Assembly (NCBI GenBank): GCA_033964015.1
Contig: CM066925.1
Span: 10,710,204 to 10,774,203, forward strand
Direction of reading: 5' to 3'
From: Scolanthus callimorphus
Taxonomy: Eukaryota > Cnidaria > Anthozoa > Actiniaria > Edwardsiidae
Length of the DNA: 64,000 nucleotides
In this document: positions 1 through 64,000 of the stretch, piece after piece
Layout: each line of letters opens with the position of its first letter
Numbering within the stretch: position 1 is the stretch's first letter
Notes under the pieces: model-generated
The model's database searches: none
Seen by the model: only the letters and a program-made list of their open reading frames with translations
Told to the model about the DNA's origin: nothing
Translations under genes and position numbers: made by a program

Positions 1-1190
1 CGATGACGTCAAAGATTGCATAAGTTGAAAAATTATTGCACGCGTCACGTTCACGCGTCGCACTTGTAGACAGGCTGGCAAAACTGCCCTGCTCTCTTTA
101 AAGAAGTAAAGCGGGGACATTCATTTTGAATGAATAATAAAGTGTACATTGCCTTGCCGTAATCAGTGTCCGTCTTGCAACAGTTCACCGATCATGGACC
201 ACGTATTGGGGGCATTCTATTTGATTGATACATGCGCTTCTCTTCCTCTGTGAAGTCTACTAAACGCTTGGAACCCTGTGGTATGCAAGGAACGCCTGTG
301 ACGTCTAACGTTACTTCAATTTTTCGCTGACACATTGGTCACTGACATATAATTATAAGTAGCCTAATAAATTAATAGAATTAAAAAGAAAGAACTGCAT
401 AAGAAGATTTTTACTAAAAATACCTCCATTTTATAATACAGTGTAATGTACATGATGGTTAGTCGCCGTGCTGTAGAATCCCCTTTCACTCGTTTGGGTA
501 AGCTATATTTCAATTTAAAATCGCTACTGTCTTATTTTCTGGGAATATATGTTTTCAACGAAGGTGGTAAAAACGTTTATGAATTGGAATAAAAACGAGC
601 AGTCTAACTGACAATGAAAAAAATCAATTTGCAATCTAATCACGACGTCCAGTGTTATGCTTTATATATCGTTATATTAATGTTATACAAAAAGTTCTAA
701 AAACTATTCTAGAATTTACTAAATATAAACATTATTTACAAGTTAGAGTTACACGCCAAGGTATATCTTCCTTGCGATTCTAGCGAGTCTTAGTTTTGGG
801 CTAAAAACGGGCTAAAGACTTTTTTGTCAAATGATGTTGATATTGTATTTTTGTTGCATTTCTACCTGTCTTTTACTGTCTTTTGTTTATATCCCTAGGG
901 AACCGAATCACCAAGGTACCATGGAATTACCAATAATTGTTCCTGGCAAAGCACTCGTGAACTCAGAAAGCGCATGTACTTTTACCCACCGGAGTTAGAC
1001 AGAGGAGATATTACTGCAGATTCGCTTTCATAAAATGTTGTAGCGCATTCAAACGCGCATCTATTTCCATCATCTCCGCTGAGCGATTAAACGAATCTTC
1101 GATTTCTGCTGAGAACAATTGCATAGAAAAACATTGTGAGCTCTCTTTTTCTATAAAAAAAACAACACAAATATCTTGCGCCTTTCCCTC
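1..1190. other. Intergenic, no recognisable gene
   Basis: AT-rich sequence in which I see no convincing coding exon, RNA gene or complete repeat. It may be the flank of a gene outside the window. Confidence 0.5.
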
Positions 1191-1825
1191 GTCTTGACCT
1201 CTTACCCCTTGTATCCAACTTCAGCTATCACCCCAGCCACACCCCTTGCCTCTACCCCCTACGCTTGTAACCAACCTTACTCCCTCATCCCCACCACTCC
1301 TTTCATTCATCGTCTCTGACATGACTTACCCCCTCACAACCACCATACCTCTCACCCTTGCCTCCACCACAGATACGTCTAACCCTCGTTACTCCCTCAT
1401 CCTCACCCCTCCTATTACTAATCGTTCCTCACATGCCACCCCCTCACAACCACCATACCTCTACCCCTTGCACTTGTGACCCACGTTACACCCTCATCCC
1501 CACCACTCCTTTTACTCGTCATCTCTCACATGACTTACCCCCTAACAACCACCATACCTCTATCCCTTGCCGGCCTCTTCCTCTCACACATCTAACCCAC
1601 GTTACACCCTCATCCCCACCACTCCTTTTACTCGTCATCTCTCACATGACTTACCCCCTAACAACCACCATACCTCTTACCCTTGCCTCTCCCCCTCACA
1701 CATCTAACCCACGTTACACCCTCATCCCCACCACTCCTTTTACTCGTCATCTCTCACATGACTTACCCCCTAACAACCACCATACCTCTTACCCTTGCCT
1801 CTACCACTTATCCCCTGGCTTTAAC
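1191..1825 (+). repeat. Pyrimidine-rich minisatellite, about 110-bp unit
   Basis: Degenerate tandem repeats of a C/T/A-rich unit of about 110 bp that includes ACATGACTTACCCCCT and CAACCACCATACCTCT. The last two or three units (about 1500-1800) are nearly identical and earlier ones are diverged. Open frames through it are a by-product of low stop-codon content and look like neither secreted nor structural protein families. Confidence 0.85.
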
Positions 1826-2026
1826 TAGAATTATTATATAGCTCGTGTTTATTCGATCAAAGCGCGCGCTCTGATTGGTTCTATCATGGTCACGTGGCGG
1901 GCTACAAATCCAATGTAGCCCGCGCGGGCTACAATTGAAAAATTGTTGCCCGCGCTTGCGACATCGCTAGAGCGAGAAATTTCGGCGGATGATTTTTACC
2001 GTATTTTCTTTTTGCTATATAATAAA

Positions 2027-2169
2027 ACACTTAATGACTGCACCCTCGGGAAACAGCGAGTTTTTTTTTCCCTCGAATCTCGATGTTTCCCTCGACTTCG
2101 TCTCGGGAAACATCGAGATTCTCGGGAAAACAAAACTCGCTGTTTCCCTCGGAAGCAGTCATTAAGTGT
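2027..2169. repeat. Hairpin (foldback) of about 143 bp
   Basis: The outer arms ACACTTAATGACTGC and GCAGTCATTAAGTGT are exact reverse complements. Inner arms around CTCGGGAAACAGCGAG and CTCGATGTTTCCCTCG also pair, so most of the segment folds into one long stem with the apex near 2098. Confidence 0.85.
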
Positions 2170-2404
2170 ATAATATTCCCTCCTCTCATCACACCATTAC
2201 CCATTGCCTCTATGCTGAGTTGCCCCACACCCCCATTACCCCTGCACTTTTACCTGAGTTCACTTGGTGCTGATATCTCCGTGTGCTTGTCTTCGTGCGG
2301 GATCGGGTGCGTCCGTGTTCCGGTGTACTAGAATATCTTACATTTCTGGTCAAGGCTCAATGAGATAAATGGGTTTCACATTTTAGTTAATCACGGGATG
2401 TGTA

Positions 2405-2715
2405 AAGGCCAGTCTACACTTGCGATTTTTGCTGCAATTTTTGTCGCGCGAGTCGTTGCGATGTTTCTCCCACGTACGCGTCAACTCGAAATCACTAATG
2501 TAAACTAGGCGCAACTCGGCGCGATTTTTGTCGCGTCGTCGCGGAGATTTCAAACATGTTCGACACTCTTTGCAACTTGATGCGATTTGAAGAAAAGACA
2601 GCACAGAAATCGCACCGGATTTGCATCTCGTTTACACAAGAGAGTTGGAATTGCAACTCGCGCGAGAAAAATCGCCGCGACAAATGCAAAAAAATCGCAA
2701 GTGTAAACCGGCCTT
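2405..2715. mobile_element. Miniature inverted-repeat element, 311 bp
   Basis: The ends pair as terminal inverted repeats of about 26 bp starting AAGGCCAGTCTACACTTGCG, the right end being its near-perfect reverse complement (GCAAGTGTAAACCGGCCTT). The element is flanked by TA on both sides. The interior is rich in CGCGA motifs and has no coding sequence, so it is non-autonomous. The family was not identified. Confidence 0.7.
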
Positions 2716-2721
2716 AACGTG

Positions 2722-2930
2722 TTGAAGAGGGCAAGCCTCGCTGGCTAGTCACAGTGGCAGGCCTTGGGTCTTCACCAGTAGTCTTTAGGGTTCTCAACCA
2801 GTGTAACGAGTCGGGAGGACATCACGGGATGTGAAACGAGTCGTGAAGAGGGCAAGCCTTGTGGCCTAACCACGGGGATAGCCTTGGGTCTTCACCAGTA
2901 GTCTTTAGGGTTCTCAGTGTAACGAGCCAA
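2722..2930. repeat. Two-copy tandem duplication of about 110 bp
   Basis: GAAGAGGGCAAGCCT...GCCTTGGGTCTTCACCAG...TTTAGGGTTCTCA occurs twice, at about 2722-2805 and 2841-2918. The copies are joined by a spacer repeating the phrase CACGGGATGTG, which is also found at about 2391. Non-coding. Confidence 0.7.
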
Positions 2931-3500
2931 GAGGTACCATTTATTGGATCTTTTACTAGCGACTGTTACCCGCTACTCACCCACTAGGCTAATACAGGCT
3001 CGTCTCTATAAGGCATATCCAACAGTCCTTCCCACGATTGCTTAGGACGACTATTTTAGCGATAAGTCTCATCACCATGGGTAATGGTAGTTTTTGGGCT
3101 ACGCCTTGTATAGATAGAACTCTACAAGCGCTACAAACAAACGTTTTCATATGCAAGGCTACACATCTGACTCTAAAATGTTCTTGTTTTGAGACTACAA
3201 TTAAAAACCCTAAAACTAGCTTCGTAACACCTCTTCCCCCCCCCCCCCCCCCTCCGTCTTTGACTCGGGCACATCTCCTGATGTGATAAGGTAATAAATT
3301 TGACTAATGATTACATGAATATTTTGTTTGAGTCGCAAATGAGTTGCGATTTTACAATATTTTTGTAAAATGAATATATGATAGTATAAAATTTGGTATT
3401 CAGTTCCATTGCGGACTACAAAACCTACTGTTCTACAAGTCTAATATGAATACCACGTTGCATAAAAGGAATCAAATAATTTTCTTGAAGTAATATTTAA

Positions 3501-4917
3501 GGTGACTCCAAGAAAGGTCCAAGCGCATTTTCTGTAAATATAAATTCGGTCATAACTTTTATAATATTCCTGTGACGAATATCAAACTTGGAGGACAGTA
3601 GCAGGCATCTTTAAGCAATACCTTAACATACTTCGATCTTTATTTGCGTTAATACTTTTAATAATATCCCATCTACAGTGGACCCCCTTGTTCTACTCAT
3701 GCTTAACATTAAAAGTCCTATAGCATCACCAAAAAACACCGAAGCTTCCTGAAATTTTTCGGAGAAGACATGTTGTTACTTTATGTCTTCAAATGCTAAG
3801 CTGATCGTCCCTTGATAATTGCGTTGTGGATCACTCTATGATTTATAGACGCTGAATATTATAAATTCGTCAAGAATGAACGAACGATTACCTTTGTTGT
3901 GAAGAGCCAATATTATAGCTTTAGCATGGGTCTTTGCTTTCTACAATGATTCAGGCCTGTAGCGTTAGGTGTTAACTTGCCCCAGCTCTAATAGTTCGGC
4001 GAAAAAACATTTATAAGTAGAGAAATAATATATTTTGGTCGCAGAGTACTACACGTCAAATCTTTGCAAGCCGTCTAGCGTTCTTTGTTTATGAATCGGA
4101 AAGAGCGGGTCGGAATTTGCACCGTTTAAGGAGGGTAAAAATACTGTGCCTCTGAGGACTCAAGGGGAGGGTATGAAAAGAAATTGTCTGCTCTAGTGAA
4201 GGCTGACAAACGAAAATTGGTTTTCAAACCCTCCCCCTTGAGTCCTCAGAGGCACAGCATTTGTACCCTCCTTTAAAGAGGTGCGAATTCCGACCCGCTC
4301 ATTTCGATTCATAAACAAAGAACGCTAGACGACTTGCAAAGATTCGAGTGTGTAGAACTCTGCATCCAAAATATATTATTTCTCTACTTATAAATGTTTT
4401 TCCACCGAAATATTAGAACTGGGACAAGAATAACACCTAAGCTACATCGTCTATAAAACGTAGAGTGATCCACAACGCAAGATGTCTTCTCCGCAAAATT
4501 TCAGAAAGCTTCGGTGTTTTTTGGTGATGCTATAGGACTTTAAATGTTAAGCATGAGTAGAAAGAAAACGTAAGTCATCAATTTGTTGCTCCTATAAAAT
4601 CTCAACTTTGGTTCCGAGGAATTGACCAAGATTTTCTAATTACATGGGGCAATTAAATTGAACATCAATTTTGAAATTTCGTGCAAAAGTGATAGCAAAT
4701 TTTTTTTCAGAGATGTCTAAAGTGGAACAAGGGGGTCCACTGTAGCTGGGATATTATTAAAAGTATTAACGCAAATAAAGATCGAAGTATGTTAAGGTAT
4801 TGCTAAAAGATGCCTGCTACTGTCCTCCAAGTTTGATATTCGTAACAGGAATATTATAAAAGTTATGACCGAATTTCTATTTACAGAAAATGCGCTTGGA
4901 TTTTTCGTGGAGTCACC
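3501..4917. mobile_element. 1.4 kb foldback element bounded by TTAA
   Basis: The whole segment is an imperfect inverted repeat centred near 4195. The terminal 200 bp of each arm are about 96% identical in reverse complement, starting GGTGACTCCA and ending TGGAGTCACC. Pairing continues through the CATCACCAAAAAACACCGAAGC block and the GAGTCCTCAGAGGCACAG block to the apex. The right arm carries an unpaired stretch of about 170 bp (4563-4730). TTAA abuts both ends (3497-3500 and 4918-4921), the target duplication typical of piggyBac-type elements, although TTAA also fits as part of the arm. No transposase is present, so it is non-autonomous. Confidence 0.8.
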
Positions 4918-5280
4918 TTAAAAGGACTTGACCGCGATTTCAAAGACCGCGCAATTATTTGCGAAGCCGACAAAATGGAACTAATTACGGAGTTTGTATA
5001 GGAGTCAGCCTCTTGAATTACTTAGAATACCTATTATCAGAAACGTACAAGTGATGCACTTATATGTTTCTGCTATTACTTATTCATATTTTATTATATA
5101 AACACCAATGAAATACCGGGTGATGTCCCGCGCGAAAACTTGCTATCTTCACACAATGAAAATAACACTATTTTCACGTTATTTCAAATGTGAAAATAAC
5201 ACACTTGCCTTTGCTCAATGCTCGATTTTTACAGCTTAACTCAAATAAAATTTGAATTTGGTATTTCATTGATGTTTATC

Positions 5281-5598
5281 AGAAACATAAGTGAGTTGAA
5301 ACGTGTAACAAACATACATTGCTTTCGTACCAAGCGGCGGAATATTCGCAGAATAAACAATTGAACAGATTTCGATAAAAATTTTGTTGCAAGACTTCAA
5401 GATGTTAAATGTTAGTATATTATCACTTACCACTGTTGTTCTACTTAATTTGTGCATAAAATGAAATATTATGAAAAGAAAACCTGCTTGGGTAGCAGGC
5501 GAGAGTTCATTATTGACCAAATATGGTCATAAACTCGCCACGAATAATTCACAGCATGATTCGCCGTTACATGTTTCAACAAAGTTATATTTTTTTGT
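5281..5598. mobile_element. hAT-like MITE, copy 1 of 3
   Basis: About 320-bp element starting (C)AGAAACATA, about 90% identical to copies at 57464-57786 (inverted) and 61100-61420. The right end is eroded: the expected ATATGTTTCTG is here a T-rich run, so the target duplication is not clean. Non-coding. Confidence 0.75.
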
Positions 5599-5789
5599 GT
5601 TTATATAATAAACAGCCGCTAACTTGTGAGATAAATTTTCAACACTCGAAGATAAAATTCGTATCTCCGCGTGGCCATGTAATATTCTCTATTCAATATG
5701 CACTCATTTCGTGAATCGGTGACCAAATCAAATGATTATAAGAATTTCCGCGCGCTGATTGGTCGAGAAATTTGTTTTCTCTTGCTATA

Positions 5790-6041
5790 GAGCGGTTTTC
5801 ACATGACTGTCGTGAAAACAATTGCAATTGAGCAATCACTAGCCAATCAGAATCAAGAGAACTCACGACTTGCTCCTAAATGGCTTTTTTCTCAGCCAAT
5901 CGCAAGCCGAACCAATTACTAAGTAATGACACAATTGTATTTAATACAGAATATGATTGGCTGACAAAAACGAGTAGCCAATGAGAACGCAAAGCAATCG
6001 CAATAACATAACAAGTCTTGACAGTCATGTGAAATCCGCTC
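5790..6041. mobile_element. TA-flanked MITE, 252 bp
   Basis: 22-bp terminal inverted repeats (start GAGCGGTTTTCACATGACTG, one mismatch between ends) are flanked by TA at 5788-5789 and 6042-6043, as for Tc1/mariner-class elements. Several ATTGGCT/AGCCAAT boxes lie inside. Decayed ends of the same family appear near 21795 (ATATGAAATCCGCTC) and 25400 (AGAGCGGATTACGTGTGACTG). Confidence 0.8.
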
Positions 6042-6334
6042 TAATCACCAACTGGTGATTATAACATTGAAAGTATTGGGAGCGCGCGCGCGAGTTTTGT
6101 TGATGATCGTGAAAAAATCCCCCAAAAAACAATCTGTTTTTGTCTAAAACAAAACCTTATAAATCACAATAAGTCGCCTCAGTCTCCGTGATTATCGGCG
6201 AATAGTCACCGAGACTATAGTCACGTACACTCTTATACTAGAAAGGGCGTCCACAGTTAAAAATCCTCCAGCTGAGTATAATGTACGATTATGTACTAGC
6301 GAGTGATTTAAAATGAGTTACCCCTGCGCTTGAT

Positions 6335-9300
6335 CTAATCTCCTTGCAATGACGCCTTTACCTTCTCTCTTGAGATGTTCCAGCCTCCCTTCATCACAAT
6401 GTTGTAAACTTCGGTGACAAGCCATGGGAATTGTCTAAAGAACACGTAATCTTTGAACAAGGCGTCTTCAAACCACGCGGGACGCGGTTTTCCTCTGTCA
6501 TGGCTCGAATGCGCATAGGTGTTGCGAATAAATCGTAGTAACTCTACACATGACTTTGTATCGTACGTGCGATAGGGACCGGATGTCATCTCGCGGAAGA
6601 TAGCAGGGACTGGTACATCCCAATCTCCATGAAAATGTTTCACGAAACTTGTCTCCAAATCATTCTCGACCTGTGTTCTTACACCTGATGGCCTTTTCGA
6701 TCGAGGGGTTTCTATCTCTGGCTGATCTCCGACGGCTTGGATGAACTGCTGCTTCTTGTTATTCGTCCAGAAAAATGGATGAGTCAAAGCATCTGCCGCA
6801 GAAATGCGATCATCTTTATTTTTCGCGATCAGTCGTTCTACAAGATCAGACGCCTCGGGAGGCAAGATCTTACTGATAGAAGGGTTATAATTATAGATGT
6901 TAGCTTCCGTTTCGTTTTGAACTTTCAGACTTTGGTCGTTGCAATCACTAGAAGGCGGTGCGAATGGGTGTTTCTTTGAAGAGAGTATGTAATGAAGAAT
7001 AAGACCACAAGAAAACATGTCGGAATTCTTGCTGTGTGTGTCCTGCATGCCCTTTGAGGAAGTCTGGATCATCAGTTCCGGAGCCATCCATAATCGCGTG
7101 CCAGCATTTGTGTGCATGACAGAATCAGAGACTTCTGACAATTTGTCGCACGTGCTGCTTAAACCAAAGTCTGCTATCTTCAAACACAACGGATCGAGCT
7201 TGTAAAGTATGTTACCGGGTTTTAGGTCTCGATGTAGAATCTCTTTACTGTGTAGAAACTGTATTCCGAGAAACAAATCTTTGCAAAGCTTAACGCTATA
7301 GCTCGAATCAGGCTCGCTGTCGAGATATGCACGAAGATCTCCTTCCATTAGCTCCAGGACGATGTAGTGACAATACAGGTCTTTTGTATAATCTACGTAT
7401 CCAACAATTTGTTCACAATTTCCGATTGTGATAAGGTTTTCGATTTCCCTGGTGTCTACTTTCCTAACGAGATGCTCTTTAAGAAGACGTTTGATGGCAA
7501 CCTCCCTTCCATCCTTACTATTGATGCCTGCATGGACACTACTAAATAGACTGGAAGCTATAAAGCTCTCGTGAAAATAAAATTCGTCAACTTGCTTTGA
7601 CTTCTGGCGTCTTGCTACCTGTTTGAGTTTATCGTTGAAGCGAACTGATTGTGTTTTCCAAGGAATAAGCAGTGGGATTTCTTCGATGTCAAATTTTTGG
7701 AGCAATATTTCCAGTAAGTCGGACCCGTCTGAAGCTAAATCAAGTGGTCTTACACCATTCGAGTCACGAATGTTGACATCAGCGCCATACTGCAAGAGAC
7801 GACACACAATAGCACAGTGTACATTATCTTGACCTTGTCCTAAGTCCTTTGCATTCTTACAGCACAGATGCAAAGGGGTTTCGCCTCCTTCTCCCTTTTG
7901 GTTGACAGAAGCCCTTGATTTCCTCAACAAAAGCTCTACAAGATTTTCCTTCCAGTTGGTTTTCGGATTTGGATCTCCACACACATCAAGCAGGGCAGAG
8001 CTTGCTTTGCTGTCATCGAACTCTTCAGAACTAGAGGCTGCTACCAATAGAGCGTTCGCATGGTCGAACCAGTCTTCCGATATTAAAGTTGAGAAAACAG
8101 ACGGATGTCTATCTTTACACCAAACATCAAACTTATAATCCAAAACCTCTTTCCAAAATTGTTCTGTTGTAAGTTTCATTGACGACACATCACGATAGAG
8201 GTAATGTCGTGATGACGAGTACAGTTTTTCTAAACGTGCAAGACATGATAGCAAAGGGGTTTTGTTCTGATTTGTAAGTGCATTTGGGTCCGCACCTGCA
8301 TCCAAAAGGAGTCTCATGGCGCTCCAGGTTCTGCACAAATGAAGTGGGGCCTCGCGCTCCAAATTCACATTGTTCACTTGTGCCCCTTCTCAACAAGATG
8401 GCGAAAAAAGCCAAAAATAAATACCCGAAAATCACTAATATTCATCTTGGATTTCCATTCCAGAGAAGCTAAAAAGTGCAATGGAGTATTTGAGTCACCA
8501 TCTATGGCGTTTGCTGACAACTGACGAGCACTCGGATGAGTGGAGAGCAGCGTAAGCATCGCTTGTACATCGCTCGCTTCATATCTTCCGCACGAAAACG
8601 CCTCAATAAGGAGATGATAGACGCCCTTGCCCGAGAATGTAGCTTCATTGACCCGAGCACCACGGTCGAGAAGGAACTTGCAAAATTGAGAATTACAACG
8701 AGATGATTTACTGTTATTGAAGAAGTACAACAGGGGCGTTTCCCCGTTCTGATTCTTTACCCAAAACGACGCCCCACAGTCGACCATCATCTGACAAACG
8801 CATTTCGCTTCCTCCAAGGACGCCATGTCATTCGAGGCAACAGTAATCGCGTAAAAAAAGGGCGTGTTCCCCAATTCATCTGTTGCATTCGGATTTGCAC
8901 CCAAATCTAGAAGCAAGCGGCAAATATTATGCATCACAAAAGACTGCGATCCTACCACTCTAAGCAACTCGTTAAAACACTTCATTATATTGCCGTGTTT
9001 TACAGCTTGTAGGTGAGGTTCCATGGCTCTCAATGCATGGTTAATTCGGAATTTTAACAGACGCTCATCTTCCCGCAAGTTATCGCTAAAATATTTGAGA
9101 AATCTAATAAACACTGCGTCAATCGTAGCCTTGACAATGTTTTCAGACCTTTCTTTCATTTCTTTAAAAATGATAGATTCAAACTTTTGAATGTGTCATT
9201 TAACTTGGTGTCTTCGTTATTCTCAGGGTAACAGATATCAAGGGTGTTCACAATTGCATGCTGTAAGAGGCTCATTGAAAAACGGTCCGAAACGTCCATT

Positions 9301-12300
9301 TGCGCACCGTAATTAAGAAGAACACGCACTAGACTGTGGTTACTCTCGAACGCGTAATATAAAGGTGTCCTCCCTTGAAAATCTCTTGCGTTTACATCTG
9401 CACCACCCTCAAGAAGACAAATAGCCACCCTTGGATGTATTGCGAGGAAAAGAGCTGTATTTCCCTCGCTATATGTAATATTTACATCCGCTCCTTTGGC
9501 AATTAAGTAGCGTACGGCGGGTTCGTTATCGATGAATCTGGGTAGTACTGTTACGCCAATATTGTTTCTTGCGTTCAAATCTGCCTCTGCTTCTACAAGT
9601 AGACGAAGGGTGTTTACGGGAGACGAAAGAACGGCGTGGAAAAGAGGTGTTTCTCCAAGGCTATCACGGGCGTTCAGGTCTGCTCGTGCCTCTATTAAAC
9701 TACGCGTGATTTGTTCGTTCCATAAGGAGTAAAACAATGGAGTTCTCCCATGAACATCGACAATATTTACTTTAGCATTATGCTCTAGAAGAAGTTTGGT
9801 AATCTCTAGGTCGTTTCTCTTGACCGCGCAAAATAAAGGCGATGCCCCGTTTCTGTTATCAAGTTCGATATCAGCTCCACCATTTAAAAGAACCTTTGAG
9901 ATTTCAGCATCTCCTTTCTCACAAGCATGCATCAAAAGTGTCATGCCATCTAATGTTTCATTCACATTAGCTCCAGCATCGACAAGGAGTGCCATAATGG
10001 AAACGCGTTTCAAATTAAACGCGGACATCAAAGGCGTTATTCCACATTTATCACGCATATTCGCATTAGCTTTAGCATCGACAAGTAATCGTACAATCGG
10101 CAAATGACCGAATTTACAAGCAAAATGTAATGGGGTCATCCTATGATCGTCACAAGCATTCACATCTGCTCCGGCACCGAGAAGCAACCGTACAATGTCA
10201 ACATGTCCAATTTCACAGCCATGCAACAAAGGCGTCATTCCATGACAATCGCATGCATTCACATCTGCTCGAGCTTTGATAAGAAGGTGTACAATTCTCA
10301 CTTGTCCATTTATACACGCATATATCAAAGGTTCAACACTCGTGTTCACATTTGCTCCCTTGTTGACAAGCAACCGTACACTGTCTACCTCTCCCCATTC
10401 AGATGCATAACTCAAAGGAGTCAGTCCATTAGCATCTTTTGCATTCACATTTGCTCCAGCGTGAATAAGCAACCGCACAATATCCAAATTTCTTGTTTTA
10501 GATGCATAAATCAATGGCGTCATTCCATCGGCGTCACGGGCATTTAAATCTGCCCCTGCATCAACAAGCAGTCGTACAACAGCCAGATATCCCTTTCGAA
10601 ATGCAAACAACAATGGCGTCATTCCATCACCATCACAAGCATTCACATCTGCACCAGCATCGAGAAGTATTCGTATAATGTCGAGATGTCCCCTTTTAGC
10701 TGCTTGAATCAATGGCGTCATTCCATCACCATCACATGCATTCACATCTGCACCAGCATCGAGAAGTTGCTCTATAATGCCTTTATTTTCCGGTTTTAAT
10801 GCTTGAATTAAGGGCGTCATTCCGCAACTGTCACGTGCATTCACATTTGCTCCAGCTTCGACAAGCAGTCGTGCAATGTCCAAGCGTTCAAGTTTAAATG
10901 CATAGAAAAGTGGTGTAATTCGGTGACTGTTACAAGCATTCACATCTGATCTGGCACCGAGAAGCAACCGTACGATGTCAACATTTCCTACTTCACATGC
11001 ATAAAACAAAGGCGTCATTCCATGACAATCGCATGTATTCACATCTGCTCGAGCGTTGATAAGAAGCTGTACAATTTCCACTTTTCCGATTTTACACGCA
11101 TGAATCAATGGGGTTCTTTTATTACCAACACTCGTATTCACATTTGCTCCCTTGTTAACAAGCAACCGTACACTGTCTACCTGCCCCCATTTATATGCAT
11201 AACTCAAAGGAGTCAGTCCATTAGCATCTTGTGCATTCACATTTGCTCCAGCGTGAACAAGCAACCGCACAATATCCAAATGTCTTGTTTTAGATGCATA
11301 GATCAATGGCGTCATTCCGTCACCATCGCAAACATTCACATTTGCGCCAGCATCGACAAGCAGTCGTACAACAGCCAGATATCCCTTCCGAAATGCAAAC
11401 AACACTGGCGTTATTCCATCACCATCACAAGCATTCACATCTGCCTCAGCATCGACAAGTATTCGTACAATGTCGAGATGTCCCCTTTAGCCGCTTGAAT
11501 CAATGGCGTCATTCCATCACCATCACAAGTATTCACATCTGCCTCAGCATCGACAAGTATTCGTACAATGTCGAGATGTCCCCTTTTAGCCGCTTGAATC
11601 AATGGCGTCATTCCATCACCATCACATGCATTCACATCTGCCTCAGCATCGAGAAGTATTCGTATAATGACGAAATGTCCCCTTTTAGCTGCTTGAATCA
11701 ATGGCGTCATTCCATCACCATCGCGAGCATTCACATCTGCCCCTGCACCGACAAATAGTCGCACAATGTCGGGATATCCCAATTCAATTGCTTGAATCAA
11801 TGGCGTCATCCCATCACCATCACATGAATTCACATCTGCCTCATTATCGACAAGTATTCGTACAATGTCTAAGTGCCCAAGTTTCAATGTAGAAATTAAG
11901 GGTGTCATCCTGTCATTCACTGACCTGCCATTGACATCGGCGCCAGCTTCAACAATTAATTGCACAATGTCCACATTTTGCACATGACATGCCCTTAACA
12001 AAACTGTCCTGTCATCAGCATCCCGTGCATTTACATTGGCTCCAGCTTCAATAAGCAATCGCAAAGTGTCTAAGTCGTTTTCGGCAAAAGCCTGACGCAA
12101 AGTTCTATTTATATCAGCTCCAGCATCGACAAGCAACCGCACAATATGCGTGCTTTGGATTTCACATGCGTGGCACAAAGGGGTAGCTTCGTAAGGGTCA
12201 CTAACGTTCACATTGGCGCCAGCCTGAATGAGCAATGACACAATATGTGGATTTCCATATTCACACGCATACACCAAGGGTGTCTTTCTATCCTCATCAA

Positions 12301-13549
12301 AAGTATTCACATTAGCCTCAGCTTTAATAAGCATCTCTACAATACCAACATAACCACTTAGACTCGCATAAATCAAGGGCGTTGTTCCAAAATTATTACT
12401 TCCATCGACATTGGCTTTAGCATTGAGGAGCATCTCCATAACCGCACAATTTTCGTGTTCGCAAGCACAAAGCAAAGGAGTAGTTCCCAGTTCCTCCATA
12501 GCATTTACATCAGCTCCAGCTTTCACAAGCAACGCTATAATGTCAAGATTGCCTTTTGCACACGCATAAATCAAGGGAGTTTTTCCATTTTTATCACTTG
12601 TATTAGCATTAGCTCCAGCGTTGATAAGCGCGTGTACAAGATCAACATCGCTTGTTTCACATGCATAAACTAAAGGCGTTTTTTCATTTTTGTCATCGCT
12701 ATTATTGAGTTTATCGCCAATTGTCTTTACTAAACGTTCGGCGATGCGTTTCATATCTTCAATAATATCCGCTTTAGATTCCAAAGACTCGTAATCTGAA
12801 AAATCATGGATCCTGTCTACATACTGAACCAGTAACCTTTTATTGATAAGTGCGCCACGACTTGATAATAAAGAGAACACTTTATCGTTTGCGGTATAAA
12901 CTAATGGTGTTCTCATGAAGGCATCTTCGATATCTGCAGGAGTTCCAGACGACAAGAAGTGTTCTACACACTTAGCATCGCCAAGAGCACAAGCTAAGTG
13001 GAGTAATGAACACTGTAAAAGAGGTGATTTGGCATGTCCTGGAAGTTTTCTTTTGATAACTTCACGATAGAAATGCGCACATCTCCTCGAAGAATAATGC
13101 GGAGGCGATATTTTTGACGTACTTTCGGGTCGCATTTTATAATCCCCAAAAGCACTTACAACTAAAATCAATGCCGACTTTTCGCCGGAAATGTTGTTGA
13201 GTTCGTTTGAAAGCAGTAACTGTATCTGTATTTCGAAGGAACACGCAGTCATATCGAAGGTAATCGGAAATAATTCTCCTTCACTCGTATATGGATCACT
13301 TCCAACGCCTTCAAACTTTGCTTTGTTTTGTTTTGCGCCAATCCTAGAGTCATTGGGCTGAAACACAACCTTTAGTGCGCCATATATGTTCTCTTTCATG
13401 CATTTCATTAAATCCTTTATCTTTCCCCTCTCGTTTCTTAGTATAACTAATGGATTTAGCGTGAAAATCGCCTGTTGTCGCTGCCGCTCCTCTTGTGAAC
13501 GGTCTCCTGGCACTTCATACTCGATCGGCGTTACATTCCTTCTGTTCAT
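6335..13549 (-). CDS. RNase L-like ankyrin repeat / IRE1-type kinase / KEN ribonuclease protein (three one-base frameshifts)
   Basis: One intronless gene of about 2,400 aa read as four open segments (13549-11435, 11438-9156, 9159-8374, 8377-6335). Order: a unique N-terminal 170 aa, about 45 ankyrin repeats (TPLI..A..G..DIVR.LL.AGADVN), a protein kinase (about 7594-6790) and a C-terminal KEN domain (about 6745-6390). The glycine loop is degenerate, but the VAIK lysine, HRDLKPGN, DFG and MAPE are intact. In KEN, Tyr, Arg-Asn and His stand at the spacing Y-x12-RN-x3-H of yeast IRE1 (Y1043, R1056, N1057, H1061). The family cleaves RNA on kinase-driven dimerisation. There is no signal peptide or membrane segment, unlike IRE1, so it is probably cytosolic like RNase L. 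Frameshifts fall in homopolymers at 11486-11488, 9166-9170 and 8383-8386. I do not know its ligand. It could be a pseudogene if the shifts are real. Confidence 0.93.
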
Positions 13550-14064
13550 TTTATAATGCAGAAAATACTATGTATTACAAGTCTGTTACGCTAAACAATA
13601 TGATAATTATAATGTCCAAAACATAAACCATGGAACTCGTACTCGTACCCTTCTTTCTAGAAGAGCGAGCATCATCCAGTAACTCAGCATTCGATATGTG
13701 TGAAACAGTACCTGAAGAAAATGGCCTTCATCTGCAGATTCATTATGCACGAGCAGCAGCAACCAAGATCTTTCCGACATTCTTACAATAGAATTCGATT
13801 GGGCAAATTCGCGGCGACACCGTCTTGTACAAATGCTATACACTTTAGTTTCAAGCTGGCTGACGTAGCAAGTTGGCCACTTCATCAAGTCCTGAACTAT
13901 TCCACATTTTTATGAGTTTCGTGAATCATGCTGTTTCCTTTGGAAGAAAGCCATAGTACTTTACAAGTGTCCCGACCATCAACCCATCGTTGATACGAGT
14001 TACATTAGTTCTATATCTTAAACTACTTTCAAAGCCAGTAATATGCTTCAATTGGAATGTTATT
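13550..14064. other. 5' flank of the ankyrin-KEN gene
   Basis: Holds the presumed promoter and 5' untranslated region of the minus-strand gene starting at 13549. A minus-strand open frame (13607-13888) has no recognisable domain and I do not call it. A frame at about 13720-13565 ends in a hydrophobic stretch but lacks a convincing start. Confidence 0.4.
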
Positions 14065-16098
14065 CACACCACTATCACCCGCTGTTTCAAATATGCCATT
14101 CACCCATTTCTAATTACTTTCTACTTTTTATATTTGAAATTCTTCTAAAAACTATTTGCCCAGGAAAAGAGGAAAGTGCAAAAACATAATTGATGAGAAT
14201 CGTGATACACTGGTATAAATCATAGGTGCGCTTCTAGTGCGTTTACTTTCTCAGAAATAGACGACCAACAGATGAAAGTTACGCTTGAGCCACTCTTAGA
14301 CATAACACAATCAAACGCAGTACCCTAGCCTAGGCATGCGGCGGCAGCGAGTAGAAATAATTGATTTTCTAACTAACGGAGCATAAAACTAATAAATGTG
14401 ACGTGCTATGGCTAAAATAACTATCGGTACCATTCGAGGACTGACAATCGCACCGAACACAAACCAACTAGCAACAAACAAGCAAGTCTAACTTTCGTGC
14501 AGTTAGAAGAAGCCTAAAAATAAGAGCCCCAAAATGATCTACACAAAGACACCATATCGAGTTCGTCATGTAAACACAAAAGATGTTTACCAGGTTTGTG
14601 CATGAAATAAACAATATTTAACTTGTTTACATTCCACTAACGCTCAAGCATGAAAAGGATACAATACTCTCGGCTGTCGCGAGTCGGTACAGCTTTCCTA
14701 TGTGGAACGATGGGAAACTTTACCAATAGTATTAAAGTCGTCGTCCGTACTTGTCTCTCGGGAGCGTGATTCTGATTGGCTGAGAGTCTCGCTCAAATTC
14801 GCGCCTTATTGCGCACGCGTGTGGGACACAGGGAACCCGCAACATGCAACTAATTCCGCGTTCTGATTCTGGGGTGTAGCCAACATTTTGGAAAGGGGCA
14901 GTTTCAACTACTGATTGGTCCTTTGATGTTTACTATATTTTTCATCCACAAAAGGGATCAATGGCACACTATGGCCCCTCAATAACTAAGCTCTTGTGAT
15001 TGTTTTATTGACGGTGATAAGGTACAGCTCGTTTACAATTTTTCTTTCAAAGTCAAACAAAGTCTACACTGTATTCACACCACTATCACCCGCTGTTTCA
15101 AATATGCCATTCACCCATTTCTAATTACTTTCTACTTTTTATATTTGAAATTCTTCTAAAAACTATTTGCCCAGGAAAAGAGGAAAGTGCAAAAACATAA
15201 TTGATGAGAATCGTGATACACTGGTATACATCATAGGTGCGCTTCTAGTGCGTTTACTTTCTCAGAAATAGGCAACCAACAGATGAAAGTTACGCTTGAG
15301 CCACTCTTAGACATAACACAATCAAACGCAGCACCCTAGCCTAGGCATGCGGCGGCAGCGAGTAGAAATAATTGATTTTCTAACTAACGGAGCATAAAAC
15401 TAATAAATGTGACGTGCTATGGCTAAAATAACTATCGGTACCATTCGAGGACTGACAATTGCACCGAACACAAACCAACTAGCAACAAACAAGCAAGTCT
15501 AACTTTCGTGCAGTTAGAAGAAGCCTAAAATAAGAGCACCAAAATGATCTACACAAAGACACCATATCGAGTTCGTCATGTAAACACAAAAGATGTTTAC
15601 CAGATTTGTGCATGAAATAAACAATATTTAACTTGTTTACATTCCACTAACGCTCATGCATGAAAAGGATACAATACTCTCGGCTGTCGCGAGTCGGTAC
15701 AGCTTTCCTATGTGGAACGATGGGAAACTTTAGCCAATACTATAGTCCGTTAAAACGTACAAAATTTACTGAACAAAAATATTGCTCTTGCAAATGAATC
15801 GCTAAAATAAACTACCAACTAGCCTCTCGGGCACGCGATTCTGCGCGCGTTTGGGACACAGGGAACCCACAACAGGAAACTGATTCCGTGTTCTGCTTTT
15901 GTGGCGTAGCCAGCATTTTGGAAAGGAGCAGTTTCAACTACTGATCAATAGCACACTACGTCCCCTCAATAACTAAGCTCTTGTGATTGGTTTTTAGAGA
16001 GTGCGCGAACGAGCCATTTATTTGTGTCGCTAATTGACGGTGATAAGGTACAGCTCGTTCTCAATTTATCTTTCAAAGTCAAACAAAGTCTCCACTGT
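14065..16098. repeat. Direct tandem duplication, two copies of about 1.01 kb
   Basis: Copy 1 (about 14065-15072) and copy 2 (about 15073-16098) share ATTCACACCACTATCACCCG at the start and GACGGTGATAAGGTACAGCT near the end. The first 665 bp are about 98% identical. The remainder has small indels, and a divergent patch of about 100 bp lies at about 15735-15835. Non-coding. The block sits between the ankyrin-KEN start and the last CCDC61 exon found, so it may have doubled regulatory sequence or displaced a terminal exon. Confidence 0.9.
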
Positions 16099-16105
16099 TG
16101 CCTAC

Positions 16106-17145
16106 CGTATCGGACGCATCCGGACTTGGCCACCCAGACGGTCTTGAGTTCTCTTTCCCTCTATTACTAGTGACGGCAGCTTTAGAACTCCTGAAATATG
16201 AATGGAAACTAAAAACTATAACCCACAATCAGCGACAAAAGTAGTTGAGAATTTTTCTTTGAAAATGCTTTTCTCCATTTCAACTGCGTAAGCGATGTCT
16301 TCTTTGTTTTAATCCCCCTCAATGTTGAAGTCCAACCACTAGTGCGTTTGACAAAACAACATTGAGTCGGGGGAGGGGTGTTAACGAGAACGGTAGCGGT
16401 TTATTTTATGAAAACACAACATCTGTAACGATTGTAGACATAAAATTCTCAACAATTTTGTCGTTGATTGCAGCTTCTTTACAAGCAGATTATTGAAGAT
16501 CATTTTTTCACCAAAGACGAACTTTTTTATTATCATTATCACTGTTGTTAAAATGTGGAAAATTATAATGGAAAAGAAAGGGAAAATTAGAAAATAATAA
16601 AGCTAGAAACTCTAAAAAACGTATAGCTTACGAAGAGAAATAAACCCAAAAACGAAACCACAAAAAGAAAGACGTACCGGGATTTCCTTCGCCTTGCTTG
16701 TCCGTTCGACTGGTCCGTGAGAGCAATTCCCTCCGTGGAAGACTGGGACGAGCGTCTACTGACTACGCTACCACCTGAGGAAGTTCTCGGTAAGGCTGTC
16801 AAGTACAATCATAGGTAACGATAGCCAACTTGTCAAACGGAAAATTTCATAATTTGTTACCGCTTTTCTTAAACATTGTTTAACCCAAACGCGACACACA
16901 TACAAGGGCCTCTGCAAATACAAGCAACCTAAAATGATACCCGTGACCTTCGCACAAACTTTCATACCTATCTTGGAAGCAGAGCCTCTGCTTGTTGAGC
17001 GTTGCCTAGCAACGAGGCGGTCTGATGAGAGGGACCTGGAACGACCTCTTGGTAGAGACCCACCGGACAGTGTCCTTTTCCGTCTAAAAAAAAAGCATGT
17101 AACAGCACGGTCAACTGACCATTCCAGGAGCTAAGCCTCCAGAGA

Positions 17146-17176
<31 letters not shown>

Positions 17177-20100
17177 ATATACGCACTGAGCTTACCCGCG
17201 TTGGTTTTGCGATTCCTGTATCTTACGCTGTTTCTCTTGGACATATCTAATGAAGTAGTTAAGGTTTTTCTCTGCTGACAAAATTAACACACGCTACATG
17301 CAGAGCTTTACTCGAGGATAAGGACCCGCATGTCGAGGGGTCTCAAGTGCACGAAAACGTGATCCACGTACAGAGCATCAAATGCGTCATGCTCTAAATC
17401 TATCTATTCTCATTCAATATTAGCGCAATATGCTGTGAGGAGAAAGCATACTTTTCCCCTCATACCCCCTGACTCCCCCCTCCCTCGCGTGCCTTTCTCC
17501 TCTATACCCCTGCCTTCCCCCATCCCCTTCCCTGCGCGCCTCCTTTCCATCGCGACGACCTGGGTGCTCAAGGATGAGAAATTTCATTTCAGAGAATTGG
17601 TGAAAGCGCTAACTACCGTACTTTGTTAATTTTTGTTCATTTTCAAAGTGGTCGGCGTTTTGCAAGAAATCCCATGGGCGTTGGGAAGATGGAAAGGAGC
17701 TGATCCAGCGCGAAAGAGCCAACATTAATTTCGCGAACAACTAAAATAAACCAAATATCCTAAATAGCATGTAGGTCATGAGGTCAAGGATACGCAGTTG
17801 GGTCGAATCTAGGAAGACAAGGCCCTGTCGAATGAATAAATTAATACATAATTAGGGTCACAATTGAGACAGGAAAGGGAGTGAGGTACGGTACATACCC
17901 GCAGGCGAAGGAGTTCGTTTTCTCCTTCCACCACTAGATGGCAATCGATCCCGCGAGGTTGAACGACGATCTCGCTGGACGGAGCCTCGATCCCGCGAGA
18001 CTGAGCCTCGATCCCGCGGGACTGAGCCTCGATCCCGCGAGGCTGACCGCCGGTCATGTGATATGGAGCGTCTCGAGACAGAGCCGCGTGATGAACTCCG
18101 CCTAGCCGAGGTATTACTTGGAGCCGGTGAAATTCGGGATCTAAAACAATTGTACAAGGAAAGGAGCTTCATATTAAGATGACTAGAATAAAACGCTCGT
18201 TGAGCTTTCGAGAAAAACGCAGCAGTAACCGGGTAAATGAGATACAAAGACAATGGACTTACCCTCGCTTAAATACTGCTAATTCATTAGTTAGACTACG
18301 ACATCTTGCTCTTAGATTTCTCTCACTTGCTCTCAACTCCTCAAGCTGTCAAAATTGAAAATCGCAGGTAGAAACAGGGGTTAAAATCAAATACCAGTAA
18401 GCGTACCAAAACGGCCAATTGGATAAAAAACTATCAGAACTTAATTTGGACAAAGTTGTGTCTCATTTATTGATAGGGTCGGGTATACAATATTAGTTGT
18501 AGGTCTATGGTAGGGTATAAAAACCCTTCCCCAAAATCAGTGGAGTACACCACCCCCTCCCAGGTAATTTTGATCGTATTTGCATCCAGCCAATCAAAAT
18601 TTCAGCCTTGATCTTCAAATAATTCTTAACTGTAGCAAGGCCTGTTTGATATAATTCATTCTAAGCCACCACCTGAACTTTTTTCCAGGGTAAAACAAGT
18701 TGTCAAGGCTGGATATGTAATGTCTTTGTGCATTCTTGAAAGCTGATTGGGAAATAGCTTTTCCAGACTGACTACTTTGATGACTGAGTAGGTATTTATT
18801 TACCTCTTCAACAAGGTTGCGATATTCTTTATTCTTTTTGTTTATGATCCGTTGATGCTTTGTTTTCTCCTTCATTAAATCACTCTAAAGAATAGAAATT
18901 TAAGAAGTGCCCATCACAAGTTTGGACCTGATTTGCCTTGACTAGGACCTCGCTGGATGGACTCTTGCAAAATGAACTGCACAGTGATAAAGGTTAATCA
19001 CCAGTACCTCAGCACAAGTCATTGATTAATGATAGCCAGGGCCTAATTTTCCTGCATTTCTTACCTCTAGATTTTGTACAACTTTTTTCAATACTCTGAT
19101 TTCTTTTGTAGTATTTGCTTTTTCTGTATGCATCAGTTCTCGTTTGAAAGTGTCAAACTCAGCCTGGATGTTGTCCTTTTCTCTAGTGACTTTCTCATTT
19201 CTGCAAAACAATAAAAAAGTAGCATGCAGCTGCATAAAAAGACAGGAAAACAGTTGCCATTCACACTAGCAACAAGATAGATAATACAATGTAACTTGTG
19301 TAGTAGTTTTAAAGGGAGAAGGGAATTTGGGATGAGTGAAACTCGAAAGAAAAGGTGAGAGGGCGAGAGGCTCCTGTTGTCAGCTTTGTGGATTTGTTTT
19401 TATCCTGGACTCCCTCTTTACAGCTGCTATACAAACTAGTAACACAACAATGTTATGTGTCATAAAAGCAAAAGGATGGAAAATGACAGAAATGTTCCGA
19501 CATACTTTTAATACAGGGTACTAGCTTTGCCTTACTGCAGACAGCTGGTGCATTAATTATATTTCAGAGTATAGTTTTCCTTTACGCCTAACATCCCCTC
19601 TACATTAATGGTGAATCCTATAGGATTTTACACACTCCAGCAGCAACAGCTAGTTTCTAAAGGTTTCATGATTTACAATAACTAACCACAGTGACACTGA
19701 CTTACTCTTTTTGAAGATGTATAACTGTGCCATTTCTTGATCCCTTCAAAATCTAAAAGAGAAGCAAGGAATCTCAAAACAAGTGAGCCCTTAAAAAATG
19801 GGAACAACCACAAATCTTGGCAATTAGAAATGGCAATAAGAATGATGAATAAAAATGCTATTATGAAAATCATGTGCACCATTTTGTAGTATGGTACATG
19901 AATTTCAGACATTACATAATTCAAGAATTTAAAAATAAATTTCTGGATAAACCTTTTTGAAATTAACTTTTTTGTACCTGGTCCCTTAGCTGGCTGTTTT
20001 CTTCATTTAGTTTTCTAATTGTTTCTTGAAGCTGTACAGGGTCTGGTTTCCCCACATATGGGAGTGGGAGTGGGTAATGTATTCTAAAAACGTCAAAAGA

Positions 20101-22011
20101 AGTATGATGTTTAATATTCAATATGAAAATACTGTTATACCAGAGGATAGAACAATGCAGCTATACAAACACACAGGATTTGTATGCTTTCTGGATAACA
20201 AAATCCAGGATTTTCCAGGAAGTCTTTAGCTATTTTTCCAGGAGTTTTAATTGGGTAGAAATACCCCTTCCCCCCAAAAAAACATAAGTCTGGAGGATGT
20301 CATAGTCTGCAGCCCAAAATCAGATTCACAAAACTGACTGATTCAACCACATTTGAGTTGAAACATTTTTCCAGGAGTTTTCCAGGATTTTCCTTAAAAT
20401 TCCAGGACTATTCCAGAAAGGAAATAAACATCCAGGATTTCCAGGACGCATACGAACCCTGAACACGTTATCAATGTTTGTTTAGAATTACATCACTCAA
20501 TTCAATAATTGAAAAAAGCAGATTGAGCAAGTTCTGGTAATAGTGATACTCTTGTACATACTGAATGTATTTATGATGCAATATAGTTACCTAAAATGTT
20601 CTTACCTATCAAACTCAACTGAATAGGTCATAATGAGATATCTCTTTGTGTGCAATGTGGTGCTGGTTTTAGCAGGTGGGATATGTTGAGTGCCAGCACC
20701 TGGTCGGTGTGTCCTCTGGTTTCTTAGAACTTCCAAGTCACTATACGTTAGTAAATCCAGTGATAATGCTGAGCTACCCTGTTGGAAATTAACATGCTAT
20801 TTATCATAGAATCCTATGATATCTCTTTTTTGTGTAAATTAAAGAAGAGATATCATAGGATTCAAGTCTATTCAAAGCGTTCAGTCGGTAGATTCTGCCG
20901 AAAATAGCACTCAAAAAGGCGATATCACCCTCGTCGCTGCGCAACTCGTGCGATTTCGCTTTTTTCATGCTATTTTCTTAGCGGAATCTAGCCTCCTGAA
21001 GCTTTGAATAATTCTATAATATAGTACAGCTGTGTACACTACACACTAAACAAGAAGCGTGGCGGGAGGGTTGCAACTGAAGTTCGCTAAGTCTGTAAAT
21101 TCCACTAACCTTTGATAAAGATGTCTCCAGCATATTTGCAAAGACCATAAATTGCTTGAAGTTTCCTGTTTTATGTGTAAGATCCTCAATATCTTGAAAC
21201 AACAACAGGGCAGGAATTTCATTATTTTTGAAACATACTAACCTGGCCATAGGCTTGAAATTTGTGCCTCTCCTTTTTTCAGGCAAAATGTAACCACTGT
21301 ATTTTCCGTTGTTGCAGTGTTCTTCTAATTAATTTATGCCTAGATTCAAGCACAAGTGCAAGCAATGCAAGTGGTGCTTGTGTTCCCTTGATTTACACTT
21401 TACACAAGCACAAACACAAGGGAATGCAAGTCTCTATTTTCTTGCTCTTGCATAGGTTCCTGCGTTCTAGTGTATTGCACCCTGTCGCCAAAGCCTAAAT
21501 TAATCCCCACCAATGCCCCATACTTCCCTGGGGAGTGGGTGGTTCCAGTGACAGATGCATAAACCACATAGGTAAGGGAAATATATGAGTTTGATGTCTT
21601 GCACTTGCATCTACATTTAATTTTCCCATACCCCAGAATGTGTACAGCTGTGCTGAAACGTTGATCAGGCCCATGTATTTTTGGAAATCATATGTGGAGT
21701 GGATTTTAGATATAACTGTTGTGAGTAATTTTGCAATTACTCCTAGAGGTTTTTTTCAGAATTGGTGTAATAATTTTGCGATTGGCTTTAATACAGTCAT
21801 ATGAAATCCGCTCAATCTCGTATAAAAAAAAGATTATCTTACATCTAGCGTCGAAGTGGCCCCTCCATTGGTCTGCAGTTAGTCTGTCCTCTACTTCTAT
21901 TGTCAAGCTATTCTCTTCCTTGTTCACGACCAAAGTAAGGACATATTCGATCCCACGGAAAACATGTCTACATGAACTCCTTTGAGGGCTTCCCTCGACC
22001 CTTTGCGCCAT
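16106..22011 (-). CDS. CCDC61: CCDC61/VFL3 basal-body protein (terminal exon not found)
   Basis: Thirteen in-phase coding exons: 22011-21843, 21192-21110, 20778-20606, 20083-19978, 19752-19706, 19200-19065, 18884-18804, 18345-18263, 18140-17899, 17274-17196, 17083-16968, 16795-16678, 16190-16106 (506 codons; human is about 512 aa). The N-terminal XRCC4-like head is clear (DRLTADQWRGHFDA, IEDLTHKTGNFKQF, RYLIMTYSVEFDR, HYPLPLPY.GKPDP). It is followed by coiled coil (ASERNLRARCRSL) and a Ser/Arg tail (SRDRGSV repeats). The protein orients basal bodies and assembles on microtubules. The start is the first ATG before VEGSPQR. The final short exon is not visible. Reading into the next intron would stop at 16079. 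The gene is divergent from COA6, 436 bp away. Confidence 0.92.
20807..20868. repeat. Short hairpin in CCDC61 intron 2
   Basis: GAATCCTATGATATCTCTT and AAGAGATATCATAGGATTC are perfect inverted arms around a loop of about 20 bp. It lies just upstream of CCDC61 exon 3 and resembles the core of a short foldback element. Confidence 0.7.
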
Positions 22012-22447
22012 CGTAAAGCCTGATCTCTATTACAGTTGATGCTTGAAAAAGCAGATTACTATTGTATTGTAGTGACTTCGTGGTGGTGTTTGTGAAGAAC
22101 AACAAAGTTGTTTTCGACTTCAAATTCGATGTGTTGCTCCACAGTAGTCGAAAATACCTTCCTACATCACCATGTTCTTGGGCTGTACACAAACGACCTG
22201 ATAGAAATTCGTACAACGAATAATAAGCAAGAATAATTTGGAATGTGCTGTTGATTTTCGAAGCTCAGTTTGTATTTAGCGGGCGATAACGGCCATTGCA
22301 GTCCCACAATGCCCTGCTCGCGCCAGAAGGCCTGGCTACCGGTGAAAAGCTCGGTTACCAATTTGTGACATAATCAAAATGGCCGAAAAAAGTTGAAGCA
22401 AAAATTTCATAAGTTCCCGAGACAATTTAATAGGGATCTGATCAATT
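22012..22447. promoter_or_regulatory. Shared CCDC61 / COA6 divergent promoter region
   Basis: The start codons of CCDC61 (minus, 22011) and COA6 (plus, 22448) are 436 bp apart and point away from each other, so both transcription starts must lie here unless there are remote untranslated exons. No TATA box is obvious. GGTTACC near 22354 is only a half X-box. Confidence 0.6.
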
Positions 22448-23768
22448 ATGTCTGCTCCTACATCAGAAGAAAGAAAGAAGTGTCACGAAGCGAGAGATCG
22501 ATATTTCAAATGCGTGGACGAGAACGGGGATCAATCATCACTTGCTTGCAAGGAAGCCCAGAAAGCTTTCGATGAGAGCTGCCCGGCCGCATGGGTAATG
22601 TTTTAATGACATGTTTAGTGGTATTGGATATTAAATTGCCAGGGAATGCTCAAGTATGTCATGAAAGTTGGTGAGGTTAGCTGATCCAAGTTCAAGACCC
22701 TCTACTGTTTTTGTAGTAGATATGCCAACAACACCAGCGCACATGCAAACTTGCGAAGATAGGTTTGTAGCAAACCAATGTAAAATCTTTTAAAGAGCTA
22801 CTGACAGGGTTTCACCAATATTTTGACTAAAAATGGTAACATATAGTTGAAAGTGGTACATAAATGATATGTAAAAAAAATTGTTTTTCCACTGAAAAAA
22901 GGCAAAAAATAAACACCACAGGAAGCCCAGCTCAAGCAAACAAATAGTCCCGACCCTTTTGTGACGTCACATCCAGAACTCATGACGGCTAAAGATGGCA
23001 ACTTCATCAAGCGAGGAAAACAATTTTAGCTTCTTTACTGATCCCAGTAGGATCTAACAAACACAGACAGCAGAGAAAGCTACCAAGACGAGAGTTAGGC
23101 AGGAGTTATCCTACACTGGTTCTGGATGTGACGTCACAACCTCGATTTCCTGACCCGGGAAAATTGAATTTGACTATTGATGTAAAAACGTCTGTAACTT
23201 AAAAACTATAAGGCTTAAATACATTTTCTCAATGGAAATAGTACATCTATTTACCGCTTCTATCAGTTACCAAGTTGTTTAAGATCGGTACAAAAAACCC
23301 TGTCAGTTGCTCTTTAACTTTTCGGGATATGCCTACTAAATTCGGGATGCTTTTTCCACTGCTTGCAAAAGATTTCTGTGAAATTGCTTCTATCAAGTGG
23401 TGGAATTAACCACCAAATGGTCTATTTCATGGAGAGACCAACTCGTAGATATAAATAAGGGAGATTTGGATTTTTCATTTCATGCCTTACTCCACTGGAA
23501 TTTCCAGTTCCCACCATGGTGGGGGCATGGATCTTTTTTTCAATTATAAAATGACTTGTAATGGAAATACATGAACAGTTAGAATCAGTGGCATGGGCTC
23601 TCCATCCCACCCCTTGATCTTTGGGTAGTACCCTAGTTAGAATGGAACGTAACATGTAATTGCCCTCCTCTCTTTCAGGTGAAATACTTTGCACGGAAGA
23701 GGTTATATGATGCATATAAAGAAAAACTAAACACTGTAGGGTTTAAACTGGAGGACAAAACAAAGTGA
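22448..23768 (+). CDS. COA6: Cytochrome c oxidase assembly factor 6
   Basis: Two exons, 22448-22594 and 23679-23768, give 78 aa (human isoform about 79). The first exon has CHEARDRYFKC (Cx9C) and CKEAQKAFDESC (Cx10C), the paired-cysteine signature of COA6, and ends at CPAAW before a GTAATG donor. The second, after TTTCAG, begins VKYFARKR and ends at TGA. COA6 is an intermembrane-space CHCH protein that delivers copper through SCO proteins to the CuA site of COX2. It is too short per exon to stand out as an open frame. It converges on DRC7, whose stop is 704 bp further on. Confidence 0.95.
22791..23316. mobile_element. MITE in the COA6 intron, 526 bp
   Basis: The ends TAAAGAGCTACTGACAGGGT and ACCCTGTCAGTTGCTCTTTA are inverted repeats with one mismatch. 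A second inner inverted pair, GTGACGTCACATCCAGAAC and GTTCTGGATGTGACGTCAC (about 22961 and 23112), makes it a nested foldback. No coding sequence. It fills half of the only COA6 intron. Confidence 0.75.
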
Positions 23769-24471
23769 CTTTATATTACCACAGAAACAACACAGAATAT
23801 AGACGAGCCGAAAAGGGAGATTACCAGGTTGAGACACAATGAAATCATAATGGATAGCTGCATATTGTATGTCTGATGATCCAGCACCTTTCACAGGCAT
23901 AACATGCTGCTCTGTGATATGGCATATTTTCCGAGGTTGAAAATTGAACAAACTGAACATTAGAAAGCAATCAAAATACTCTGGTTTCCAAGGGTGCAAA
24001 CACAGCTGTAATAGAACATGAAACCTATAATGTATCATGCCCTAATAGGGTTACCAGGCCATGGTATCTCTTTTGTTGGGGGATTGGGTGGCGCGGAAAA
24101 GTAGCATGGAAAAAGTAGCATCATTGAGCGTACAATACCCCCTGGTAGCTTTCTTATGATTGGCAAAAAAAACGTTTTGAAACATTGTAAAATGGCAATT
24201 TTTAAGTGAAAGTGAAACAACTGAATCATCAACAACAAAAATGTAACAGAGCAGATAACTTTTCATGTAAAGCAATTAATTTTAATTGTTAGTAATCATT
24301 GATATATACAATGTGAAGTCTGATGCATTTGGGCAGAAGGGAATGGAACAAAAATCCCTGAAAAGGATAAAACCCCTTGTTAACCTCTCCAGTGAGTGCT
24401 TTGAAGCAGTTTTACCCATCTACATTCATGTTTGGTCAATAACACTTTCGTTTTTGAAACATCTGTCTATT

Positions 24472-27400
24472 TCAGAAATACTCTGCTAGCCGTGGATCTG
24501 TTCGTAATTTTTGTTCAAGCTGCATGTACTTGGTGGGGGCCAATTCTTTGTGTCTGAAAAGATATAAAGAAAAATGTCATGAGACAATGTTTCTACTTCT
24601 CTTCTTCTTCTGCATTCAGAAACAAAGTGTCAGGGCCAGTTTGCTTATCTGCGAAAAGAATAAGGCCCGTTTCAAACGTCGTGCTTCTCATGTGCCGAAT
24701 GTAATTTGGCAGATTTATTTTCTCTTTGTAACATCCAAAGGAAAAACATTTAAAAAAGAAAAGAATTAAGGATTTATAGACTGAGATGCCATAGCATTCT
24801 TCCAAAACTGTAAAGCCGGCTTTTCACTAGTGAAATAAGCGGAGAAGGAGACGGAGACGTAAGAGCTTTTGTGTGAAAGAGCTTTGTGTAAGAGCTTTTG
24901 TGCTTTTGTGTGAAAATCGTCGTGACAGTTAGCGACGTAAGCGTAAGCGTAGATGTAAGAAAAACAGTTCAAAGTACCATACAGCAGTTCGTTTCTGATG
25001 AGTTAAGAGAAAACGAGAAAATTTGAAAATTTGGAGGTATTCCAATATGACCCCTCACCTGTTGAGCCTTTGTTCCAGTATATGAATCCTAAACATGGCT
25101 TCAGAGCAATAGTTCAAGTACTCCTCCTCGTCCTCGTTTGTCATCGACACTTGGTTCTGTTGGTACCAGCTCTGCTTTCGCTGCAGCTCTTGGGTTTCCT
25201 GTGGAAATCATAGCAAACAAAGGCCTTAATAGTTTATACATGTGTATAGGAGGGATAGCTGGCGAAACAAGGGCTACATATTGTACGTGTGTGTATTAAC
25301 GTATCCGAATTGCTTATGTGTGTATATAAGTCTCGCAATAAAAATAACACTCTGCTGCCTGCAGGAAATGATTTGATGGAATGTTACTACAAAGATTTTA
25401 GAGCGGATTACGTGTGACTGAAAAGTGTCGCCAGAAAGTTGTGTTGTGCCGCGACCGTGACGCATGACCGCGCTGCGACTACGCGATTTCAATGGCTCCC
25501 ATTCTAAGGACCGTAATTTTATGCCGCGACCATGCAATTTGATTGCCACGACAATGCAATCTGATTGGTTGTCCGTGACTTGTCTCGCCGAGAGGCGGAC
25601 AAGGGGAGAGGTACAACGAATTCAATAATGGCGCCCAGTTTTAAAAGCCATTGTTCTGGACTGACTAGCCTCGGATGCGTGCAAAAACGCTTTTGTGTTT
25701 TCACGTGATTTCGAGGCTAGTCAGTCCAGAACAATGGCTTTTCGAACTGGGCGCCATTATTGAATTGATCGGTGTATGACCTCTCCGTGCCGCGGCGCGA
25801 CCGTGGCATGACGGGGTCCTTGTCATTGAAGTTCACGCTCACCTTCTCGAATCTTGCCTGGATCAGGTTGGCCTTGTCGATAAGCCTTTGTTTGAGATCT
25901 TGGAGGCATTCTTCCTTTAGCTTATATGCTTCCTGTCGACTAATGCGAGGGGGGTCGCCTATCTGTGCCAGGAATGGGGCCAGGTAATCCAGTTCTGTCT
26001 CGTGTTTTTTCATCGCTTCTTCTTGTTGCTTGCGCTCCTATGGAGAACATGTATTTCAGAATGTATTTATCGTTTCCATTGGTTGTTACAATCATTATTA
26101 ATCGAAAAGATATAATAGCTAGTAGTGCAGAGCGTAAAATGTCTGAGGTAAACATAAGCGCAAAGTTTCTTTTGGAGGAAATTGGATACAAACATACCAG
26201 TTCTTGACGATGTAACTTCGCTTTCTCGTTTCTCTCTGTATCGTACACTGATACAGAAAGTTGCGGAGCTGCCTCTTCCTTGATCCTCTGCTGCAAGATC
26301 TCTTTTACCTTTGAAATATAATATAGAATACTCTTAGAAAATGTACCCCGTCATTGTGGGTCTTACGACACCAAGAAAACCCTATTTTCTCGACGCGAGA
26401 ACCCCATGCTCTCTACACTCGCATCTCGTAAAATGTTAACACTTATTATAATTATTTCAATTATTTTCCCATGCTTTTTTTCGTTGCTAGTGTACACCGG
26501 CCGTTACAGATAAAGTAAGTGAGACACTTTATTTACGTTAATTCTTCTAATGATGAATTATTTCTACCCACAGGGGCGGATTTAGGGTGGGGGGAGGGGG
26601 CCCTCCCTTTCCCGGGAGATTTTGCCATACATTTACTGTATTTGCTGGAGGAAATTTGAAAATGTTCGTCTTATGTTTTCATTATCCCAGCTCCCCTCCC
26701 AGCTTCCGAGACACGACCCATGCTGTAGAGAGAATAACCTAGCAGCTCAAGCTGGGAACCGAGCCCTGAGCACAGAGGCTCCTGTGCCTCCCAGCTCTAT
26801 ATAATCTACCTCTTCTTCAGATTGCCGCACTCGCTGAATACACTTCTCTTCTGCGTCTACTAGTGCCACCAACATGTCGTACACATGAAGGTTCTTGGGT
26901 GGCTTGGTGAGTGGGTCAACCTGCCAAAGGAGTGAAAAGAAATCGTGAGTGCATCTTGGGATCAATAAACACAAGGGCGTTTGTATTATGCTATTTGTCT
27001 TTATTATTCAGCACATCGATGCACTGCCCAAATATGGTCATTGGAACGCCAATAGCTGTCTTCTGTACATGACAGCTATCCTGCGATATCCGTCTCTGAG
27101 GGAAATATGATGTTTTGAGCTCGTAAATAATACACAAAAATCATGTTTTTCAGGGGGGTTTTTGTGCTATCGATGTGCTGAATAATAAAACCATTATCCT
27201 GCTCGATTTTGCAGAATATCGTCTGATTTTAGCCAACTCGGGACTTCGTCCCTCGTCGGCTAAGTATCAAACGATATTCTGCGCAATCTCGCAGGATAAT
27301 GGTTAAATATTCTCCCTCAATATCGTCTCAGATGATATTCGTCATCAGTATTCACGTTGCCTCTGACGTCCTAATCATCAACACCCTAATCTTTATTTCA

Positions 27401-30400
27401 GCACCCTATTCCTCTCGCCATCACCACAGTCATCACCACTGTTGAGGTGGGTGAACCCCGGGACCACTAACCCACCTGGAAGGAGGTTGTCATATCTGGG
27501 GTCATGGTAAGTACCCCACCCTTCTCAGCGGTATGTGGGGGTCTTATGAACTCTCGTGTGGACGCCGTCACCCTATTGTCCTCCAGATGGAATGTCAGGT
27601 AGATGCGCTCTTCTACGATCTGGAATACTCGCTCGGCTACGTCCTCGTTTGCCGGCTTGGCTGGATTGCGATAGAAGCGCTCAACCACTTTCTGAAATGG
27701 AGACCACATAAGTGTCACTGAGGAAATATTCAGTCTACCACTTGAGGGCTGACTTGTTTGATGCAGTTGGGTCACAATCAAACACTAAATGTAGATGTCA
27801 TTGTTTCTAGTTTGGCCGGCGATTTGCCAACTGGACAGCCACTGACGTGACTCTCATCATCACTAAACCTGCTTGCAGGCGACACTGGATGTTTTTATCG
27901 GGGAAAATCCGGTCCGTTCTCTGATCGGGCGCCATCGAGCGAAGGGGACCGCGCGCCTCAAAATTCCAAGATGGCGCCCGATCATCGATCGGACCGGGTT
28001 TTCCGCGATAAAAACACCCAGTACCGCCTACAAACAGGCTACATCATCACTTGTCTCTCACCACTATTGGCCTTGCGTTGTTGTCCTGGGGTCCAAACTT
28101 CTTGACGCGTTTGCCGAATGTTACATGACAATAGTACAGATGATCATCGCGATCCACGTACGTCTCGGTCATTTCCTCGGGTGTTTCCTCGCGCTTGACA
28201 AGACCATCGATACGCGCGCTACTCACATAAATAAATAAATAACTCAATGAATTGGCAAATTTCATATCTAGAATGTTACTACCATTTGCGATCTTTCTTG
28301 AAGCGTGGCGCTACAACTTGGCTTTTGAAGTTTCTGTCGCAGACGTTAGCCAATCAAAAATGTTTGTTTCGCTAATAAAACTCCACTTGCAGGTAGGTAA
28401 AACGTTCATGTTTCACGCGGGAAACTCTAAAGTTACCCACCAAATTCGAAGCAAACTTGAAGAATCTGGGTATTTCGGACAAGAGGGGTACTAAACGATT
28501 TGGTATTATTCAACTTAGGATGACTTTTGAAAACTACGATTTTCGCTACAAAAACTCAAAGAAACGCGCCCCAAAATCCTGCACCCGCCACTGAGTTGGA
28601 GCGTCATGAAAGATCGCAAATGGAAGAAGAACAACATTCCGGCGACATGAGGATTTCTTTATCACAACAGTTCCCATTTATATATCATAATCCGCAAAGC
28701 GTTAGCATTTGTAGCGGATATGTAAGAAATTAAAACAAAATAATATAAGTAGTGTTAATGAGCACTAGACAGCTCGCTTCTTATCATTTCTTTAAATTTG
28801 TGAAGAGTTGGTGCCTCAATGATGTAATTGGGCAGCATGTTCCATTCTTTAAGTGTGCGAGTTAGAAAGCTTAATGATCTACTAACCTGGAATAGAAGGT
28901 CATAGTCCTATCTGTCTCAGGGCCTGGACTATTCGCTTTGAATGTATGCTCTGCAAATACAAACACCATGTTCAGTTCAGTAAGAGCTACAATAACATGT
29001 TAGTGATATTTGATTAGGACTTAAAATTACTTAAAACAGAAAATGGGCAAAAATCAGGTTTTATACTTTCATCCTTTCTAGCATAACGAGATATTGGTCA
29101 TCTCACCATGTAAGCAGTCTGGTCGGCCCGGGGAGTACTTCTCCACAATGAGTCCTGTGGTAATGTTGTGAACTCTAGTGTCCAGTTTATCGTTTCTATG
29201 CTTGAATACTTCTCGCTTCTCCAGCAAATCGTTTACTATGGGAAAAAGGCTTGCCCGTTAATAATATCCCTCAGCATGATGAGTATTTCGCTTCCTCCTG
29301 GTCACGCTTGGGCGGCACCCTGCTCATAAAGCATTGCTTTGTCTTTGTTTTAGGACATCATTTATTGCATCAGAAACTTTGGCCTTACCACTGTATGCAT
29401 TGCTACGCGACCTCAAAATTCAATGTTGCGATGGGCGATTGGCGATTTTTAGCCGTCAATCAAACCAAAACGCTGGATTCGGCCGCTTTACTGGATCAAT
29501 TTTGATTGCAAAATCAACCAAAATGGTTTTAAGCTATCCTTTGCCTTCCCTTGCCTAGAATGTTTAACTCTCTGTTCAAGAAAATTGATAATAAAATTTT
29601 CTTGCGTAAAATCGCCCATCGCAACAGTGAATTTTGAAGGTCGCGTAGCAATGCATACAGTGGTAATGCAAAATATTTATACTATTATGAGTTTTTATTG
29701 GGTTTGTGCGGTAAAATGCGCTAAAATGAAAAAAAAAAACATTTGCTGGTATCGAAAATGGCGGCGAAGCAGTGCATCATGGGAAGGGCGAGTCTAGCCC
29801 CTTTAAGGTAACACAAAATCATTGCACAAGTTGATGATTAGAATGAAAGGCCGTTAAGTGAAAGACGACGTCAGTATTATACATTTCCACGTATTACTCA
29901 AGAGAACCCTATGGAAAAATGGAAAATCTGGTGGAGATGGAAATGGAAGATGAAAATGCGCTTTATTATTATTTTACAGCTACAATGTGTGCCAAAACTA
30001 TATGTCACACACGCTGCATTTAGTAAAGCTTCAATGTGCCGTCACTTTCGATCGAGATACGAAAACAAGGAATGAAATTTGTGGTGACAGATTCGTTACG
30101 TTTTGTAGCAAGCCGTCGTCGCGAAATCATATGATTTTATAGGGGAACCTACATTCATAGTCGTTAGTAATGCTAAATCTCGAGATGAGCCCATCTTTTA
30201 GCAGGTACTCAGCAAACTTCTCCAACTTGGCTTTCTTGAAGAGCTTCGTCTTTTTACCATAAGGGCACCGGGATTGGAAATCTGTCAATAATTTGGAAAG
30301 GATTTACCATTATGTTAAAACTTTTATACGTTTCTCGAAACAACTGAGAAAGTCAAATAAGTAAAAGTAACTAGATAATATATAGGTATCGAAAAAGAGA

Positions 30401-33400
30401 CACATGGCATAAAATGTATCGAAACATAGAAATGATATAAAAATGTCATCATATGAATACTCGGAAACCCAGATTAGCATCTACCTTTCAACGAGAGTTC
30501 GATGGGTAAAACCCAAGATGGCGGCAGGTCAAAGTCTGAGACCTCATCTTCATTCTCGTCATCGTCAAAGTCTAAAGGCTCATCCTCCATGGTGGGGATA
30601 GAGAGGAGAGGTTTCTCTGTTCCTGGAAACATGAATTCCCATTTGGATGCATCACCAAGATCATATACCATATCCTACAAAACATAATCAAACAAATTAT
30701 GAAGAATGTGTCTATTCTTTCTGTTGATCGAAATGGATCTAGTAGAGATTGCATCCGATTGAATCAAAGTGCGCAGGTGCTTAGAGCTTCAAGGAAAAGT
30801 GCTGTATATAAGCATGGTTACTTTCATTCTGGTACCAAGAGCTTCCCTGCTCATCCCCTCGCAGGGAAGGCTCTGGTGGCGACCATTTGAGGGCCTTCGC
30901 TGATTTCGAACGTTGGAGCATGTGCAGAAAGTCTTTCTCTCAACGGCTCTGTATCAGATGTCATGCATGCACCAATAGCCCCCCTGTGAGGAGACGAGCT
31001 GAGGAGCTCTGGGTTGGAGAATGGGTTACTTTACTTTTATTTGCGCGAGCCGGCCAGCACGTATCTGATCGGCACTCAACTATGTAGGGTATTTGACGTA
31101 CCTGTACACCGTTAGAGCAGTCTTGCATGTTGACCCAGTAATTCTTGTTGTTCCACACGCTTTCTATACCCTGATAAGCTGCATGATTCAGCTGATGTGC
31201 TGTGCCGGTCAGTGACTCAATAAAGAAACTCTCCGGAACTTCTCTCTTGCCAGATAGTACCAGCACCCAGCAGTGTACTCTCAAACCATGAAGCTTGTCT
31301 GGTTTGGGCTTTTCTAGCTCCTAGAGTACAAGCATTGGATTACTGTCAAACTAATGAGATTGAGTTTCCTCCCATGGTTTCCCTGGAAGCTTCTACAGGC
31401 TAAATCTACCTCTTATGACTAACCAACACTTAAACACTTGAGAGGGGACATTTTTGCTTTACAGAAAAATGACAAATCACCTCTTGAGGTCAACAAAAAA
31501 GAGTTTTTGTTATGTGATGTCTTTTCATGTAAGAGGACCACACCAGCAATCTTAGCATTACTATTATCATTGTTATGAACGATTCTAGAATCAACACAAA
31601 ATCTAAGGGGTCTATCCTTTTTAAGAATCAACACAAAATCTAAGGGGTCTATCCTTTTCTAGAATCAACACAAAATCTAAGGGGTCTATCCTTTTTAAGA
31701 ACCATGACATAGGGCTCCCGTAAAAGAGACTAGAAGCAAACAAGTCACGGTGGTACAGATCCTTACAGCTAGTTCGTCTTTTCTTAATGAGACCTGGTTT
31801 ACACTTACAATTTTTATCACTAATGCAAACATAATGAAAATTCTTTGTTGTTTTAAGCATGTAGGAAATCATTGTAATTTCTTGCAACAAATATCAGCTA
31901 GATGACACCAAACTGTGAATTTTAGCAAATTATAAAAGCTGCAGCAGGTGCGCCAAAAACCACAGCAAATGGGGCAAAACAGTATTTAAATGGGATAAGT
32001 GTAGATTATCGTGAATTCTTTTCACAGAAAACAAGTCTTGTTATGAAGTGTAATGTAGCATAAAGTCTGTATGGTCTGTAACCCAGGCAAGTGTAAAATA
32101 GGTTTTAAGACAGCAAGCCTCTATCAATTTTGCAGTTATCAATCTAAACATGTAACTTATTTCATTTTTTTTTTGTTACTCATTGATCAAGATTCCCCAG
32201 AATTTTTTACTGGGCACTTTGTGAATCCCTGCCATATTATCTGTTTTTTATCTGCCATCACGTACTGCTATTTTTTCATCCTTTTCTTCTTTACGTTTTT
32301 TCTCCTTCGCTTCCTCCTCAGCTTTAGCTTTAGCCTCAAGCTTGGCTTCAAACTTGCTCCGCAAATCTTTTGGGGGTTTCACAGAATATTTCTTCATTTC
32401 TTTTTTCTCTTCTGCCTTCGTCACCTAAATAACCAAAACATATTCATATTTTAGTAGTAAAAACATTATAGCTTCACCAGTATCGAACAAGGCTTATGCA
32501 CATGGTTTGTATGGTACACATGAACAATAGTGTAAGGTATCATGTTTTGTTTGTTCACCGAATGGCCTGCTTGTAGGGCTGGAAATTGCAATCAGGTGGT
32601 TGCCTGGACAACCACAAATCAGGGCTAGGAGACTAAAAATCTAAACTTTTAGGCACCAGCTGGGGACCAAATTTGGTACTCTTGTCAAGCTTGATGCCAT
32701 CTGGCGACCAATTTACATGTAGTTATGTTCATGGGACCAGTTTTTTGCACTTGGTTGCCAGCTGGTGACCAAGAAAAAAAGTTAATTTCCAGTCATGACC
32801 ATCCTCCCCCACACATAATTCCCATTGTCACATAAAGTCAAGATGGTGGCCACATCACAAACTCTAGAGTGTTCTGCAATAAAAACACTGTTTATGGCCT
32901 GCAAGCAGGCTAATAGCATTAGAATAACTATTTTTTTAATATTTGATATCATCCCTCACCTCATCCTTTTTCTTTAGCACTGGACATATTTCTCGAGTTT
33001 CATCCATGAGTGTTGTCTCCCTGGTTGCATATCCACACACACAATAGGCGTCATAGCCAGAGCCAATCAGCAGTGAGCACAGTAACATACTGAACTCAAA
33101 GCAATTGCCTTGCTGTTTCTTGAGCACAGTAGTGGAGGAGCAGAGCTTATTTGGCTACAAGTGATAGGAAATTAAATTATAAAAGCAGCGGCGTAGCCAG
33201 GAATTTTTGAAGGGGGGGCCGGATAGTGAAAACATGGGACGAAAATGCTCAAATTTTTTCCACCAAATACAGTAAATGTATGGGAAAATTTTCGAGAAAG
33301 AGGGGGCCCGAGCCCCCTGGCTACGCCCCTGTAAAGTGCCATTGACAATACAAGGGGTAAATAGGAGGTGTTCTAATTCATCATCAATTCTAACTATTGC

Positions 33401-36400
33401 TAAATTTGTGAATGGAAGGTACTTCATCTAAAAGGCCTAGTTTATACGTCGTATTTCGGACGAATTTAATTCAGACGAATTTAATTATCGCAATTAAATT
33501 CGTCTGAAATGCGACGTATAAAACGAGCCTAAAAAGGTTGAAAATTAAATTCGTCCAAGACGCTGTATACGTCGACCCCGGACATATACAACGTCTGTCT
33601 TTGTTTGATTTTATTCGTCGTATAAAACGAACCTCCATTTTATATGTCGCACAGACAAATTTAATTGATCAATTAAATTCGTCTAATTAAATGCGATGTA
33701 TAAAGCACACATCCAAATTGTCATTGTGCAATTCCAGAAAAAGTCCATCAAATTTTTGACTGGACTTTATTAAAAATAAAAAGTCTATGTTTAAATTTCT
33801 GGTTGACAAAGACTAGCTGATTACGTAGGACCCTGAAATGACAGGGGAAATTAAACCAGATAAATGATCAAATTTGGCAAGGTTAAAAATATTAAAATAA
33901 CTTATAACATTCATCCATTATTCATAGGATGCTCATCCAATCTCTGCACTGGATTCGGATCAGGTGACACTACTTGTAACCCCCGATACCACATGGCTAG
34001 GTGTCTGATGCAGAATACTAATTAGTATTCTGTATCTGATACAGAATACTAATTAGACCAGTTACTATTCTGTATAGGACACCTTCCAGTGCAGCCCCCA
34101 GTCTTTGAACAGTTGGATATTTGTTTCAAATAACACATATCCCCTACTGTCCAAAGGCTGAAGGGAAACACTCTAGTCCAAGAAGTCCAAGTATGGTCTT
34201 CTCTCGTAGAGCAGTACCTAAAAAAACTTCACGTGAGAGACTATATGTTGTTTTAGTCCAGCTAGTTCCATGTGGGAAAGAAATCATGCTTTCTGCGTAT
34301 ATGCTTGCTACAAAACGATTGGCGTTTTTGTGCATCCGAAAATTCTTTCATTTTCAATGCACTTGTTTCAAATATCCCCTCAGACTAAAAGCTGAAGGGG
34401 ACCACTCTAATGAAGTCCAAGCATGGTCTTCCCTCGTAGAGCAGTACCTAAAAAAGCTTCCCTGAGAGACTATATGTTGTTTTAGTCCGGCTAGTTCCAT
34501 GTGGGACAGGAATCATGCCTTCTGCGCATGCTTGCTACAAAACGATTGGCGTTTTTTGTAAACACCCGAAAATTCTTTAATTTTCAATGAACATTCAATG
34601 TAATATAAGTACAAAAGTAAAATATCAAAAAGTAAGAATATTCGTGTCTATGTTGTATCTGCCGATATAACATAGCCACTCATATTGTAAATAGTACTTA
34701 CCAAATCAATAGGAGGGTCCAAAGGCTCAAAGGTGAGATAATCTGATACAAACTGAGCACACCCATCATAATCATAGAGCTCCTTGTATTGTAGTAGGGT
34801 GGGTCTGATGTATGTGCAAATAAATTTCTGCAAATGAATCAAGGAATGGTCAAAACCTACATGTACCCTGAGATATGATGGATGCCAACCCTTGAACACA
34901 AGAATTCAGGAGATCTTAGGCAAAGAATAAAGGCTATAATATGAGAAATACAGAAAAATATAACTTAAATGTGGGCAATTTTACCAGGAAGCATGGTAAA
35001 AATCTTGGGACACCTGGTAAAACCCTGGGGTACTTCACTGCTTTTTGGGTAGGAGTGCGCTGCTGAGGTCTCCAAAACCAGACCCTATCAGAGAGACCAA
35101 AAATCCTTGTTTTTTTATACCCTACCACAGACCTAAAGTTAGTCACCAGGGTCGACCAGATCACTAAGTAACTTCGCCCCAGTTGTGTAACACCAGATTC
35201 TCTGGATGCCAGATTCTCTTACCCATCACGTCTTGCATGATGGGTAACCCTCGTTGCACTGGCCCCCCATTTGTAGATTTAGATAGATGTAGATATCTGG
35301 ACTCTGATGCCCAGGGTAGAGAATACCCCATCAGCATACTTGAAGGCCTCAGCCAACATGAAAGTACTCACCTCAGTACCACATTCATTGATAGGATTCA
35401 ACAACAATGGTTTTCTGTCTCTGTACAAATGAACAAACTGACGTCTGAAATTCTCGGCAAATGAAAGTACCAGCTTTTCTTTGGCATTGTTTGTTTTATA
35501 TGTGTCTGGGAGTATATCTGGGTTCACCTTTGCTGAGCTGAAATGCACAAAATCATAAACCTTGGCATTTTGATATACATTTATACATACAATGTAAAGA
35601 GAAGCAAAGGAAAGTAGGTATCGACAAGAAATATGTCTTATTCGACTTCTCGTGCTTAGCAGAGATACTTGAGAAATGTAAAGCTTGTTGTGTAATCTTA
35701 ACTTATTTTCTTTTGAAGGAATGACCATGGTTTTCTGTCTCTGTACAAATGAACAAACTGAAATTCTCGGCAAATGAAAGTACCAGCTTTTCTTTGGCAT
35801 TGTTTGTTTTATATGTGTCTGGGAGTATATCTGGTTCACCTTTGCTGAGCTGAAATGCACAAAATCATAAACCTTGGCATTTTGATATACATTTATACAT
35901 ACAATGTAAAAAGAAACAAAGGAAAGTAGGTATCGACAAGAAATATGTCTTATTCGACTTCTCGTGCTTAGCAGAGATACTTGAGAAATGTAAAGCTTGT
36001 TGTGTAATCTTAACTTATTTTCTTTTGAAGGAATGACCATGGTTTTCTGTCTCTGTACAAATGAACAAACTGAAATTCTCGGCAAATGAAAGTACCAGCT
36101 TTTCTTTGGCATTGTTTGTTTTATATGTGTCTGGGAGTATATCTGGGTTCACCTTTGCTGAGCTGAAATGCACAAAATCATAAACCTTGGCATATACATA
36201 CAATGTAAAAAGAAACAAAGGAAAGTAGGTATCGACAAGAAATATGTCTTATTCGACTTCTCGTGCTTAGCAGAGATACTTGAGAAATGTAAAGCTTGTT
36301 GTGTAATCTTAACTTATTTTCTTTTGAAGGAATGACCATTCTCCTCTAGACTAGAGAAATTGGCGCCAATTTTCGTGTAGTACTTACGGCATATTTTGCG

Positions 36401-36452
36401 GCTCTGGTAGTGTAACTTTGATCTTTGCGAGCTCTTTTTGCAAGGCCTCCAT
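24472..36452 (-). CDS. DRC7: Dynein regulatory complex subunit 7 (CCDC135, lobo)
   Basis: Seventeen in-phase exons (817 aa; human about 874): 36452-36388, 35537-35372, 34827-34702, 33154-32960, 32424-32266, 31320-31102, 30674-30485, 30281-30153, 29235-29107, 28950-28887, 28218-28062, 27691-27476, 26920-26810, 26308-26198, 26037-25843, 25198-25059, 24553-24472. Exon 4 carries the transglutaminase-like core (QQGNCFEFSMLLCSLLIGSG). Exons 6, 12 and 15-17 match LRVHCWVLVLSGKREVPESF, RNPAKPANEDVAERVFQ, LKQRLIDKANLIQARFEK and HKELAPTKYMQLEQ. DRC7 is a linker subunit of the axonemal nexin-dynein regulatory complex needed for ciliary motility. An upstream exon may exist, since an acceptor-like ATTACAG precedes the chosen ATG. 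Introns are packed with repeats. Confidence 0.95.
25619..25766. mobile_element. Foldback element in DRC7 intron 15
   Basis: Arms of about 55 bp (AATTCAATAATGGCGCCCAG ... CTGGGCGCCATTATTGAATT) pair around a loop of about 35 bp. Weaker pairing of GGAGAGGT with ACCTCTCC extends it to about 25600-25790. The right arm ends 77 bp from the donor of exon 15. Confidence 0.8.
27000..27350. repeat. Nested palindromes in DRC7 intron 12
   Basis: ATTATTCAGCACATCGAT (27003) pairs with ATCGATGTGCTGAATAAT (about 27171). Next to it AACCATTATCCTGC (about 27190) pairs with GCAGGATAATGGTT (about 27291). These are two adjoining non-coding foldbacks. Confidence 0.7.
27878..28028. repeat. Foldback in DRC7 intron 11
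   Basis: Arms of about 58 bp include TGGATGTTTTTATCGGGGAA and TTCCGCGATAAAAACACCCA, and GATCGGGCGCCATC with GATGGCGCCCGATC. It ends 34 bp from the exon 11 donor. Confidence 0.75.
28755..28871 (-). mobile_element. LINE 3' coding fragment in DRC7 intron 10
   Basis: A minus-strand frame reads TLKEWNMLPNYIIEAPTLHK and ends ...FKEMIRSELSSAH then TAA. This is the familiar extreme C-terminus of CR1/Jockey-type reverse transcriptase polyproteins (WN.LP..I..A.....FK). Only about 39 codons survive, adjoining the exon 10 donor. Confidence 0.65.
29383..29670. mobile_element. MITE-like foldback in DRC7 intron 8
   Basis: Arms of about 58 bp: TACCACTGTATGCATTGCTA...CGCAACATTG class sequence at 29386-29440 pairs with 29609-29669 (ends TGCATACAGTGGTA). 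The interior is AT-rich and non-coding. Confidence 0.75.
30824..31023. mobile_element. CATTCT...AGAATG MITE, copy 1 of 3
   Basis: Starts CATTCTGGTACCAAGAGC, ends GCTCTGGGTTGGAGAATG, and contains TTCGAACGTTGG...CAACGGCTCTGTATCAG. The same phrases occur at 42263 and, inverted, at 55449. It lies in DRC7 intron 6. Confidence 0.7.
31588..31700. repeat. Three-copy tandem repeat of about 38 bp
   Basis: AATCAACACAAAATCTAAGG GGTCTATCC is repeated three times almost exactly (at about 31588, 31626 and 31664) in DRC7 intron 5. Non-coding. Confidence 0.85.
33431..33720. repeat. Inverted-repeat-rich element in DRC7 intron 3
   Basis: AATTTAATTCAGACGAATTT / AATTAAATTCGTCTGAAAT palindromes and repeated GTCGTATAAAACGA words form overlapping hairpins. 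The ends CCTAGTTTATACGTCG and CGATGTATAAAGCACAC pair loosely. Probably a decayed MITE. Confidence 0.55.
34122..34590. repeat. Tandem duplication of about 235 bp in DRC7 intron 3
   Basis: TTTCAAATA...ATCCCCT...GGTCTTC.CTCGTAGAGCAG...GAGAGACTATATGTTGTTTT...CGAAAATTCTTT occurs at 34122-34360 and again at 34361-34590, about 88% identical. Non-coding. Confidence 0.8.
35407..36339. repeat. Triplicated block containing DRC7 exon 2
   Basis: Three direct copies: 35407-35726 (A), 35727-36038 (B) and 36039-36339 (C). Each carries the exon's 5' part (minus strand: acceptor, then NPDILPDTYKTNNAKEKLV). Only copy A continues through the full exon to its GT donor (35372). B and C lack 7 bp (ACGTCTG after CAAACTG), which shifts the frame, and lack the exon's 3' end. 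C has also lost about 20 bp of intron. Copies B and C are therefore exon relics. Confidence 0.9.
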
Positions 36453-36836
36453 ATCTTCTTTGAATATCAACTGTAATCACAGGAAAAGATGGCAAAATAA
36501 AATAAGAAAACTTCAAATTACGAGTTCTGCGGTTGTTTTTGTTGCACTAGGCAACAGTAGGCTTTGTAACCCAGTGATAAACACGGCCAAGAAGAAAAGA
36601 ACACTAAACACTAGTTTTTAGTCTTCTGACGAAATTGATTTCCCGGTAAGCAATGGACGTGAGGTAGTGAGTCTGAAGACTAGTACTTAGGCTTCTAATT
36701 GAGGAAAAGAGTTCTCGAAGAAAACATCGCGCATTGACTACATTCGGAAGAAATGAGCATTTTTACACCATAAACGGTCTAGTATTTCTCCCAAGAAGGC
36801 ATTTTTAAGCTTCCGGGACTGTTCAACTATTGAAAA
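36453..36836. promoter_or_regulatory. Shared DRC7 / DCAF5 divergent promoter region
   Basis: 384 bp separate the two divergent start codons. The region contains the X-box-like site at 36541. An acceptor-like ATTACAG at about 36474 on the minus strand suggests DRC7 may have a 5' untranslated exon here. Confidence 0.6.
36541..36555. promoter_or_regulatory. Candidate RFX X-box
   Basis: GTTGCACTAGGCAAC matches the X-box GTNRCC-N(0-3)-RGYAAC with one mismatch and is itself a perfect 5-bp inverted repeat with a 5-bp spacer. It lies 89 bp upstream of the DRC7 ATG, the usual position for RFX sites in ciliary genes. Confidence 0.6.
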
Positions 36837-39800
36837 ATGTCGGGTAACTTTGGGTTCCCGACCAGAAGTCTTGCACCGTCTTACAAAAGCTTTCCACTAT
36901 ACTGTAAAGCCCGTGAGATTTCGGGGTCTCCGTCTTTGTGCAAGAACTTTGTGTCCTCAAAGTTTGCGAGCTGCAAGGACTTATTTCGAAAGGATTTACG
37001 AGGGCACTATGGTTGTGTTAACGCTATCGAGTTCTCGAATCATGGTGGACGATATGTGGTTTCAGGTATATGTTTACTGTATACGCATCTCAATTTCATT
37101 TCGGTGATGAACTCACAACTGTCGCCGCACTTCTTTTATGAAGGCATTAAATCATTTTCTGTAAAGTTGAGAGCGCAGCAATTTAAGATCCCAATCCAGA
37201 AAAAATAGCCATCACTTGCCTTAGGAAAACCTTCTCTTTAGTCCCAATTGGTTTTTTTAATGCACGAAGGAGAAGTGTTTTGCATTATATTTTCTTTTGA
37301 TATTTTGCTGCATGTCTAGGCAGGTAAGCTTGAAAACTTGTCGGTCTTGCTAACGTTAAATCTAAATAAGTATGATATTAACACTTGAGAAGTACAGGTC
37401 TAAATATTTGCCCAAATCTTTAATTAAGTTATCCATGATCACCTCCCCAGTTTCTTATTCTTAGAGGAAAAATTACTTACCAAATTTCCTTAAAATATAT
37501 ATTGAGTAGAATTTATACTTAAGCTTACGTGCTGTTATTATATTGGATCGATTTTTATTAAACAAATTTATATCTGTTATTTATTCTAGTATTAAGGTCT
37601 CCCCAATTAGTAGTGCACTTGATTGAGATACTATAAAGTATCATTCTATTCTATTCAATAGTGAAGCCCTTTTGAAATTATTTATCCCACATATTATTTG
37701 AGACAGATATGACTTTCGGAGACAAAAGTAGATCCATGTGGGATGTCTGCTTTTGAAATGCACAACATGCTCTTGGAATCTTCAGCAACATCACAACCTG
37801 TTCTTCATCTTCTTGGTTTCTGGCCTAAAATCTTTAAAATAATGTTCTTGCCATATCATCAATATTATCAGAGACACAGGATGTAAATGGCTGTGCCATG
37901 CGTGAGAAAATAGAATTCAAAAAGAGAAACATGCACTTTATTTGTCTAACATGTTACCAAAATCCTTAACCAAAGTGTAGGATCTGATGATTGAAGAGGC
38001 CAGAAAGCCATTTCCAAATTACATTCTCTTGCACTTCCTTGATTCTAGTAACCTCAAAATCATAACCTGTACCACAAGTTCCATGCTCAAACTTGCAAAT
38101 GAAAACAAGTAAAATTCCACTGTTTGAGGGCTCATCCTGGGCTTGGATGTTCACATAAAATGTGTATTCCATAACATAACATTTTCACCTGTTTATGCTA
38201 GGAGGAGATGACCGCCGTGTGTTGGTGTGGGATGTTGAGCATTCCCTGCTCTCGCGAAGGCAGACTCCATTCCAGATGAAAGGGCAGCATAGATCCAACA
38301 TATTCTGCACTGTATTTGATATGGACAACAGTCATGTTTTTTCAGCAGGTACTAACAGTATGTTGTACAGTCTAAAACAGCTCTATGCATGTATTGAAAC
38401 TAAGTCTTGCCTAATGAATAAACTATAAACAGTGTAACTCGATCAAGGTCTTTAACAATGCTTTGTCTAGGAAGCTAATGTGACTTTGTGAATGTAATGC
38501 CTACATCTTTAATTGGCAACCAAAGAAGTACTTGGTAGCAATGTTATTGACATTTTTCACATTTGGAATTTAGGCAATGATGACCAAGCTATGCGCCATG
38601 ACTTAAAAACGTAAGTTTGTTGCATAAAATGTAGCTCAGATGATATAAGATATAATTATTATTAGCTCTATTTTTAATAATAAATACAATGTATGACAAC
38701 ATATATTTAACAATTAGACCTCGAGCCTGAAAGGGCTACAGACCAATAGCCCATGAGGCTGCAGGCCGAATGGGCTATTGACCCATGGCCCTTGAGGCGA
38801 GAGGTCTAATTGTTTTGGTATCACCCAACTAGTTGGACAAGAAAAAGGAAAAGTTGTGTTAAAAAATAACCAGAAACCTCTACAAAACGAGAAGCGGCCG
38901 CCATTGTTTTTATGTTCGAAATCTACGCTTTTGCTACTAGAGGTCTATAGATAATAGTCCCCTAGTAGCGTAGCCAATCAGAATGCAGCATTGGCAATAG
39001 TCCACTAGTTGGGTGATACTAATACTATATATACTACTAAGTGGTGGAACATTTTCTGCAACTGCATGACGTCTTGCTCATCATGATGGTTTTCATAATT
39101 CTGTGAAATTTTGAACCATGAGGCTTAACAGCTTCTTTTGATTACACAACTTAGCAACCACAAACATCACGCTGAGGTTTTGCAAAAGCTACCAGGCTGC
39201 TTAGATGTTTGATTCAGTGAACGCTTTGAAAACACAATATTGATTAGTTGCTCCATTAGTTACAACAACCACGGAAAGGATGTTCAAAAGTTACACATGT
39301 TTTGCCACACCCAATTTGCTATCCCTTAGGGATAAAATCGATTTTCCCGATGAGCACCCCCGTTTTATGGGAGTCCCCCTGGATATTTTCTTTGAACCAC
39401 ACAATTCTGAAAACCGCAGTAAGGACTCACTGCCTGCCTAGCACTGGAAATTGTACACCTTTCTTGATTGCAAATTCTCATTTTCTTGTCTTTGTTTATA
39501 GGAAAGAAACAATTGGAATCTTCCTGCATGATGACCCAGTGTACAGTCTTTGTGTTCATCCAGATAATAATTTGTTCATAACCGCATGTGAAAATGGAAA
39601 AGTACTGATGTGGGATGTTAGGACAGCCTCAGGAAGTAGTGAGTGAAAATATTTTAGAAAACACAAATTGTACTCTGTGCACTATAAACTTTCACAAAAT
39701 AAAGTTGTGAGCAAGGATTTACATGCGATGATTTGTCAGGCTGATTTCTTAAAAGCAACAGAGTTTGTCATCTTGGCCTGATTTTTGTATGGGCAAATCC

Positions 39801-42800
39801 AATACTTTGTGGTTGAAAACAGGAATTTGGAAGGCCACTTTTGAACCAGCTCTTATGCACACTGGGCTGTGTAAATTACATAAACATCGCATTCTGCACA
39901 GCATTTTACACAGAAGAATTTAAGTTCGTCAGAGATTTCTCATGATCTTGTAGACTATTAATCAGTATTTTCCTTGCCACAGCTCCTTCCCAGTGTATTG
40001 CAAGGTACTCATCAGCAGCATTCCATGCAGCCATGTTCAACCCTGTGGACCCTGTACTTATCGCTACTGCAAACGCCAAGAAAGGAGTGCAGTTATGGGA
40101 CTCTCGAGCACCCAAAAAGTATGATCATGTAAATGACCTGAAATAGCAAATGCGCATGGGAAGCATGGCATGACATAGCATATGAGTCGCTTGCCACTCC
40201 GTTCGATTCCCATTCACGGCACCGAGGATTCATGGTCAGTACAGTTGGGATATTTCTCTACTGTGCCGAACCTTGTTTTCGACATGGGTTGAAATGATTC
40301 GTCATTTTGCATCTTAGGGATCAGACATGGGTACATCTATTAACCACATTTGAACATTAATATGGATATTTGCGCGTCATTCTGTTCTGTTGTACATTTG
40401 GCTAGCATACAGCCCACAGTAGTTTTTCATGTTCTTTTCCACCACAATCATGGTTGTTTTTTGATATTGGCATCACCAGGTTGTAAAACGAACGAAAATC
40501 ATTTATGAATGTAAGTCCGTTCATTAAATGCGCATTCTGTCGTTTTTTCTCACAGACTTCTTCAACAATACAGCAATCTCAATCCCCAGACATGTGCTAT
40601 GGGGGTCAAGTGGAACAGCCGTGGCACCATGCTTACCGCCCTGAGGCGCCGACTACCTCCAGTGTTGTACCGCATTGACCGTAGCGCGAGCCTGGTGGAG
40701 TTTGACCATCAGGGCTACAATAACGTCTGTACCATGAAGAGCCACTGTTTTGGGGGAGATGATGATCAGGTATTTTATAACTACAATCCAAGGACGATTC
40801 CAGATATAAACGCACGCTCTGTTTTCTTTAGAAATGCTTTTGGAGTGAATGTAACACAACTACAGGATGCAACGCGCGCATGCAAATCAGTTGCAGTGAA
40901 GCGCATTCAAAATAGCTGGAATCGTCCATTGAAATCAAGTCCGAAACGTCGACTAGGCTGTGGTATTTGTGCCGTTTTTGTATCGTTTTTAATTGGGAGC
41001 TTTTCTTTCAACCTATCGTTTTTCGTGAATCCACAGAGAACCCAGACCCAGTGATTTCCAAGCGCTTTACGATTCGCTTGATTGTCTATGAATCGCAATG
41101 CGGGTGTAAGATTTTACAAGTTTCCCTTACAATCCGAAATTAGTTCCGGTTCGCAAGAGCAAAAAAAGCTACAAACTGTAAAAAAATCGTTTTCATAGCA
41201 GTACAGCCAAGTCAAAACACACACACACTTTCAAGAGCGCTCCGTTGGGTTTTAAGAACCCAACATTTGACCTTATCGGGCTTCATAGCCCACAGTTGGA
41301 AGAACGCAATGGCATCACGAAGGGCATGTGTTCGATTCCCGTTGAAGCCTGAAATCTGATTTTCTGGTCTTCTAATGGACGGCGAACCAGTTAGAGTGCT
41401 TTCTTAGCTATCATTTACTTCCCATCCCAACAATCCTCCATAAGCAGAGTCCTCTTTTCAACAAAAGAAGATTTGACTTCTTTTTCTGTAACCAAAATTA
41501 ATGTTAAACCAAAATATTAATGAACTTCCCTGAATTACAAGTAAACGGATATATTTAATGACTCTTTTCTGTCATGTTTTCAGTACATAATCTCTGGATC
41601 AGACGACTTCAACGTGTATGTTTGGCGGATACCGGAAGTATCCGACAAGCCCGAGGGCGTGGTGACCGTAGATGAGGCCTTCCTTGTCCTGTCCGGTCAC
41701 AGGTCCATTGTAAACCAAGTGCGGTTTAACCCAGCAACCCATATGGTCATCTCTGCTGGCGTGGAAAAGGTTATCAAGGTATGAAGTGCATTTTTAGTAC
41801 TTATTTTGCAAGTGGGACTCGCTGTTATGATTTGCGGGGGAGGTGTTCAGTGGATTAAATTCAACAAACTAAAGCCAACACTTCAGTTTTATTTGGCAAT
41901 TTGCTGGTTTAAAATATTGCCCTAAAAGAATCCACTTCGTTGATTTCCAAAAGCGAGTGCTGCGATGTAGCACAATTCACATCCATGCCAACTGGAAATA
42001 CTGAAAATCGTGGCGTAAACAATACCATTTGTTTCTGTTTTTCTGCTAAGGTTTGGAGCCCATGGCAACTCTACGATGAACAAGAACAAGACAGTCGCTC
42101 GCAAGATACAAGTCAGCGGCGTGAGATGTACAGTCATGATGACTATGTGGACCTGGTGTTAAGTAGTGGAAGACCGCTGACACATGAATATGAGGAGGGT
42201 TCGGTTGAGGTAAAGGGGCAATCCATCTGGAAAAATACTCAAGCTTCGCTCACGTACAGAGTCATTCTCGTACCCAGTGCTCCCCGGCTTGCCACCTCGC
42301 GGGGGCCTTCGCTGATTGGCTGATTTTGAACGTTAGTGCATTGGCGCAGAAATTTCAACGGCTCTGTATCAAAATATCGCGCGTGCGTCAATGGCTGTCA
42401 CCAGAGCCTCTCCCGCGAGTTGTTGTAAGAAACCGTATGTCGGTTGGAGGTGATTTGTGACGCGAACGGCTCTTGTCTATAGCAATTTAGCTTCACCGAG
42501 AAAATTAACTGATACTGAAACTGAACGGGTTGGTTAACTGCGAAGTGTTTTAAGACACATTATGCATCTTAAGTTCGAGCATGGTTAGTAGAGTCCCCTC
42601 TACTAACTATGGTTCGAGTTGAAATAAAGTGTTTGTATTATTTAGGGAAAACTGGGTGCCAGAACGATAAAAGTTCGTGATCTCAGACTCTTGAGTGTGC
42701 GACCATAATATTACAGTCCTGTAACTGCCTGTCATTTATTTATTCAACAGGAGGATCCTCGGATGCTCGCATTCTTCGACTCGCTAATACAGCACGAAGA

Positions 42801-44127
42801 GCGAGGCTGGGACTCCGACACCGACGACAGTTTCTCAGAAGAGGAATTTTACTTGAACTTCACGCGAGGTGATTCCGATAGCAGCTCGAGTAACAACGAC
42901 GAGTCCCGAGGCGTGAGCATTGAGACCGTTCGGAACATCATCGCGGGATACTCGACAGGGGCAAGGCAGGCACCAGATACTATGGAAGGAGGGGAGCGGA
43001 TGGACGAGGAAACTAGGGCGGTGCTGAGGCGGATGGGGCAACTACGAAGGGCAATGTTCCTACGTGCAGAGGCGGAAGCGGCAGTGGATGGGGATGAGGA
43101 GGGCGAGGACTCAGAAGCGCGGGAGGTCCTTCGTAGGATGCGCCACCTACGCCGTGCTATGTTTTTAAGGGGCTTCCTACGGGCAGCAGAGGGAGCATCC
43201 AACAACGGCAACGAGGCAGCAGCCCCCGCCCCTTCCGAGAGCAACCTTCAGTACCTAAGAGACATTAATAGAGTGCTACTACAAGGCGAAGTAGGGTCTT
43301 CTTCCGATAGTGGATCAGACACATCTACTGAGTCTGAGCCTCGACCAAGACTAGCTTCACCCGAACCAGACCAAGACGCAAGCCCAGTCCGATTCCGCAA
43401 CCGTGTCTTCCACAGTACTCGCCGCTATCGGAGCCAAAGGAGCAGAAGTTCTAGTAGTGATAGAAGGGGAAGCCGCTCTGATACAAGCACTGCCTCCTCA
43501 GCAGCGGGCTCTGACAATGGGCGGCATCACAGTGGCAGCTCCTCAAGCGCGAGTGAAAGCGACACAGGAGAAGGCAGTCGTCGTCGGCACAAGCGACAAA
43601 GAAAGAGGGTTCAAAACCATGAGAGGAGTGCCTCTGAAGAGCCAGTAAATGAGGTAGAGATTGGGGAGTGCTCAGGCAGTTTTCATTCTTCCGTCGACCA
43701 CGCCCCTGCTGCTTCAATGGGCGATGGTATTGACATTGACAATGATAACAGTGCTGCGCATAAATGTGAAGACAATGGTGATCTTGTGGAATGCAGGTTA
43801 AGAACACTTTCCTCTTCTTGTTTCGCGACTGGGGAAAATCAGCAACAAGGACATAACTCGTCACGAGAAAACGAGCTGCGACCTTGCTCTTCCGTCAAAG
43901 ATTCAAGCGTGACAAGTGTTGATTGTTCTTCTGTGAGGCAGAGCAACGGGTTGCGTGAATGTTTTATTGTGAATAACCTATCAGATGTAACGATGATTGA
44001 TCACGTCACACATAGCGCCAAAGCGACGATGGATGCACAATCCACAGAAGGACCTCCGGTTAATGGGCGTGTGTCATCGAACAATTCTTGTTCAGCACAA
44101 AATGGTGCCACAAAAGCAGATGACTAA
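36837..44127 (+). CDS. DCAF5: DDB1- and CUL4-associated factor 5, WD40 substrate receptor
   Basis: Nine in-phase exons (876 aa; human 942): 36837-37065, 38202-38348, 38574-38610, 39502-39638, 39983-40118, 40556-40769, 41584-41778, 42051-42209, 42751-44127. WD40 blades are recognisable: DLRGHYGCVNAIEFSNHGG, GGDDRRVLVWD, LHDDPVYSLCVHPDNNLF, ALRRRLPPVLY, YIISGSDDFNVYVWRIP, GHRSIVNQVRFNPATHMVIS. They are followed by the diagnostic EDPRMLAFFDSLIQ. The last exon encodes a long acidic, Ser- and Arg-rich disordered tail (SSSSDRRGSRSDTSTASS). DCAF5 recruits substrates to the CUL4-DDB1 ubiquitin ligase, mainly in the nucleus. The gene is divergent from DRC7. Confidence 0.95.
38710..39020. mobile_element. 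Adjoining foldbacks in DCAF5 intron 3
   Basis: ACAATTAGACCTC (38710) pairs with GAGGTCTAATTGT (38801). Directly after, GTATCACCCAACTAGTTGGA (38818) pairs with TCCACTAGTTGGGTGATAC (39001-39019). The latter are TIR-like ends of a MITE of about 200 bp containing CCAATCAGAATGCAGCATT, a phrase also present at 56030. Confidence 0.75.
41278..41351 (+). mobile_element. tRNA-derived SINE head
   Basis: GGGCTTCA...TGAAGCCT forms an acceptor-like stem. TAGCCCACAGTTGG resembles an A box with a 2-bp insertion, and GTTCGATTCCC is a consensus B box. The anticodon arm is not canonical, so this is a tRNA-like SINE module in DCAF5 intron 6, not a working tRNA. Confidence 0.6.
42263..42421. mobile_element. CATTCTCG MITE, copy 2 of 3
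   Basis: Begins CATTCTCGTACCCAGTGCTC and runs through TGATTGGCTGATTTTGAACG and CAACGGCTCTGTATCA to ...GAGCCTCTCCCGCGAG. The right inverted end is missing, so this copy is truncated. It lies in DCAF5 intron 8, 54 bp after the exon 8 donor. Confidence 0.65.
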
Positions 44128-44587
44128 AGCACTGGCTAAACTAGGACACATGTAGCGCGCGACATTGTTTCCTTCTGTTTCCCAATTTAGCCATGCGCGA
44201 AACATTCTTGCACGACAAATTTTGTAGCCGGAACACACAAAAAAATATTCGCCAGACAAGAAACATTTTATGTTTCCGAGACACGCGTGCGATGTTTCCT
44301 AGTTAATCAGTCGGGGAAACATGCATGACACAAATGTTGTGCGCTAAATGTGTCCTAGGGTTGGCCGAAGCTTAACATTTCTAGCAAAAACGTTACCAAG
44401 GATAAAATATGTGATACAGTTTTAATTAAGGTTTTGATAAATTATTAATGTTTGTAGTTGAAACCTCCCTTTCCCTGTAAACACTACAATGATAATTGAT
44501 GGAGCCCTCAAATTTGAAGAAAATGGTGATTTTGCAAAAAGTGTATTAGATAGGTTAAGGTGGTTTGTGGTAAATTGTTTTTAATAG

Positions 44588-44593
44588 AATAAA
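44588..44593 (+). promoter_or_regulatory. DCAF5 polyadenylation signal
   Basis: AATAAA 461 bp after the DCAF5 stop, followed by a GT/T-rich stretch (TGTTTCAATAACTTGTTGTC), as expected for a cleavage site. Confidence 0.6.
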
Positions 44594-44887
44594 AATGTTT
44601 CAATAACTTGTTGTCACATGCTTATTTATTGTTTTCTTTCTCTACCTTTTTAAACTTTCTCCAAATCAATTTCACATCCATAGCTGTTTCTGCACGAGTC
44701 ATGGCTGTACCCCGAGCAAAGTAAAAATGTTAGTATCATTGCTAAATTTGTACATGAGTGCTTCCTCCTCTGGAAAGACATTACATAATTACACCTTAAT
44801 CATGCTTCTCCCTTAAATTTAAATCTTAAGTTTTATCTGGACCTTCTTCATCAATGTACACTCATTTATATGATGCCAAATAAATAT

Positions 44888-44969
44888 ATCTGTCTGTCTG
44901 TCTGTCTGGAGAAAAACCTGTTTGCCCTCCCCCCCCCCAGCAAAAAAAGGATGACAAAGCCCCCCCCCC

Positions 44970-45000
<31 letters not shown>

Positions 45001-45017
45001 ACACACAAAAAAAAAAC
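44888..45017. repeat. Compound simple repeat
   Basis: (CTGT)5, a C8-9 run, about 26 C residues and (CA)n followed by A9. Open frames here are artefacts of the simple repeat. Confidence 0.9.
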
Positions 45018-45343
45018 TAGCTACGAGTTCTATTTCTACAAACTTTTTTTTCACACGTTTTCTGTCATTTTAGGATTATATGAAAAAAGGTTTCTTTAAA
45101 AACAAATCCTAGTAGCAACTATGGATTGAAATTGATAGTATCATTTCTTTACTTTTTTATGATAACTTTGAAATGAGAAAAGATCGGGATTCCAGGCTTG
45201 CCTCTCCTTTAAGAATCTGTATTATTTTTGCCATCTTGCCTTGATTACCCATGATGTACTTGTATTTTCCCCCAAACAAACACACAATTTTTTTTTCTAC
45301 ATCACTGCTGCACACCTCTTCCTCAAAGCTTTACCCATCTGAT

Positions 45344-45536
45344 TGTGTGGTTCCAGAAAATATCCATACCCCCTCCACGGAAGGGTGTTGGAAAGTGACC
45401 CCCCCTCCCCTCTGGAATTTCCAAGGAAAAATACAGTATTTGTATGGAAATGATCAGGTACATTGACCCCCCCAGCCCTCTGGAATTTCCAATGCCCTTC
45501 CGTAGGGGGAGTATGGATAATTTCTGGAACCACACA
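45344..45536. mobile_element. TGTGTGGTTCCAG MITE, copy 1 of 3
   Basis: 193-bp element whose ends TGTGTGGTTCCAGAAAATAT and ...TTTCTGGAACCACACA are inverted repeats. The interior repeats CTCTGGAATTTCCAA and GACCCCCCC. Related copies lie at 63137 and 63715. Confidence 0.8.
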
Positions 45537-46215
45537 TTAAGTCTCACTTGTATCATCATTTTGCCATATTCTAATTTGTTGTGGGCTGAACAAACTACAC
45601 CATCATTGTTGACCAAGACAGTGAATGTTCATTAACTATTCTTCAGGAATTCCATTCTTTCTGGTCTTCTTTTCGGACCTCCATAAAGCCTGCCCATTCT
45701 GCTGAGGTGTAGAATCCTAAAAAAGTAGTTGATTTACTTCAATGTGAGTGACAGGTCCAAGGGGAGGTCCTGGGGCACAAGTGGTCCCCCAGTACCAGGT
45801 TTAGGGGGTGCATTTGGTACTGTGCACCCCCTTTCGGGTGATGTTTATAAATACATATTTTTTTACAGCACACACTTTTCTCTTCATATATGTGCTTCAA
45901 TACAAAATTATACTATAAGGAATCACACTCTTCTTTACCTTCCAAGACTGATGGGTAATTATTGTGCATCCAGTACCTGTAATCTGACAAGAAAGGTTTT
46001 GCAAAGATTAAAGTCAGGCTCAGCTATAGAGTATGGCACCTGTAATCAACGATGATCACTTCTCTATATTTAATGGACCGACAAGAGTTGAGGCCCATCT
46101 TATCCATGATATGTAACCCCACTCATGATTGTAAACTGCACTGCAAAACTTTAGTCCACAACTCCCCCTGCCCCTCCCCCCTACAAGCCATAAGACCATT
46201 CTGGGGGATTGCACC

Positions 46216-46360
46216 AAAAGGTGGTATCTACTTCATCGCTGAATGCCATATAGTCGTCTTCTAATAGAACGAGGCATAATCAAACAAAAGGACCATTCAT
46301 ATTCAAATAAGGCGGCTATTGTGACATTCAGCAATAAAGTAGATACCACCTTTTGGTGAG
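46216..46360. repeat. Small foldback upstream of SLC30A6
   Basis: CCAAAAGGTGGTATCTACTT (about 46216) pairs with AAGTAGATACCACCTTTTGG (about 46338), with a CTGAATG/CATTCAG extension and a loop of about 70 bp. Confidence 0.75.
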
Positions 46361-46790
46361 TAAGGCACTGGGAAACTCTTGGTGGCTGGGCCCCCCTGGC
46401 CCCTCCCCCACACTACCACAATGGCACATGTTTTGCTTGCTGAAGGTACCTCTGTCAGTGTTCATCTTGTGCCACACGCGATATGAAGCCAAAAATGCCG
46501 CCACCTCGCCAACTATGACAGCTCTTAGTATAAACCATTTCTGTCTGGCTCCTAGAACCATCACAAATCCAATTAAACCCAAAACCCAGGCACTAAAAAT
46601 GTCACTCCACTCAAATTTTTCATGTGCGCGCGGTCACTGGTGAGGGGGTCTGGCTCTAGTCTTACGTGTCACATCTCGCGGGCTCAGTTTTTTCGTACAA
46701 AATGGCGGCAAGAGGAAGGCCTAGTTGATCACTTTTTTTAGTCCAGTTTCGTCGCGAAAAATTCACACAACCAACAAGTTCTGTTTGAAA

Positions 46791-49700
46791 ATGGATAGCC
46801 ATTCTCATATGGATCCCTTGGGGAGCTCTAATCGCGGATATTACCAGCAATCTGTAGTTAATATGCCGAGTTCTACGTATTCTTATAATTCGACTAGCGT
46901 TGCAAGCGATGCGTCTGACGGGGGAAGATTTTTGCGTTATGTGCCCAAGAAACAGACGACTGACGGGGAAATCGTACTGGATATTGGGGATACGGCTAGT
47001 GTTGAATCAAGAGGTTAGTGTTTATTAGTCGTCCCATTGCTTGTTTTACTGAATGGACATTTGTTTGGGAGTCGAAATAAGAAAATGGAGCTGATAATAG
47101 GCTGTTTAGACGGACGGTACAAACTGCAGGTTTGCAGGTTGCAGGTTGCAGGTTTGCAGGTTGCAGGTTTGCAGGTTTGCAGGTTGAAGGTTTGCAGATG
47201 TGAGTGATCTTATGACACGTGGGAAAATTATTAGCAAGTACTCCTTACGGACATTGACGTCATTGAACACGTGACCGTGGGAAAATTATGAATATCTCCG
47301 CAGCATTTATATGAACGGCAATCAAACTTGGAAATTAAGGTGTTTAACGCTAGTCCAGCAAGAACTCCTTGATTACGGACAGTGACGTCATTGACACGTG
47401 ACCGGGGGAAAATTATGAATATCTCCGCAGCATTTATATGAACGGCAATCAAACTTGGAAATTAAGGTGTTTAACGCTAGTCCAGCAAGTACTCCTTGAT
47501 TACGGACAGTTACGTCATTGAACACGTGACCGTGGGAAAATTGTGAATATCTAATCAAGGAGTACTTGCTGGACTAGCGTTAAACACCTTAATTTCCAAG
47601 TTTGATTGCCGTTCATATAAATGCTGCGGAGATATTCATAATTTTCCCACGGTCACGTGTTCAATGACGTCACTGTCCGTAATCAAGGAGTACTTGCTGG
47701 ACTAGCGTTAAACACCTTAATTTCCAAGTTTGATTGCTGTTCATATAAATGCTGCGAAGATATTCATAATTTTCCCACGGTCACGTGTTCAGTGACGTCA
47801 ATGTCCGTAAGGAGTACTTGCTGGACGTTAATAATTTTCCCACGTGTCATAAGATCACTCACATCTGCAAACCTGCAACCTGCAAACCTGCAACCTGCAA
47901 CCTGCAAACTTGCAACCTGCAAACCTGCAACCTGCAGTTTGTACCGTCCGCTGTTTAGACACCTGTTTGACAAACATAGACCTACATGTAAAGAAGGTTT
48001 ATATTTTGATCCAAACAAATTGGTTCGGTAAAATGGTTTCCAATGTTATCTTGGTTCAGTCCTGATTGCGACCCATGCCTAGATTTTTTAATGCATTAAT
48101 TAATACATTTAATTAATTTAGTATAATAACTAATAAGAGTCTCTTTATTCCATTCACAGATCAAATTTTAAGACAGCGAGGATCACAAGAAGAAAGTGGC
48201 AGAATGCTTTCAGTAAGGAAATTAAGCTAGAATTTTTCATAATTTCTTTGTTCTTGAAACTGGATTTATGTAAGGAGTTATACCTGCTAAGATGTTGTTA
48301 CATATTTTTATACACTTACTGTTTTATTTTAGAGTGTCATCAAGCCATTCCAGAAAAGGTCTTACACAATAATGAACACAGTAACAAGAGAACTCAAGAC
48401 TGTCCTTGCTGAAAAAAGGGTATGGGCTGTTTTGTCACAAAAAGAAAATTATATTCTTTGTTTATAAAAAAAATGTTTATGTACATTATTATGATCAAAC
48501 AGCACTTCACTGTGCAGTTCTAGGCCATTCTTCAGAGCCGTGGATCCTTAAATTCCATATTTCTGTTGGCAATATAACAATGGCATAATGTGAATAAAAT
48601 ATTTATTTTGTTCACATTTTGCAGCATTATAGTCAAGGCATGTCAGATTGAATGTGTTGTATTAGAAGTGTTCATTTACCAGTACATACTATTTTCTTTT
48701 ATTTCTTTATACAGGGTTGGAAGATCTTCTGGCTACTTTTAATAAATTTGGTTTTAACATTTGTGTTATTTGTATATAGTGGATCAACAAATAGCTTAGG
48801 TAAGAGAACAAAGCAACAGACAGAATATATAAATGTCATGTCATGTTGAATTATTACATGAGCTTTGTTGTGTGATGTTTGTAACAGGTTTTATTTTACA
48901 CCTAAGTGAAAAAAGTTCAGTGTACTAAAAAATATAGGGGGTATTTACTGTGTGACTACGTCAACTGGGCCATTCCGTAAAAAAATTATCATTCAGAGAT
49001 TCAAACCATTTTAAGGAATTTTGATAGCTGAGCTACATTTGACGATGAGTAATTAAGTGTTTTGAAGTGATTTCTGCTCATAATTTTCACAAGTTTTAGA
49101 GAAAAGTGAATATTTTGATGTCTGAGATCTCAAGAAAGTGAGATCCTTTGTTCTGTACTCACTTTCTGATTGGCTAACTTCTTTCAAAATGGCCCGGTTG
49201 ACGTAGTTTCACAGTAAGCCCATATTCGGTGCAATGAGCCCTGATCTTACATTGAGCAATCACTAAAAACAGCTAATTTTTACTTCCACCAAGGAGGTTT
49301 TAAGTAATGTTTACAACCTCCTTGATCCCACCTTTGAGTAAAATATTTAGATGTAGCCAACACGTTTTGTTTTTTCTTTCCTCTCTTCTAGCACTGATGG
49401 CATTTAGTTACTTAACAATATTTGACATGCTAAGGTTGGTTGTTTCTTACTAACAGTTTGCCATTTTTAGTTTTTTCTTCTTGTTACTTCGTCTTGAAAA
49501 GAGTATAAGACCTGCTTCACTATCCTACTGTTCTGCTCATTTGATGTCTAGATTGTCAGCATTCAAGAGTTTTGATCTTTTTCTAAAACCTACAAACTAA
49601 GACAACTTGATGAATGTTACTGATGCTGGGACAAATTAATGATCATACTGTTTACTCCATTCCTGCTTCTGTGTTTCTCAACAGTTTATTGACTTGTCTA

Positions 49701-52700
49701 CTTTCATTATGGGTCTCTCTTCAAAAACCATCAACCATCTTCTCATTTGGGTAGGTTATTACGCACAGCCAAAATGTCCAGCCAGGTGGATGACCAGCTC
49801 TTGTTTTTAGCCCTGCATAAAGGAAGATCATTTGTTTTTAGAATGTTGCCAAATAATTTGTTGTAATTTCAGTTCAATTTATTACTAAACCTAAAAGGTG
49901 CTGAGCTGTGCAGTGGCAATTAGCAGTCATTTTTGTTACTAACGTCCTCAATACATTTAGGAATTTTGTCACATGTCCACTTCAAGAGGGGGCTCCTTCC
50001 ACTTCAAGAGGGGGCTCCTGGGCCCCTCCTCTATCTGTATAGAGGATAGAATATTAGTAAATGCCTGGTCGACATCTCAATACACTTTCCATTTTCAGGT
50101 ACGAAAGATATGAAGTATTAGCTGTGTTCTCCTCTACAGCTCTAACCATGTTTGGAGCTTTATTTATTTTCAAAGAGAGGTAGGTTTCATTTCTGTGATT
50201 CTTGTATTATAATCTTATCCAGAACACACCAAGGGGTTTTACTCCCACCCTCCCACACTTAAAATCCACCTCTTTGTCTGTCTGTCAGGGACGGCGGAAC
50301 AGTTTTCAAAGTGGGAGGGGGGGGGATTATTAGTAAGATTGTATGGCAAGGTGGGGGGGGGGGGGGGGAGGGCTGAGTTTAGTGAAAATGTATGAAACCC
50401 TCTGCCGTCCCTGTCTGTCTATATGTATGTATGTCTGTCTGTCTGTCATATAAGATGCCTATGTGGCTAGATGACATACCGGTAACTGGGCTACATGTAC
50501 AGTACAATTTTTTAAAACCACTGCTTGCACTGTTCTTCCTTTTCAGCATTGAAAGGGTGCTAATGCCAGTGGAGGTTTTAACGTAAGCTTGCATGCAAAT
50601 AATCAAATTGTCCTCACTGATTTTTTTTAACTAGACAAGGATTGAAACAACTAATACATACATATACATTCATGGTTCATTTCAGGGAGAATATGTTCAT
50701 CCTCTCTGTCGTGGGGCTGTTTCTTCATTTAATAGTCACTTTTACAGCTGGAAACAAACCTTTAAACCATGTATCTAAAGGTTAGCAAACAAACACTTTC
50801 TTTTTTACTCATGGAAAATCTCAGCCATTTCCCATTATTGGAGTTGCAATTTTGCCATGTCCTGCAAGCAGGCAAAAGGTCATGGGTAAAGTAATTTTAA
50901 ATTAAAAGTAAACTGCACCAGAAGTCAATTCCCATGTTGGTACTTCCATGTGTCCTTACTACAGTATAATTTCAAAATGAATACAAATATAACCTAGTCC
51001 TTGTTTAACTATTTCATCTAATAGGTGCAGCTTCAAACTGGCTTCAGGATGCTGTAACTGATCTTGGACACAGGTAAAGGGTTAAAAGTGCTAATAATTT
51101 TGACTGCACATGCAAGCACTTGTCGATTGTGTTCAGTACACACATGTTACTTGGTGATCCTAAGATTTTGTTACATGATAAGTGCTCAGGAAATTGTTTT
51201 TATATAAAATGCATACATTACATTACATTTCTTTTTAAAACTTGATATTAATTTTTTAATTTTGGATATATTTTAACTGTGATTAAATTAAGCAGTTCTA
51301 TATCTATATAGGCTAAGAGAATTCCTGACTTGCAGATAGACTGTACACATATCGTGTGGCACTGTTGCTCCGACGAAGGGCTAACGCTCGAAACGTCAGC
51401 AAAACACCATTTTTCCACGGCGTTTAACATAAATCTCAACCTTTGGTTGTTGTTGTTAATGTTCACGTCTCCGCCGACGCAGACAACCTAGTTTTCCCGT
51501 AAAACTAGTCATACCATTGTTGAAATAGTTGTTAATGTATGTCATTTGCATTTTGCAATAATGAGTTTTTTCTTTTCAGTATTTGTGGAATCACACCTTT
51601 CCTTGGAAAGGCACTGATTCAGAAGTTTAATCCCATTGCATTGTTGGGCATTGCTGGGTGCCTGTCTGTTCTGTTAACTGATGCTATGATTGATTACAAG
51701 TAAGTTTTGAATTTCATGTACATTTTATAGCCTTTAGGAAATAGGGAGGGGAGATGATAAATGCCTCATTGTATGAATTGGATGGCAGAGATTTGTTGCA
51801 TTACCCTCCTATTGAAGGAACATTTCCAGTTTCTCCTAAATGGGGGGGGGGGGGGGGGTGGTGGTGGTGACAATACACCCTAGCTAGGTAATAATAACCT
51901 TTATTGACGTTTACAACGCTATAGCGTTCAATGGTCACTATACTAAAATTGTAGTAATATAAATACAAATCTTTTAAGTTAAAAAAAAAATACTATAATA
52001 TATATTATATATAAATTATTAAATGCGTCTTAGAGCGTTTGAGTCAGCTTATTGGAGCGTATTTTAAAACACCGAGAAATATATTTCGCCAAAGGGTTTT
52101 CTAAACCTTCTGAGGTCAGAAGCCATTTGAACTTTTCTAGACATGGCAGAGCCGCAAAGAATGGGATAAGTCCCACTGCCACGTCGAAAAGTTTCTTTCG
52201 TTCAACATCGTATAGCTTGCAGTTAATGAGGAAGTGCATCTCATCTTCCACTTCCCCATCACTACAAGCCATACAATGCCTTTCTTCTCTCGGAGTTGGC
52301 TTTGGTTTCTCGTACCGCCCCGTTTCGACCCTTAGTTTATGAGCGCTGACTCGAAATTTTGTTAAGGCTGTCCTTCTTTCTCTGCTCTTGACCACAGACA
52401 GATACCTTTCCTTTTTATATGTATCTTTTATAATGTCATAAGTGCAGAGTTTACCGCTATTTTGTTTAGAATGTTGCCATGCCTGGATGTAAGAGTCACG
52501 CAGTGTGTCTTTTATACTGCTAAGTAAAAAACGTGTAAGTGTTATCTCTTGCATCCAGACATAGCTTCTACCGGCGTGATTCAGTAATGATCGCACACTT
52601 GCTGACCAGCTTTTCTGGCCCTTGTCCGCCAGGGCTTGTGACACCCTGTATGCTTGACTTATAAGTCTCGAGGGTTCGGAGTGCACAAGGTGTGACCAAT

Positions 52701-55700
52701 ACTTAAGAACAATGCCTTTAATATCGATCTCTAGGGGGAATCTCCCTAATTCTGATAAAACAGCTATATTACTAGCTTTACTATGTACCCCCAGAATCCA
52801 TTTGCACATTTTTATATGTACAGCCTCAATCGCTTTTAAGGATTCTGTCCCCCATACTGCTGATCCGTACAGCAAGATGGGTTTTATAAGGGAGTCAAAT
52901 AGTTTAGCCAGAACGTCCGGGTCTGCATTTATATTATCAGAGAAGATACTCTTCTTGAGCGTATACAGAGCTTTTTTCGCCTTCTCTGCTAAATTCGTTT
53001 TGGTGTTACCAAATGTTCCCGTGGTATTGAAAGTTATTCCGAGGTAGGTGAAGGCATTTGTTGATTTGATATTTTGACCCTCCAACCTAAAATCACTATC
53101 GGAATCTTTAAGGCGACCACCTTTCCGAAAGACCATGGTTTTTGTCTTCGAAAGGTTGATTGTTAACTTCCATTTTGAACAGTATTCGCTCAAGGTATTA
53201 ATTGACTCTTGTAGTCCTACAGGATTACTAGACAGCATGACTAAGTCGTCAGCATATAACAAGGAATGCACTTTGTTTTCTTCGAGGGTGACACCACCAT
53301 TTTTGCTCGATTCCGAGAGAACCTCTTCGACGTCATTTATGTATAAATTGAATAGCAACGGGCTGAGGTTACTCCCCTGCATCACACCTGTATTACACTC
53401 GAAGAAATCAGAAAGGCCTTGTTTTGTTTTAACGCAAGCTTTTGTGGAGGAGTACATATTTCTTATGAGGCCAAGGAACCTTGGAGAAACTCCGGTTTTC
53501 ATGAGCTTCAACCATAACAAGTCCCTATTTATCGAATCAAACGCCTTTTTGAAATCCACAAAGCATGCGTAAACTTTTCTGCCTTCTTGCAAATATTTAT
53601 CTGTGATTGCCTTTAATATAAATATATTGTCAACAGTACTATATCCTTGTCTGAAGCCTGCTTGGTTGTCTACTAAAATCCCGTGTTCATCACAGCTATG
53701 CCCCTGAAAGGTCACCCATCTCTTTTGTGGATTATCTGCCAGGGAAAAGAGTTATTTTGCAATCTGTTCCATTTTTACAATTTTGTTAATTATTCCAGTA
53801 AATCATACATTGCTGACAGCTTGTGTGCGATGGTGATGACGTCAGTCATCTGGGCAACCATGCTGCCCCTCAGTATATATAGTGGACAAGTGTTATTACA
53901 GGCAAGTCAAATAATAATAATAACTACTTATTAACCTCATTTGCTCAGGCAGTAAGGAAAAATTCTAGCCTGAGGGATGAAATTTCTGCTTTACGGACCG
54001 AGCCTCTGGGCGAATAAAAAAACAAAGCTAGTAACTTAGGTACATGAGAAAGCCTACAATTTTATAAAAGCAAATACAAAGCAAGAACAACTACTATTGG
54101 ATGTCCCCTGTCTCCTCCTGGCATCCTGTTCTCATTTTCAGTAAAAGTTTTTTCCCAAGCAATATTATCAACCGCTTATTTTCTTGTGTTGCCTTTTAGA
54201 CTTGTCCTCCAGACGTGATGAGCCAAATTGATAAGTGTCTTAGAGAGGTAGGTGGGATACTTAACAATACAGTTTTGTTCAGTAACAGCTGATTTACACT
54301 CTGCAATTTGTCAGGCCAATTGTATTTTGAGCCACGTCTTCTTTGTTACGTGTGAAGGAAAATGGGGCCCAACCCAAAAAATGTGTTACATTGTGATCAC
54401 AGATTTGGGGTTGGGCCAACAACCAATCCATCAAGAAATTGCCCTTGGCTTGGGGCTAGATTGTGCACTTGTTTTCTGTAATGTTAAATGCAAATGTTTA
54501 ATTTCAAAGCCAAATGTTGCATTTTGTCCATATTAATTATTTAATTCATTGTCTAATTTTGTAGGCCTCTACTCTTGATGGTGTCCTGGAGTTTAGGAAT
54601 GAGCACTTTTGGACTGTATCGTTTGGAAGAATGGTGAGATACGTATAACCGGGATCCAGAACCTTAAATGATGCTCTGTTTAGTGACTCACCAAGTAAGG
54701 CTCTGGATCCAGCAAAAATGGATCTCTGTTCTTGGCAATATTGTCACTGAATCTTTTACAGTCAAACAGTCTGGCAAAAATATGTATATTATCATTCATC
54801 ACCCTGGTTATTAGACAGTCACAGTCCAGACCCCCCCCCCCCCCCTCCCTCTTTGGCTCAGTGTGAGCCCCATGCATGCCCATTATATGGAATTCCAGCA
54901 TGGTCAAACAAATTCCAGGGTGGTCAAACAAATTCCAGGGTGGTCAAACAAATTCCAGGGTGGTCAAACAAATTCCAGGGTGGTCAAACAAATTCCAGGG
55001 TGGTCAAACAAATTCCAGCATGGTCAAATAAATTCCAGGGTGGTCAAACAAATTCCAGGGTTGTCAAACAAATTCCAGGGTGGTCAAACAAATTCCAGCA
55101 TGGTCAAACAAATTCCAGGGTGGTCAAACAAATTCCAGGGTGGTCAAACAAATTCCAGGGTGTCCGTAAAGATATTCACTGGATTTCAGTGAAAGTGGGT
55201 AACTGAAACTGGGGCCCTCAACAGGGGTAAGTTTTTTGCAACAGCCCATTTGTTAGCATAGCTGCTTGTTTCTGTTGATAACAAAATGTTTGCTTTAATA
55301 GGCTGGATCACTTCATGTGAGGATAAGAAGGGATGCAAATGAGCAGGTAAAATATTTGTTTTTATATTCACCAGAAAAAGTCCATTACCTTACTGCGCAT
55401 GGCCATCGGGGTGCTCCCCTTCTCACTAAAACTTTGTCAATATGGACGCATTCTCGGACCCAGAGTTCCCCGGCTCGTCACCGCGGGGGAGGTTCTGGTG
55501 ACAGCCATCGACGCATGTGCGAGATTTGATACAGAGACGTTAAGAGAAACACTTTCTGCGCATGCCCCAACGTTCAAAATTAGCCAATCAGAGCCTCCCT
55601 CGTGAGCAGACAAGCTGGGGAGGTCTGGGTGCGAGAATGAAATGGACGGTTCGTATGGTAACACAATTACCAGCAAGGCACTTGCACAACTACCGACATG

Positions 55701-56398
55701 CAGTGCGCGCATTCATTACAGTTGGAATCGTCCATTTTTTGTCCGTTCTTTCCGAGCGTGGAAATACCGTATAAAATGGTCACTTTTTGAGAAAAGTATT
55801 CGAGCATTTGAATTGGCGATATTTAAAAATTATCGAGCCTCGCGCCTAAATGGTCTCTAGGGCTACTGACTCACGAGGGCAAGAGAAATAACTGTTTAGT
55901 GAAATCCAACTAGGGTTTCAATGTTTCTAATCAAAAGCCAGTTTTAAAACAGTTCATTTGCCATTTTCGAGTGTTCAAATCAGTGACTTCAAATCAGATT
56001 CGCTACTGCCAGGCATACAAGTAACTCAACCAATCAGAATGCAGCATTGATAATAGGCTTTTATTAACAGGCTTTATTCATACGCTCTTTTCTAGATGGT
56101 GCTTGCTCATGTGATCAACAAACTGTCGCACCTTGTAACCCATCTAACGGTCCAAGTGTTCAAGGATGACTGGATCCGTTCGACGAGCGGCACGAAACTA
56201 GCAACGCTCCCGACAACCTTTCACCATTCACCAAGCTTGCCTAAGATGGCCCCCAACCCACCACCTAACTACGGGACAAATTCACCTGTTACAAATATGC
56301 CATATACTATTAAGGATAAAACGAGGATGTCAAAAACAAATCAGAAATACCCAAGTCCTCTTGCTAGTGGGTTTACAAACAGTAGTAAGATGAAATGA
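46791..56398 (+). CDS. SLC30A6: Zinc transporter ZnT6 (SLC30A6)
   Basis: Sixteen in-phase exons (501 aa): 46791-47013, 48160-48212, 48333-48419, 48715-48799, 49392-49434, 49685-49750, 50099-50179, 50547-50582, 50686-50780, 51025-51073, 51580-51699, 53799-53901, 54200-54247, 54565-54633, 55302-55346, 56096-56398. Matches include GSTNSLALMAFSYLTIFDML, QKPSTIFSFGYERYEVLAVF, EASTLDGVLEFRNEHFW and HVRIRRDANEQMVLAHV. Six membrane segments are expected. In ZnT6 the usual zinc-binding His/Asp residues are replaced (here SYLTIFD and VTDLGHS), and the family member works as the auxiliary partner of ZnT5 in the early secretory pathway. The N-terminal 75 aa are unlike human. Intron 12 uses a GC donor. 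Confidence 0.95.
47112..47949. mobile_element. Mutator-like foldback element, 838 bp, 11-bp target duplication
   Basis: Ends GGACGGTACAAACTGCAGG and its exact reverse complement. GCTGTTTAGAC directly repeated outside (47101-47111 and 47950-47960) is an 11-bp target-site duplication, in the range seen for MULEs. Each arm starts with a run of GCAGGTT heptamers and continues with a 127-bp subunit (three on the left, two on the right) holding a TGACGTCA-type and a CACGTGAC motif. No transposase. It occupies SLC30A6 intron 1. Confidence 0.88.
48945..49217. mobile_element. MITE in SLC30A6 intron 4, 273 bp
   Basis: Terminal inverted repeats of about 30 bp: TTACTGTGTGACTACGTCAA at the left and TTGACGTAGTTTCACAGTAA at the right. 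GATTGGCTAA is inside. Non-coding. Confidence 0.8.
51361..51403 (+). ncRNA. Decayed hammerhead ribozyme of Penelope-element type
   Basis: Order and pairing fit a type I hammerhead: stem I arm TTGCT, core CCGACGA (consensus CUGANGA, with U4 changed to C), stem II GGGC-TAAC-GCTC, GAAA, a minimal stem III, cleavage triplet GTC, then AGCAA completing stem I. Very short stem III is typical of hammerheads in Penelope-like retroelements. The U4C change should abolish cleavage. It is a relic in SLC30A6 intron 10. Confidence 0.5.
51884..53695 (-). mobile_element. 5'-truncated LINE (non-LTR retrotransposon) in SLC30A6 intron 11
   Basis: The minus-strand open frame (53715-52030, 561 aa) starts abruptly inside the reverse transcriptase at VDNQAGFRQGYSTVDNIF and runs uninterrupted through YACFVDFKKAFDSI, GVMQGSNLSPLLFNLYINDV and the catalytic YADDLV. 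It continues to a thumb-like region and a C-terminal CMAC...H...C zinc-knuckle-like motif. The 3' end reads AATAAAGGTTATTATTACC. ORF1, the endonuclease and RT motifs 0-1 are gone, so it cannot move by itself. The intact frame implies recent insertion. It is antisense to the host gene. It resembles the CR1/Jockey group; the clade is uncertain. Confidence 0.9.
54891..55162 (+). repeat. 20-bp minisatellite, 13.6 copies
   Basis: Tandem AATTCCAGGGTGGTCAAACA. Variants have CA for GG (copies 1, 7 and 11) and single substitutions. It lies in SLC30A6 intron 14. The long open frames across it exist in all three frames because 20 bp has no stop, so they are not genes. Confidence 0.97.
55449..55639. mobile_element. 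CATTCTCG MITE, copy 3 of 3
   Basis: 191 bp with 16-bp terminal inverted repeats (CATTCTCGGACCCAGA and TCTGGGTGCGAGAATG, one mismatch). It contains TTAGCCAATCAGAGCC and TTGATACAGAGACGTTAAG. It is the most complete copy and lies in SLC30A6 intron 15. Confidence 0.8.
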
Positions 56399-56436
56399 CA
56401 AAATTATATAATATGAATGGGAAGTAATTGTAATAT

Positions 56437-56579
56437 AATAAATGTAATTTAGAAAGATTAAACCACCTCTCCATTTTTATGAAGGTGTACGTTTAGTTGT
56501 TTAAGAAATATATGTGGCAGTTTTTACTTGTTGTTGGGTCCGAGGTGATGTTTACATCAAATATGCAAGAGAAAATAAA
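56437..56579 (+). promoter_or_regulatory. SLC30A6 polyadenylation signals
   Basis: AATAAA at 56437-56442 and again at 56574-56579, 39 and 176 bp after the SLC30A6 stop. The convergent LicD-type gene ends at 56987, leaving about 400 bp between the two. Confidence 0.6.
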
Positions 56580-56986
56580 AGTGTAAGAGAACACATTCCC
56601 AAATCTCGCGATATAGTCTAAAATAACGCAACTTATGAACAACCGTCATGCGTCACTCAAGGCACGCGTGACATTGAGTGACATTCGTGCATATAAACCT
56701 TGTTTTCTATTGTTCCCAATATTCATTGTCCTGGGAGCCATTTAGATTTGTCTCAGTCATCTTATAAAATATTGTCCGGTCCACAGGACCCCTTGGAGCT
56801 TGTGGTCATGGAATATTGTCAATCCATCGCGATCGTCTTTGGAACCTCGAAAAACAGGCACACACGAAACAGGCGTCTGTGTGATGAGTATAATAAATCC
56901 TCATATCGGCATGTAATGGTTTTTAATGGAATTTCTTCCCCCACGGCCCCTCCCCGATCGATCCGTATCGCGACCAAGCAGAGGCG

Positions 56987-58906
56987 TCACTCTACTGCAA
57001 CCCATGACCCCCCCTTGCACTTGGAACTTGGCTCCATGAACTTATTGCGTTGAAAATACACCTCGAGTAGTTTGAACCGTCTCTTTGCACAATAAGTGCG
57101 GAAACCCATGAAGGTACAGCGTTGTAGCGGATAAAAGTCGCGCTTGCGATGGAACTTCACGCCGTCCTCGGATGGATCCTCCAAAGTTTTCCCGCGGTCA
57201 TGAAAGGCAAATAAGTCGATGTGAAGGCCTCCTTTGATAAGGCGACCGAGAGGCTCTCGGAAACTACAGTTGTCTTGTAGGGATGGTACTTGCTGTAGAC
57301 CAAAGAATATGTCATGGTGAAAAACTATCACAGAACGTTTAGACTTTTTTCAAGGGCTTGCACTAATTTCAACACGGGATTCGTAAAAATATCAGAAATC
57401 TTGACAAAGATGCTGGGAGTGATGAAGATTTTGGCCTCTATTAAAATCCCGTCCATTTCATAGCAGAAACATATAACTTAGTTGAAACATGTAACGGCGA
57501 ACCAAGCTGCGCGGATTATTCAAGATGAATTTATGACCATATTTGGTCAATAATGAACTCTCGACTGCTAACCCAAGTAGGTTTTCTCTTCATAATATTT
57601 CATTTTTCGCTCATACAAAGTAAAGCAACAGTGGTAAGTGATAATATACTAACATTTAACATCTTTGAGTCTTGAAACAACATTATTTTCAAAATCTGTT
57701 CAATTGTTTATTCTGCGAATATTCCGCAGCTTGGCACTAAAGTAATGTATGCTTGTTACACGTTTCAACTCACTTATATATTTCTGTTTCATAGGGTTTG
57801 TCTGTAAAAATATCGAAGGTAGCCAATCAGGTTTTTGTCCTGTTTTACCAATTGGACTCAACTGGCTTCCGTTACGACAAAAAAAAAACTGAGAAGGATC
57901 CTAATTGGCCTCATGAATGCAGTGGCGGAGCAGAAAAATCCAAAACCCGAAATGTTTCTAGTGTAAGGCACCAGGCGCCACTGAGTCTAGTCTATAGCAG
58001 ACCATCCCGTTAATCTGAGCGACCCACCTTCCCCTTGCAGTTGTATCTTCTCCTGTCAGTAGATGGGTTGATGTAAAAATCTGGCTGGACCACAAGGCGG
58101 ATTTTTCCATCTGAATTATCAAAACCCCTTGGTGCCGCTATCTCTTTGATCTTTGGAAAGTACTTGGCATTTATTATCAAGTCTATATCTGAATCGTACG
58201 GGATGAGGTCACCATCTCGTAACTGACCGAGCTGGCTCCCTGCGTATAGGGCATACTCGAAATTGTGATCCTTCGCAATTCTTATCCACGTTCGAAAGAG
58301 CTCCATTAGCCTTGGCCTCCAAGGGTTTGGAGGACAGCTTTCTTCTCCATAATATGATGTCACTGGCGCAGGTTGCTTGGTAGTAGGTCTTTCGGGTTTG
58401 TGTGAACCAGTTACAGGCGAAGCTTGCTTTGTAGTAAGTCTTCCAGGTTTGTGTGAGCCAGTTACCGGCGCAGCTTGCTTGGTAGTAGATCTTTCAGGTT
58501 TGTGTGAACCAAATACCGGTGCAGCTTGCTTGGTAGTAAGCCTTTCAGATTTGTGCGAACCAGTTACCGGCGGAGCTTGCTTGGTAGTAAGTTTTTCATG
58601 TTTGTGTGAAGCATATACTGGTGCAGCTTGCTTGGTAGTAAGTCTTCCAGGTTTTCTAGTGTGCGGGCCAGTAGACCTTGAAGTTTTAAATACAACCATA
58701 TTTGAATGATAAGCAGCGTGAATTTCGTCTCTCGCAATAGAATCACTCGCCTCCGCTGCCAAGTTTTCCTTGTGTCCTAGCAAACCCAATAAGGGTGGCA
58801 TCTTCTTGTCACCAGTTAATGGCAAATGCCACAACAGTGTTATCAAGCACAAACCAAATGTGAGGAAGCAACCAACCTTGCTTAAAAGATGAGGTAGACG
58901 AATCAT
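56987..58906 (-). CDS. LicD/fukutin-type nucleotidyltransferase-fold membrane protein with a 17-aa repeat stalk
   Basis: Two exons, 58906-58028 and 57292-56987, join in phase 0 to 394 aa. A short cytosolic start and one hydrophobic segment (VGCFLTFGLCLITLLWHLPL) predict a type II Golgi protein. The stalk has six 17-aa repeats of LTTKQAAPVTGSHKPER. The catalytic fold begins at YALYAGSQLGQLRDGDLIP, followed by YDSDIDLII, the Gly-Ser and Asp-x-Asp pattern of the LicD/FKRP nucleotidyltransferase family. Exon 2 adds GGLHIDLFAFHD and RDFYPLQRCTFMGF, typical of the second half. Relatives transfer phospho-choline or phospho-ribitol to glycans. The substrate here is unknown. An AG acceptor and a GTGGGT donor support the splice. 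Confidence 0.88.
57464..57786. mobile_element. hAT-like MITE, copy 2 of 3, with 8-bp target duplication
   Basis: 323 bp, CAGAAACATATAAC...GTTTCAACTCAC...TTTCTG, inverted relative to the other two copies. TTTCATAG flanks it on both sides (57456-57463 and 57787-57794). It lies in the single intron of the LicD-type gene. Confidence 0.85.
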
Positions 58907-59681
58907 ATTAATTATACCATATCGTCGAAAACATACGTTACCTCTAGGACAGATAAATTAGTTATTTTCTCAGTTGAGGGAGAAAAACAGCTGAATCAAC
59001 CACAGTGAGGCAACTGTGCAAAGCAGGAGCACATCAACACTCTAACCCATAGTTAATAGTACTCTCTCTTCTATGTTAGATTAATCCGTTCAAATATGTA
59101 GTCTCTCTCTTCTATGTTTAGACTAAGTCCGTTCAAATAAGTCTTGTAGAAGCGGATATTTTCATCTGATGTAGCAAAACCAAAATATAAGATACGTATA
59201 TTTTTTGTTCGTTCCCATATTGTCCTATTTTTTAGTAGCTTCACTCGACAGAAGGTACGTAAGTCTTTTGTTTTGCAGCTAATTTTAAGCACAAACACTT
59301 TTGTTGTGACGTGGCACCACAAGGCCACAATTACGAAGTCGCTCCATGTATCTCTTCTTTTAGCAAATTTCTAGAGTTTCTACTCCTTCGGAGTTAGTTC
59401 TAATGTAATGTCTATAGAAATTTGGTGTCTTTTCATATAAAAAAATAAAGTTGGTGTTCGAAGTGAGTTATCCAAGGGTGTCCAGGTTTCTTTTTATGTA
59501 AATGAGTGAGCCCTTTCGTTTACACAGACCGTGACAGATAGATCCGCCTGTCGAAACATGAGAAACTTACAAATTCGTTCTATCATGAACAATGTATTTG
59601 AATTTCGGAGTTCAAGTGCAATCGACAACACGAAAAAATAAATAAATAAATAAACGGAACAATTTCGAAATCTTTTTCGTT
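58907..59681. other. Intergenic, no recognisable gene
   Basis: Presumed promoter of the LicD-type gene, then AT-rich sequence. A minus-strand frame at 59071-59328 shows no domain and contains a local duplication (CTCTCTCTTCTATGTT twice), so I do not call it. Confidence 0.5.
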
Positions 59682-59683
59682 TA

Positions 59684-60108
59684 CAGTAAAAACCCGCATA
59701 AAAGAACAAGTGGATTAAGAACACTCAGGCTGAAATTTGGTCAAAAAGGTACCTTAGACATAAGAACATATGTAGCCTGAAAAATGAAAAATGTTCTTGT
59801 ATAAAATAAATAGCTGCCATTTGGGTTCGAGTACAGTAACCCACTGGGTTGAGTACTGAGTAGATCAATATAATGTGCTAGACCATTGCACACAGAGTTC
59901 TACAACAGGTACTGTATGGTGAATTCCAGTGTGCATTTAGCAATTGTTTTTAGACTTCTTTATTTGATTGTTGGTAGTGTATGCAGAAACAATTTTAAGA
60001 ACACCATAAGAACATTTTCAGGCTGATTTTGCAGAAAACACCCAATGTACAAGAACAAAATCAGCCTGAATCCCTAAAACACCTGTTCTTTTATGCGGGT
60101 TTTTACTG
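59684..60108. mobile_element. Tc1/mariner-type MITE, 425 bp
   Basis: Perfect 24-bp terminal inverted repeats beginning CAGTAAAAACCCGCATAAAA, flanked by TA (59682-59683 and 60109-60110). Inside, AGAACACTCAGGCTGAAATT-like words recur in both orientations. No transposase. Confidence 0.88.
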
Positions 60109-60274
60109 TATTGCAATCACTTTAATTAAAGTAGTTTGACCATTTAACTACAGTTTCAAAAACATCAATTGTATGCAGCTTATATCCTTTAGGTGTTATT
60201 CAAAAAGCTGACTCAAAGTGAAAGTTAATTGTATTATGAAATGATTTGACAGTAACAAAAAGTACAGTCTAACA

Positions 60275-60657
60275 CCCGGGGGGGGGGGGGGACTCCCTAT
60301 ATTCGAATGCTAGGGGTGACCGTCGTATTTTTTAGGGCCGTTGAAATAGGCGATCTGATATTTTTTAGGGGTTCGAAAATAAAAAACGGTTTGGTAAGAA
60401 AAAATAGGTATTTTTTAGGGGGTTCTCACGCAAATAAGGTACATAGGCCACCAAAATATTTGAAAGAATGAGTGTATTTGAAACTCGACAGGATACATTT
60501 GATTTGTGTCAAATAAACGGCCCGAATAAAATTTCATCTGTCAAAATTGTTGGTATTTTTTAGGGTATTTTCAGACTGAGTGGTATTTTACGGGGGTCAA
60601 AATTCGAGTTTTCCGACGGTCACCCCTAGCATTTTAGCCATAGAGTCCCCCCTCGGG
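60275..60657. mobile_element. G/C-ended MITE with 8-bp target duplication
   Basis: 383 bp, inverted ends with GGACTCCCTAT...TGCTAGGGGTGACCGTCG and its reverse complement. GTCTAACA is duplicated at both sides (60267-60274 and 60658-60665). TATTTTTTAGGG recurs inside. Non-coding. Confidence 0.85.
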
Positions 60658-61099
60658 GTCTAACAATATTTTTCGCTCAACAACGGAGTGAATTTGCACA
60701 GACAAAAAACTATTTTCCATACAGTAATATTCTGCGAACTACACTGAGTCTACACTGCGCTGGAGACTTTTTTGAAAACGAGAATATCCGCCCGCGGCGA
60801 ACGCTCGTGGACGCCTATCTTTTCGGAAAAAAAAGAGGTTTTGAAACAGGGATATTTCCATAATAAGTGAGGTTCTATAACCAATTCAACATCTGATTCA
60901 ACTTCATTCAACATTTTGTCGAATCACCGATGTTGAATGATGTTCTGGATGTTAGGTATCAAAAATAATTCAACATTGTTGAACTACAATGCCAGTGAAT
61001 TCACCAAAAAACCCCTCAAAAGGAAAATGTTGACCGAGGCCGGAGGCCGAGGTCAACATTTTCCAGGCCGAGGTCACAGTTTTCCCTATACGGACCGAC

Positions 61100-61420
61100 C
61101 AGAAACATATAAGTGAGTTGAAACGTGTAACACACATACATTGCTTTAGTGCCAAGCTGCGGAATATTCGCAGAATAAACAATTGAACTGATTTTGAAAA
61201 TAATGTTGTTGAAAGACTTCAAGATGTCGAATGTTAGTATATTATCACTTTCCACTGTTGCTCTACTTTATTTAAGCGAAAAATGAAATATTATGCAAAT
61301 AAACCCTGCTTGGGTTAGCAGTCGAGAGTTCATTATTGACCAAATATGGTCATAAACTCGATACGAATAATCCGAAGCTTGGTTCATCGTTACATGTTTC
61401 AACTAAGTTATATGTTTCTG
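61100..61420. mobile_element. hAT-like MITE, copy 3 of 3
   Basis: 321 bp, CAGAAACATATAAGTGAGTT...AACTAAGTTATATGTTTCTG, terminal inverted repeats of about 30 bp. GGACCGACC occurs at both edges (61092-61100 and 61420-61428), overlapping the terminal base. It is the best-preserved pair of ends of the family. Confidence 0.85.
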
Positions 61421-61722
61421 GACCGACCTAAAGCCGGTAAATAACTTATTTATTTTTTTCCAACTCAAAAATTTGACTTTTTTCGATGAAAACAAGCGCG
61501 CGAAAATGGTTACCGTGAGCTAGGCCAGAGATAGGAAAATATTGCCCCGCGCGCGCGCTCTGAGAACCAATCAGAATGCAGGATTCGTTATCGTGCCCTC
61601 GAGGAAAAAAATAAATTTCCATATCAACCGTTGCTGGGGTAACGGATAAAGAAATAAAAAATCTTAATGACTGATTGGTCGAGACGCGACTTTTTTGTCG
61701 AAAATCAGTTGCCTGAGTAATT

Positions 61723-62175
61723 CCAGTGGGGGGGGGGGGGGACTTCATATTTTTTGGTCGTGGATGATCGTCGGAAATTTTCAGTTTCACCCCTAAAAGA
61801 TACCAAACATGACGTGGCTCAAATAATTTGTTACCCTAAAAAATACTCTAAAAGATGGAACCTTATGTGCCAAGTAGGCGCGAAGGAGACAGGTAACAGG
61901 TAAGACACCCAGCAAGAAATTTCCGTGTTTGACTAAAATGCTGCCTTAAATGTTGTTTGATTTATCGTCTTCTCATCGAGTAATCTCTGTTTCACGGTTT
62001 TCAGAGCACCATCATGAGACAAAGCAATTTGGCTATTTCGGACCTAAAAGATACCAATCTCCTTAAAATTTATTGAATATCAAGATCACCCCTAAAAGAG
62101 ACCAAATCCCCTTGATTTTAACCCCCTAAAGATACAACGATCATCCCGACCGAAAAATATGGGAGTCCCCGCGGG
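61723..62175. mobile_element. G/C-ended MITE, second element, with 8-bp target duplication
   Basis: 453 bp, left end CCAGTGGGGG...ATATTTTTTGGTCG and right end CGACCGAAAAATATGGGAGT. GAGTAATT is duplicated at 61715-61722 and 62176-62183. CCCCTAAAAGA(T/G)ACCAAA words recur inside. Its ends resemble those of the element at 60275, so both probably belong to one superfamily. Confidence 0.85.
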
Positions 62176-62183
62176 GAGTAATT

Positions 62184-62792
62184 ATACTAAAACAATTAGT
62201 CGCCTCGGGCTCCGTAAATATCAGCGAATATTTACGTCCCCTTAGACGACTAATTGTTGAATATATACCCAATTCAGCATAATTACTCAAGTGACTATAA
62301 GAAATTCCAGGCGCTGATTAGAGTCTCTTGGCAAAACTGTGATACCTGGCATCAGCCAGCTTATAACTGGAAAATTTGAGAACGAGAAATGCTAGTAAGC
62401 TGGTACACATCATTTTCACGAAATGGTAGGGGTGGTGAATGGTTGTTTGGAAAATCCAGAATTTCAAAAATATATATATATATATTTAATACATCGTGTG
62501 GCTGTTCGCATTCATTATTACGTTATATTTAATATATATTTAGGGCTTTTTGAAATCTCGGATTTTTTAAAAGCCATCTTGCAATCTTGTTTTTCTGCAA
62601 AAAATTACAGAAAATGTACAAGGAGCAATCTTTGATTCTCTCAATCTCGAAATTTCTAATCTCGCTGATTCTTAAAATCTCACATTAAACACTCACACTC
62701 ACTCACTATCAAGCTAAATATATAATTGATTATTACTCTATTTCATTAGGGCAACTTCCTGGTTTTATGCAGTTTTTGTTTCTCCAGACACA
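62184..62792. other. Intergenic, 3' flank of GLO1
   Basis: Holds a hairpin (CAATTAGTCGCC...AGACGACTAATTG, about 62194-62258) and an AT microsatellite near 62470. I see no gene. Confidence 0.5.
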
Positions 62793-63958
62793 TCACTGTT
62801 TTGCTTGTCCTTTGGCTGACGTGTCACTGTGGCAAATGTCTACAATCGCACTAGCATTCAAGATCTCAATCCAGTACTCATCTGGATCCTTGATAAATGC
62901 AATACCCTTCATCTTTCCTAAAGAAAATAAGTACTTGTTTGTCATTGTTTGATCCTAGAAATTATGCATACCCGACACATGGAAGGGGTGTGAGATATGA
63001 CCCCCCATTTGGAATTTCCAAATCCCTCTGCATGTTCATCTCACCAGGCTTTTAGACAAGAGCCTTTTCTTTTGCAAGCATCCATATTTCAAGAGCAATC
63101 CTATTACCACAGGTATTCCCCATCAGAAAACTGAAATGTGTGGTTCCAGAAAATATCCATCCCCCCCCCCAACTGGAAGGGTGTTGAAAAGTGACCTCCC
63201 ACCCTCTTTGGAATTTCCAAAGGATAGTACAGCTTTTGTATGGAAAATGCAGGTAAATTGACCCCCCCCCCCCCCTTCAAAAGAGGACAAGCTATTGAGA
63301 TGACTAATCAAATTCTGTGTTTGTATACCACATTTTAAAACATTGGGAGCTAACATCGCAATTACTTACCAGCATCTGGCTTTTTGACAAAATCAACACC
63401 AAGCTTCTCAAATCTCTCACAGGCTTTATAGACGTTGGGCACAACTACACCAATGTGGCCTGTAAGAGACAATATGACAAGAAAACACATGTGATGGGTC
63501 TTCATCTGTCTCAGATACAAAGTAGAAAAGAAGGATCACATCTTTGTTACAAATAGTACAAAATGAGTTGAAACATTGCTCTTATTTCAGGAGGGAGGCA
63601 TTGGGGCTTGTAGTTTCACGATTTTTGTCATTTTTTCTTTTTCTTTTCTTTTACGGTTTCAAATAAGTCAGCAGAGCAAGGTTTCAGTATTTTTTAATTA
63701 TTTTTTTTTCGGATTGTGTGGTTCCAGAAGATATCTATCCCCCCACAGAAGGGACTGGAAATTCCAGAGGGATGGGGGGTCAATTTACTTGATTTTTTCC
63801 ATACAAATACTGTATTTTCTCTGGAAATTCCAAAGGGGTGGGGGTGGGGGATGGATATTTTCTGGAACCACATATTATAAAAATACTAACCAAATCCTTT
63901 GGGTTCAGTGTTTCCATTGTGATGGGAGAAATTAGGATCTTTCTCAGTCCCCCAGTTG
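62793..63958 (-). CDS. GLO1: Glyoxalase I (lactoylglutathione lyase), 3' three exons
   Basis: Exons 63958-63891, 63459-63370 and 62917-62793 are in phase and end at TGA. They encode [56 protein letters not shown] and [15 protein letters not shown], the C-terminal half of GLO1. The zinc ligands His (GHIG) and Glu (WIEIL) are present. GLO1 is a cytosolic zinc enzyme that converts the methylglyoxal-glutathione hemithioacetal to S-lactoylglutathione. The tail after WIEILN is about 20 aa longer than the human end. The 5' exons lie beyond the right edge. Confidence 0.94.
63137..63280. mobile_element. TGTGTGGTTCCAG MITE, copy 2 of 3 (truncated)
   Basis: Starts TGTGTGGTTCCAGAAAATAT, continues GGAAGGGTGTTGAAAAGTGA and ends in a C-run. 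The right inverted end is absent. It lies in the last GLO1 intron. Confidence 0.75.
63715..63874. mobile_element. TGTGTGGTTCCAG MITE, copy 3 of 3
   Basis: 160 bp, TGTGTGGTTCCAGAAGATAT...ATATTTTCTGGAACCACA, with an inner CTGGAAATTCCA pair. It ends 17 bp from the GLO1 exon donor at 63890. Confidence 0.78.
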
Positions 63959-64000
63959 CTAGGAAATAAATAAATTTGCATGTGATTATTTTAGAATCAA

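What the first reader, a model, noticed from the sequence alone, without database searches (positions are those of the whole stretch)
6335..13549. RNase L-like ankyrin-kinase-KEN protein in an invertebrate genome, with about 45 ankyrin repeats
The domain order ankyrin repeats, kinase, KEN ribonuclease is that of vertebrate RNase L, the 2-5A-activated antiviral nuclease, but the ankyrin array is about five times longer and the gene is intronless. The catalytic pattern Y-x12-RN-x3-H is preserved exactly. This could be an ancient or convergent sensor-nuclease. Nine ankyrins bind 2-5A in RNase L; what this long array binds is unknown.
Basis: partly seen in the sequence, partly recalled or inferred. 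Interest (0 to 1): 0.92.

Follow-up and report, generated by a model that had tools for sequence, protein, structure and literature searches.

The report
Coral-type ankyrin-kinase-KEN ribonuclease gene (frameshifted copy)
This is one copy, broken by three single-base frameshifts, of a large and apparently little-described family of sea-anemone and coral proteins that couple a long ankyrin-repeat sensor to an IRE1/RNase L-type kinase and RNA-cutting domain, so such sensor-nucleases are probably not a vertebrate-only invention.

Summary
The domains are real. On the minus strand, 13549-6335 encodes an N-terminal region, 34-39 detectable ankyrin repeats, a protein kinase (Pfam E 1e-43) and a KEN ribonuclease (PF06479, 43.1 bits, cut-off 23.3) with the catalytic Y-R-N-H set. 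The reading frame is not open: three one-base frameshifts split it into four ORFs. Relatives run collinearly across two of the breaks; the third falls inside a repeat. It is a miscalled or recently damaged copy, not a fusion artefact. It is not unique: two searches list 217 family rows (208 with KEN), up to 2470 aa; the 29 rows that name an organism are all Anthozoa. The kinase-KEN is no recent IRE1 copy and no RNase L orthologue: kinase residues are canonical, Y-x12-RN spacing is IRE1's (RNase L x11), and the RNase L 2-5A signature is in none of the 106 rows with at least four repeats, nor in the window. A tryptophan linker before the kinase is shared with RNase L and was absent from the one fungal IRE1 examined; this favours one old ankyrin-kinase-KEN lineage over convergence. 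Likely mechanism, inferred: an unknown ligand assembles the arrays, kinase-KEN dimerises, and KEN cuts RNA as an innate-immune effector.

The parts
6335..13549 (-). whole gene: ATG at 13549, stop at 6335-6337, 2405 residues when the three frames are read on
12965..13549 (-). N-terminal region (residues 1-195); no Pfam match below E 0.29, no match in the 240 relatives then held
9303..12694 (-). main ankyrin array (residues 286-1416), 33-residue period, partly in near-identical copies (99/198-bp tandem repeat at 10365-11869)
7733..9302 (-). degenerate ankyrin region (residues 1417-1940), collinear with relatives
7616..7660 (-). juxta-kinase linker WKTQSVRFNDKLKQV, shared with RNase L
6770..7588 (-). 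protein kinase; K (VAIK), Glu, HRD and DFG intact, glycine loop without glycines
6389..6751 (-). KEN ribonuclease (PF06479)
   Evidence: fold
6509..6565 (-). KEN catalytic motif Y-x12-RN-x3-H
11475..11497 (-). frameshift 1, inside a repeat whose neighbour copies read on
9170..9200 (-). frameshift 2 (exact base uncertain)
8375..8395 (-). frameshift 3

Best explanation
A member of an anthozoan family of apparently soluble ankyrin-kinase-KEN sensor-nucleases. Shown here: the domains, the catalytic residues, the family and its size. Inferred: the long ankyrin solenoid binds a ligand (infection-linked nucleotide, RNA or protein), which brings monomers together; the kinase domain, with ATP and probably autophosphorylation as in IRE1, forms a back-to-back dimer; the two KEN domains then complete an RNase site that cuts cellular or viral RNA, as an innate-immune or cell-death response. 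The family's kinase-KEN and that of RNase L probably descend from one old ankyrin-kinase-KEN ancestor separate from IRE1. This particular copy carries three frameshifts. They look like homopolymer miscalls, but a recent pseudogene is not excluded.
Against: No biochemical or expression data for this gene. No relative with the same N-terminus among the 240 rows then held. The window copy has lost the glycine-loop glycines, so its kinase may bind ATP poorly. Three frameshifts. In rows P0054-P0120, mostly the octocoral-type branch, the linker motif is rare (3 of 67). Human, rodent and goose RNase L were not among the top rows of the linker-profile search. Whether the Nematostella genes called RNase L in PMC8476169 belong to this family could not be checked. 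Family size alone does not prove an immune role. Solubility was not tested with a membrane predictor.
Confidence: 0.6

Rival explanations
1. This copy is a dead gene: a duplicate decaying by frameshifts, with function carried by other copies.
For: Three frameshifts; alanine at a glycine-loop position where 194 of 217 relatives have glycine and 10 alanine; dN/dS between two array blocks 0.48, only moderate constraint.
Against: None of the breaks is a plain stop; KEN and kinase catalytic residues intact; all three breaks are near runs of four A or G, as long-read consensus errors are, though 110 such runs exist in the gene.
Confidence: 0.3
2. It is a true RNase L orthologue activated by 2-5A made by the cnidarian OAS.
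For: Same domain order; shared linker; OAS genes reported in corals and Nematostella (PMC6307210, passages).
Against: 2-5A signature W60/K89/F126/E131 (residues recalled, letters checked in human) in register in 5 of 6 RNase L-type rows examined (P0241-P0245; P0247 lacks the exact spacing), but in 0 of 217 family rows, of which 106 have at least four detectable repeats, and not in the window; IRE1-type Y-x12 spacing; canonical K, E, HRD, DFG in the kinase.
Confidence: 0.08
3. A duplicated or retroposed IRE1 kinase-KEN fused to ankyrins, acting in the unfolded-protein response.
For: IRE1 is the best PDB match by sequence and fold; same catalytic spacing; no intron seen; human IRE1 plus all non-IRE1 rows as one clade is not rejected (p 0.45); no cnidarian IRE1 was in the tree.
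Against: Family plus human IRE1 as one clade rejected (AU p 2.4e-5); the same for RNase L plus human IRE1 (4.3e-6). No IRE1-type luminal domain in the Pfam scans.
Confidence: 0.07
4. An ankyrin-scaffolded signalling kinase in which KEN serves mainly as a dimerisation or RNA-binding part.
For: Kinase residues conserved in 213 of 216; some relatives have no KEN in their Pfam list (e.g. P0050-P0053).
Against: KEN catalytic quartet conserved in 203 of 207 rows that cover it, hard to explain without RNase activity.
Confidence: 0.1

Closest known systems
Vertebrate RNase L (2-5A-dependent ribonuclease)
   Same: Order ankyrin-kinase-KEN; tryptophan linker W-x3-S-x6-L-x2-L before the kinase (8 of 8 RNase L-type rows; the window has it); RN-x3-H active site
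   Different: About four times the repeats; no 2-5A signature; canonical kinase residues where human RNase L reads HQD and DFD (alignment); Y-x12 instead of Y-x11
IRE1 (ERN1)
   Different: Ankyrins where IRE1 has a luminal and membrane part (recalled); separate clade (IRE1 100/100)
Anthozoan 'IRE1-like' / uncharacterised ankyrin-kinase-KEN proteins (e.g. Actinia LOC116308594, Dendronephthya LOC114530986)
   Same: Same architecture; many collinear over the last 850-940 residues and P0122 over 1253; 32-50% identity
   Different: Repeat number and N-terminus vary; the window has the most repeats at all three thresholds (39, 37, 34 against at most 38, 35, 33 in the 217 rows), while P0172 and P0182 are longer proteins

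Membership tests
KEN / Ribonuc_2-5A domain (PF06479, HEPN superfamily) | Significant profile match | tested here: met
   43.1 bits, cut-off 23.3
KEN / Ribonuc_2-5A domain (PF06479, HEPN superfamily) | Rx4-6H active site plus catalytic Tyr | tested here: met
RNase L | N-terminal ankyrin repeats, kinase, KEN in order | tested here: met
RNase L | 2-5A contact residues in ankyrins 2-4 (list recalled) | tested here: not met
   absent in the window; 0 of 217 family rows in register, 106 of them with four or more repeats
RNase L | Degenerate (pseudo) kinase | tested here: not met
   K, E, HRD, DFG intact in the window; its glycine loop, however, is degenerate
RNase L | Y-x11-RN spacing in KEN | tested here: not met
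   x12 in the window and in 202 of 203 family rows with RN-x3-H; 13 of 216 rows had no such motif
RNase L | Falls within the vertebrate RNase L clade | tested here: not met
   own clade: 100/100, 99/93 kinase only, 97/98 KEN only
RNase L | Activation by 2-5A, RNA cleavage | not testable with these tools
   needs protein
IRE1 | Kinase-KEN fold | tested here: met
IRE1 | Luminal sensor domain | tested here: not met
   no such match in Pfam scans
IRE1 | Transmembrane segment | not tested
   no predictor used
IRE1 | Falls within the IRE1 clade | tested here: not met
   the 3 IRE1 rows form one side, 100/100; family plus human IRE1 rejected; no cnidarian IRE1 included
Anthozoan ankyrin-kinase-KEN family | Clade with collinear ankyrin-linker-kinase-KEN | tested here: met
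   sister to P0122, 97/96; collinear over residues 1153-2405

The most novel reading that the evidence does not exclude
Anthozoa keep a diversified repertoire of ankyrin-array-gated KEN ribonucleases, an immune sensor-nuclease family whose ankyrin-linker-kinase-KEN plan predates the split of cnidarians and bilaterians; vertebrate RNase L would be one specialised survivor that acquired 2-5A sensing and lost kinase activity, while the anthozoan arrays, duplicated repeat by repeat, read other ligands.
Probability: 0.4. Interest if true: 0.82.

Novelty: new variant of a known kind. Interest (0 to 1): 0.62.

Why it matters
[quoted passage not shown] A family with the RNase L plan, kinase catalytic residues and an intact RNase site, in many copies in corals and anemones, offers candidates for a nuclease arm of cnidarian antiviral defence, and makes the origin of RNase L testable by experiment in Nematostella or Exaiptasia.

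Tried and rejected
Assembly fusion of an ankyrin gene and an IRE1 copy: rejected, relatives are collinear over both parts. A second copy inside the window: none by tblastn with the window protein or the 240 rows then held. Conserved 2-5A pocket: an apparent signal in 24 of 217 relatives was out of register, a by-product of periodic repeats. Specific sisterhood to RNase L by tree alone: not claimed, since the three groups form an unrooted trichotomy; the kinase-only tree with 20 outside kinases puts RNase L nearer IRE1 with weak support (84/40), with one long outside kinase, P0221, inside that group. The KEN-only tree does not recover RNase L-type rows as one group (3 changes). A Xenia protein with five kinase-KEN modules groups with RNase L (95/90; 97/89 kinase only), but grouping it with the family or with IRE1 is not rejected (p 0.08). 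The reverse linker search (RNase L profile against the family) was weak: best hit at the linker in 36 of 79 eligible rows with a hit, about 3 expected, top real score 3.6 bits against 1.5 for decoys; the window scored -3.0. The looser linker pattern was written after seeing the Xenia modules, and the pattern after comparing human RNase L with the family. N-terminal region: no Pfam match below E 0.29, no match in relatives, and its structure could not be predicted. Own genome: the genome search did not complete. Organism below Anthozoa not determined. Not in print: I found no paper on this family in searches, which cover open-licence PMC papers only; of the papers they listed I opened passages of eight, and no supplement.

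Full report
What is there. On the minus strand between 13549 and 6335 a protein of 2405 residues can be read, but only across three one-base frameshifts, near 11486, 9186 and 8383. The four ORFs are 710, 776, 273 and 684 aa stop to stop. The shifts are at or near runs of four A or G; the gene has 110 such runs. The three together restore the starting frame. Shift 1 lies inside a repeat whose neighbours give the unbroken wording. Shifts 2 and 3 are crossed by relatives: P0122 aligns with residues 1153-2405 in one piece at 38.7% identity; 123 HSPs cross shift 2 and 166 cross shift 3 (several HSPs per protein, some slipped by the repeats). So this is one gene, either miscalled or freshly damaged. 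No intron is seen in the coding stretch.

Domains. Pfam gives ankyrin families, Pkinase (9.7e-44) and Ribonuc_2-5A (5.5e-11, 43.1 bits against 23.3). A family-trained repeat HMM finds 39, 37 or 34 repeats at 0, 3 or 6 bits; the highest of 217 relatives are 38, 35 and 33, and RNase L-type rows give 7-9 in five of six (2-3 in P0247). The first HMM, made from the window itself, gave 39 hits. Part of the array consists of block duplicates (dS 0.28, dN 0.135, ratio 0.48, one pair of blocks; 99/198-bp tandem repeat). The first 195 residues match nothing found here.

Family. (query 684 aa, kinase-KEN scored) finds 1749 proteins, (whole-length query, same region) 359; 120 of each are listed. I treat P0001-P0217 as the family: 208 of 217 have KEN by HMM, 178 at least one detectable ankyrin repeat and 106 at least four (many rows are short pieces). 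The 97 rows among them are 1329-2470 aa. The 29 rows naming an organism (one cut short) are all Anthozoa. The last 850-940 residues, degenerate ankyrins included, are collinear in many. Several rows share one longest-contig length, suggesting clusters (inference from the tables). Two rows list a death-effector domain; rescanned they give E 1e-7 and 2.5e-8, scores 32.5 and 34.5, cut-off 35.9.

Relationships. RNase L-type rows here are human plus the seven hits; P0243 bears no organism, and P0246 (cod) and P0247 (Siganus) are not named RNase L by their source. In the kinase-KEN tree (43 rows, chosen by me out of the roughly 250 sequences held) IRE1 (yeast, chytrid, human) is one side at 100/100, this family with its octocoral branch another at 100/100, and RNase L with the fish proteins and a five-module Xenia protein a third at 95/90. 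Family plus human IRE1 and RNase L plus human IRE1 are rejected (p 2.4e-5, 4.3e-6); human IRE1 with all the rest is not (p 0.45). Hence no recent IRE1 retrocopy, but the root among the three is open, and the kinase-only tree leans weakly the other way (84/40). The KEN-only tree again keeps the family apart (97/98) but does not hold the RNase L-type rows together. Two discrete characters help. First, the catalytic Tyr to Arg-Asn spacing is 12 in IRE1 (3 of 3), in the window and in 202 of 203 family rows with the motif (13 of 216 have none), but 11 in the RNase L-type rows (8 of 8 offer it; the goose has a Tyr at both, the rodent also at 13) and in the Xenia protein (3 of 3 modules with the motif). 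Second, a linker W-x3-S-x6-L-x2-L/V stands right before the kinase in 8 of 8 RNase L-type rows and 127 of 212 family rows, but after only 9 of 2483 other tryptophans. The window has it; it is absent in the one fungal IRE1 looked at; it is common outside rows P0054-P0120 (124 of 145) and rare in those rows, mostly octocoral-type (3 of 67). A profile of the family linker hit the matching place in P0247, P0246, P0243 and P0245 (10.4, 10.3, 6.1, 4.4 bits) above the best of 540 shuffled controls (3.4), with P0244 at 2.3 below it and human, rodent and goose not among the top 25. The reverse search was weak. I read this as a shared ancestral plan, with moderate confidence.

Ligand. The RNase L 2-5A residues (recalled; letters checked in human) stand in register in P0241-P0245, not with exact spacing in P0247, and in 0 of 217 family rows, 106 of which have at least four repeats. 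So 2-5A in the RNase L manner is unlikely. What the array binds is unknown.

Mechanism and literature. By analogy with IRE1 and RNase L, ligand-driven assembly, back-to-back kinase dimers and KEN cleavage are the most likely course; none of it is shown here. PMC6307210 (passages) reports no RNase L in Nematostella, Acropora and Orbicella but OAS in all three; PMC8476169 (passage) names RNase L among homologues detected in the poly(I:C) response of Nematostella without detail; PMC3710099 (passages) describes KEN expansions in Oikopleura and monocots and ankyrin fusions in general. In the passages read, none describes this anthozoan family. Verdict: real, ordinary as a gene within its family, but the family is a notable variant of a known kind.

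Noticed in passing
P0123 (Xenia LOC124455575), residues 43-2265: Five kinase-KEN modules in a row without ankyrins in the Pfam list; three keep Y-x11-RN-x3-H, the RNase L spacing, and all five have a loose form of the RNase L linker. Could be a cnidarian relative of RNase L proper, or a gene-model fusion.
   Followed up: partly
P0246 (Gadus morhua): Two kinase-KEN modules, no ankyrin in the Pfam list, grouping with RNase L.
   Followed up: partly
52030-53751 (-): 573-aa ORF with a reverse transcriptase domain (RVT_1, 4.2e-32), probably a LINE-type element.
   Followed up: no
47125-47936: Mirror arrangement: TGCAGGTT repeats, a 127-bp tandem unit, then a 128-bp unit that looks like its inverse and inverted repeats; perhaps a non-autonomous mobile element.
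   Followed up: no
58010-58957 (-): ORF with a LicD match (27.8 bits, cut-off 22.6) behind a 51-bp tandem repeat coding a 17-residue unit.
   Followed up: no
40515-44127 (+): Two ORFs (179 and 472 aa) without Pfam hits that look to me (recalled) like exons of a DCAF5-type WD40 gene.
   Followed up: no
35407-36339: 312-bp unit three times in tandem, 96% alike.
   Followed up: no
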